A stretch of DNA of 64,000 nucleotides from Argopecten irradians (Eukaryota > Mollusca > Bivalvia > Pectinida > Pectinidae), in contig NC_091135.1 in NCBI RefSeq assembly GCF_041381155.1, forward strand, positions 69,862,418-69,926,417. Reading direction: 5' to 3'. Made by a program: the position numbers and the translations under genes. Position 1 is the first letter of the stretch. Each line of letters begins with the position of its first letter. Of this stretch, positions 1-64,000 are shown piece after piece. The notes under the pieces were generated by a model. It made no database searches. It saw only the letters and a program-made list of their open reading frames with translations, and was not told where the DNA came from.

Positions 1-1
1 T

Positions 2-555
2 TTTGGTTATGTTTGGTTAGAACAACAAGTTGGAAACGAAAAGGTATTTTTAGAGTTATTCTAAACTAGAGTTAAAGATATTTTTATACAAAACTAGCAT
101 AGTGAGCTGGTAGATTCGCCAAGGGCAAGATGTTATTTATTGTTTACAAATGAATTTGGAGATAAGAGTTATCTCGATACTGTAAATATTGAAAAATATA
201 GAAAAGCTCTAACAAAGATTAGAACATCATCACATAGATTGTACATAGAAACAGGTCGGTGGCACAAGCCTAATCCAATTCCAGTCGATTTGAGATATTG
301 TTTTAATTGTGCAAAAATTGAAGATGAATATCATTTTATCTTGGAATGTCCTATTTATGTAGATATTAGATCAAAACTGTTAAAAAAGAAATTTTGGTTG
401 AGGCCTAATATGACTAAATTTATGGATCTCTTGATTTCAGAAAATAGTAGCATTGTTAAAAAATTTAGCTATCTTTGTTCACAAGGCTAATGAAGTTAGA
501 AATTCAATATTATTTGATAATTGATATATTTGTTATGTGCATCCTTTCGCTGATT

Positions 556-604
<49 letters not shown>

Positions 605-730
605 ATTTATATATATATATATAGTGTACATTCTTTTTCCAGAAAAGTCTGTTTACCATTGTCATGTCTGTATTTGTTTTGCACAAAGGCTTTTTAGCCT
701 ATTTGCTAAATGAAATAAAGATTGTATAAT
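2..730 (+). mobile_element. 3' end of a non-LTR retrotransposon (LINE), decayed
   Basis: One reading frame from the window edge to base 490 gives the C-terminal tail of a LINE reverse transcriptase. It carries the motif SPRARCYL, then RKALTKIRTSSHRLYIETGR, then a zinc-knuckle-like CFNC...EDEYHFILEC, which I know from the end of LINE ORF2 proteins in molluscs and corals. Two in-frame stops upstream of the conserved part (near 65 and 95) show that it is dead. A 3' UTR follows with a T run at 559-603, an AT microsatellite and AATAAA near 712. The body lies outside the window. The LINE clade was not determined. Confidence 0.8.
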
Positions 731-3700
731 GACACTGGATGTTAGTGTCTCCTTGAAACCCATCTTATATTGACCCTGAATGTTGGTGTCTCCTTGACAT
801 CCATCTTATAATGGCCTGGCCCTGGATGTAAGTTTCTCCTTGACACCCATCTTATAATAATGACCCTGGATGTAAGTTTCTCCTTGACACCCATCTTATA
901 ATGACCCTGGATGTTGGTGTCTCATTGACACCCATCTTATAATGACTCTGGATCTAATTGTGTCCTAGCCATATATTTTATAATGACTCTGGATGTTAGT
1001 GTAACCTTTACATCCATTTTATAATGACTCTGGATGTAAGTGTATACTTGACACCCACTTATAATGAACCTGGTTGTTAGTGTCACCTTGACATCCATCT
1101 TATAATGACCCTGGATGTTAGTGTCACCTTGACATCCATCTTATAATGACCCTGGATGTTAGTGTATCCTTTACATCCATCTTATAATGACTCTGGATGT
1201 TAGTGTAACCTTTACATCCATCTTATAATGACTCTGGATGTTAGTGTATCCTTTACATCCATCTTATAATGACTCTGGATGTTAGTGTAACCTTTACATC
1301 CATCTTATAATGACTCTGGATGTTAGTGTATCCTTTACATCCATCTTATAATGACCCTGGATGTTAGTGTAACCTTTACATCCATCTTATAATGACTCTG
1401 GATGTTAGTGTAACCTTTACATCCATCTTATAATGACTCTGGATGTTAGTGTAACCTTTACATCCATCTTATAATGACTCTGGATGTTAGTGTAACCTTT
1501 ACATCCATCTTATAATGACTCTGGATGTTAGTGTAACCTTTACATCCATCTTATAATGACTCTGGATGTTAGTGTAACCTTTACATCCATCTTATAATGA
1601 CTCTGGATGTTAGTGTAACCTTTACATCCATCTTATAATGACTCTGGATGTTAGTGTAACCTTTACATCCATTTTATAATGACTCTGGATGTTAGTGTAA
1701 CCTTTACATCCATCTTATAATGACCCTGGATGTTAGTGTAACCTTTACATCCATCTTATAATGACTCTGGATGTTAGTGTAACCTTTACATCCATCTTAT
1801 AATGACTCTGGATGTTAGTGTAACCTTTACATCCATCTTATAATGACTCTGGATGTTAGTGTAACCTTTACATCCATCTTATAATGACTCTGGATGTTAG
1901 TGTAACCTTTACATCCATCTTATAATGACCCTGGATGTTAGTGTATCCTTTACATCCATCTTATAATGACTCTGGATGTTAGTGTAACCTTTACATCCAT
2001 TTTATAATGACTCTGGATGTTAGTGTAACCTTTACATCCATTTTATAATGACTCTGGATGTTAGTGTATCCTTTACATCCATCTTATAATGACTCTGGAT
2101 GTAAGTGTATCCTTGACGCCCATCTTATAATGACTCTGGATGTTAGTGTAACCTTTACATCCATCTTATAATGACTCTGGATGTTAGTGTATCCTTTACA
2201 TCCATTTTATAATGACTCTGGATGTTAGTGTATCCTTTACATCCATCTTATAATGACTCTGGATGTTAGTGTAACCTTTACATCCATTATAATATATGAC
2301 ATCCATCTTATAATGACCTGGATGTTAGTGTAACCTTTTACATCCATCTTATAATGACTCTGGATGTTAGTGTAACCTTTACATCCATCTTATAATGACC
2401 TGGATGTTAGTGTAACCTTTACATCCATCTTATAATGACCCTGGATGTTAGTGTAACCTTTACATCCATCTTATAATGACCCTGGATGTTAGTGTAACCT
2501 TTACATCCATCTTATAATGACCCTGGATGTTAGTGTAACCTTTACATCCATCTTATAATGACCCTGGATGTTAGTGTAACCTTTACATCCATCTTATAAT
2601 GACTCTGGATGTTAGTGTAACCTTTAACATCCATCTTATAATGACTCTGGATGTTAGTGTAACCTTTACATCCATCTTATAATGACTCTGGATGTTAGTG
2701 TACTTACACCCTTGACATAGTGTAACCTTTACATCCATCTTATAATGACCTCTGGATGTTAGTGTACCTTTACATCCATCTTATAATGACTCTGGATGTA
2801 GTGTGTAACCTTTACATCCATCTTATAATGACTCTGGATGTTAGTGTAACCTTTACATCCATCTTATAATGACTCTGGATGTTAGTGTAACCTTTACATC
2901 CATCTTATAATGACCTGTGTTAGTGTAACCTTTACATCCATCTTATAATGACTCTGAGTTAGTGTAAGTGTCTTAAAATGACCTGGATGTTTTACCATCC
3001 ATCTTATAATGACTCTGGATGTTAGTGTGTAACCTTTACATCCATCTTATAATGACTCTGGATGTTAGTGTAACCTTTACATCCATCTTATAATGACTCT
3101 GGATGTTAGTGTAACCTTTACATCCATCTTATATATGACTCTGGATGTTAGTGTAACCTTTACATCCATCTTATAATGACTCTGGATGTTAGTGTATCCT
3201 TTACATCCATCTTATAATGACCTGGATGTTAGTGTAACCTTTACATCCATCTTATAATGACCCTGGATGTTAGTGTAACCTTTACATCCATCTTATAATG
3301 ACTCTGGATGTTAGTGTAACCTTTACATCCATCTTATAATGACTCTGGATGTTAGTGTATCCTTTACATCCATCTTATAATGACTCTGGATGTTAGTGTA
3401 ACCTTTACATCCATCTTATAATGACTCTGGATGTTAGTGTAACCTTTACATCCATCTTATAATGACTCTGGATGTTAGTGTAACCTTTACATCCATCTTA
3501 TAATGACTCTGGATGTTAGTGTAACCTTTACATCCATCTTATAATGACTCTGGATGTTAGTGTAACCTTTACATCCATCTTATAATGACTCTGGATGTTA
3601 GTGTAACCTTTACATCCATCTTATAATGACCCTGGATGTTAGTGTAACCTTTACATCCATCTTATAATGACCCTGGATGTTAGTGTAACCTTTACATCCA

Positions 3701-6700
3701 TCTTATAATGACTCTGGATGTTAGTGTAACCTTTACATCCATCTTATAATGACTCTGGATGTTAGTGTATCCTTGACATCCATCTTATAATGACCCTGGA
3801 TGTTAGTGTCACCTTGACATCCATCTTATAATGACCCTGGATGTTAGTGTAACCTTTACATCCATCTTATAATGACTCTGGATGTTAGTGTATCCTTTAC
3901 ATCCATCTTATAATGACTCTGGATGTTAGTGTAACCTTTACATCCATCTTATAATGACTCTGGATGTTAGTGTCACCTTTACATCCATCTTATAATGATT
4001 TTATAATGACTCTGGATGTTAGTGTAACCTTTACATCCATCTTATAATGACTCTGGATGTTAGTGTCACCTTTACATCCATCTTATAATGACTCTGGATG
4101 TTAGTGTAACCTTTACATCCATCTTATAATGACCCTGGATGTTAGTGTAACCTTTACATCCATCTTATAATGACCCTGGATGTTAGTGTAACCTTTACAT
4201 CCATCTTATAATGACCCTGGATGTTAGTGTAACCTTTACATCCATTTTATAATGACTCTGGATGTTAGTGTAACCTTTACATCCATTTTATAATGACTCT
4301 GGATGTTAGTGTAACCTTTACATCCATCTTATTAATGACTCTGGATGTTAGTGTAACCTTTACATCCATCTTATAATGACTCTGGATGTTAGTGTAACCT
4401 TTACATCCATCTTATAATGACTCTGGATGTTAGTGTAACCTTTACATCCATCTTATAATGACTCTGGATGTTAGTGTAACCTTTACATCCATCTTATAAT
4501 GACTCTGGATGTTAGTGTAACCTTTACATCCATCTTATAATGACTCTGGATGTTAGTGTAACCTTTACATCCATCTTATAATGACTCTGGATGTTAGTGT
4601 AACCTTTACATCCATCTTATAATGACTCTGGATGTTAGTGTAACCTTTACATCCATTTATAATGACTCTGGATGTTAGTGTAACCTTTACATCCATCTTA
4701 TAATGACTGGATGTTAGTGTAACCTTTACATCCATTTATAATGACCCTGGATGTTAGTGTACCTTTACATCCATCTTATAATGACTCTGGAATGTTAGTG
4801 TAACCTTTGACATCCATCTTTATAATGACTCTGGATGTTAGTGTACCTTTACATCCATCTTATAATGACCTGGATGTTAGTGTACCTTTACATCCATTTA
4901 TAATGACTGGATGTTATGTACCTTACATCATCTTTAATGACCTGGATGTTAGTGTAACCTTACATCCATCTTATAATGACCCTGGATGTATGTACCTTTA
5001 CATCCATCTTATAATGACTCTGGATGTTAGTGTAACCTTTACATCCATCTTATAATGACTCTGGATGTTAGTGTACCTTTACATCCATCTTATAATGACC
5101 TGGATTAGTGTACCTTACATCATCAATGCCTTAATGTATTGTATCCCTGACGCCCATTTTATAATGACTCTGGATGTTAGTGTAACCTTTACATCCATCT
5201 TATAATGACTCTGGATGTAATTGTATCCCTGACGCCCATCTTATAATGACTCTGGATGTTAGTGTAACCTTTACATCCATCTTATAATGACTCTGGATGT
5301 TAGTGTATCCTTTACATCCATCTTATAATGACTCTGGATGTTAGTGTAACCTTTACATCCATTTTATAATGACTCTGGATGTTAGTGTAACCTTTACATC
5401 CATTTTATAATGACTCTGGATGTTAGTGTATCCTTGACATCCATCTTATAATGACTCTGGATGTTAGTGTAACCTTTACATCCATTTTATAATGACTCTG
5501 GATGTTAGTGTAACCTTTACATCCATCTTATAATGCCCCTGGATGTTGGTGTCACCTTGACATCCATCTTATAATGACCCTGGATGTTAGTGTCACCTTG
5601 ACATCCATCTTATAATGACCCTGGATGTTAGTGTCACCTTGACATCCATCTTATAATGACCCTGGATGTTAGTGTAACCTTTACATCCATCTTATAATGA
5701 CCCTGGATGTAAGTGTATACTTGACACCCATCTTATAATGACCCTGGATGTTGGTGTCTCATTGACACCCATCTTATAATGACTCTGGATCTAATTGTGT
5801 CCTAGCCATATATTTTATAATGACTCTGGATGTTAGTGTAACCTTTACATCCATTTTATAATGACTCTGGATGTAAGTGTATACTTGACACCCATCTTAT
5901 AATGACCCTGGATGTTGGTGTCTTATTGACACCCATCTTATAATGACTCTGGATCTAATTGTGTCCTAGCCATATATTTTATAATGACTCTGGATGTTAG
6001 TGTAACCTTTACATCCATTTTATAATGACTCTGGATGTAAGTGTATACTTGACATCCATCTTATAATGACCCTGGATGTTAGTGTCACCTTGACATCCAT
6101 CTTATAATGACCCTGGAAGTTAGTGTCACCTTGACATCCATCTTATAATGACCCTGGATTTTAGTGTCACCTTGACATCCATCTTATAATGACCCTGAAT
6201 GTTGGTGTCACCTTGATATCCATCTTATAATGACACTGGATGTTAGTGTCACCTTGACATTCTTCTTATAATGACCCTGGATGTTACTGTCTCCTTGACA
6301 CCAATCTTATAATGAAACTGGATGTTACTGTCTCCTTGACACCCATCTTATAATGACCCTGGATGTTGGTGTCACATTGACATCCATCTTATAATGACCC
6401 TGGATGTTAGTGTCACTTTGACATCATTTTATACTGGCCCTGGATGTTTATGCCTCCTTGACTCATTTCTTATAATAACCCTGGATATTGATGTCTCCTT
6501 GACATCCATCTTATAATGTCCCTGGATGTAAGTGTCTCCTTGAAACCCATTTTATAATGACTCTGGATGCTGATGTCTCCTTGACATTCATCTTATAATG
6601 ACCCTAAATGTTAGTGTATCCTTGACACCCATCTTATAATGACTCTGGATATGAGTGTCACCTCGACACACATCTTACTATGACTCTGGATATGAGTGTC

Positions 6701-8268
6701 ACCTCGACACACATCTTACTATGACTCTGGATATGAGTGTCTCCTCGACACACATCTTATCATGACCCTGGATATGAGTGTCACCTCGACACCCATCATA
6801 CAATGACTCTGGATGTGAGTGTCACCTCGACACACATCTTACTATGACTCTGGATGTGAGTGTCACCTCGACACAATCTTACAATGACTCTGGATATGAG
6901 TGTCACCTCGACACACATCTTACAATGACTCTGGATATGAGTGTCACCTCGACACACATCTTACTATGACTTTGGATGTGAGTGTCTCCTCGACACACAT
7001 CTTATAATGACCCTGGATATGAGTGTCACCTCGACACACATCTTACAATGACTCTGGATATGAGTGTCACCTCGACACACATCTTACAATGACTCTGGAT
7101 ATGAGTGTCACCTCGACACACATCTTACAATGACTCTGGATATGAGTGTCTCCTCGACACACATCTTATAATGACCCTGGATATGAGTGTCACCTCGACA
7201 CACATCTTACAATGACTCTGGATATGAGTGTCACCTCGACACACATCTTACAATGACCCTGGATATGAGTGTCACCTCGACACACATCTTATAATGACCC
7301 TGGATATGAGTGTCTCCTCGACACACATCTTATAATGACCCTGAATGTTAGTGTCTCCTTGACACCAATTTTATAATGACCCTGGATATGAGTGTCACCT
7401 CGACACACATCTTACAATGACTCTGGATATGAGTGTCTCCTCGACACACATCTTATAATGACCCTGGATATGAGTGTCACCTCGACACACATCTTACAAT
7501 GACTCTGGATATGAGTGTCACCTCGACACACATCTTACAATGACCCTGGATATGAGTGTCACCTCGACACACATCTTATAATGACCCTGGATATGAGTGT
7601 CACCTCGACACACATCTTACAATGACCCTGGATATGAGTGTCACCTCGACACACATCTTACAATGACCCTGGATATGAGTGTCACCTCGACACACATCTT
7701 ATAATGACTCTGGATATGAGTGTCACCTCGACACACATCTTATAATGACCCTGGATATGAGTGTCACCTCGACACACATCTTACAATGACCCTGGAAATG
7801 AGTGTCACCTCGACACACATCTTATAATGACCCTGGATATGAGTGTCACCTCGACACACATCTTACAATGACCCTGGATATGAGTGTCACCTCGACACAC
7901 ATCTTATAATGACTCTGGATATGAGTGTCTCCTCGACACACATCTTATAATGACCCTGAATGTTAGTGTCTCCTTGACACCAATTTTATAATGACCCTGG
8001 ATGTTGGTGTCTCCTTGACACCCATTTTATAATGACCATGGATATTTTTGTATCCTTGACACCAATCTTATAACGACCCTGGACGTTAGTGTCTCCTTGA
8101 CACCCATCTTAAAATGACCCTTGATGTTTGTGTATACTTGACACCTATCTTATAATTACCCTGGATGTTAGTGTATACATGACACCCATCTTATAATGGC
8201 CCTGGATGGAAGTTTCTCCTTGACACCAATCTTATAATTACCCTGGATGCTAATCCTTGACACCATTT
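729..8268. repeat. 41-bp tandem minisatellite/satellite array (about 184 units)
   Basis: The unit reads about TGACTCTGGATGTTAGTGTA then ACCTTTACATCCATCTTATAA. Units at both edges (729-1080, 5560-6640, 7940-8268) are diverged, with CTCCTTGACACCC in place of AACCTTTACATCC. The core 1080-5560 is far more uniform, as expected when unequal exchange homogenises the middle of an array. Short runs near 2280-3000 and 4640-5140 contain broken units. The common differences are GACTCTGG versus GACCCTGG and GTAACC versus GTATCC. The unit is not divisible by three, so no long frame results. No gene or conserved coding signal was seen. Confidence 0.97.
6640..7940. repeat. Distinct sub-family block inside the 41-bp array
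   Basis: About 31 consecutive units keep the 41-bp period but carry the diagnostic segments ATGAGTGTCACCTCGACACA and CATCTTACAATGACTCTGG. These differ from the surrounding units at many shared positions. The block has sharp edges and low internal divergence, so it probably expanded separately and more recently than its flanks. Confidence 0.9.
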
Positions 8269-8377
8269 TACGTTGGTTTAAAAATATGAGTTAGAGGGAG
8301 ATAACTCCAACAAATGAGAATGACAATATTTCACGCCGTGGTACAGATTCAAACGGTTTACCCTATAGATTGTTAGA

Positions 8378-8522
8378 CACTTATTGAATGGGTATGAGGG
8401 GAATAGCACTTTTATGGTTCCCAGAGAAACGAACTATTTTCCGAGGCGAAGCCGAGGAAAATAGCTCGTGTCGAGGGGAACCATAAAAGTGCTATTTCCC
8501 GAATATACCCATTCAATAAGTG
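8378..8522. repeat. 145-bp imperfect hairpin at the left end of the recombinase element
   Basis: The outer arms CACTTATTGAATGGGTAT and ATACCCATTCAATAAGTG are perfect complements. Further in, GGGAATAGCACTTTTATGG pairs with CCATAAAAGTGCTATTTCCC. The tip holds CCGAGGCGAAGCCGAGG, flanked by complementary TATTTTCC and GGAAAATA. The motif GGGAATAGC-TTTTATG recurs at the right end of the element (10539-10555), which ties the hairpin to it. Confidence 0.85.
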
Positions 8523-8561
8523 TTTTATTATACCTTTGCTTCATTTTCGCTATGTAAAAAG
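8523..8561 (+). repeat. Left terminal inverted repeat of the recombinase element
   Basis: This copy starts TTTTATTATACCTTTGCTTC and continues TTTTCGCTATGTAAAAAG. It matches the reverse complement of 10590-10628 with only a few differences, and it begins at the base after the large hairpin. Confidence 0.85.
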
Positions 8562-8746
8562 CATACATGGTGTATACTATTACAGTGACGAAGATGTCAT
8601 CGTGATTAAATGACGCGTAAAATCAAGAACATTTTATTGGTAATATGTTCGTCACCATAATACCCATACCTCTGACCATGTCTGTGTTTTATAATTATAG
8701 TTCTGACAAAAAACACAACTGAAATACTGTATTAAATTAATGAAAT

Positions 8747-8752
8747 TTTATT
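8747..8752 (-). terminator. Candidate poly(A) signal of the recombinase gene
   Basis: AATAAA on the minus strand lies about 90 bases after the stop codon at 8840, inside the left TIR. Position is the only evidence. Confidence 0.4.
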
Positions 8753-8839
8753 GATATTCAAGAAATGCACAAACAGTAAATAAGATAACATATATAATAT
8801 TCCATAACAACAGTCAGTATTTATATGATCCAGTTAATT

Positions 8840-10352
8840 CTACTTTGTGATATTGATGGTAACATTGCAATTATTGAGATGGAAATTTCCTGGAATATAG
8901 CCTGATGTACTCATTGGGATGTTATTGCAGACATTTGTCCTAGTAGCGGCTAGCTCATATGCAGTAATGTCAGCCATTATACTTTCGAATTCGTCGTCTA
9001 AAAAGTCGGGAAGCTGGAGGTTGGAAGAGCATGTAGCTAGTTCATTTCCGTTGACAGAGTTGTGTAGTTTTGGAGACTTTGCTGGGACAACATTTTCACT
9101 TAGTATGTCCGAAATTTGGCGTTTCTTGTTTTCACTTAGTCTCTCACTATAAGACCTGATAGAGTTTTCCGATTTGTGCCCGCTTATGCCCGTGATGTGC
9201 CTTGCTTCGACTCCCTTTTGGTGAAGCGTCGTGATACATGTTGCCCGTATACAATGGTTGGTGTATTTAACAGAGAGACCTGCATCTTTGCTGAGCCGTG
9301 ACATGAAATTGTTCAAAGTATTTTTACCTACAGCGCAATTATCATAACACACATTCATGCTCTGATCGACAGTTTTCTTCGGCCTTTGCCAGAAGTTGTC
9401 ATTGTTAGGATTTAATTTGCTTAGGTATTTCTCAATAGTAGCCACAGGACAATTAGGATTCCCTGAAACATATGAAGAGGAAGGAAAATGAAATGCATTA
9501 TTTACTTGACTCATACAAATGACAAAAGTCAATGCTAATGAAAAATGAACACGACGTAATTGTAAACGAATTTGGTATTGTTTGTATAAGCTACACCTTT
9601 AAATACGCTTTTTCAAATTTGAAATATTAAAACTATCAATAAAATCAACGTTACAGTACCTGGTTGATCATACATGCGTCCCTCCTTGTCATTGTCTCTT
9701 AAATCGTCGCCTCGATGGTTTTTTGTTTGCCGACTGGTGACGGTGACGTATCGTCTCCCTGTAGCATCAGTATTGATGTTGAAATCATTTTTCTGAATAT
9801 CTCTCAGGTTCTCACGGCCTCTATTACAGAAATAGTATAGATATTCAAATATTGTCCGGTTTTGTAATCCCTCCGAGGTGTTTGTAGAAAAGATTTCACT
9901 TGCGTAAAGCTTCTCCATGTCTTTTGCATCAATTGGAGCTTTGTGTTTCGTATCCCCTAATCCCGCCTTTTTTAGGTTCACCAACACCGACTTGAACATT
10001 TCATTTGCTTTCTTAAATGCGTCGGCGTTTATAATATCCTCATCCATCGCGCTTCTTTAAAAAGTACTTTTGCAATCCATACCTGATTGTAATCATGGAT
10101 TGTTTTAGTGTATCGGGATCCATCAACTTTTTTCAACTCCGCGTAAAACTTTCGAAGAATACCGTTCACATGTTCGCTTGTTTCACCCTCAAGTTCACTG
10201 ATCGTTCCAAGTGATTTTTCTCGGAAGTAATCCTTCAAGATGTTTACCGCAGTTTTGATGACCTGTTGGGTTTTTGCACTGTCTCTTTCGTTTACCAACT
10301 TTGTTAGTGTTTCCTCGTCGAAGTTGTCAAATCGTGTTCCGTTTACAGCCAT
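8840..10352 (-). CDS. Crypton-type (DUF3504-like) tyrosine recombinase, two coding segments, one frame offset
   Basis: The predicted role is a site-specific recombinase that cuts and rejoins DNA through a tyrosine. The N-terminal part (10352 down to about 10035) starts at MAVNGTRFDNFDEETL; an ATG at 10424 would add 24 residues. The next part (from 10047 down) is shifted by one base and holds the first catalytic arginine in FCNRGRENL and a possible lysine in TKNHRG. An intron at 9463-9659 (GT-AG, 197 bp) joins GRMYDQPG to NPNCPVATIEKYL. The last segment, 8840-9462, contains HCIR (H-x-x-R), SGHKS and the tyrosine of IRSYSE, completing the R..HxxR..H..Y set. About 60 tail residues have no known domain. 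The frame offset near 10030-10050 means this copy is probably inactive, unless the sequence is wrong there. Family membership rests on motifs, not on a search. Confidence 0.83.
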
Positions 10353-10407
10353 TTTCCCAAACACCAGCCTTGTCGCTTTGCGATGGAACGTCAATGACGT
10401 CACATAA

Positions 10408-10444
10408 ACGTCATCTGACGTCATGAAACGTCGTCAGATGACGT
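10408..10444. promoter_or_regulatory. Perfect ACGTCA-rich palindrome upstream of the recombinase
   Basis: ACGTCATCTGACG at 10408-10420 pairs exactly with CGTCAGATGACGT at 10432-10444 around an 11-base loop. Further TGACGTCA-like sites sit at 10390-10400. Such sites resemble CRE/ATF binding sites, and the position is just upstream of the preferred start. A role as promoter or as recombinase binding site is inference. Confidence 0.5.
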
Positions 10445-10509
10445 CCAATCAAAATCGCTATAGAGGGAAAGTCCGCCAAATTTGAATGCAGGTAAATAGC
10501 CTTTTCCCA

Positions 10510-10538
10510 CGGTAAATAGTCCAAATGACTATTTACCG
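10510..10538. repeat. Small perfect hairpin near the right end of the recombinase element
   Basis: CGGTAAATAGTC and GACTATTTACCG form a 12-bp perfect stem around the loop CAAAT. It ends 51 bases before the right TIR. The gene-less element at 24607-25110 has a stem at almost the same distance from its right TIR. Confidence 0.85.
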
Positions 10539-10589
10539 GGGAATAGCTTTTTATGACAGTGAACATTTTAATAGCATTTCTATTGACTA

Positions 10590-10628
10590 CTTTTTATATA
10601 GCGAAAAAGAAATAAAGGTATAATAAAT
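10590..10628 (-). repeat. Right terminal inverted repeat of the recombinase element
   Basis: The reverse complement begins ATTTATTATACCTTTATTTC and ends CTATATAAAAAG, matching 8523-8561. Unlike the left side, no large hairpin follows outside it. Confidence 0.85.
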
Positions 10629-12284
10629 ATAGTTATTGACGTTCAGTGTATAGTTTTATCAAATTGATAATTATCCTCTCAGTATGAAGCGTATAATAGA
10701 CAATGCTATCCCTAGTGGAGAGTTTTGAATTTGCAAAATGGGTTTTACCGTAATGTTAAAAAAGAAAAAAAAATCAATATATGTTACGAAAGCATTAAAA
10801 TATACACTATATATACAATATATTCTCCTACACTGTAGAAACAGCTTAATACGGCTATTATAGAGCCTATCAGTTAAGTGTTTACATCACACTAGTAGTT
10901 TACATATCCTTATAACAGTCGTTTTTAGTCAAGCGAATCTTCACCGCACGATTGTATTCCTATTTGAATGTACAAGTAGTAAAACCAGGATCTTCTTGTG
11001 GCAAAGGATACCTTCCAGATATCGTTGGAGTCCTTCAAAGATACGAGCTACTCTCATATCTTGACACGTACCTCAGGTCATGTTCATTCCCTATAAATGT
11101 AAATAGAAGTCGATAGTGAATACCGCAATATCATCTACTGAAAACGCGGCCTTGAAAGTGAGATGTTTCAAATTCGGCTGTGTCATTCATCCTACAAACC
11201 GTACGTCATGTTGCAAGCAGCAACATCCTTATTGGATGTTCAGGTAATTTACTGCTTGTGTTCCATGTTGACATTATCAGTCACCCATGATACTATAGTG
11301 TGTGTTTTGTGCCTTCAGCACTTCCACGACGCCATAGTTCATTTCTGTGCTAACTGTGATCATTCCAGAGCTCTCCGCAACAGGTTTCTGTAGGAAATCA
11401 TGACTGAATTTGGGCCCAGTGTCTTCACCACTATCATAAGCAAATATGACATTTCATTTGCTGGAACCCTTTTAGGCGAAACGGCAGGAGTCCCTTTCCA
11501 GGGTGCTGCTGATAGAAAGACATACCTGATGAAATCAGCTCGGTTCATCTTGAACGCCTTGCGTTTATTCCATCCGTGAAAGTGACTTTGATAAAAATTC
11601 ACTTAAAAGAGTAATGGCTTATGATATAACCTAAAACTTACAATTTCTCTCAATTAGAAAATAAAGTACCGGCAAGCAATATAGTTAAAGTTGGTAAAAT
11701 ATTTGCATCAACTGAACAGATAAAGCCGAAGATATCACATCGCTTAGCTTCGGTTTTGAGCGGTGAAATCTAAAGTATCAGTCCAACACATGTCAATTAG
11801 TCAATTTTAAAGGTAGGGGAACTTAGAAGAAATTAAGGGAAATGTTTGAAATAAATGAATGTAATCACTTGTATTTGTAATAGCTTTACATGTGTAGCTA
11901 CCTATGACATGCGATTAAAGTTATGAATTAAATGTTCGTTGCGGTAGTATTCATGCGTTTAAAATATCCTTTTCTTAGACTAGTTCTTTTATAATTAACG
12001 ATATTTCAGCTTCCGAATCATATGGATTTCGACTAGAGATGTTCTCGCCATTAGAACACTGTCGTGTGACTGCGTTCGTTCGAATCAGTAGGTAGGACCC
12101 AAATATCGAGTTTGTGTTCAGCTTTGGCACATTTGTATATTCTTTAGACATTGATTACATCGTATTTTCATTTCTTGTCTTCTTTTCGGAATAAGAGGAG
12201 TCAAACACTCTCGGTCAAGTTCAAATCACGAAAACGGTGTTATTCCGTTACCATGGAGAATACCGGGTAATAGTATATACATAT
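10629..12284. other. Intergenic DNA between the recombinase element and the TTAA MITE
   Basis: Apart from the possible LINE relic at 11163-11582, I see no gene, RNA or tandem repeat here. The sequence is AT-rich and unremarkable. Confidence 0.6.
11163..11582 (+). mobile_element. Probable degraded LINE ORF2 C-terminus
   Basis: The plus strand reads TIVCVLC...HDAIVHFCANCDHSR, ALRNRFL, then a stop. A second frame from about 11400 continues FGPSVFTTIISKYD and ends KSARFILNALRLFHP. The order (CxxC, H-x-C knuckle, then a hydrophobic SVFTTI-type stretch and a terminal helix) resembles the tail of LINE reverse transcriptases. The frame change and stop indicate decay. It could instead be chance; this is a weak call made by eye. 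Confidence 0.3.
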
Positions 12285-12648
12285 TTAAAGATGCTCCACC
12301 GCCGACAAATGGCATTTTTTCACTATCAAAATAAGGACCAGACGATTTAGTATTTTTCTTTAGTTACAAAAGTTACTTACTTTACACTATTACCAACATT
12401 GAAAAGTTTGAGCTTCTGCTTTTACTTCAAGTTAAAGATATGAAAAATAATTAATTGCATCCCGAAAAAATTCCGTGGCACTACATCCTATATGGAATGA
12501 AGTATTGATTGCGCATGCACCAAAGGCAAAATAAATTATTTTATATAACTTTTTGTGTTAATTAGACATATATATACACGATAATACACCAATTATTGTT
12601 CAAATAATTAATATCATTTATGTTCTGTCGGCGGTGGAGCATCTTTAA
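12285..12648. mobile_element. 364-bp MITE with TTAA ends (piggyBac-like)
   Basis: AGATGCTCCACCGCCGACA at the left and its exact reverse complement at 12626-12644 form perfect 19-bp terminal inverted repeats. Each is flanked outside by TTAA, the target duplication typical of piggyBac elements. The interior is AT-rich and non-coding, so movement would depend on a transposase from elsewhere. Perfect ends suggest a fairly young copy. Confidence 0.85.
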
Positions 12649-13519
12649 TCTAATTTTAGGGAATATGACTGCGGCCCGTTTTCTACCTGCCTGCACGCCA
12701 TATTGCGTAACATTTTCTATCGCTATAATAAAATGAACTTCCAGGACACTAACGAACAGACAGTGCGATGGACGGGAGTACGGACTTAATGTATTAAAGA
12801 TAGACATTAATGAACATGGACAATGATAATGACCGATATGTGTTCACACGAACTATAATGAGGGGCACGCGAGATCCACCCCACCAAATCACATGCCAAT
12901 TAGGGAGCGATTGTTTGGTAATTATCGACTAAGATGGACTGTTGCCGATTGTCTGTGCTATCAATTGAACCAATATATACGCACTAATTGTTTCTATTCT
13001 TTCACATCCCATCGTACACATAGATAGTACACCAGATGCCTGTATATACACGCGTTCAATTCCATGTTAATATCATGAAATCGATTTTCGACTAATCCGC
13101 TGATGGCAACAATCTATAACTGTTGTTAATTTCCTTTATGACATCAACAGGTTGTGAATGTTTCATTTAATTTGGTTACGCTAACCGAGTAGTTACCCGG
13201 TAAGAGAACTTGGTGACAATGTATTAGTACTTTCAGGTGTGTCCTAAATGACACGATGTCCTTCCATTGGAAGGCGTTGCTCAGCCATTTGTCACCTAAA
13301 TATTATATAACGACAAACGAGTTAGTTCATTGGACAATATGTATAACTTTGTATAGAACTGAGCAATGGTTTAGGTAATATAATTAAGTAATCTGATAAA
13401 ATGTCAAAGATTCACCCTTAAATACTACAACAGAGCTTGTATATTGGTCAGATATGATGGAACTGGCAGATAGGAACGAATGTTTGTGCAAACCTTCAGC
13501 TTTAATGTGATTTTCGAAA
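12649..13519 (+). other. Upstream region of the receptor guanylate cyclase gene
   Basis: No coding signal was seen. An in-frame TGA 12 bases before the ATG at 13520 makes that ATG the first in frame. AACCTTCAG at 13492-13500 could be an acceptor for a 5' UTR exon. No convincing TATA box was found, and the transcription start is unknown. Confidence 0.4.
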
Positions 13520-16500
13520 ATGGAATTTAAGTTTAATATTTTACTGTTCATATACTTACAAACAATTGATTTGAGTTATTCAGTAACTGAAATTAAAGTC
13601 GGAGTCCTTTTGATGACAAGTGCCCCAGAACCTTTCGATTTAAGACGGATCGGACCAGCACTTGACATTGCGTTTGAACAATCAGAAAGCCGATATGGAA
13701 TCAAATATGATGTTTTCGTACATAATTACACGGAGGGGACGTGTCCTCGACAAACTACGATCGGACATTACGCCGAGCTAGCGTACCAACAAAACATACA
13801 GGCAGTGATAGGGCCTGCCTGTTCCCAGTCCCTAGACGCCGTAGGAAGACTGGCCCAATATTTAGAGATGCCCATTATCAGTGGGGTTGGTGATCTGATC
13901 ATCAGGACGGGCCCGGAGATGTATACCACACTCACTCGCACGTGTTACAACCTCGGCAAATTCTCAAGTAAGTTCTCTGTCAGAATTTCGGCACTTGTTT
14001 GAGCATTTTAGTTGTGTTTTGTCTGCTGCTGAAGCAGTAAGACATAATTTAATAATACGTAAAACTACATTTATATACGACATGGCAGTCAAAGTCATCA
14101 AAGTGATAATTAACACAAACCCAATGTAAGATAAAGATTTGAAAGAATAAACCCCAGAAATCACTTAAATCATTCACGAGATTGTACTTTTAAAATACAA
14201 TTGGTATTAAATTAATGTTACTGTTATTACAGTAAGCATGATAGAGGATACATCTGATATACAATCTATCTAGTATGTTTTTTCTATTTCTTTTTTATTT
14301 ATTCTATTTCTTTTTCTTAATTCTATTTCTTTTTTCTTTATTCTATTTTTTTTTCTTTATTCTATTTCTTTTTCTTAATTCTATTTCTTTTTTTTATTCT
14401 ATTTCTTTTTTCTTTAATTTATGTGTTTTTTCTTTATTCTATTTCTTTTTTCTTTATCCTATTTCTTTTTTTTTCTAAACGGGTATATGATAAACGGCAC
14501 ATGTTAATATAAAAACAAGAGTTTGAGATATATATACATTTGTATATCCAAATACTCAATGACCCATCTTTAAAATACTGTCTTTCCTGGTTTCCAAAGA
14601 ATGCATTGTAAAACGCTTTTCTCACATTAGTAAGTCACTAATCAATTTTCAGAAAATATCTGTTACACTATCATTTATTTATGAAATAAATTATTTATTT
14701 ATTTATTGGTTTTCAGACATTCGATTTACTTGTAAATTACCAGTTGAATGAGGGTAGGCGTTTTGAACACTGTTATTATTAAAAAAATGAACATTATTTT
14801 TGTTTCTTTTGTTAAAGTTTAAAAGTTACTCTGAATTATTAATGAAGGTTTCCTCTCAAAACCATAAGACGTTGCTACACTTGCAAATCAACGGGAGTAA
14901 GTCATTAGAAAGAAGTGTTATGAACACTGACATTATATGTGTCGTTACAATAAAACTGAAAGGTTGTATTCTTGAAAATAACGTGTACTTTTTATCATAT
15001 TTAATTAAGTATGTTTCCATTTTGAAGGCATAATTCGAGTCACAATCTATACTGACATTTCACACCTGCGCGCACAATAGGTGTAAACAAATATGTAGAC
15101 GAACACGTTGTGTTAGTGTTATTTCGGACTGAAGAAGGCCCTATAATGGCTGAATATATATCCCATAAAAATGATTTTGATTTTACTTTGAATTTATTTT
15201 TACTAGCTTTATACCGTTTTTATCTCATTATCACAATCTATACATTTTAAATATAATATTTGATTTCTTGCTGTATTTGAATATTTCCCACCAGGTGTTT
15301 TTTTATATAGAACGATGATAATTAATTTACAAATACTCCAGATATTTGATTTGTAAGTTCTTAGAGCACTGCATTACAACATTTAGAATGACATTAAATG
15401 TTCATTCAATTGACTCGACACATCAGACGAGATATGTACGAGTATATTATTGATATTGTTTTATAGCCATTTAACGATGAATCATTGATTAACACCCCAA
15501 TATACTCTAATGACAATGATAAACTGACAAATCGATCCTCTGTGGTCAAGTCCAAGGTCTGATGGCAATAATATATACCTACATGCCTCCGGACAGACTT
15601 CCATCCTTCACTTGACATTCATTCATCAATACATTATTTGGAATATGAACATTAATACATTGAGTGGTTCATAACTATATTCACACAATATACTCAGTAA
15701 TACAAATAAAACTACAAAGACTTCGAACAAACTACTAGAGTAGCGATTACAAGTTTTGAATTAGTGTTTGTATCGCATAAATAAGCATGGTTCACAATAG
15801 AACGATCATGTTATAACTCTACAACAGTTGGTTATCGTTTATGTTTACACACAATGTGTAAACACCTACGGGCCTCTTATTGGTTATCTCCACTCTCCCA
15901 TGATTTCGATTGGCTTTCAACTTCTGATTACTTTTCACCGCGCATGTTTTAAACGGTATTGCATTGACTGTATACCGTATACTAGGCAGTAGTAGCTCTC
16001 CATTTATATTTTATGACGGAAAGACGATATGACGCAGTATGAGGTGGTTAGATTTTCGGAGTGTAGATAGAAATAGAGATATAGTTGTGGGATAAACGAG
16101 TTTCCCAACACATGACTGTTATTAATCATATTGGTCTAACACCATTACCGCAGAGATTGCGGTTAACACCGGAAGAATGCAGGAATTTGATGTGGTAAAG
16201 GTCCACAAAATTGTCAAAATACTAAATTCTGCTGAATTAATCAACAACTGAGGTAGCCCACTTGGTGGAGCAGACATTGTAGATTTTACAGTATTGTAAA
16301 CTTTACAGTAGTGTAAACACTACTAACTTTACAGTAGTGTAAACACTACTAACTTCACACTACTAACTTTACAGTAGTGTAAACACTACTACCTTTCCTT
16401 ACCAGCCTCCATTATGGGCCTGATGCGGCAGTACAGTTGGCAACATATCGCCGTCATCTATGACGTCGATTACATCTTTTTTGAGCTGGCTGGTGGCAAT

Positions 16501-19500
16501 CTCGTGCGAGACTTCCATAATGATGCTTCCTTTCCACGACCCCTTGACCTCCAGTTTCAAGCTTCCAAATTAGCTGACCCGGGTTCATTGTTGGTAGAGG
16601 CGAGTAAGGAAGCAAGATGTAAGTTGATCTAAAAACGAAGTGTAGAGTTAATTTATGTGTTGAAAATTACACAAAAGGTTTATCACCGCAAATATATATT
16701 GCCACAAATATATTGATAGGTAAGCATTCATTTTATACAATTTTAAAATTCGTCAGAACAGAAATGCTGTTTTAAACTATTAGGTTGATCAATAATTTGA
16801 TAAAATTGTATTGTTTACAAGTAGACTAAAGAAAACATTTGAAGAGAAAATAAAAAAAAACATATTTCAAGATCTGATCTGTATAAGCGTTATAATTAGA
16901 AAGAAGGACAATACATATTTGTACATGTATATCATTACGACTTATACTACATGTAGCATTGTACTTCTATACTAATACAAAACAATCATATGCACTTTCG
17001 TTTCCAGTCGTGGTGATTTTCTGTGATGCTGAACTTCTCCGGACCTTCATGTACCGGGCCTATCAGCTAGGGATGGCTGATGGCGGTTATGTGTTCCTCA
17101 CCATGGAACTATTTCCTAGTGACTGGCTGGGTTACTACACCGAATTCCTACGCAGTATGTAATCCGTTAGTTATACAGTCAATCTGAGAAAGTTACCCAA
17201 CAGGATATGCTGCTCTGGGTTTTATCAAAGGTTTTGAAAATGTTTTGTTGTGTTTGTCACAAAAATAACTTATACTGAGGTTACCGATCACTATGGTTAT
17301 ATTGTGTGAAACAAGAAAAAAAGAGGTCAATTGATTATAAAAGTTTTATTACGAATGTGTCAACCAAAACTGGAATTTAAAAAGAAGAATCGCACTACGA
17401 GCTACAATTTGGTTATTTGCTTGAATCAGTTGTTATTCATTACCTTGAATCAGTTGTTATTCATTACTCGATTATCGAACAAAATATTTAAAAACTAGAA
17501 TGGATAATATTGAAGTATATTTTTATTATGACCTTGATGTTATAATCTCTGACGTAGATGACTACATGGATACTGGAGTGACCAAGGCGTACGAATCTGT
17601 CCTGATACTAACCTTGAGCCAGCCCAACACTACAGAATACAACGCTTTCGCTGAAGAGGTCAAGAGGAGAGCGCTCAGAGACTATAACTATGACTTCGGC
17701 GAGCAAACCGTAGGATTCGAATCACTTTACTACATGACAATCGCATCTTTTTCATAATCGGTGTCGAAAAATAATTCATTAATACTGAAGAAGACATGTT
17801 TTCAAAGTGTTATGGTTATCGATACCGTGAATGTTATGTTTGTATCTGTTAATCTATTGATCCAGTGTTAACACTATTTATAGGTATCGTTATAAGCCCA
17901 AATAACACCATGATATTTAATCAGTTAGACGGCAATGAATGATTTTTTGTTATTTATTTATTTATTTTTTTGTTATTTGAAAATTGTAATATTAAATGAT
18001 TTAATATCTAATTATAAACCCAGTTTTTTATTTTTAAAAGATCGATTTTCTGCTAAATCTAGCTAGGTGTAATTTTATTAAATTTCTTTTGACCAGGTGA
18101 ATTATTTTGTGACAGCCTTCTATGAAGGGGTGTTATATCTGTCCGAAGCCTTTAACCGGACGTTAGCGGACGGACAGAATATCACAGACGGATTGACAGT
18201 CGCCCAGAAACTCTGGAATAGTACATATCCCGGTAAGATACTAAGTAACATAAGATAGTTCTCAAATAGTCAATGTTATATCTAAGCTACATTGTACAAT
18301 TATCAAAGGGTCAATGTTATATATAAACTACATTTTACAGTGACACAATTGTCAATGTTATATCTACATTTACAGTTACTCAAGAGTCAATGTTATATAT
18401 AAACTACATTTTACAGTGACCCAATTGTCAATGTTATATCTACATTTACAGTTACTCGAGAGTCAATGTTATATATAAACTACATTTTACAGTGACCCAA
18501 TTGTCAATGTTATATCTACATTTACAGTTACTCGAGAGTCAATGTTATATATAAACTACATTTTACAGTGACCCAATTGTCAATGTTATATCTACATTTA
18601 CAGTTACTCGAGAGTCAATGTTATATATAAACTACATTTTACAGTGACCCAATAGTCAATGTTTTCTAATATGTTGAAAGTAATAACTGATAATAATATG
18701 CGAATTCCACATCAGATATTGGAATGTAAATTTGAGAATTTGACATCTACGAGTGTAATACTATTACATATTTGTACTTACAGGTATATCCGGAACAGTG
18801 GCGATTGACGAGGTCGGGGATAGACGAGCAGACTTTGATTTCCTAGACATGACGAATCCTGGCAGTAGGACATTCAGGGTAATGGTTCGATCTTCTTATA
18901 CATACCTAGTTTATCCCTAATAGTATGTTCTGTAATGGTGTCTACAACATCTCAAATTATCACGCCATTTTCAACGTAATGGTTGCTGACATTATAACTT
19001 GACATTGTGAATGACAAGTGTTTGCAACTTAGTCAGTTCGCTCCGAAAGCATACAGTTTTGTTGGAAAATCAAGTTTTAAATTAAAATAAGGACGTTATC
19101 TTTATGGGTAAGACTACTCCTCATGGTGATGATCCTTCAGATGTTCTGTTGATACAGGGTTTGTGTTATCTTTGGTCATCCATACATATAGTACTCGATT
19201 CTATACTTAATAGGTCACCAATGGGTGTCTGGCTGGGAAGATCATGATTCATATTTCATTTGTAAATGTTTTCATTCAACAGTGTTTATGAATACCTTTT
19301 ATACATTATTTTATAACACACTTTGATGGATGTTGGTTGATGCCTGTGAGAATCACTGATAAAACAGTTGTATGTACAAACCGAAGGAGATTTGCACTAT
19401 TGGTTTAAAACTCAACATCATGTGTGTCATATTGCGAGCCTATTACACCTAACATAAGCATAGACTTTGTTTGTAGTCAGTAGGTACGTTCCTAGGATCG

Positions 19501-22500
19501 AGTCTGTTGTATCTTCCTGTACCTGGGGTGGAGATTCACTGGCCAAACGGACTTCCGCTGGACGAGCCCATATGTGGTTACACGGGGGAGAAATGTATCC
19601 TGAACGGTAACTATGATATTCTCTCGGTACGATATTTCAAATGTAATATTTGCACAGCATTGTGCAAATACTTTATTTTGGAAAATAAATTCTTAAGAAA
19701 TCCGCTATAAGTTATATGGAAAATTAAGTTCCGCTACTGCATATTATACATATCTAAGTGTAAAATTCTATATTCACCTGTAATATCAAACAGTCATAAT
19801 ATTTAAATAGCATCTGTCCTTTCGAATTCGAGATACTGAGTCCCATTTGCATACTACTGCCGTGAAATCTGCTTATTAGATATAAAGTAATGCCTAAGTA
19901 AATAAACATTGATTATCGAACAATAGAATAGAACGACGCTACACAGAACAATAATTAATCAGAAATCAAATTATCAAATTTACGTTTGTCATGCAATTTT
20001 GTATATATGATATGCGATATTGATCATTTATAAAGCTAATTGATTTTAATTATTTCAAGTAATCATTTCTCTAATCTATTTTCGCACAGACAACAAAACA
20101 ACACTTATTCTTGCTTTGACGTTCGTCGCCATCATCGTGGTAGCGTCCATCATCACTGTAATCATCTATAGGTGAATAACGTTTGTTACATCTCAGACAT
20201 AGTAAAAATAGTGAAAATCCGCAAAACATTACAGCAGTAAAAACAAATCGTTATACGTTAATTATATATTTAATATTATATTTTGTTATTTATATATTTA
20301 ATATTTTGTTTAGTCTTTATATATATTTAATATTTTGTTAAGTCTATATATATGTTTTTATATATTTAATATTTTGTTTAGTCTTTATATATGTTTTTAT
20401 GTATTACATATTTTGTTAAGTCTTTGTATATGTATTTAAATATTCAATGTTTTGCACTCGAAGGAGTTTGAATCTTTACAGAATATGTCTGATAAATAAT
20501 GAATCTTTACAGAATATGTCTGATACATAACTTAACATCGATATAATGTCTGGTTGTTGTTTTGTTACGCTTGATTGTTTCGTTTTATTGACTCTTGCAG
20601 AAAATTAAAATTTGACTCAGAAATCGGCAAGAAGACGTGGCTTATACCTTGGGATGATGTGAATATATCGAAGGGTGACCAAGGGGGTTCGGTACTATCG
20701 CGATCCAGAGTATCCATGTTGGCAGCAGACGGAAAGGTAATGATACAATCAAGTAGTGCACAATATTAATGTAGTTCGTTCATCCCTGTTACGATATTTG
20801 GCGGATACTATACACATTGCGACTTAATGCGATATCCCCGTCATAAAACAAGTTTTGTTGGTTTAAAACATTAACATCACAATTTATAATTTGTAAGTTG
20901 ATATGCAAGTAACTTAATATAAAGACCTTAATTTGTTAGACTCAATACAAGTTTCCCCCACGATAAAACACCATTTGTTTATTTTATATACCTTTACAAA
21001 ATTTGTTGTTTACAATGTCAATGTTTACACTGATAGTTACAAAATTGTCCATATATAGAAAGCAGACATGGATATAAACACAAATTAGATTCGATGCTTA
21101 CACTTGTAATTGATTTCTCCACATCTACATTTTACAATGTTTGACCACTGCCACGAATTACCAGCTGGAATCTATATTATACCTTTATGTTATAATCTAG
21201 AGATAACCCATATGACGTTTCATCAACACAAACATTTCTTTACTTTACAATGTGCGTTGTTTAAAATACTGAGACATACGATTGTAAAGGTTTATCTTGT
21301 TGACGTATTTAATAACATTGTATAAATACAGATAGACGATGTTGCCCAACAGCAACTGTTTACTACTGTCGGTCACTGTAGGGGTAACGTCGTGGCCATT
21401 AGGAACCTCAAATGCTTCAACATTGACCTGAACCGAGTTGTCCTCCTGGAATTCCATCAGGTAAAAAACGACCGATCGAGCATACACATGCATCGAAAAA
21501 TCCATATACCAACATTTTGCAGTTCAATATATTTTTAAATGGTATGTTCTGTCTTTTCGCTGTTGTAATTAGTATAAAATTTATATGTACTCTGGCGTAT
21601 AACATATATATGGGGTCTTCCATGAGTGTTCATTTCATATGAGATTTTATGAAACGAGTCTAAGAAGTTTTTATTTTTGCGAGTCTTGGCGAGCAAAAAT
21701 TAAAACTTCGAGACGAGTATCTCATACAAATGAACACAAATTTAAGATACTTTTTATCACAAATCTACAAATACCTACATAACAAAGAATTTCACGTCAA
21801 AAGCTATTGTATGACTACCATACCATTTTATATAGGATATATAGATTTACTAGTTCGTGTCTGTATCACATTAAATCTATATAAACTACAAAGTTTATAT
21901 CTACCTTAGTCTATGTGTACTTATCATTGTGTTTTAGCTCCAGGGTGTTCAGCACCAGAACCTGGCCAGATTTACAGGGGCGTGTATCGAGCCAGGGAAG
22001 TGTGCTATATTAATGGAGTACTGTCCCCGGGGTAGTCTGCAGGTAAGAGACACAATAGCTAACGCGGATAATCCTGTTTGCACAATGTAAGACAGAATAT
22101 GATTTTTACAGTGCTTCATTAAATTCTCGCTACTTTTTATGCTCGCGACAGCACGGATATTAGTTCATACACATATTCTTTTAGATTAAGACTTATCACA
22201 TTATACACGACAAATCAGTCAAAACAGTAATTCACGTTAGAGCGGTATGACGTCAGCATTTGATTTGATTTTAATATTATAGTGCAATATTGCTGCTTCC
22301 TGTTGTAGGATATTATTGAGAACGACGACATTAACCTGGACTGGACGTTTCGCTACTCACTGATATGGGATATCATCAGGGTAAGTAGATTTAAACGGCA
22401 AAATATAAATTCAGAGGGTAAACGTAAAAAACCCTAGGGAAATCTGGATTTTATAATGATTAAACAACAATCACTAGTTGCCATTTGTAAGCTCAGTATA

Positions 22501-25500
22501 GAGACGACACTGCATTAATAAATCATAATGACCTTATTAGAATGTAAATGAATGAAATAAAGATACCTGCTCTATCACGCCTAATAGCACAGGCGTTTTG
22601 AGACTAACAACTTCTGTGATATTACTGCCTTTAGGGGATGCAGTACATACAAAACAGTGCGATGAAATATCATGGTCGACTGAGCAGCACGAATTGTGTG
22701 ATAGACAGCCGATTTATGTTGAAGCTGACTGATTTTGGTATCCCAACGGTTTTCCTCCTGGAACGTCTGGCTTGTGTAAAAGCCAATGAAACAAACAACA
22801 ATAGTAAGCAGATTTTATTACCATTATTTTGTATTAGTTTCAGAAAAACAATTTTCTTACATCAAATTTATCAAAGAAATAAAAGAACATATAGAACAGA
22901 ATTACGCAAGCATATACACAATGTAAACCAATTAAACATAAGAAATCGTAAAAAATAAACTAGCATCGCAATTCGGGCAATTCCTCTTATTCTGCTTCAC
23001 TAAATAACACCATTTAAAAATAATAAAGAAGCAGATGATTCCCACAGTACAGTATATACTGTATAGTTACATGTTTATAGATATATGGTCTAATATTTAG
23101 TATAATTAGGATTCCTGCAGTTCACAGTATATGTATATTTGATATAAAACTAATATTATGTATAATTAGGATTCCCGAAGTACACAGTATATGTATTTAA
23201 ATGTATAATCTAATATTTAGTATAATTAGGATTCCTGCAGTTCACAGTATATGTATATTTGATATAAAACTAATATTATGTATAATTAGGATTCCTGAAG
23301 TACACAGTATATGTATTTAAATGTATAATCTAATATTTAGTATAATTAAGCATCGTTGCACTAAATTTTTTTTAATTTCATCGGGGTATAAAATAAATTT
23401 TGTTTCCAAACTTTGTGAATACGCTACAGTTTGCAAACAAAATTTATTTCATACCTCGATGAAATTTAAAACACAGTGTTATCAATAGTTTTAATTAATT
23501 TTTAAACAAAATACGTTTACATGTACGATTCCATTGATGTTTTCTATTGTGACGTCGTCACGATAACGTCATGTTTTCGTGCCATTCTCGTATTTTTTCA
23601 TATTGATACGAAAAAAAGTTGGCCAATCAGAAAGACAGAATTAGTATGAAAACAAAGAAAAAATTATTATTTAGAATGTAATCTTTGGGTTTATATTTTC
23701 TAACAGAGTTGTTATGGACGGCCCCCGAGATACTCCGATCAGACTCCCGGGTAACACATAGCCCGGTGACGTATCAGAAAGGGGACACGTACAGCTTTGG
23801 CATCATCTTACAGGAGATAGTTCTACGGGGAAGTCCTTATGACGAGATGGACTACTCTACCGATGGTAAGGGGGGATATCATAACACTTTGACGTTCAAA
23901 AACATTGAACATCGAATGGCATTATCAGGGGATGCATACGAACACATAAAACTAAACATTAGGACAGTATGAACCAATAACAAACGTAAGAAGAATGCTA
24001 AGAAACATCGGACTAGAAATAGCTTTGATACCAAATCAAAACACAATGAGTGGATTTACTGGAAGACAATAAGATGGCTATCCTTGGACGAATCATTCGA
24101 TCTTGTGACACGGACAGAATCATCATAAATCTGATAAATACAGTTGTATCCAATAGATTATTTAAATTTTATCTCTTTTACAGAGATCATAAAGATGGTC
24201 CAGGCACAGCCAGACAAGAACACACCATTCCGTCCGATGGTTCCCTTGGCGGCGTGCAGTAAAGAGCTCCACTTCCTTATGCAGACGTGTTGGACAGAAT
24301 CCTGGGAGGATAGACCGAGTTTTGATGCTATTGCCTCATCCTTCAGGAAAATAAATTCGTAAGCAAAGCCAAATACAGACTACATTTGCCATTTCATTCA
24401 AAATAGAACTACACGCATCGCTCATATTCTATATATAGTTGAAATATACCAATTATAGCATTAACTCGAGTACTTCTTCGCATAAACTGACCTGATGAAC
24501 ATGTATTACTCTAGCAGTATATTAACTTTGAAGATCTTTTTAATTGTTAAGTTTGACTTGAAACATACTAGTATGACGATGATATTAATTAGTTGTACAC
24601 AAAATGTGAAAGATTATAAGACTCTTTCATATGTGGATATGAAGGATAGGGATATTCTACCCGAGGGTCACAAAATGTAGTAAAACCCGAGGCTTGCCGA
24701 GGGTTTTGCAACATTTTGTGATCCCGAGGGTAGAATATCCCTATCCTTCATATCCACTTATGAAAGAGTATTTTTCTTTCATACCACGACGTTTTACTGC
24801 AATTTTACAACTATAATATCCCGCCATTTTGAAATAAATTCGAAGAAATCCACGACTGGAAGTCAATTTCCATACATGAAAAATTACGTGATATTTTCAA
24901 CACAAATTCCGTTGCTTGCATCTTTTATAGTAAAACCAGTCAATTTTGTGAAAAAAAGTTAAAATTTTACTGAGGAAATAGAGATTTTGTTGACGCCGTG
25001 ACGTCACGAGGCTTTATTGCATGGGTAGCCATGCAATACAGCCTCAGGCGACATGAGTGTATTGCCCTAGACCAGCCAGTATTACACGTGTAGGTATGAA
25101 AGAAATTGTTGTATCAAGTAACATTTGCTAAACCAATGAAACTGACCCGGCGATATTATATCTGGACCAATCTATTAATACTTTCAGTGGAACAAAGGGA
25201 AATATCATGGATAATTTAATGAAGCGTATGGAGCAGTATGCTAACAATCTGGAGAGTTTGGTACAGGAGCGGACCAATGCTTATCTAGAGGAAAAGAAGA
25301 AAGCTGTAGAGCTGCTACACAGACTCCTGCCGCCGTAAGTTCTGGGCAACATCGTTAGACAAGTGTATTTAATGATACATACATCATAGGACTTATTGTA
25401 CATGCCATCCTTCTACTGTGTGTTGTACAAACATAAATATGCAGTTCACAGTGATTTTAGGCCTATTGCTCGAATGTTTGCGATACGAAATTATCACTTG

Positions 25501-28500
25501 TTTTATAGAATGATGATTATTCTTCTGAATATCACAGGTGTCACCAAAACGCACTATTAAATAGCTTATCTATAAATATTGTAAAATTGAATGTTTAAAC
25601 ATTAGCCCTAGGAATGATTAAATGACCGTACGTTACAACTCCTGAAGACAATTAATTTATTTTTTGTTACATCCCCAGATCCGTAGCGGACCAGCTAGAG
25701 TCTGGTCAGCAGGTGTTACCCGAATCCTACAAGTGTGTTACTATATACTTCAGTGACATCGTCGGCTTCACCACCATATCGGCCATGAGCACACCTTTAG
25801 AGGTAATGTCTCCTCTCACATAACTTACTGTAAAAGTACATCTTTGGAGGTAATGTCGCCTCTCACATAACTTACTGTAAAAGTACATCTTTGGAGGTAA
25901 TGTCGTCTATCACAATAACTAACTATAAAAGTACACCTGTGGAGGTAATGTCTTCTATCACAATATCGTATTGTAAAAGTACACTTTGGAGGTTCTGTCG
26001 TCTATCACAATAACTAACTGTAAAAGTACACCTGTGGAGGTAATGTCGTCTATCACAATAACTTACTATAAAAGTACACTTTGGAGGTAATGTCTTCTAT
26101 CACAATAACTTACTGTAAAAGTACACTTTGGAGGTCATGTCTTCTATCACAAAACTTACTGTAAAAGTACACCTGTGGAGGTAATGTCTTCTATAACATA
26201 GCTTACTGTAAAAGTACACCTTTGGAGGTAATGTCGTCTATCACAATAACTTACTGTAAAAGTACACCTTTGGAGGTATTGTCTTCTATCACAATAACTT
26301 ACTGTAAAAGTACACCTGTGGAGGTAATGTCGTCTATCACAATAACTAACTATAAAAGTACACCTGTGGAGGTAATGTCTTCTATCACAATATCGTATTG
26401 TAAAAGTACACTTTGGAGGTTCTGTCGTCTATCACAATAACTAACTGTAAAAGTACACCTGTGGAGGTAATGTCGTCTATCACAATAACTTACTATAAAA
26501 GTACACTTTGGAGGTAATGTCTTCTATCACAATAACTTACTGTAAAAGTACACTTTGGAGGTCATGTCTTCTATCACAAAACTTACTGTAAAAGTACACC
26601 TGTGGAGGTAATGTCTTCTATAACATAGCTTACTGTAAAAGTACACCTTTGGAGGTAATGTCGTCTATCACAATAACTTACTGTAAAAGTACACCTTTGG
26701 AGGTATTGTCTTCTATCACAATAACTTACTGTAAAAGTACACCTGTGGAGGTAATGTCGTCTATCACAATAACTAACTATAAAAGTACACCTGTGGAGGT
26801 AATGTCTTCTATCACAATATCGTATTGTAAAAGTACACCTGTGGAGGTAATGTCGTCTATCACAATAACTTACTGTAAAAGTACACTTTGGAGGTAATGT
26901 CTTCTATCACAATAACTAACTATAAAAGATCACCTTTAGAGGTAATGTCTTCTATCACAATAACTTACTGTAAAAGTACACTTTGGAGGTAATGTCTTCT
27001 ATCACAATAACTAACTATAAAAGATCACCTTTAGAGGTAATGTCTTCTATCACAATAACTTACTGTAAAAGTACACTTTGGAGGTAATGTCTTCTATCAC
27101 AATAGCTAACTATAAAAGTACACCTTTAGAGATAATATCTCCTCTCACATAGCTTACTTTAAAAGTACAACTTTGGAGGTAATGTCTTCTATCACAATAA
27201 CTAACTATAAAAGTACACCTTTAGAGATAATGTCTCCTCTCACATAGCTTACTTTAAAAGTACACTTTGGAGGTAATGTCGTCTATCACAATAACTAACT
27301 ATAAAAGTACACCTTTAGAGATAATGTCTCCTCTCACATAGCTTACTTTAAAAGTACAACTTTGGAGGTAATGTCTTCTATCACAATAGCTAACTATAAA
27401 AGTACACCTTAGAGACACCTTTAGAGATAATGTCTCCTCTCACATAGCTTACTTTAAAAGTACAACTTTGGAGGTAATGTCTCTATCACAATAGCTAACT
27501 ATAAAAGTACACCTTTAGAGATAATGTCTCCTCTCACATAGCTTACTTTAAAAGTACAACTTTGGAGATAATGTCTCCTCTCACAATAACTAACTGTAAA
27601 AGTACACCCTTAGAGATAATGTCTCCTCTCACATAGCTTACTTTAAAAGTACAACTTTGGATGTAATGTCTTCTAATGTCTGTGCTCGTGATATTTTTTC
27701 CACACAAGAAGCGCAGGCGATCTGAATTGTCAGATCAACACATTTGAGTGGTTTTCTTATCTATCATACAGCTCACCGTCAAAGACTCGATTTGGCGTTT
27801 ATGATTACTACAAGTAAGGTGTTACTATTTCCTTGACAACACGTAATTACTGTGTGTTGAATCGTGAAGTGATCTGTTGCACATAGACCATATAATGGTT
27901 AAAGACAATGTGTGTTACTATAGGTTATTTCACTCCCCAGGTGATAGCCCTTCTGAATGAGCTGTACACGTCCTTTGATACCATCATCGACAAGTTTGAC
28001 GTCTACAAGGTAAAATATCTGGTCTTATCACGTTTGAAAATACAATATTGTGCATTTTTATTTTATCTACTGTTAAATGATAGTAAATAATAAAAACATG
28101 GCGTTATAGTTCTTTCTGTTATCAAACACAGGAGCTGATTTAGATTCTATCATTTCCATCGTATATTTAGTATAAGAATAAATCAATGCATGAATTGGTT
28201 AAACATACGTATGTGGATTTAATAACAAACTGAACTTTAAATGTTTTAAGTAGACTGGCCGCAGTCTTTAGAATAATATGAATTTAAGGCAAAGCATCAG
28301 AAGAGCGCAGCTGCATGTAGATACAAGATTATAACTACATAACTTTATATTGTCTACATTTAGCTTACTAAGCTGGGTAACGACGGTAGTCAGGATAGCC
28401 GTCGATATAGTTCCGATTAATGAATGTTATAGCTGCAGTTTGATTTGAAAATAACAATTTTCAATGTTTTTGTCTCTGCGATAGGTCTGAATCCCAAATT

Positions 28501-30211
28501 TAAAACTAAGGGGAGATAATCTAGTAATATATTGGTTTCTAGTCTGTATTTTAAGACCCCTACATAGTTTGAGGTTTTAATGTAAAGTTATGTCGACACA
28601 AACAGGTAGAAACGATCGGCGATGCCTACATGGTGGTTTCCGGACTACCAAGAAGGAATGGAGACAATCATGCGGAACAAATAGCCAGTATGTCGTGCGA
28701 GATCCGGCGGGCTGTTCTTGGTTTTAAAATTAAACATCTCCCCGACGAGGCATTAAAAATCCGCATAGGACTACATTCTGGTAAGTCACATATTGATACG
28801 CCATCCTCTTGGGTTTAGTGACCAAAGTATACATAAATCTGTCAAATTCTTGCTTTAATGGTCAAAATGTCTGAATATTGTCTATTGGTCACTCTAGGTC
28901 CGGTTGTGGCCGGAGTGGTCGGACTGACCATGCCTCGGTACTGTCTGTTTGGAGATACCGTGAACACTGCGTCCAGGATGGAATCTAATTCAGAGGGTAT
29001 GTGTTATAATTAAATTGATCGTAATGACGCAGATAACCGGCTAAAGTGATGTCCATGGCCTTATAAGTACCAGGAATATTTTATGTTGCTCATAACAGTT
29101 TTTCTCGTCAATGGGTTGTGTTTCTTTGGTGACATTTTAATGCTATATAACATACGCATAAGAGCAAGGCTGCGTGATATGCATTTTTATATTTGCTTAA
29201 TTGTTTCAAGTATTTACCTTTATGCATAACGGCACAAGCAATAGTATATGCAATGTAATTAGAGTTAGTGTATTCTGTCATTGAAAACATAATAAAATGT
29301 ACATGCTGTTCAGGCTACAGATAAAACATTGAGGACACTCAGAATGGCTTGATTTAGGATACACCGAAGAGAAAAGCTTTAAAGTGAATAGTCGTTCAAA
29401 GAAAACCAGTCTAAATGCGTTCATTGGCCGTCCAAAAGTTCTCACATATTAATACGACGGCCAAGTTCTGCTTACGTTTCCCAGTTCTGACCATTAAAGT
29501 AAAGGAAAGTTGAAAGCATTGAAAGCGAGGCTGCGTGTAAATGTAACCACGGACATAGTCAGCCGGGAGGACGTTTTAGGATTCCTATACTTTAAATTGA
29601 TTTCTTCGTACGCAGACAGATTTTGGCGAGAGATTTTATTTTTTCTATTTCATAAGAAATTATACTGGATACATTCACATCATTTTACCGACTTTAGCCA
29701 TCCTTGCCCGACTGTTCACTTTAAGGAGTAAGATCGCATTTATCAACAAAATATCTTATATATACTTGTTGTTCTGTTTACCTTCCAAGCCTTACGGATC
29801 CATATCTCCCATCCTACGAAGACAATACTCGACAAGTTCAACAAGTTCTGGATTGAGGATCGGGGCGAAATTACCGTCAAAGTAAGTTACAATATCAGTA
29901 AGTAAATCACAAGGTCAACTTAATTGGTTGTAATATTTAAATCAGTTTTAAACTCGCATTCCAGCAACAAGCCGTAGATGTGTCACGCTAGGGAGAGTTA
30001 TCTAGATATGATACAGTTTTCCAATATATTCTATAACCTATGAACTAGCTGGAATGGTTTCATTTGCTGACATGCATATATATAGATAACTTTTGTATTA
30101 TTATTGCGTTGTTTAAAAAATGCTCTTTGAGGTAAAACTTTACATTTGTAGGGGAAAGGCGTTATGAATACCTACTGGCTCAACGAACCGCTGGAGGACC
30201 TACTGGATTAG
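13520..30211 (+). CDS. Receptor guanylate cyclase, natriuretic-peptide-receptor type (22 exons, 1,037 aa)
   Basis: This is a single-pass membrane receptor that converts GTP to cGMP when ligand binds outside. Exons: 13520-13967, 16406-16618, 17008-17154, 17558-17709, 18097-18232, 18784-18878, 19477-19606, 20090-20171, 20601-20736, 21332-21460, 21938-22042, 22309-22380, 22635-22803, 23707-23865, 24184-24358, 25188-25334, 25679-25802, 27941-28009, 28606-28780, 28898-28996, 29790-29881, 30152-30211. All introns are GT-AG and every phase joins, giving 3,114 coding bases. Vertebrate NPR1/2 proteins are about 1,050 residues, so the length fits. Domain order is signal peptide, ligand-binding region, one TM helix, pseudokinase, helical hinge, cyclase. 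The donor of exon 4 (ACC|GTAGGA) is the weakest. The ligand cannot be told. Orthology to a particular vertebrate NPR is not claimed, so no symbol is given. Confidence 0.95.
14275..14480 (+). repeat. Pyrimidine-rich tandem repeat in cyclase intron 1
   Basis: Units of about 20-24 bases of the type TTCTATTTCTTTTTTCTTTA are repeated roughly nine times. The rest of intron 1 (13968-16405) shows nothing coding; TATT runs lie at 14690-14706. Confidence 0.85.
16286..16395. repeat. 26-bp self-complementary tandem repeat beside the exon 2 acceptor
   Basis: TTTACAGTAGTGTAAACACT is repeated about four times, one copy partial. The last copy ends about 10 bases before the acceptor AG at 16404-16405. TAGTGTAAACACTA is nearly palindromic. 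Confidence 0.85.
18255..18665. repeat. 76-bp tandem repeat in cyclase intron 5
   Basis: Five copies of a compound unit begin within about 25 bases of the exon 5 donor. Each unit consists of two related halves, both starting GTCAATGTTATAT and both ending in a CATTT(T)ACAG stretch that resembles a 3' splice site. Confidence 0.9.
20250..20460 (+). repeat. AT-rich degenerate tandem repeat in cyclase intron 8
   Basis: Imperfect repeats of TATATTTAATATTTTGTT and AGTCTTTATAT make up this stretch. No coding signal is present. Confidence 0.75.
21626..21737. repeat. 112-bp hairpin in cyclase intron 10, related in form to the recombinase-element hairpin
   Basis: GTGTTCATT pairs with AATGAACAC at the base, and further stems lead to a tip reading TTTTGCGAGTCTTGGCGAGC then AAAA. 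The tip has two GCGAG boxes around a short spacer, the same form as the CCGAGG pair at 8441-8457. No TIR could be identified with confidence. Confidence 0.7.
23101..23345 (+). repeat. 60-bp tandem repeat (four units) in cyclase intron 13
   Basis: Units start TATAATTAGGATTCCTG at 23101, 23161, 23221 and 23281. Units 1 and 3 match each other better than units 2 and 4, so the recent duplication was of 120 bp. Confidence 0.92.
23355..23478. repeat. Long hairpin in cyclase intron 13
   Basis: AATTTCATCGGGGTATAAAA and AAATTTTGTTT on the left pair with AAACAAAATTTATTTCATAC and CTCGATGAAATTT on the right. A TGACGTCGTCA box lies about 75 bases downstream, and GTATGAAAAC near 23645 could be a far end. 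This may be a member of the hairpin-ended group, but its tip lacks the GAGG boxes. Confidence 0.6.
24607..25110. mobile_element. Gene-less hairpin-ended element (non-autonomous relative of the recombinase element) in cyclase intron 15
   Basis: A 149-bp hairpin (24621-24769) has arms with GTGGATATGAAGGATAGGGA and its complement, and the tip CCGAGGCTTGCCGAGGG. The TIR TTTCTTTCATACC starts within four bases of it, and the inverse copy GGTATGAAAGAAA is at 25092-25105. A perfect stem ATTGCATGG/CCATGCAAT (25016-25037) lies 54 bases inside the right TIR, next to TGACGTCA (25010). This repeats the order of parts at 8378-10628, although the sequences differ. There is no open frame, so a recombinase supplied in trans is inferred. 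The host gene is unharmed because it lies between exons 15 and 16. Confidence 0.72.
25188..30211 (+). other. Cyclase exons 16-22: dimerisation hinge and guanylate cyclase catalytic domain
   Basis: Residues 784-832 hold the signalling helix ([20 protein letters not shown] and EERT-like heptads) that pairs two subunits. The catalytic domain follows. D858 in YFSDIVGFT and D902 in ETIGDAYM would bind the metals; E898 and C970 (PRYCLFGD) are the guanine-choosing residues that separate guanylate from adenylate cyclases; N977 and R981 in NTASRME are catalytic. All are present, so the enzyme is expected to be active. The protein ends with [18 protein letters not shown] and has no long tail. Confidence 0.95.
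25789..27690 (+). repeat. 47-48-bp minisatellite that copies the exon 17 end and its splice donor
   Basis: About 40 units fill most of intron 17. The first unit starts inside the exon: GCACACCTTTAGAG|GTAATGTCTC is followed by near copies GTACACCTTTGGAGGTAATG. Every unit therefore carries the exon's last codons (T-P-L-E) plus the same donor GAG|GTAATG. Units of 48 bases are in frame with one another, which gives short open stretches encoding [16 protein letters not shown] repeats. Read-through past the true donor meets a TAA in the first unit, so these are not expected to be translated. Later units (26920-27690) carry TTAGAGATAATGTCTCCTCT variants. Confidence 0.93.
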
Positions 30212-30698
30212 TAGAGGACACAGTGAACTATTTTGTCGAGGAGTGTTTATGTTAATTTGTCTGTTAACAGATGTTGTGTGATATGCTAAATGGACATTGC
30301 AAATAGACAGATTAATTTATTTTGTGTATAACTCATGTTTAGGGTGGTCACAGAATGTTGAATTGTTAAAAAGTGATAATGCGTTGTTCTTCATTTCACA
30401 ATCAGATAAAGGGGTTTAGTAAGAGATTCACAATTATATCACAATCCCGTTCCAATTCTACTTCCATATTATAACCACAAAAATGCCAAAATGATATATT
30501 TACACAGTTTAATTCAATAGAACAAGAAAAGCTCATTTCGAATTCATACTCAATACTGATATTCATTTTGTTTTAATTGTAACTTGATTAATGCATTATT
30601 ATTCATTCCGCAAAATGATAAATGTCCGACTACTTCTATTCATTTGATCAACAAATGTTCTTATATTGGTTATGAAGTCAAAATTGTAAAGAATATTT

Positions 30699-30704
30699 AA
30701 TAAA
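30699..30704 (+). terminator. Candidate poly(A) signal of the cyclase gene
   Basis: AATAAA lies about 490 bases after the stop codon at 30209-30211, and no earlier canonical AATAAA was noticed. The 3' UTR would be AT-rich. Confidence 0.5.
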
Positions 30705-30945
30705 ATAGAAAGTGTTTCCTCTTAGTTATATTGCTGTTATTTCTAATACAAAAGCATCATTTGATAGAGAGTATGAAAATGAAATGTGAGTTAGGACGGG
30801 GGTGGGGAGGTGAGGGGGGGGGGGGGGGTCAAGCACCTGTCAAGTCAATGTGACTGATGCCAACAACATCCACGCACTGTGTCATATCAGGATAGGAATT
30901 CTGAATTCTGGATAAATGCATTTCTAAGGGACCGTAACTGAATCC

Positions 30946-31240
30946 ATCCTCGATACTCCAGAGGTTACTATCACTGACGTTTTATCCACCTCTGGACTAT
31001 CTCATAGTAAAACGGAAGGCAAGAGAAGACATGGGTAATTTAATCCTTTGATGTACACCAAAAGAATCGAATACAGGTAAATTGTGGTTGACTGTGCGGC
31101 TTTGAAGTTGGGCGTCAAAGGAAGTCTCTGCATGCCCGTCATTGGTCAAGTTTTTTCCCCTGAGCTGCCTCCAGTTTTACTATGAAATCTAGGGGTGGAT
31201 ATTACGTCAGTGATAGTAACCCCTGGGATATCTACGATGA
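30946..31240 (+). mobile_element. About 295-bp MITE with TIRs of about 65 bp (copy 1)
   Basis: The left end GGTTACTATCACTGACGT and its continuation to CATAGTAAAAC (31013) pair with 31174-31240, which reads GTTTTACTATG to ACGTCAGTGATAGTAACC. The interior has no open frame. A second copy in the same orientation is at 40288-40557. The superfamily is not clear; target duplications were not resolved. Confidence 0.82.
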
Positions 31241-31859
31241 ACTTAATCAGAACTTTCCTAAACAATGAAAAGTATTCAGAAGAAAAAAATATTCTGCATG
31301 CTTATACCGTAAGAATGACAACCGTCAGCAATCTTCTACCATATCTCACAACAAACCAAGAGTAGCTTTAAGTTGTCGTTTTAATATCTTAAACAATAAA
31401 AATGATTGTCAATACATTTATCTCATTTTGAAAAAGACAGGTGAATATTTCCATTATTTATAAGAATTAATAACGGAATAAATATCAAAATATTAACATA
31501 GCAGATGATATGATACAGTGTACATTTGATGTAGATAAGGCATTATTGTGGTCGATTTGGCACAAGGATGGTAGAAATTATATTCTTATTAAAGGGGACA
31601 AACCCCGCGATAGTTGATATCAATGTGAAGTAATTAGATAACAAAAAAATGAATCATTAAAAACAATGCAGTACGTAATATTAAGTATGAGTTTGTTAAG
31701 ACAACAGTAACCATATCGGTGACACATAAAACATTTGCTGTAAATCGAATCGTTTTCACAGGAGACCATTTCAGTTTCGCATTCAGAAATCGAAGTATTA
31801 ATTGTAATATGCATCCATTAGGATACACCATACACAATATACAATCAGATATCAAGGTA

Positions 31860-31865
31860 TTTATT
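31860..31865 (-). terminator. Candidate poly(A) signal of the hydroxylase gene
   Basis: AATAAA on the minus strand lies about 300 bases past the stop codon at 32168. Position is the only support. Confidence 0.35.
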
Positions 31866-32167
31866 GTGATATACATACGTCTATTAAGAAACAAAATACA
31901 CAATATGCAATCAGATTATCGAAAACATGTCTTTACCAGAATCGCCTTAGATGTTGATTCATAATGATTCAACGAACATGAACTGGTATGCAATTAAATC
32001 AAAGAAAAGAGTCGATCCCCTGCTATAATAACATTAAATACGTTACACAGATAATAAATCGTCATGTCTGGTCGGTCATACAAAGACAACCGGTAAAATA
32101 TCTCCGGCTGTTGTAGTTTAGATAAAAGGGAGGTTCTATCATCCCGCGTCTAATTATAAAGACAGGT

Positions 32168-35100
32168 TTATCCGATCAGTTCCCGAGCAGAAAAAATTAG
32201 TTTGTGTCGTCTGCTTTGTTTACTTTTGCGGAAGTGCTTGTCCGTGCCATGCAGCCAGTCGAGAATTCCTAAGACGCCGTAATTACCTGTAAATCTGACA
32301 AAATAAGAAGAAACATTATACAATTTGAAAAGAGATGAAGCATTCTCGTTACTTTCAATAAATACATGCAAACTTCAAAGATCCTGAATGACGTCAATAT
32401 TCGTGTTTTTTTTGTGTTTTTTTTTTACTATTTTAAGCAACACCATATTACACACATCCTATGTAAATGAACATGTATGTAAATCCAGCATTGTTATCAA
32501 ACAGCGCAATACAGAAAAACATGACATAGAGCATTAGAGCATGGCACTGAATTATATAATTACTCACTTCAAATGATGATAGTCGTGGAACTCAGGAGAT
32601 GGTAATAATGGAAGATGGTACCCACTGTGGTGTATCACAGTCACCACCACAGACAGGAAGAGCCACACACCGGAAGTCACCACGTCACATCCGATCACGA
32701 GGGGACCGGTCATTATTGTTCCAAGGTTCGAAAACATGAACTCAACTGGATGTGAGTAGGCAGAAACGAGGCCAAATGGCGCCGTGAAGTCATGATGGAG
32801 CTTGTGATACCGTTTGTACATGAACGGAGAGTGGAGAATTCTGTCAAAGAAAAATAGCAACAATTAATAAACTGGACTGGAGGAGAATGCTTAATAGGAA
32901 AAATACCAACAATTCAAAACGTACAATGACCGAAAAGAGTCTGGGAACAAGATATGAAAAAACTGTAACGCTTTTTATCAATGTTTTTCACATCTTCTTG
33001 TACCATGATATGATTCAAAGACATGTGAAAGTGCTTAACAGAAAGATTATAAACATCTATGGAAAATTCAGATTACACTCACATATATATGTTCCAATAG
33101 CCGAAATGAGACAGAAAAAGAAGTGAAAGCTAATTTCTTTTCACGTGTTGTTGTACCACTGATGGTACAAAAAGATGTGAAAGCATGGTACATAAACATG
33201 TGAAACGACTTACCTTTCACATCTGTCTGTACCATCAGTGGTACAAAAACATGTGAAAGCGTGGTGCATAAACATCAAAGAGTCTGAGCTTTCACATCTT
33301 TTTGTACCATCAGTGGTACAGAAACACTTGAAACCTTGGTACAGAAATATGTGAAAGGAACTTTGAAATGTTGTTATCAAACACCGAGACCAGAGCTGAC
33401 ACTGAATATCAGCGGTTTGATTAGGGCGTCACAACAAGCGTAAAATGTTGTTTCGCACTTCTGAGGAAAAACAGAAATGAAACTATTGTGTTATTTTTCG
33501 GGTGTAACTTGGGCCTAGAATTGTTATCTTAGGGGTCATTCTAATTATGTAGATAATTAAATAAAACGTGGTTTCCAACATTATAGTATTTTTCTTATTG
33601 TTTTTTATGGTGTTTTTCTATGAAGATGTATACAATCTAACTGTTTTATCAGCTTTATCAGGAAGCCATTTGTCAAACCCAGTAACCTTCGAGTCTTTCG
33701 CCTTTTACATGTTTCTGTGCCATGACTGTTTTCGGCCGTTATTTTGGTAAGGAAAGTTATAAAAGTGACTGCTCACATAAATACTGCTTTCACATTTTTG
33801 TGTACCATGCTTTCATATGTATACAGCTGTATTTAGTAACAAGACCATAAGCGACCTATTCATCTTCACTTACTGTTTATCCACACGCTGACATACTATT
33901 CAGAGCATGTCATTACTGTAAACAATGATATCTTGAATCTCTCGTGATATGATTGGGACAGTGATGCTAATTTGAAGAGGACGCCCAAAATCCAACCGGA
34001 GTTTTAAAACTTACCGATGTGAGTAATAGAACGTGACTTCCTCTAGTAGTATACACAGAGAGAGATCCCTAATAAACGGGAGAAGGGCCGGCAGTCCAAG
34101 GGTCTGATCACATCCCCTCCACACTTGTAGGTAATAGTAGACAAACATAAAGGGCAGGTGGATGAGCAGGGAGTTGATGGTAAGCTGACGGAGGACCTTA
34201 CCGACGTCATTGACGGTAACCTATACAATGACATACTAGATCAAAAGAGAGTTGGATTGGTAAGCTGACGGAGGACCTTACCGACGTCATTGACGGTAAC
34301 CTATACAATGACATACTAGATCAAAAGAGAGTTGGATTGGTAAGCTGACGGAGGCCTTACCGACGTCATTGACGGTAACCTATACAATGATATACTAGAT
34401 CAAAAGAGAGGTTGATTGGTAAGCTGACGGAGGACCTTACCGACGTCATTGACGGTAACCTATACAATGACATACTAGATCAAAAGAGAGTTGGATTGGT
34501 AAGCTGACGGAGGACCTTACCGACGTCATTGACGGTAACCTATACAATGATATACTAGATCAAAAGAGAGGTTGATTGGTAAGCTGACGGAGGACCTTAC
34601 CGACGTCATTGACGGTAACCTATACAATGATATACTAGATCAAAAGAGAGGTTGATTGGTAAGCTGACGGAGGACCTTACCGACGTCATTGACGGTAACC
34701 TATACAATGATATACTAGATCAAAAGAGAGGTTGATTGGTAAGCTGACGGAGGACCTTACCGACGTCATTGACGGTAACCTATACAATGATATACTAGAT
34801 CAAAAGAGAGGTTGATTGGTAAGCTGACGGAGGACCTTACCGACGTCATTGACGGTAACCTATACAATGACATACTAGATCAAAAGAGAGGTTGATTAGT
34901 AAGCTGACGGAGGACCTTACCGACGTCATTGACGGTAACCTATACAATGATATACTAGATCAAAAGAGAGGTTGATTGGTAAGCTGACGGAGGACCTTAC
35001 CGACGTCATTGACGGTAACCTATACAATGACATACTAGATCAAAAGAGAGGTTGATTGGTAAGCTGACGGAGGACCTTACCGACGTCATTGACGGTAACC

Positions 35101-38100
35101 TATACAATGATATACTAGATCAAAAGAGAGGTTGATTGGTAAGCTGACGGAGGACCTTACCGACGTCATTGACGGTAACCTATACAATGATATACTAGAT
35201 CAAAAGAGAGGTTGATTGGTAAGCTGACGGAGGACCTTACCGACGTCATTGACGGTAACCTATACAATGATATACTAGATCAAAAGAGAGGTTGATTGGT
35301 AAGCTGACGGAGGACCTTACCGACGTCATTGACGGTAACCTATACAATGACATACTAGATCAAAAGAGAGGTTGATTGGTAAGCTGACGGAGGACCCTTC
35401 CGACGTCATTGACGGTAACCTATACAATGACATACTAGATCAAAAGAGAGGTTGATTGGTAAGCTGACGGAGGACCTTACCGACGTCATTGACGGTAACC
35501 TATACAATGATATACTAGATCAAAAGAGAGGTTGATTGGTAAGCTGACGGAGGACCTTACCGACGTCATTCACGGTAACCTATACAATGATATACTAGAT
35601 CAAAAGAGAGTTGGATTGGTAAGTCAACAAATAGTTTACGTTAAACTCTACAGGATAATAAAGATGGTCATTTGACGAAAGACTTTCGAGAAAAGGCCGT
35701 TCGCTTATTTCTCTGTCCTTACATTCTTAATTGACAAAGGCTGCATTGCCGTATCTTCCTTAAAGTCAAATATCAAGAAGAGCTTTTATTTCTTGTATTC
35801 ATCATCAAAAATCATTTTGAGAATTACAATTCTTTTAATGCATAAGTTTTAATTTACAAGAACATATAAGAGCTGATAATGACGTTTGTCTGTACTGCCA
35901 AAAGTATTATATTTACATCTACAGCACAGTGAAATGTATTGAGTACATATGGTCAGGCCATGCAGCTAAGTTGTCGTCTACAATTTCATATCACATTTGT
36001 ACTGTGTTATTAGTAATTATTTCTGCGGGTATGTTTCCATCTAAACATACATATGGCAAAAAAGAAAGATGTTTACGGTTCATAAACTCTGTGTACTTAC
36101 TAATATATACAAGGCACCATACGTGTTTGTCTGTCCAATGATTTACCCAGCTTAATTCATCAAATCCTATGCGTTGTAATAGATTGATGAAGACACAATA
36201 ACATAAAAAAAATTCCGCCTAGTTTCGGGTCATATGACTTGTTAAATCTGATTTTTGTTTAAACATCATGATCAATATTTAGCTGTATTACCTTGTAGTT
36301 CTCTGGAGATTGAGTCTTAAACTTAAGCATCCATTTTGGTTTTCCAGTCAAATCCGGAATCAAGAAAAGAAATCCTGTCCCAAAGTAGGCGACAACCAAA
36401 ACAGAGCTTAGAACTGAAAACAAATCAATCATAAAAGTGATCAATGATTTGTACAAATTAGTCATAACAGTGACAAATGATTTGTACAAATCAGTCACGA
36501 CAGTGATCAATGATTTGTACAAATTAGTCATAACAGTGACAAATGATTTGTACAAATCAGTCACGACAGTGATAAATGATTTGTACAAATTAGTCAAAAC
36601 AGTGATAAATGATTTGTACAAATCAGTCACGACAGTGATAAATGATTTGTACAAAATAGTCATAACAGTGATAAATGATTTGAACAAATCAGTCGTGACA
36701 GTGATCAATGATTTGTACAAATCAGTCATAACAGTGATCAATGATTTGTGCAAATCAGTCGTGACAGTCATCAATGATTTGTGAAAATCAGTCGTGACAG
36801 TAGTCAATGATATGTACAAATAAGTCGTGACATAGTGACCAATGATTTGTACAAATCAGTCGTGACAGTGATGACTGATTTGTACAAATCAGTTGTGACA
36901 GTGGTCAACGATTTGTACAAATCAGTCGTGAGAGTGATCAATGATTTGTACAAATCAGTCATGACAGTGATCAATGATTTGTACAAATCAGTCGTGACAG
37001 TGCTCAATGACTTGTACAAATCAGTCGTGACAGTGATAATTGATTTGTACAAATCAGTCATGACACAGAGATCGATGGTTTGTACACCAGTCGTGACACA
37101 GTGGTCAATGATTAATACATACAAATCAGTCGTGACAGTGGTCAATGATTTGTACAAATCAGTCGTGACAGTGGTCAATGATTTGTACAAATCAGTCGTG
37201 ACAGTGATAAATGATTTGTACAAATCAGTCGTGACAGTGGTCAATGATTTGTACAAATCAGTCGTGACAGTGATCAATGATTTGTACAAATCAGTCGTGA
37301 CAGTGATTAATGATTTGTACAAATCAGTCGTGACAGTGATCAATGATTTGTACAAATCAGTCGTGACGGTGTTCAATGAATTGTACAAATCAGTCGTGAC
37401 AGTGATCAATGACTTGTACAAATCAGTCGTGACAGTGATCAATGATTTGTACAAATCAGTCATGACACAGTGATCGATGGTTTGTACATCAGTCGTGACA
37501 CAGTGATCAATGATTTATACAAATCAGTCGTGACAGTGATTAATGATTTATACAAATCAGTCGTAACAGTGATAAATGATTTGAACAAATTAGTCGTAAC
37601 AGTGATCAATGATTTGTACAAATCAGTCATGACAGTGATAAATGATTTGTACAAATCAGTCGTGACAGTGATGATTGATTTGTACAAATCAGTCATGACA
37701 CAGAAATCGATGGTTTGTACACCAGTCGTACCACAGTGGTCAATGATTTATACAAATCAGTTGTGACAGTTGTCAATGATTTGTACAAATCAGTCGTGAC
37801 ATTGGTCAATGATTTGTACAAATCAGTCGTGACAGTGATAAATTATTTGTACAAATCAGTCGTGACAGTGGTCAATGATTTGTACAAATCAGTCGTGACA
37901 GTGATCAATGATTTGTACAAATCAGTCGTGACAGTAATTAATGATTTTTACAAATCAGTCGTGACAGTGATCAATGATTTGTACAAATCAGTCGTGACGG
38001 TGTTCAATGACTTGTACAAATCAGTCGTGACAGTGATCAATGAATTGTACAAATCAGTCGTGACAGTGATCAATGATTTGTACAAATCAGTCATGACACA

Positions 38101-39921
38101 GTGATCGATGGTTTGTACATCAGTCGTGACACAGTGATCAATGAATTATACAAATCAGTCGTGACAGTGATTAATGATTTATACAAATCAGTCGTAACAG
38201 TGGTTAATGATTTGAACAAATTATTCGTAACAGTGATCAATGATTTGTACAAATCAGTCACGACAGTGATAAATGATTTGTACAAATCAGTCGTGACAGT
38301 GCTCAATGACTTGTACAAATCAGGCGTGACAGTGATGATAGATTTGTACAAATTAGTCGTAACAGTGATCAATGATTTGTACAAATCAGTCGTGACAGTG
38401 CTCAATGACTTGTACAAATCAGTCGTGACAGTGATTAATGATTTGTACAAATCAGTCGTGACAGTGATTAATGATTTGTACAAATCAGTCGTGACAGTGA
38501 TCAATGACTTGTACAAATCAGTCGTGACAGTGATCAATGATTTGTACAAATCAGTCGTGACAGTGATCAATGACTTGTACAAATCAGTCGTGACAGTGAT
38601 CAATGATTTGTACAAATCAATCGTGACAATGCTCAATGACTTGTACAAATCAGTCGTGACAGTGATCAATGATTTGTACAAATCAATCGTGACAATGCTC
38701 AATGACTTGTACAAATCAGTCGTGACAGTGATCAATGATTTGTACAAATCAATCGTGACAATGCTCAATGACTTGTACAAATCAGGCGTGACAGTGATGA
38801 TAGATTTGTACAAATTAGTCGTAACAGTGATCAATGATTTGTACAAATCAGTCGTGACAGTGCTCAATGACTTGTACAAATCAGTCGTGACAGTGATTAA
38901 TGATTTGTACAAATCAGTCGTGACAGTGATTAATGATTTGTACAAATCAGTCGTGACAGTGATCAATGACTTGTACAAATCAGTCGTGACAGTGATCAAT
39001 GATTTGTACAAATCAGTCGTGACAGTGATCAATGACTTGTACAAATCAGTCGTGACAGTGATCAATGATTTGTACAAATCAATCGTGACAATGCTCAATG
39101 ACTTGTACAAATCAGTCGTGACAGTGATCAATGATTTGTAAACATATCTAAAGGATGGATATTACTGTCATACTCGTCGATTATATTTGAAAACCGTGGT
39201 AGGTGATACACATAAGGGATTGTTTTACTCGATCCTATGTCTATTCCTTTGGAAAGAGGGAACCATTTCATTGAATACTGGTTTCAATACTAATACACTT
39301 TTGGAACTTGCAAAAATATCTTCGATTCACATACAGCTTTTGGTAATTAAACATCATTGAAAAATATCCGTAACTACAATTTTCCATATTCAAATTTTAT
39401 ATCTAATAATTATAAGATGTTTCTACTGTAATATAGCATAAACAACACGTATCTTATGTATTTTGCCATGTACTAAAAGAAATTGATAAATCCATTTTCC
39501 TATTTCTGTTCAATAGTATTCAATGATATAAATAAAACAGTTGCCTCCCTTTAATCAGGAAAGCGCCGTCGGGTACACAATGCATAACGTTTCAATGGAA
39601 GCTAACTGTCTTGGCTTCCAGTGCAATTTAAATGTGTGGAGTTATATATAGCAAACCCATTTTAAAACTACATTTGTGAGTTTTCAGTTTGAGAACATCT
39701 TCTGTACTTTGCATGATTATGACACACAGAACAACTAGTATGTTTTGAAGTCATTCAAAAAGCATCAAATATTGGAGTATCGGCGAAACAAGCGAAATGT
39801 GATTTCTTTTCAAAAACAAAAACAAATATCTAAATAAAAAAGCAGGTTAATTAAACTTACTTGCTGTATTTTGAAACCACTCCGACTTCAGGAAATCGAC
39901 GAGACTCGAGGTTTCCGCCAT
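32168..39921 (-). CDS. Fatty acid hydroxylase domain protein, FAXDC2/sterol-desaturase family (5 exons, 262 aa)
   Basis: This is a predicted ER membrane di-iron oxygenase acting on a lipid or sterol; the substrate is unknown. Exons in order: 39861-39921, 36292-36413, 34015-34220, 32568-32840, 32168-32294. All junctions are GT-AG and in phase. The start is ATGGCGG in good context. Hydrophobic segments are SVLVVAYFGTGFLFLI, INSLLIHLPFMFVYYY and LVIGCDVVTSGVWLFLSVVV. The metal-binding histidines are all present: HRILH (129-133), HKLHH (142-146), HHSGYH (200-205) and HDYHH (215-219). NYGVLGILDWLHGTD near the C-terminus is typical of the family. The protein is shorter than human FAXDC2 (about 333 aa), mostly at the N-terminus. 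Two introns carry minisatellites that touch splice sites. The gene sits between two copies of one MITE. Confidence 0.93.
32985..33340. repeat. Tandem palindromes (about 76-bp spacing) in a hydroxylase intron
   Basis: At 33137-33182, 33213-33258 and 33289-33334 the sequence TTTCACAT...TGTACCA, a 4-base centre, and TGGTACA...ATGTGAAA forms a stem. A looser copy lies at 32985-33032, and half copies near 33790. The spacing of 76 bases between centres suggests tandem growth of a palindrome. Confidence 0.8.
34179..35625. repeat. 80-bp minisatellite that copies the exon 3 acceptor of the hydroxylase gene
   Basis: About 18 units lie directly upstream (in gene sense) of exon 3. The first unit includes the first 42 coding bases of that exon (34179-34220) and its acceptor. 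On the minus strand every unit has TATAG|GTTACCGTCAATGAC and then CGTCGGTAAGGTCC, so each copy holds an acceptor and also a GTAAGG that could act as a donor. Two variants (GACATACTAG or GATATACTAG; GTTGGATTGG or GGTTGATTGG) are mixed along the array. Using a distant acceptor would read into TGA within one unit, so only the copy next to the full exon gives the protein. Confidence 0.94.
35626..36291. other. Rest of hydroxylase intron 2
   Basis: The sequence is AT-rich, with no recognisable repeat, RNA or coding segment. The 70-codon open frame at 35929-36141 (+) has no domain-like pattern and is antisense to the intron, so I do not call it a gene. Confidence 0.5.
36420..39140. repeat. 33-bp minisatellite (about 82 units) in hydroxylase intron 1, abutting the exon 2 acceptor
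   Basis: The unit is GTGATCAATGATTTGTACAA then ATCAGTCGTGACA. The first unit starts at about 36420, five bases from the acceptor dinucleotide at 36414-36415, so the pyrimidine tract and any branch site come from repeat DNA. The 33-base unit stays open in frame on both strands (KSVVTVINDLY, and SLITVTTDLYK on the other). Larger duplications are visible: a segment with ATCGATGGTTTGTACA recurs about 631 bases apart (37461, 38092), and one with CAGGCGTGACAGTGATGATA recurs 462 bases apart (38322, 38784). Confidence 0.95.
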
Positions 39922-40287
39922 TTTGTGTACGCTACCCGATAATGCTATCGTACTTTAATCTGTGACCCGGTGTAGTATGGTTAGCTTGCAGTGGTGAAGT
40001 TTTGCTCTTTATAAGTTACATTTCTACTGCTGGGGTAAATGTATTCGTAAGTGGAATACTTCATACTCATATCTACTAAACGTTTGTTGTTAAAGAGGAA
40101 ATATCTTGAAGATGGTTGGTAAAAACAATCCTACTATATTTCACAATGCGCCCTCTTTATATTAGTGTCAATGTTGTTATCCAGTGTTTACTCTGATATA
40201 GGCCATATCAACGAATCAAAGTCAAACAAAGTTATCACTTTCCTACCAAACAGAAAGGCACCATTTCTCTACAAAAGTCATCATGCG
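39922..40287 (-). promoter_or_regulatory. Upstream region of the hydroxylase gene
   Basis: The region upstream of the ATG contains no clear TATA box or known site. It is short, since the MITE copy begins at 40288. Promoter status follows only from position. Confidence 0.3.
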
Positions 40288-40557
40288 TATTCGAGGAGTT
40301 ACTATCACTGTCGTAATATCTTTCCCTAGATTACGTCATAACACAACTGAAGGTTCTGTGTCCAACACCAGGTAGTTTACCCCTTTAATGTGCATCAAAG
40401 AATCGCATAACAATAAACCGTGTGACTTCGGGCATCGTTCTCTAATCATTGGTCGTGATTGGTAAGTTTTCTTTTTCTGAACTGTCATCCGTTGGTATGA
40501 CATAGTACTGGGATAGGTATAATGACAGTGGTAGTAACCTATGGTATATCGAAGATG
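40288..40557 (+). mobile_element. Second copy of the long-TIR MITE
   Basis: GAGGAGTTACTATCACTGTC at the left pairs with GACAGTGGTAGTAACC at the right. The interior shares segments with copy 1, for example TTTAATGTGCATCAAAGAAT against TTTGATGTACACCAAAAGAA. It is more diverged at its ends than copy 1. Confidence 0.8.
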
Positions 40558-40989
40558 TACAAAAGAAATGTCCTGCTTTACTGATACAGACATCTAAATT
40601 GACCCATTACCTACACAATCGGTACATTTGCCTTCACGGTGAGAGCAGACCACTTTTTCTAAGCACTTTGAACGCAAAATAAACGTTCAGTCCTCATAAA
40701 TGTTTAATTGCATTACAAAGGATCAGTAGTGAGGCGGTATCAAGACAGACTTTGGAAGAATAAAATTAAGATAACATCCATAATTCGGTCGCATTTTATG
40801 ATCATGCAATAGCGAATACTATTCTAACGTCCTATGAGCAATTAATTACAAATATAAAGCAATACAGTTTTTTACGAGTTTTATTACATTCAACCATATA
40901 CAATACCAATATGAATGATGATAAAGCAATAAATATTTACCAAATTGTAGTATATAATCAATATATATACAATTTGGGTGACAGATAAA

Positions 40990-41118
40990 TTGAATGTCGC
41001 CCGTTGTCTGTTGAGGGTCCCATACGGAGGAGCAGTACTCCAGTTTGGGTCTGACTATGGATTTGTAAGCATGTTCTTTTATATGTTGTGAGTTTATCTG
41101 GAGATTTCGTTTTATTGC
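40990..41118 (-). mobile_element. LINE reverse-transcriptase fragment
   Basis: On the minus strand 41118 down to about 41008 reads KRNLQINSQHIKEHAYKSIV then RPKLEYCSSVWDPQQ. This is the well-known conserved stretch near the end of the RT domain in many LINEs (AYKSLVRPxLEYxSxVWDP). Reading is lost on both sides within a few dozen bases, so it is a short dead remnant. Confidence 0.82.
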
Positions 41119-41982
41119 TTTATATTACTGCAATTTTCAATGTTTTCGTCTTGATTTTCATTTTATTTTCATTCATGGCAACATTTTGAATTTAATAATT
41201 TCGAATACAAATCCTATATGATGATAGGCTACTAGCTTTGTTTATTGTTTACTGGCGGTCATGTTTGTTTACATTGTTTGTATTCCTACACGGAGACCTC
41301 ATCACTGTAAATTGCAGACATACTCTCATATACTACAATTTGGTATACTAGAGATATATAGGCGAACGCAAAATGAAATGTAAATATATAAGGTTAAATA
41401 GCAAAGTATCATTAAGGGATTTTGAAAGGATATTTTGAGATAGTGAACATCATGTCATTGATCATACTATCAGGTATCAACTCAAAATTGTAGGATATTC
41501 CCCTCCATTCTGTTGAGTGTCTCTGACAGCCATAAAGTTACGCCCGTTGTTATATAGTGGCGTGATACACAAGTGAGAACAATTACGAATAAAACACCAA
41601 GGGGAAATATCAAAAGACATACTGTTGATACTGAAGGAAAGATGTAATTTTAGATCTAAAGAAAAAAATTGTAGGATAATGTTGCTGATACGACCACACA
41701 GCAGACATTATTGTACAACTGTAAATGTGATGACAAAGTTATGGCATCGGCATTTCTGTTGATCAAAAACAGGAAAATTAAGTAGAAATGATGTGAGATT
41801 CTTAGTCGGCTGGTCAATAGTGAGGCAAACCACAATCCATAAATACATTTATATTAAATTCATGAACAACACGTAAAACAAGTTCTTCGCCATACCAAAA
41901 ACAATATAAACCCGAAAAGCATTCGTACTATACAACACTCAAAAATACTGTACAAACAGTGTATCAATAACATATGTCAAAG
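41119..41982. other. Intergenic DNA without recognised features
   Basis: The sequence is AT-rich. I found no open frame with domain-like content, no RNA gene and no tandem repeat. Confidence 0.5.
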
Positions 41983-42480
41983 CAACATCAATCTGAATAG
42001 CCCTACTATACCATGCAATAACATCAATCTAAATCAATCTGAATAGCAAAACTATACAAGCACTAACAACAGTCTAAATCAATCTGAATAGCAATACTAT
42101 ACAAGCAATAACATCAATCTAAATCAATCTGAATAGTCATACTATACCATGCAATATCAACAATCTAAATCAATCTGAATAGTCATACTATACCATGCAA
42201 TATCAACAATCTAAATCAATCTGAATAGTCATACTATACCATGCAATATCAACAATCTAAATCAATCTGAATAGTCATACTATACCATGCAATATCAACA
42301 ATCTAAATCAATCTGAATTGTCATACTATACCATGCAATATCAACAATCTAAATCAATCTGAATAGCCCTACTATACCATGCAGTAACATCAATCTAAAT
42401 CAATCTGAATTGTCAGACTATACCATGCAATAACATCAATCTAAATCAATTTGAATATTCTTTCTATACCATGCATTAGT
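41983..42480 (+). repeat. 46-bp tandem repeat
   Basis: Units of CAATCTAAATCAATCTGAAT then AGTCATACTATACCATGCAA and TATCAA are repeated about eleven times. Diverged units resume at 42736 and fade by about 42850, so the array was split by the insertion at 42481-42735. Confidence 0.9.
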
Positions 42481-42735
42481 ACATAACGTGTCCTTTACTT
42501 GCATTTTATTGGCTCAGTCCCCGGGCACTATTAAGCCATAGTCCCGGGACTATGGTTTCTCGCGGGACTTTTTTACGTACGTCATATTGACGAAATGCCG
42601 TCACTGTCGCTATTTGCACTGTTCACTGGCAAACAATCTGTGTGCGGACGACGTTTAGCGAAAAACAAATGTCGCTTCCGGCTCGGGTACTATGCCATTC
42701 CTCGACAACACCATAGTGCCCTCAAAAGAAGGCAA
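42481..42735. mobile_element. About 255-bp insertion splitting the 46-bp array, with a 20-bp palindrome
   Basis: The segment is unlike the array on either side and is GC-richer. It has the perfect palindrome CCATAGTCCCGGGACTATGG at 42536-42555 and inverted GGGCACTAT boxes near its two ends (42523 and about 42715). An open frame begins ATGCCGTCACTGTCGC at 42595 but runs into array sequence. It is probably a small mobile element of unknown family; exact edges and target duplication could not be fixed. Confidence 0.5.
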
Positions 42736-42850
42736 AAGTATATAGATAAAATCAATTTGAATATTCATGCTATACCACAAAGACAACAATCTGAATAAAT
42801 CTGAATATTCATGCTATACCATGCAATAAAATCATTTTGAACATTCACAC
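42736..42850 (+). repeat. Remaining diverged units of the 46-bp array
   Basis: AAATCAATTTGAATATTCAT and CTATACCACAAAGACAACAA are recognisable as unit fragments. Similarity decays toward 42980. Confidence 0.65.
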
Positions 42851-43049
42851 TATAATATAAAAACACATCAATCAAAGTATTCATACTACACCATTAAAGA
42901 ACATCAATTTTAATGAATATGAATATTCATAAATAAACATCAACATGAATATTTATACTTTGATATACATTAACATGAATTGTATACCACAGACAACATC
43001 AATATGATTTTATCTGTATATTCATACTACATCTTGTATCCCAAAAATC

Positions 43050-43165
43050 TCTCGGGATCACAAAAAGATGTAAAACCCTCGGCAAGCCTAGGGATCTACA
43101 ATATTTTGTGACCCTCGGCTAGAATACCCCTATCATTTATATCCACGTATGAAAGAGTCTTATAG
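43050..43165. repeat. Relic of the same hairpin type as in cyclase intron 15
   Basis: ACCCTCGGCAAGCCTAGGG at the tip is the reverse complement form of the 24687-24703 tip. The right arm TATCCACGTATGAAAGAGTC and the following TTATAGTAT match the left outer arm and flank of the 24.6-kb element. The left arm is shortened and no TIR pair was found, so this is a decayed piece. Confidence 0.75.
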
Positions 43166-44208
43166 TATTAATGTAAACATGTTCGGCTATTTAAACAATA
43201 CCGTTTCATATTTGACCACTTTAAAGTGAAATGAAACTAATGTTCTTCATTATTTAAATTACATAAATCCATGTAATGGTATTTTTATTGAGTCCCCTTT
43301 ATGTAAAGAGTATTAAAATTGGGAACATGTCTTGGAGATGACCATCAAAATTGGTTTTCTAAAATTATAACACTTCAACTCAACTTCGTGACCAAGACTG
43401 TGTGTATAAAAGAGAGCGTTTGATCGAATCATTACCGGTTCAATCGCATCTGGTTTATTACCATCCATTGACTTTCCTTGAATTATCCTATCATACGATT
43501 CGTTATCTATTTTCTGTTTGTCACAAGTAACCTATTCAACTCATTTTAATAAACAAACAAAACATTCGCTATGTATCTTTACAATACTCACCATTAAATT
43601 AAATTGTGCAGCTTCTAAACATTTCGGTGATTGTTATTTACTATAACTGTGAATATATCTTTATCTTTCCGTATCATCAATGTCAAAAGGAATACATTAA
43701 GGGGATGATGCCCCCAAGACTCACAGCAAAAATAACCTTTGGATGTGTTGTTATAGAATGTGTATAAAACAGAATTTATATTGAACGGGATCAAAAATAA
43801 CAATTGTACGATTTTTCTAGAAAATAAATCAAATCGTCTGAAACAATAAAGCAAATTAGTAGCTACACATTTCTTTTTTTTTAAATTATTTTTAAGACTA
43901 TCTGATGGCTAAACCAGCACTCATCTTCTTTCTTAAACGCGCACCTCCTTTGAAAACAACCAGTCAAAGTTCTATTTGTGTAGTGAAAATACCAGCTACA
44001 TGTATATTATGTCATCAGTAAAACAATATTTTAAAACTCTTGCATTTGATACCATGATTGATTAAAACAAATAACAGAAATGACCGGTACACCCACAATA
44101 CTTGACTTGTAAAGTATAAACTTGCGTCATCCAGTAGACTAAAAAGCGTTCAACAACTCCGTAACCTGGATCCCATCTGACTTCATCGTTCTAGATCTGT
44201 TCCCAGGT
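43166..44208. other. Downstream region of the GPCR gene
   Basis: The sequence is AT-rich and holds no recognised gene. The GPCR 3' UTR should lie in the part nearest 44208. No repeat was seen. Confidence 0.5.
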
Positions 44209-45285
44209 TTATTGTGTGGGTGACCTTCTTCTGATACATCGAAAGCTGAACGTCTCCAGAAACATGGCCCGAAAACGTTGTCCCGACAGCCCGTACAGTA
44301 TGAAGTTTATTGCATGGTTTAAAAAGGAGCACACATCCGCAAGCGTTCCCGGGATGGAATGCCATCCATAACCGTAAACTATCTCGTGCAGCGAAACGCC
44401 GATAAATGGAACAAACAGCAGCAGAAAACACGCAGTAATTGAAAATAAAACGGTAACAGTTTTAGCAGTGGAATCTTTAACGGTCTTGGAGGAGGTGTTG
44501 TCGCCCTTGCCCTCGGTGAGCATGCGTCTTCTGCCAGCCGCACTGTACAGCCCGCGCACGATCAGAGAATTCATAGTAAATATGAAGCAGAAAGGAATCA
44601 ATCCGTACATTAACAAATCTATATAACTTCTGTATTTGAAGCAATAGTCATCAGTGAATACAGGGTAGGTACAGGTGGCCGTGTCGTAGTCCCATTGAAA
44701 ACAAATGTTCGGTAAATTCAACGCCGCGATCACGACAAACGCAACAAAGACGTAGATCGCCGCACGCTTTCTGGTACAGTACTTGGTCACAGCAAAAGGG
44801 TGGCAGACGGCGATATACCGATCGATAGAAACAGCGACTGTAATCCACGAGGACAGCTGCGAAAATATGAGTGTTACCACAAAAGTCTCGGAGCATAACA
44901 TCCGCTTAAAGGTGTCATAAGGTCTGTAGATCCCCGTCATCTCCATCCAACGAAATATCCCGCCGTTAATCAGGAATGCCATGTCGGATACAGCCAGTAA
45001 GGCAAGGTACATATAGAATGAGGACAGTTGGGAAAGCTTGAATAACACCACGGACGAGAGCGTGTTGCCTACGATTCCTAGTGACGTCATAATTGGCCAG
45101 GAGATGTCATAGAGAAAATAATAGAAATCAGAGTTCTCTTCGCTCATATTATTGGTGTAGTTGTTCAAAAGGTTACTCTTGTTGACAAGGGTACTGCCGT
45201 TGAAAATGGTACTGATGTTGAAAAGGCCACTGGCGTTGAAAAGCTCTAGCGACTGGTTATGAGAACTCAGGTTCTGGGCCGCCAT
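44209..45285 (-). CDS. Rhodopsin-class peptide GPCR, coding region in one exon (358 aa)
   Basis: This is a seven-helix plasma membrane receptor, probably for a neuropeptide. The N-terminus (1-55) has about eight N-glycosylation sequons in a loosely repeated LFN-ST pattern and no clear signal peptide. Landmarks: GIVGN in TM1 (70-74), LAVSD in TM2 (97-101), Cys131 before TM3, DRYIAVCHP (155-163), FSITACFLLLFVP in TM6 (281-293), and NFILYG (327-332) in place of NPxxY. The TM6 motif lacks the usual CWxP tryptophan. These traits resemble the FMRFamide / thyrotropin-releasing-hormone-receptor-like group that is enlarged in molluscs, but the ligand is unknown. The start is ATGGCGG. TTTTCAG ends 7 bases upstream, so a separate 5' UTR exon is likely. 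AATAAA overlaps the stop codon. Confidence 0.93.
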   Translation of the reverse strand: MAAQNLSSHNQSLELFNASGLFNISTIFNGSTLVNKSNLLNNYTNNMSEENSDFYYFLYDISWPIMTSLGIVGNTLSSVVLFKLSQLSSFYMYLALLAVSDMAFLINGGIFRWMEMTGIYRPYDTFKRMLCSETFVVTLIFSQLSSWITVAVSIDRYIAVCHPFAVTKYCTRKRAAIYVFVAFVVIAALNLPNICFQWDYDTATCTYPVFTDDYCFKYRSYIDLLMYGLIPFCFIFTMNSLIVRGLYSAAGRRRMLTEGKGDNTSSKTVKDSTAKTVTVLFSITACFLLLFVPFIGVSLHEIVYGYGWHSIPGTLADVCSFLNHAINFILYGLSGQRFRAMFLETFSFRCIRRRSPTQ

Positions 45286-47591
45286 GATTTCACTGAAAAT
45301 TATTTTTCAATCAACGTGTGTGACAGCTAGTTGTTTTAAGATAAATTCATTTAACATAAAGTTCTGGAATATTGTCACCGATTATTTAGATGGATGATTT
45401 GTAAAAAATCAACGTCATATTTACAGCTATCGCTATCAACATGGTTCAATGTATGTGATTACATGGATCTGAGTTCCAGTTTTTAAGGATTTACCGAAGT
45501 GTCTATTTAAAAGAATATCCGTTCGTTTTGACTTCCTAAACTCAAACTATATCGAGAACAATCCTTATAAATTAAGTTGAATAAGTCGGTAAGGTACGTA
45601 TTAGGCATTAATTTGCATATCCATTTGTTGCGCATTGATATCTTAGCCGATAGTTTTGTTTGGTCAATGACTGTGCCACTTTTAAATTCTTCCGCGAAAA
45701 CGTTCTTTATATATAACGTCATAAAACTTTCACTTCTTTCTGTCAATGGAAAAATAATCTCAAACGTCTAACCAATAGAAAAGAGTGTAAAATATGAAAT
45801 TAAATCATATCAATTAGGACACACCAGAGTACATATTGGCCATTTTAGACGTTATAGGGATCATGATCAAAAATCAGTAAAATTATTTAGTACTATATAC
45901 CAAAAAGGTGGAAAGTACCCCGAGACTTAAGATCTGCCCAACCTGGTTTTAGCGGTTAAAACTATATTCCTAGTAAGTCTTCACTGCACGCTTAATACCG
46001 TTTTAACACCTATCTAAGCACCCTCCACAACTATAAAAAGTGCCGTCACTAAGACGATAGCAGCCACTTTTCAACAAAAAATACACAAAAATGTCCTCAA
46101 TCGGGGTTTGGGAATTCATGTTGCCACATTCGCACTAATTATCCTACTGGTAATGGGAAATCCCTATACCTATTGCCCTAGGTCTTTCATATTCTGATGG
46201 TTCATCTGTCTCATTGTGACTTGTTCAGTTTGTTTTGGCATGCACTACCAAGAGGTTGATGGCTCGGTGTAACTATACCACTCGGCTACCATGGTCCCGA
46301 TACTTTCAGATACACGTACAAGCTATGTATCATTTCTTAAATGCTAAAACTAGGTTGAGTAGAATTTTTTGTCTCTGCACTTTCCACCCTTTACGTCTAT
46401 AGTGCATGTTTAATTCGCATTTTATTGATTTTTTATCTAGACTCCTAAATCGCCTGTGAGATAGCGACAGTAACTATCAAAGCAAGCAGTGCATTCTATG
46501 AATGTGATGAATAGATCAAAATGAAATGTTGAATTCATTACAATTTCTTCCTCTTTGTTGCCGATTCTGATACTTTTTTTCTGACACATTTCCGTTCAGC
46601 CATTTTGTTTACTTCTAAATACACAACAATGCGCATGCGTGCAAACATCCAAACCATCGCAACTTCATTTTATGTCCATCAGACATCGGTAATAAAACAA
46701 AGATTTCCCTAAATATTGTATTCAGAAAGCTTTGTTTAATCCCATACGCCTTTAGAAATTTAATTGAGATATATTTAATTATGTATTTTTAACTGATATC
46801 CCGTTTCTCGGGTTTTACAAAAAACGATTTACTAGGTTCTAAATAAAATTAACTATAATGTCTTATTTTTTCCCCATTTTAGTCTTTGATAATAATATTC
46901 ATTGGAATAAACCGTAAAGGTAATAATGATTCAATCTAAATGGATGTTTAGTAAAAAACGAATTATGCATGGATATAGCTAAAATGCAAATACATGATTA
47001 TTTTAATCAGCCTTAAGCTCTCTATGAAGCGAAAGAGACAAATTTTCAAAATGATCACCCATTTTTTTCATTTTATTTTTAAGTCATTGTGATATTCACA
47101 AACCGTACTATTCTAATATAAATATGCATATGGAAATATTATGGAATTTTAATATCACAATACATTTTATTTGAGTTCATTGTCACACTTAGCGAGAATA
47201 AAACTTTAAAGGAGAACTCTTTTTTGCAAGTTGACTGCTGCTTCAAAATCATCCCTTGGTTATATCCCTTTATATATCAAAGAAAAATTTTCATTTACTT
47301 ATTTATCGTAGTAAATCTAATATAATTGAACTATATATTTTTCGTCCTTAAGATTGATTTAATTTCTGTTTGTTGTTATATGATCATGATTGGAACGTTC
47401 CAATAGATAATGTTGTGATTACCGTGACAATTGACAAAATGTGTTTGGACATTTTAGAGCAATTTTCTAATGAAACAAAAATATTATTTGACGAAAACCG
47501 TTAAAATATAAACATAAATTGATTACAGAAGTCATCAGAGAAAACCACACTGCACTGCTTACCTTAGCCTAACTCAATGTCGTGAGTTAGA
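45286..47591. other. Intergenic region upstream of the GPCR gene
   Basis: No coding or RNA gene was recognised. ATGCGCATGCGTGC at 46629-46642 resembles an NRF-1 site and may mark a promoter. The minus strand at about 47555-47570 has AAGGTAAGC, a plausible donor for a GPCR 5' UTR exon, but nothing links the two directly. Confidence 0.4.
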
Positions 47592-47693
47592 ATGGCGGAG
47601 ACCGGTGGTTTGATGAAGGTGTCTGCCCAATCGACAATATACGGAACGATGACGCTGGTTTCTCTGAGAGAAAAGGCTGTCGAAATGCTTTAA
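47592..47693 (+). CDS. Possible 33-codon open frame or first exon, unproven
   Basis: ATGGCGGAGACCGG in good start context opens a frame reading MAETGGLMKVSAQSTIYGTM and ending REKAVEML, then TAA. It resembles no family I know. It could be a short peptide, the first exon of a gene interrupted by the array that starts 100 bases later, or chance. Confidence 0.15.
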   Translation: MAETGGLMKVSAQSTIYGTMTLVSLREKAVEML

Positions 47694-47789
47694 ATACTGA
47701 ATTTATCTCCAATGTTAATTCTTTTTAAAAAGATTTGATTGGTCTACATGATGAAGATTACTGGGATAAATATGATTTCTCAACGGTAA

Positions 47790-50700
47790 ATTGTGTGATA
47801 GTTGTACCCAGACTGTGTAATGTAAATTGTGTGATAGTTGTACCCAGACTGTGTAATGTAAATTGTTGTGATAGTTGTACCCAGACTGTGTAATGTAAAG
47901 TGTGTGATAGTTGTACCCAGACTGTGTAATGTAAATTGGTGTGATAGTTTAACGCCAGACTGTGTAAGGGATATTATGATAGTTGTACCCAGACTGTGTA
48001 ATGTAAATTGTGTGTGATAGTTGTACCCAGACTGTGTAAATGTAGTGATAGTGATAGTCTGTACCCAGACTGTGTAATGTAAAGTGTGTGATAGTTGTAC
48101 CCACACTATGTAATGTAAATGTGTGTGATAGTTGTACCCAGACTGTGTAATGTAAATTGTGTGATAGTTGTACCCAGACTGTGTAATGTAGTGTGTGATA
48201 GTTGTACCCAGACTGTGTAATGTAAATTGTGTGATAGTTTTACCCAGACTGTGTAATGTAAATTGTGTGATAGTTGTACCCAGACTGTGTAATGTAAAGT
48301 GTGTGATAGTTGTACCCAGAACTGTGTAATGTAAATTGTGCGATAGTTTTACCCAGACTGTGTAATGTAAGTTTGTGTGATAGTGATTGTACCCAGACTG
48401 TGTACCCAGACTGTTAGTGTGTGATAGTTGTACCCCAGACTGTGTAATGTAAAATTGTGTGATAGTTGTACCCAGACTGTGTAATGTAAATTGTGTGATA
48501 GTTGTACCCAGACTGTGTAATGTAAATTGTGTGATAGTTGTACCCAGACTGTGTAATGTAAAGTGTGTGATAGTTGTACCCAGACTGTGTAATGTAAATT
48601 GTGTGATAGTTGTACCCAGACTGTGTAATGTAAAGTGTGTGATAGTTGTACCCAGACTGTGTAATGTAAATTGTGTGATAGTTGTACCCAGACTGTGTAA
48701 TGTAAAGTGTGTGATAGTTGTACCCAGACTGTGTAATGTAGTAGTGTGTGTATAGTAGTTGTACCCAGACTGTGTAATGTAAACCCCAGACTGTGTGATA
48801 TTGTGTTGTTGTACCCAGACTGTGTGTAATGTGATAGTTGTGACTGTGTAATGTAAAGTGTGTAGTTGTACCCAGACTGTGTAATGTAAAGTGTGTGATA
48901 GTTGTACCCAGACTGTCTAATGTAAAGTGTGTGATAGGTGTGCCTAGACTGTGTAATGTAAAGTGTGTGGTAGTTGTACCCAGACTGTGTAATGTAAATT
49001 GTGTGATAGTTGTACCCAGACTGTGTAATGTAAAGTGTGTGATAGTTGTACCCAGACTGTGTAATGTAGTGTAAAGTGTGTGATAGTTGTACCCAAGACT
49101 GTGTAATGTAAATAAAGTGTGTGATAGTTGTACCCAGACTGTGCTAATGTAACAGTGTGTGATAGTTGTACCCAGACTGTGTAATGTAAAGTGTGTGATA
49201 GTTGTACCCAGACTGTGTAATGTAAATTGTGTGATAGTTGTACCCAGACTGTGTGTATATGTAAATGTGTAATGTAAATTGTGTGATAGTTGTACCCAGA
49301 CTGTGTAATGTAAATTGGTGTGATAGTTGTACCCAGACTGTGTAATGTAAAGTGTGTGATAGTTGTACCCAGACTGTGTAATGTAAAGTGTGTGATAGTT
49401 GTACCCAGACTGTGTAATGTAAATTGTGTGATAGTTGTACCCAGACTGTGTAATGTAGTGTGTGATAGTTGTACCCAGACTGTGTAATGTAAATTGTGTG
49501 ATAGTTGTACCCAGACTGTGTAATGTAAAGTGTGTGATAGTTGTACCCAGACTGTGTAATGTAAATTGTGTGATAGTTGTACCCAGACTGTGTAATGTAA
49601 ATATGTGTGATAGTTGTACCCAGACTGTGTAATTTAAAGTGTGTGATAGTTGTGACCTGTGTAATTAGTGTGTGATAGTTGTACCCAGACTGTGTAATGT
49701 AAATGTGTGTGATAGTTGTACCCAAACTGTGTAATGTAAAGTTGTGTGATAGTTGTACCCAGACCTGTGTAATGTAAATGTGTGATAGTTGTACCCAGAC
49801 TGTTCTAATGTCAAGTGTGTGATAGTTGTACCCCAGACTGTGTAAATGTAAATAATGTAAATTGTGATAGTGTACCCAGACTGTGTAATGTAAATTGTGT
49901 GATAGTTGTACCCCAGGGAACTGTGTAATGTAAATTGCGTGATAGTTGTACCCAGATAGTTGTACCCAGACTGTGTAATGTAGAAGTGTGTGATAGTTGT
50001 ACCCAGACTGTGTAATGTAAAGTGTGTGATAGTTGTACCCAGACTGTGTAATGTAAAGTGTGTGATAGTTGTACCCAGACTGTGTAATGTAAATTGTGTG
50101 ATAGTTGTACCCAGACTGTCTAATGTAAAGTGTGTGATAGTTGTACCCAGACTGTGTAGTGTAAATTGTGTGATAGTTGTACCCAGACTGTGTAATGTAA
50201 ATTGTGATAGTTGTATTCAGACTGTGTAATGTAAAGTGTGTGATAGTTGTACCCAGACTGTGTAATGTAAATTGTGTGATAGTTGTACCCAGACTGTGTA
50301 ATGTAAATTGTGTGATAGTTGTACCCAGACTGTGTAATGTAAAGTGTGTGATAGTTGTACCCAGACTGTGTAATGTAAATTGTGTGATAGTTGTACCCAG
50401 ACTGTGTAATGTAGTGTGTGATAGTTGTACCCAGACTGTGTAATGTAAATTGTGTGATAGTTGTACCCAGACTGTGTAATGTAAATTGTGTGATAGTTGT
50501 ACCCAGACTGTGTAATGTAAGTGTGTGATAGTTGTACCCAGACTGTGTAATGTAAATTGTGTGATAGTTGTAACCCAGACTGTGTAATGTAAATTGTGTG
50601 ATAGTTGTACCCAGACTGTGTAATGTAAAGTGTGTGATAGTTGTACCCAGACTGTGTGTAATGTAAACTGTGTATTGTGTGATAGTTGTACCCAGACTGT

Positions 50701-53700
50701 GTAATGTAAATTGTGTGATAGTTGTACCCAGACTGTGTAATGTAAAGTGTGTGATAGTTGTACCCAGACTGTGTAATGTAAAGTGTGTGATAGTTGTACC
50801 CAGACTGTGTAATGTAAATTGTGTGATAGTTGTACCCAGACTGTGTAATGTAAATTGTGTGATAGTTGTACCCAGACTGTGTAATGTAAAGTGTGTGATA
50901 GTTGTACCCAGACTGTGTAATGTAAAGTGTGTGATAGTTGTACCCAGACTGTGTAATGTAGTGTTGTGATAGTTGTACCCAGACTGTGTAATGTAAATTG
51001 TGTGATAGTTGTACCCAGACTGTGTAATGTAAATTGTGTGATAGTTGTACCCAGACTGTGTAATGTAAAGTGTGTGATAGTTGTACCCAGACTGTGTAAT
51101 GTAAATTGTGTGATAGTTGTACCCAGCCAGACTGTGTAATGTAAAGTGTGTGATAGTTGTACCCAGACTGTGTAATGTAAATTGTGTGATAGTTGTACCC
51201 AGACTGTGTAATGTAAAGTGTGTGATAGTTGTACCCACACTGTGTAATGTAAATTGCGTGATAGTTGTACCCAGACTGTGTAATGTAAATTGTGTGATAG
51301 TTGTACCCAGACTGTGTAATGTAAATTGTGTGATAGTTGTACCCAGACTGTGTAATGTAAAGTGTGTGATAGGTGTGTACCCAGACTGTGTAATGTAAAG
51401 TGTGTGATAGTTGTACCCAGACTGTGTAATGTAAATTGTGTGATAGTTGTACCCAGACTGTGTAATGTAAATGTGTGTGATAGTTGTACCCAGACTGTGT
51501 AATGTAAATTGTGTGTGATAGTTGTACCCCAGACTGTGTAATGTAAAGTGTGTGATACCCAGACTGTGTAATGTAAAGTGTGTGATAGTTGTACCCAGAC
51601 TGTGTAATGTAAATTGTGTGTGATAGTTGTACCCAGACTGTGTAATGTAAAGTGTGTGATATAGTTGTACCCAGACTGTGTAATGTAAGTGTGTGATAGT
51701 TGTACCCAGACTGTGTAATGTAAAGATTGTGTGATAGTTGTACCCAGACTGTGTAATGTAAAGTGTGTGATAGTTGTACCCAGACTGTGTAATGTAAAGT
51801 GTGTGATAGTTGTACCCAGACTGTGTAATGTAAAGTGTGTGATAGTTGTACCCAGACTGTGTAATGTAAATTGTGTGATAGTTGTACCCAGACTGTGTAA
51901 TGTAAATTGTGTGATAGTTGTACCCAGACTGTGTAATGTAAATTGTGTGATAGTTGTACCCAGACTGTGTAATGTAAAGTGTGTGATAGTTGTACCCAGA
52001 CTGTGTAATGTAAATTGTGTGATAGTTGTACCCAGACTGTGTAATGTAAATTGTGTGATAGTTGTACCCAGACTGTGTAATGTAAATTGTGTGTGATAGT
52101 TGTACCCAGACTGTCTAATGTAAATTGTGTGATAGTTGTACCCAGACTGTGTAATGTAAATTGTGTGATAGTTGTACCCAGACTGTGTAATGTAGTGTGT
52201 GATAGTTGTACCCAGACTGTGTAATGTAAAGTGTGTGATAGTTGTACCCAGACTGTGTAATGTAAAGTGTGTGATAGTTGTACCCAGACTGTGTAATGTA
52301 AAGTGTGTGATAGTTGTACCCAGACTGTGTAATGTAAATTGTGTGATAGTTGTACCCAGACTGTGTGACTGTGTACTGTGTAAAATTGTGTGATAGTTGT
52401 ACCCAGACTGTGTAATGTAAATTGTGTGATAGTTGTACCCAGACTGTGTAATGTAAATTGTGTGATAGTTGTACCCAGACTGTGTAATGTAAAGTGTGTG
52501 ATAGTTGTACCCAGACTGTGTAATGTAGTGTGTGATAGTTGTACCCAGACTGTGTAATGTAAAGTGTGTGATAGTTGTACCCAGACTGTGTAATGTAAAG
52601 TGTGTGATAGTTGTACCCAGACTGTGTAATGTAAATTGTGTGATAGTTGTACCCAGACTGTGTAATGTAAATTGTGTGATAGTTGTACCCAGACTGTGTA
52701 ATGTAAAGTGTGTGATACTTGTACCCAGACTGTGTAATGTAAATTGTGTGATAGTTGTACCCAGACTGTGTAATGTAAAGTGTGTGATAGTTGTACCCAG
52801 ACTGTGTAATGTAAATTGTGTGATAGTTGTACCCAGACTGTGTAATGTAAATTGTGTGATAGTTGTACCCAGACTGTGTAATGTAAATTGTGTGATAGTT
52901 GTACCCAGACTGTGTAATGTAAAGTGTGTGATAGTTGTACCCAGACTGTGTAATGTAGTGTGTGATAGTTGTACCCAGACTGTGTAATGTAGTGTGTGAT
53001 AGTTGTACCCAGACTGTGTAATGTAAAGTGTGTGATAGTTGTACCCAGACTGTGTAATGTAGTGTGTGATAGTTGTACCCAGACTGTGTAATGTAAATTG
53101 TGTGATAGTTGTACCCAGACTGTGTAATGTAAATTGTGTGATAGTTGTACCCAGACTGTGTAATGTAAATTGTGTGATAGTTGTACCCAGACTGTGTAAT
53201 GTAAATTGTGTGATAGTTGTACCCAGACTGTGTAATGTAAATTGTGTGATAGTTGTACCCAGACTGTGTAATGTAAAGTGTGTGATAGTTGTACCCAGAC
53301 TGTGTAATGTAAATTGTGTGATAGTTGTACCCAGACTGTGTAATGTAAATTTTGTGTGATAGTTGTACCCAGACTGTGTAATGTAAATTGTGTGATAGTT
53401 GTACCCAGACTGTGTAATGTAAAGTGTGTGATAGTTGTACCCAGACTGTGTAATGTTAATTGTGTGATAGTTGTACCCAGACTGTGTAATGTAAAGTGTG
53501 TGATAGTTGTACCCAGACTGTGTAATGTAAAGTGTGTGATAGTTGTACCCAGACTGTGTAATGTAAATTGTGTGATAGTTGTACCCAGACTGTGTAATGT
53601 AAATGTGTGTGATAGTTGTACCCAGACTGTGTAATGTAAAGCTTGTATGTGTGTGTGATAGTTGTACCCAGACTGTGTAATGTAAAGTGTGTGATAGTTG

Positions 53701-56700
53701 TACCCAGACTGTGTAATGTAAATTGTGTGTGATAGTTGTACCCAGACTGTGTAATGTAAATTGTGTGATAGTTGTACCCAGACTGTGTAATGTAAATTGT
53801 GTGATAGTTGTACCCAGACTGTGTAATGTAAAGTGTGTGATAGTTGTACCCAGACTGTGTAATGTAAATTGTGTGATAGTTGTACCCAGACTGTGTAATG
53901 TAAAGTGTGTGATAGTTGTACCCAGACTGTGTAATGTAAAGTGTGTGATAGTTGTACCCAGACTGTGTAATGTAAAGTGTGTGATAGTTGTACCCAGACT
54001 GTGTAATGTAAATTGTGTGATAGTTGTACCCAGACTGTGTAATGTAAAGTGTGTGATAGTTGTACCCAGACTGTGTAATGTAAAGTGTGTGATAGTTGTA
54101 CCCAGACTGTGTAATGTAAAGTGTGTGATAGTTGTACCCAGACTGTGTGTAATGTGTGATAGTTGTACCCAGACTGTGTAATGTAAAGTGTGTGATAGTT
54201 GTACCCAGACTGTGTAATGTAAAGTGTGTGATAGTTGTACCCAGACTGTGTAATGTAAATTGTGTGATAGTTGTACCCAGACTGTCTAATGTAAAGTGTG
54301 TGATAGTTGTACCCAGACTGTGTAATGTAAATTGTGTGATAGTTGTACCCAGACTGTGTAATGTAAAGTGTGTGATAGTTGTACCCAGACTGTGTAATGT
54401 AAAGTGTGTGATAGTTGTACCCAGACTGTGTAATGTAAAGTGTGTGATAGTTGTACCCAGACTGTGTAATGTAAAGTGTGTGATAGTTGTACCCAGACTG
54501 TGTAATGTAAAGTGTGTGATAGTTGTACCCAGACTGTGTAATGTAAAGTGTGTGATAGTTGTACCCAGACTGTGTAATGTAAATTGTGTGATAGTTGTAC
54601 CCAGACTGTGTAATGTAAAGTGTGTGATAGTTGTACCCAGACTGTGTAATGTAAATTGTGTGATAGTTGTACCCAGACTGTGTAATGTAAATTGTGTGAT
54701 AGTTGTACCCAGACTGTGTAATGTAAATTGTGTGATAGTTGTACCCAGACTGTGTAATGTAAAGTGTGTGATAGTTGTACCCAGACTGTGTAATGTAAAT
54801 TGTGTGATAGTTGTACCCAGACTGTGTAATGTAAATTGTGTGATAGTTGTACCCAGAACTGTGTAATGTAAAGTTGTGTGATAGTTGTACCCAGACTGTG
54901 TAATGTAAAGTGTGTGATAGTTGTACCCAGACTGTGTAATGTAGTGTGTGATAGTTGTACCCAGACTGTGTAATGTAAAGTGTGTGATAGTTGTACCCAG
55001 ACTGTGTAATGTAAAGTGTGTGATAGTTGTACCCAGACTGTGTAATGTAAATTGTGTGATAGTTGTACCCAGACTGTGTAATGTAAAGTGTGTGATAGTT
55101 GTACCCAGACTGTGTAATGTAAAGTGTGTGATAGTTGTACCCAGAGACTGTGTAATGTAAATTGTGTGATAGTTGTACCCAGACTGTGTAATGTAAATTG
55201 TGTGATAGTTGTACCCAGACTGTGTAATGTAAATTGTGTGATAGTTGTACCCAGACTGTGTAATGTAAATTGTGTGATAGTTGTACCCAGACTGTGTAAT
55301 GTAAAGTGTGTGATAGTTGTACCCAGACTGTGTAATGTAAATTGTGTGATAGTTGTACCCAGACTGTGTAATGTAGTGTGTGATAGTTGTACCCAGACTG
55401 TGTAATGTAAAGTGTGACTGTGTGATAGTGTTGTTACCCAGACTGTGTAATGTAAATTGTGTGATAGTTGTACCCAGACTGTGTAATGTAAAGTGTGTGA
55501 TAGTTGTACCCAGACTGTGTAATGTAAAGTGTGTGTATAGTTGTACCCAGACTGTGTAATGTAAATTGTGTGATAGTTGTACCCAGACTGTGTAATGTAA
55601 AGTGTGTGATAGTTGTACCCAGACTGTGTAATGTAAAGTGTGTGATAGTTGTACCCAGACTGTGTAATGTAAATTGTGTGATAGTTGTACCCCACTGACT
55701 GTGTAATGTAAATTGTGTGATAGTTGTACCCAGACTGTGTAATGTAAATTGTGTGATAGTTGTACCCAGACTGTGTAATGTAAATTGTGTGATAGTTGTA
55801 CCCAGACTGTGTAATGTAAAGTGTGTGATAGTTTTACCCAGACTGTGTAATGTAAAGTGTGTGATAGTTGTACCCAGACTGTGTAATGTAAATTGTGTGA
55901 TAGTTGTACCCAGACTGTGTAATGTAAAGTGTGTGATAGTTGTACCCAGACTGTGTAATGTAAATTGTGTGATAGTTGTACCCAGACTGTGTAATGTAAA
56001 GTGTGTGATAGTTGTACCCAGACTGTGTAATGTAAATTGTGTGATAGTTGTACCCAGACTGTGTAATGTAAAGTGTGTGATAGTTGTACCCAGACTGTGT
56101 AATGTAAAGTGTGTGATAGTTGTACCCAGACTGTGTAATGTAAATTGTGTGATAGTTGTACCCAGACTGTGTAATGTAAATTGTGTGATAGTTGTACCCA
56201 GACTGTGTAATGTAAATTGTGTGATAGTTGTACCCAGACTGTGTAATGTAAAGTGTGTGATAGTTGTACCCAGACTGTGTAATGTAAAGTGTGTGATAGT
56301 TGTACCCAGACTGTGTAATGTAAATTGTGTGATAGTTGTACCCAGACTGTGTAATGTAAAGTGTGTGATAGTTGTACCCAGACTGTGTAATGTAAAGTGT
56401 GTGATAGTTGTACCCAGACTGTGTAATGTAAAGTGTGTGATAGTTGTACCCAGACTGTGTAATGTAAAGTGTGTGATAGTTGTACCCAGACTGTGTAATG
56501 TAAATTGTGTGATAGTTGTACCCAGACTGTGTAATGTAAAGTGTGTGATAGTTGTACCCAGACTGTGTAATGTAAATTGTGTGATAGTTGTACCCAGACT
56601 GTGTAATGTAAAGTGTGTGATAGTTGTACCCAGACTGTGTAATGTAAAGTGTGTGATAGTTGTACCCAGACTGTGTAATGTAAATTGTGTGATAGTTGTA

Positions 56701-59700
56701 CCCAGACTGTGTAATGTAAATTGTGTGATAGTTGTACCCAGACTGTGTAATGTAAATTGTGTGATAGTTGTACCCAGACTGTGTAATGTAAAGTGTGTGA
56801 TAGTTGTACCCAGACTGTGTAATGTAAAGTGTGTGATAGTTGTACCCAGACTGTGTAATGTAAAGTGTGTGATAGTTGTACCCAGACTGTGTAATGTAAA
56901 TTGTGTGATAGTTGTACCCAGACTGTGTAATGTAAATTGTGTGATAGTTGTACCCAGACTGTGTAATGTAAAGTGTGTGATAGTTGTACCCAGACTGTGT
57001 AATGTAAATTGTGTGATAGTTGTACCCAGACTGTGTAATGTAAAGTGTGTGATAGTTGTACCCAGACTGTGTAATGTAGTGTTGTGATAGTTGTACCCAG
57101 ACTGTGTAATGTAAAGTGTGTAATAGTTGTACCCAGACTGTGAGATAGTTGTACCAAGACTGTGTAAAGTGTGTGATAGTTGTACCCAGACTGTGTAATG
57201 TAAATTGTGTGATAGTTGTACCCAGACTGTGTAATGTAAATTGTGTGATAGTTGTACCCAGACTGTGTAATGTAAATTGTGTGATAGTTGTACCCAGACT
57301 GTGTAATGTAAAGTGTGTGATAGTTGTACCCAGACTGTGTAATGTAAATTGTGTGATAGTTAAGTGTGTGATAGTTGTACCCAGACTGTGTAATGTAAAG
57401 TGTGTGATAGTTGTACCCAGACTGTGTAATGTAAATTGTGTGATAGTTGTACCCAGACTGTGTAATGTAAATTGTGTGATAGTTGTACCCAGACTGTGTA
57501 ATGTAAAGTGTGTGATAGTTGTACCCAGACTGTGTAATGTAAATTGTGTGATAGTTGTACCCAGACTGTGTAATGTAAATTGTGTGATAGTTGTACCCAG
57601 ACTGTGTAATGTAAAGTGTGTGATAGTTGTACCCAGACTGTGTAATGTAAAGTGTGTGATAGTTGTACCCAGACTGTGTAATGTAAATTGTGTGATAGTT
57701 GTACCCAGACTGTGTAATGTAAATGTGTGTGATAGTTGTACCCAGACTGTGTAATGTAAATTGTGTGATAGTTGTACCCAGACTGTGTAATGTAAATTGT
57801 GTGATAGTTGTACCCAGACTGTGTAATGTAAAGTGTGTGATAGTTGTACCCAGACTGTGTAATGTAAATTGTGTGATAGTTGTACCCAGACTGTGTAATG
57901 TAAATTGTGTGATAGTTGTACCCAGACTGTGTAATGTAAATTGTGTGATAGTTGTACCCAGACTGTGTAATGTAGTGTGTGATAGTTGTACCCAGACTGT
58001 GTAATGTAAATTGTGTGATAGTTGTACCCAGACTGTGTAATGTAAATTGTGTGATAGTTGTACCCAGACTGTGTAATGTAAATTGTGTGATAGTTGTACC
58101 CAGACTGTGTAATGTAAAGTGTGTGATAGTTGTACCCAGACTGTGTAATGTAGTGTGTGATTGTTGTACCCAGACTGTGTAATGTAAATTGTGTGATAGT
58201 TGTACCCAGACTGTGTAATGTAAAGTGTGTGATAGTTGTACCCAGACGTAATGTAGTGTGATAGTTGTACCCAGACTGTGTAATGTAAATTGTGTGATAG
58301 TTGTACCCAGACTGTGTAATGTAAAGTGTGTGATAGTTGTACCCAGACTGTGTAATGTAAAGTGTGTGATAGTTGTACCCAGACTGTGTAATGTAAATTG
58401 TGTGATAGTTGTACCCAGACTGTGTAATGTAAAGTGTGTGATAGTTGTACCCAGACTGTGTAATGTAAATTGTGTGATAGTTGTACCCAGACTGTGTAAT
58501 GTAAATTGTGTGATAGTTGTACCCAGACTGTCTAATGTAAAATGTGTGATAGTTGTACCCAGACTGTGTAATGTAAAGTGTGTGATAGTTGTACCCAGAC
58601 TGTGTAATGTAGTGTGTGATAGTTGTACCCAGACTGTGTAATGTAAAGTGTGTGATAGTTGTACCCAGACTGTGTAATGTAAAGTGTGTGATAGTTGTAC
58701 CCAGACTGTGTAATGTAAATTGTGTGATAGTTGTACCCAGACTGTGTAATGTAAATTGTGTGATAGTTGTACCCAGACTGTGTAATGTAAAGTGTGTGAT
58801 AGTTGTACCCAGACTGTGTAATGTAAAGTGTGTGATAGTTGTACCCAGACTGTGTAATGTAAATTGTGTGATAGTTGTACCCAGACTGTGTAATGTAAAT
58901 TGTGTGATAGTTGTACCCAGACTGTGTAATGTAAAGTGTGTGATAGTTGTACCCAGACTGTGTAATGTAAATTGTGTGATAGTTGTACCCAGACTGTGTA
59001 ATGTAAATTGTGTGATAGTTGTACCCAGACTGTGTAATGTAAATTGTGTGATAGTTGTACCCAGACTGTGTAATGTAAAGTGTGTGATAGTTGTACCCAG
59101 ACTGTGTAATGTAAAGTGTGTGATAGTTGTACCCAGACTGTGTAATGTAAAGTGTGTGATAGTTGTACCCAGACTGTGTAATGTAAATTGTGTGATAGTT
59201 GTACCCAGACTGTGTAATGTAAATTGTGTGATAGTTGTACCCAGACTGTGTAATGTAAAGTGTGTGATAGTTGTACCCAGACTGTGTAATGTAAATTGTG
59301 TGATAGTTGTACCCAGACTGTGTAATGTAAAAGTGTGTGATAGTTGTACCCAGTACTGTGTAATGTAAATTGTGTGATAGTTGTACCCAGACTGTGTAAT
59401 GTAAATTGTGTGATAGTTGTACCCAGACTGTGTAATGTAAATTGTGTGATAGTTGTACCCAGACTGTGTAATGTAAATTGTGTGATAGTTGTACCCAGAC
59501 TGTGTAATGTAATTTGTGTGATAGTTGTACCCAGACTGTGTAATGTAAATTGTGTGATAGTTGTACCCAGACTGTGTAATGTAAATTGTGTGATAGTTGT
59601 ACCCACACTATGTAATGTAGTGTGTGATAGTTGTACCCAGACTGTGTAATGTAAATTGTGTGATAGTTGTACCCAGACTGTGTAATGTAAATTGTGTGAT

Positions 59701-62700
59701 AGTTGTACCCAGACTGTGTAATGTAAATTGTGTGATAGTTGTACCCAGACTGTGTAATGTAAAATGTAAAGTGTGTGATAGTTGTACCCAGACTGTGTAA
59801 TGTAAATTGTGTGATAGTTGTACCCAGACTGTGTAATGTAAATTGTGTGATAGTTGTACCCAGACTGTGTAATGTAAAGTGTGTGATAGTTGTACCCAGA
59901 CTGTGTAATGTAAAGTGTGTGATAGTTGTACACACTGTGTTAGTTGTACCCAGACTGTGTAATGTAAATTGTGTGATAGTTGTACCCAGACTGTGTAATG
60001 TAAATTGTGTGATAGTTGTACCCAGACTGTGTAATGTAAAGTGTGTGATAGTTGTACCCAGACTGTGTAATGTAAAGTGTGTGATAGTTGTACCCAGACT
60101 GTGTAATGTAGTGTGTGATAGTTGTACCCAGACTGTGTAATGTAAAGTGTGTGATAGTTGTACCCAGACTGTGTAATGTAAAGTGTGTGATAGTTGTACC
60201 CAGACTGTGTAATGTAAATTGTGTGATAGTTGTACCCAGACTGTGTAATGTAAATTGTGTGATAGTTGTACCCAGACTGTGTAATGTAAATTGTGTGATA
60301 GTTGTACCCAGACTGTGTAATGTAAATTGTGTGATAGTTGTACCCAGACTGTGTAATGTAAAGTGTGTGATAGTTGTACCCAGACTGTGTAATGTAAAAG
60401 TGTGTGATAGTTGTACCCAGACTGTGTAATGTAAATTGTGTGATAGTTGTACCCAGACTGTGTAATGTAAAGTGTGTGATAGTTGTACCCAGACTGTGTA
60501 ATGTAAAGTGTGTGATAGTTGTACCCAGACTGTGTAATGTAAAGTGTGTGATAGTTGTACCCAGACTGTGTAATGTAAAGTGTGTGATAGTTGTACCCAG
60601 ACTGTGTAATGTAAAGTGTGTGATAGTTGTACCCAGACTGTGTAATGTAAAGTGTGTGATAGTTGTACCCAGACTGTGTAATGTAAAGTGTGTGATAGTT
60701 GTACCCAGACTGTGTAATGTAAATTGTGTGATAGTTGTACCCAGACTGTGTAATGTAAATTGTGTGATAGTTGTACCCAGACTGTGTAATGTAAAGTGTG
60801 TGATAGTTGTACCCAGACTGTGTAATGTAAAGTGTGTGATAGTTGTACCCAGACTGTGTAATGTAAAGTGTGTGATAGTTGTACCCAGACTGTGTAATGT
60901 AAAGTGTGTGATAGTTGTACCCAGACTGTGTAATGTAAATTGTGTGTGATAGTTGTACCCAGACTGTGTAATGTAAAGTGTGTGATAGTTGTACCCAGAC
61001 TGTGTAATGTAAATTGTGTGATAGTTGTACCCAGACTGTGTAATGTAAATTGTGTGATAGTTGTACCCAGACTGTGTAATGTAAATGTGTGTGATAGTTG
61101 TACCCAGACTGTGTAATGTAATTTGTGTGATAGTTGTACCCAGACTGTGTAATGTAAAGTGTGTGATAGTTGTACCCAGACTGTGTAATGTAAATTGTGT
61201 GATAGTTGTACCCAGACTGTGTAATGTAAAGTGTGTGATAGTTGTACCCAGACTGTGTAATGTAGTGTGTGAAGTTGTACCCAGACTGTGTAATGTAAAT
61301 TGTGTGATAGTTGTACCCAGACTGTGTAATGTAAATTGTGTGATAGTTGTACCCAGACTGTGTAATGTAAATTGTGTGATAGTTGTACCCAGACTGTGTA
61401 ATGTAAATTGTGTGATAGTTGTACCCAGACTGTGTAATGTAAAGTGTGTGATAGTTGTACCCAGACTGTGTAATGTAAATTGTGTGATAGTTGTACCCAG
61501 ACTGTGTAATGTAAAGTGTGTGATAGTTGTACCCAGACTGTGTAATGTAAATTGTGTGATAGTTGTACCCAGACTGTGTAATGTAAAGTGTGTGATAGTT
61601 GTACCCAGACTGTGTAATGTAAAGTGTGTGATAGTTGTACCCAGACTGTGTAATGTAAATTGTGTGATAGTTGTACCCAGACTGTGTAATGTAAATTGTG
61701 TGTGATAGTTGTACCCACACTGTGTAATGTAAAGTGTGTGATAGTTGTACCCAGACTGTGTAATGTAAAGTGTGTGTGATAGTTGTGTACCCAGACTGTG
61801 TAATGTAAATTGTGTGATAGTTGTACCCAGACTGTGTAATGTAAATTGTGTGATAGTTGTACCCAGACTGTGTAATGTAAAGTGTGTGATAGTTGTACCC
61901 AGACTGTGTAATGTAAAGTGTGTGATAGTTGTACCCAGACTGTGTAATGTAAAGTGTGTGATAGTTGTACCCAGACTGTGTAAATGTAAATTGTGTGATA
62001 GTTGTACCCAGACTGTGTAATGTAAATTGTGTGATAGTTGTACCCAGACTGTGTAATGTAAATTGTGTGATAGTTGTACCCAGACTGTGTAATGTAAATT
62101 GTGTGATAGTTGTACCCAGACTGTGTAATGTAAATTGTGTGATAGTTGTACCCACACTGTGTAATGTAAATTGTGTGATAGTTGTACCCAGACTGTGTAA
62201 TGTAAAGTGTGTGATAGTTGTACCCAGACTGTGTAATGTAAAGTGTGTGATAGTTGTACCCAGACTGTGTAATGTAAGTGTGTGATAGTTGTACCCAGAC
62301 TGTGTAATGTAAATTGTGTGATAGTTGTACCCAGACTGTGTAATGTAAATTGTGTGATAGTTGTACCCAGACTGTGTAATGTAAAGTGTGTGATAGTTGT
62401 ACCCAGACTGTGTAATGTAAATTGTGTGATAGTTGTACCCAGACTGTGTAATGTAAATTGTGTGATAGTTGTACCCAGACTGTGTAATGTAAATTGTGTG
62501 ATAGTTGTACCCAGACTGTGTAATGTAAAGTGTGTAATAGTTGTACCCAGACTGTGTAATGTAAATTGTGTGATAGTTGTACCCAGACTGTGTAATGTAA
62601 ATTGTGTGATAGTTGTACCCAGACTGTGTAATGTAAATTGTGTGATATAACTGTGTGTGTGTGATAGTTGTACCCAGACTGTGTAATGTAAATTGTGTGA

Positions 62701-64000
62701 TAGTTGTACCCAGACTGTGTAAATGTAAATTGTGTGATAGTTGTACCCCAGACTGTGTAAGGTGTAATAGTTGTTGTGTGTAATGTAAGTGGTGTTGTAC
62801 CCAGACTGTGTAATGTAAATGTGTGATAGTTGTACCCAGACTGTGTAATGTAAATTGTGTGATAGTTGTACCCAGACTGTGTAATGTAAATTGTGTGATA
62901 GTTGTACCCAGACTGTGTAATGTAAATTGTGTGATAGTTGTACCCAGACTGTGTAATGTAGTGTGTGATAGTTGTACCCAGACTGTGTAATGTAGTGTGT
63001 AGATAGTTGTACCCAGACTGTGTAATGTAATATTGTGTGATAGTTGTACCCAGACTGTGTTAATGTAAAGTGTGTGATAGTTGTACCCAGACTGTGTAAT
63101 GTAAATGTGTGTGATAGTTGTACCCATGACTGTGTGTAATGTAAATTACCCAGATAGTTGTTACCCAGGACTGTGTAATGTAAATTGTGTGATAGTTGTA
63201 CCCAACGTGTGAATGTAGTTGTGAGTTGTAGACTGTGTAAAATGTGTGTGATAGTTGTACCCAGACTGTGTAATGTAAAGTGTGTGATAGTTGTACCCAG
63301 ACTGTGTAATGTAAATTGTGTGATAGTTGTACCCAGACTGTGTAATGTGTGTATAGTTGTGTGTGTAATGATAGTTGTTACCCAGACTGTGTGTAATGTA
63401 GTTGTAAGTGTGTGATAGTGTTGTGTACCCAGACTGTGTAATGTAAATTGTGTGATAGTTGTACCCAGACTGTGTAATGTAAAGTGTGTGATAGTTGTAC
63501 CCAGACTGTGTAATGTAAATTGTGTGATAGTTGTACCCAGACTGTGTAATGTAAATTGTGTGATAGTTGTACTCAGACTGTGTAATGTAAATTGTGTGAT
63601 AGTTGTACCCAGACTGTGTAATGTAAAGTGTGTGATAGTTGTACCCAGACTGTGTAATGTAAATTGTGTGATAGTTGTACCCAGACTGTGTAATGTAAAT
63701 TGTGTGATAGTTGTACCCAGACTGTGTAATGTAAAGTGTGTGATAGTTGTACCCAGACTGTGTAATGTAAATTGTGTGATAGTTGTACCCAGACTGTGTA
63801 ATGTAAATTGTGTGATAGTTGTACCCAGACTGTGTAATGTAAATTGTGTGATAGTTGTACCCTGTGTGTGTACCCAGACTGTGTAATGTAAATTGTGTGA
63901 TAGTTGTACCCCAGGACTGTGTAATGTAAAGTGTGTGATAGTTGTACCCAGACTGTGTAATGTAAAGTGTGTGATAGTTGTACCCAGACTGTGTAATGTA
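47790..64000. repeat. 36-bp satellite-like array (about 450 units), continuing past the window edge
   Basis: The unit is GTGATAGTTGTACCCAGACT then GTGTAATGTAAATTGT. Two unit types alternate irregularly and differ at one base: AAATTGT or AAAGTGT. The first kilobase (47790-48850) and scattered spots (49640-49980, 62640-63430) carry broken units; long runs such as 55700-57090 and 58260-59750 are nearly uniform. Because 36 is divisible by three and the unit lacks stops in one frame on each strand, open stretches of up to 1,531 codons occur (CVIVVPRLCNVN on plus, YNYHTIYITQSG on minus). These show no start context, domain or codon signal of a gene and are treated as repeat DNA. Confidence 0.97.

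Follow-up and report, generated by a model that had tools for sequence, protein, structure and literature searches.

A probable "mirage" in a bay scallop hydroxylase gene: a minisatellite built from a splice acceptor and the start of its exon

Tandem duplications of intron/exon borders are known from amphioxus, where the resulting minisatellite-like arrays were named "mirages" (PMC3087553, in excerpt). The amphioxus genes in which they are described are Adh3, the globins BflGb6 and BflGb9, troponin C and PGBD5, and the excerpts of the two papers concerned (PMC3087553, PMC3902484) cite Canestro 2002 for the first report. Amphioxus RT-PCR suggests that such border arrays leave splicing normal (PMC3087553, in excerpt). 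A copy number that is unstable between alleles is typical of such arrays, and homogenized inner units beside divergent end units also count among their marks. Two related cases come from other organisms: in a potato RdRp gene, an intron was gained via tandem duplication of an intron/exon border (PMC4974935, in excerpt), and in human genes within segmental duplications, internal tandem repeats occur at exon-intron borders (PMC2812944, in excerpt). Among the titles and opening lines of abstracts of the literature matches listed, which covered few subscription papers, no report of border-spanning arrays in molluscs was found. A human minisatellite with many splice donors, that of the gene 6-16 (IFI6), was reportedly described by Turri in 1995. 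In the literature reached, the arrays named mirages come from amphioxus genes; the arrays of the bay scallop reported here are a further case of this already known kind, and they add repeated examples on both the acceptor and the donor side.

The window is the whole stretch of 64,000 nucleotides of the bay scallop, Argopecten irradians, that was analyzed; it lies in contig C2 of the assembly searched (846 Mb, 1508 contigs). A 175-residue query joined from two myosin stretches of this assembly matched five PDB sequences of bay scallop equally well (1dfk, 1dfl, 1b7t, 1kk7, 1qvi), with identity over 174 residues in the four alignments displayed and lower scores for the next chains; a search for mitochondrial COX1 gave no match. 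A five-exon gene model on its minus strand (Table 1) yields an open frame of 262 residues if the authentic acceptor of exon 3 is used. The product contains a fatty acid hydroxylase domain (Pfam, E 3.8e-23) and presumably resembles FAXDC2. A separate 33-bp array of about 82 copies (36420-39140), which holds no exon bases, stops 7 bases upstream of exon 2 of this gene, inside the polypyrimidine tract.

Intron 2 of the hydroxylase gene ends in 18 units of 80 bp arranged head to tail on the minus strand. The array is far above chance, with a Tandem Repeats Finder (TRF) score of 2755 and 97% matches at a period of 80 and 18.2 copies. Each unit combines 38 intron bases, among them the acceptor TATAG, with the first 42 bases of exon 3. 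TATAG followed by GTTACC occurs 18 times on the minus strand, the first start being at 35579 and the last at 34220, and successive starts are 80 bases apart with a single exception of 79. The description of this locus in the first-pass annotation, as 18 copies of an acceptor plus 42 coding bases, is confirmed by both TRF and a reading of the units; the real exon 3 begins at 34220, however, so that the number 18 includes the authentic exon, and the remaining 17 starts are decoys. The 3' splice site TATAG is kept in all 18 units, and, taken over all 17 decoys, the 42 exon-derived bases show five changes, including a 1-base deletion. The internal GTAAGG attributed to every unit holds with one exception: GGTAAGG is present in 16 of the 17 decoys and lost in the one starting at 35419. 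The acceptor and the internal donor are 19 bases apart, which is the length of a candidate decoy exon, and the acceptor of each unit lies 61 bases downstream of the internal GTAAGG of the preceding unit (80 minus 19).

Table 1. Features of the hydroxylase gene and of the neighboring gene in the window, and border-crossing arrays found in other genes
Feature	Position in window	Strand	Basis or description
Hydroxylase exon 1, with start codon	39861..39921	-	gene model
Hydroxylase exon 2	36292..36413	-	gene model
Authentic hydroxylase exon 3 (copied part is the first 42 bases, 34179-34220)	34015..34220	-	gene model, unit reading
Hydroxylase exon 4, carrying the hydroxylase histidine motifs	32568..32840	-	gene model, domain match
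Hydroxylase exon 5, with stop codon	32168..32294	-	gene model
80-bp array, 18 acceptor-plus-exon starts	34173..35623	-	TRF and unit reading
Stretch with the 17 candidate decoy exons of 19 bases (starts from 35579 to 34300)	34282..35579	-	unit reading, splice scoring
Exonic CTTACCA, putative one end of the founding duplication	34178..34184	-	36 bp inside exon 3
Intronic CTTACCA, putative other end of the founding duplication	35617..35623	-	44 bp upstream of the most distal acceptor
47-bp donor-side array, guanylate cyclase gene (starts with the exon's last 12 bases and the donor)	25791..27675	+	TRF, reading
L041, acceptor side			60-bp unit, at least 25 copies
L053, acceptor side			74-bp unit, 4.6 copies
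L075, acceptor side			31-bp unit, 12.5 copies
L080, acceptor side			88-bp unit, 7.2 copies
L025, donor side			21-bp unit, 2.0 copies
L050, donor side			29-bp unit, about 36 copies
L061, donor side			33-bp unit, 3.6 copies
L069, donor side			25-bp unit, 3.4 copies

The ends of the unit carry a trace of how the array may have begun. When the array is collapsed to a single-copy site, the 7-bp sequence CTTACCA occurs twice, 44 bp before the exon 3 border and 36 bp into the exon, with exactly 80 bp between the two copies, and the switch from exon to intron sequence in the array copies falls within this motif. If a breakpoint is placed at random in this stretch, the probability of a match of at least 6 bp is 0.002; six acceptor-spanning pairs of that length or more are present, of which the CTTACCA pair is the longest. 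The likeness to the exon runs, with gaps, beyond base 42 (exon CTTACC-ATC-AACTC, intron CTTACCAATCCAACTC), and this extension explains the end point of the unit. Taken together, the CTTACCA pair points to a founding duplication that was probably mediated by microhomology. The earlier proposal that the array was seeded at a splice acceptor is borne out in that the duplication spans the acceptor and TATAG recurs in every unit.

The favored reading, held with a probability of roughly 0.8, is that the 80-bp array is a mirage, that is, a minisatellite that arose when an intron/exon border was duplicated in tandem. The sequence itself indicates the first step, in which duplication between the two CTTACCA copies would have taken in the end of the intron, the acceptor and the start of exon 3. 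The copy nearest the exon would have retained the acceptor together with the full exon, and because of that the gene is probably still working, while the extra copy would have turned into intron. Unequal exchange or slippage may then have expanded the array to 18 units, as the 97% identity and the order of the variants suggest: of the four decoy units closest to the exon, three have the founder-type CCAAC, as does the distal flank, with another form elsewhere, at what are few informative sites. Finally, exon 2 would still be spliced to the authentic exon 3, and decoy products, with their early stops, would be degraded. The array is most likely without function.

The resemblance to the amphioxus mirages is close. 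The scallop unit likewise spans an intron/exon border, with 42 exon and 38 intron bases, and holds AG/GT signals; its composition is that of the BflGb6 array, in which the 3' end of an intron and the 5' part of an exon are repeated (PMC3087553, in excerpt). Furthermore, acceptor-side and donor-side forms both occur in amphioxus, as they do in the scallop. The differences lie in the host, a mollusc as opposed to a cephalochordate, in copy number (18 units compared with 6 and 3 in two BflGb6 haplotypes, according to the excerpts) and in unit size (80 bp compared with 10-72 bp in Adh3 and 150-160 bp in BflGb6, from the same excerpts). The potato duplication also copied the end of an intron, the acceptor and the start of an exon, with GTAAG in the exon part, and the scallop copies supply both the acceptor and a putative donor for a new intron; in potato, however, a single duplication took place and the new intron was proven by RNA reads, whereas the scallop array has 17 extra copies that are candidates for such introns (PMC4974935, in excerpt). 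The human internal tandem repeats share minisatellite-size units that alter gene structure at borders, but their units are mostly within exons and polymorphic, with a mean of 4 repeats of 30 bp (PMC2812944, in excerpt). With scallop mirages it becomes possible to test how splicing singles out one of many nearly identical sites, and how frequently new introns arise from tandem duplication at exon borders.

A second border array is present in the neighboring plus-strand gene, for which a Pfam match confirmed a guanylate cyclase domain. One exon of this gene ends ACACCTTTAGAG at 25802, followed directly by the donor GTAATG at 25803. The donor array annotated there earlier proved real; its units are of 47 bp, and it starts inside the exon. 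It is of the same kind as the 80-bp acceptor array, but on the donor side. As such, it also resembles the human 6-16 (IFI6) minisatellite, which reportedly holds many copies of one splice site; that minisatellite is said to be on the donor side and to have short units, unlike the 80-bp acceptor array. A further array in the guanylate cyclase gene, of 76 bp and about 5 copies (18241-18663), starts 9 bases past the exon end at 18232.

The frequency of such arrays in other genes was estimated at exon edges marked by Pfam matches to hydroxylase, myosin, guanylate cyclase, kinesin and SNF transporter profiles, in regions taken irrespective of repeats. The profile matches listed numbered 7, 82, 121, 130 and 121 (461 in total), from which 137 were picked by eye as lying in fetched sequence (130 of them inside the regions), followed by 16 more. 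Matches to p450 were left out of the survey, and other hydroxylase loci were scanned for arrays only. An early pass covered 128 exons and 256 edges, 219 of which passed a simple splice-site filter. The first set comprised 68 regions, 127 exons and 254 edges, with two loci excluded: L012, which is the gene in the window itself, and L070, the latter left out as the presumed, unaligned duplicate contig of L071; the full set comprised 74 regions, 258,650 bases, 143 exons, 286 edges and 91 arrays. Part of the regions are biased toward short introns because they were chosen for exon density.

Border-crossing arrays were found at eight of the 286 edges in other genes, or about 3%, four on the acceptor side and four on the donor side (Table 1), the edges being two per profile match, some of which are domain ends and not splice sites. 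The window holds two at roughly 45-50 edges, a number estimated from the reading of open reading frames without a check of each edge. The locus-wide tendency proposed in the first-pass annotation was therefore set at the wrong scale: the window is near the genome rate, and border-spanning arrays are a feature of the whole genome. Two candidates, L033 and L048, were dropped since their arrays begin downstream of the real donor, and L086 and L088 were not counted, as their arrays reach or nearly reach the acceptor without including exon bases. The 55-bp units at L086 (C9:1769712-1770000) include TTTCAG, which resembles the authentic acceptor of the SNF transporter exon lying immediately downstream, but none of that exon's bases. 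L070 (C673) and L071 (C8:3605776-3608991), which were compared unaligned, gave matches of equal length and near-equal score, which suggests the presence of second haplotypes among the small contigs.

A preference of arrays for exon borders is suggested by comparison with uniform placement. In the first set, 8 border arrays were observed and 3.63 expected (P = 0.03), an observed/expected ratio of 2.2 whose bootstrap interval, 0.87-3.87, includes 1; in the full set, 8 were observed and 4.19 expected (P = 0.063). Under copy-number cuts that were chosen after the data had been seen, the full set gave 7 observed and 2.29 expected for arrays of at least 2.5 copies (P = 0.009), and 7 observed and 1.80 expected for those of at least 3 copies (P = 0.0026). 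Thus, the excess of exon-edge arrays over random placement, the comparison by which the earlier annotation was to be judged, appears among multicopy arrays under a post hoc cut, whereas all arrays together reach only P = 0.06. Exon borders could be a preferred birthplace or refuge of tandem arrays, through a mutational bias or through selection on the real exon copy that preserves one end of an array, with the 80-bp array as one product. This reading is less likely than not: the counts above and further arrays with an end at most 10 bases from a border (at 36420 and 18241 in the window, at L048 and at L088) favor it, but the bootstrap interval, the result for the full set, the post hoc cut and the use of match ends in place of annotated splice sites weigh against it. 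Moreover, uniform birth accounts for much of the border arrays, because a duplication that crosses a border leaves the gene intact. Somewhat doubtful for the present is also the broader view that, with about 3% of borders bearing border-copying arrays and the multicopy ones above uniform placement, borders are real hot spots or refuges and the genome is stocked with spare splice sites; if true, this would amount to a large standing stock of splice sites as a source of new exons and introns.

Splice sites were scored against a weight matrix built on 102 acceptors and 81 donors sampled from the bay scallop genome. The decoy acceptors score 6.9-7.1 and the authentic exon 3 acceptor 7.1 (27th-31st percentile), and the decoy donor TCG|GTAAGG scores 5.50 (7th percentile of the 81 donors), compared with 6.57 (9th percentile) for the real exon 2 donor, these percentiles being only rough because the matrix sites were chosen by a simple rule. 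The real donor at 25803 in the neighboring gene scores 5.61; since real donors nearby are about as weak, the weakness of the decoy donor alone does not bar its use. The 19-base decoy exon previously proposed is possible on paper, but its donor ranks low, and insertion of one or three such exons in silico led to a stop at codon 72. Splicing in silico to 4 of the 17 decoy acceptors (34300, 34379, 34459 and 35579) led to stops at codons 81, 92, 81 and 81, respectively. RNAs with such early stops are most likely degraded. The authentic acceptor would be expected to win, because no other acceptor is followed by a complete exon that has a donor.

That the array acts in splicing, its decoys serving as stepping points within the intron or diverting some transcripts to decay and so tuning output, is improbable. 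The retention of every acceptor (18) and of all internal donors but one (16 of 17), and the near-equal scores of decoy and authentic acceptors, would fit such a role, as would the potato duplication of the same design, which gave a working intron with the exonic GTAAG as its donor (PMC4974935, in excerpt). However, conservation says little when copies are this similar, with five changes in the exon part, and the decoy donor is weak, with all six translated decoy products ending at codons 72-92.

Even less credible is an assembly artefact or a badly wrong copy number. Near-identical repeats are difficult to assemble, yet the units bear distinct changes in a structured order, and other genes and contigs also have border-spanning arrays, built of quite different units. 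A two-unit query of the assembly, in a search that passes over very common words and assigns scores to the top candidates only, gave 7 matches, all within the array itself, and accordingly found no second allele of it among the candidates scored. Although the window is rich in long arrays, it is exceedingly improbable that the unit derives from a mobile element, or from a dispersed satellite, by chance insertion at the border, as it holds the hydroxylase gene's own exon sequence, and a dispersed mobile element was rejected because the query's matches, among the candidates scored, were confined to its own array.

Other repeats and one mobile element-like gene were noted in the window. An open reading frame on the minus strand at 8843-9598 matched the Pfam family Phage_integrase (E 3.8e-7), with DUF3504 below the cutoff, and is perhaps part of a Crypton-like tyrosine recombinase element; the two adjoining open reading frames had no Pfam match. 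A 41-bp array of about 184 copies occupies 7.5 kb at 725-8249. At the opposite end, a 36-bp array of about 450 copies with a strong GC skew runs from 47786 to 64000, spanning at least 16 kb and continuing beyond the end of the window.
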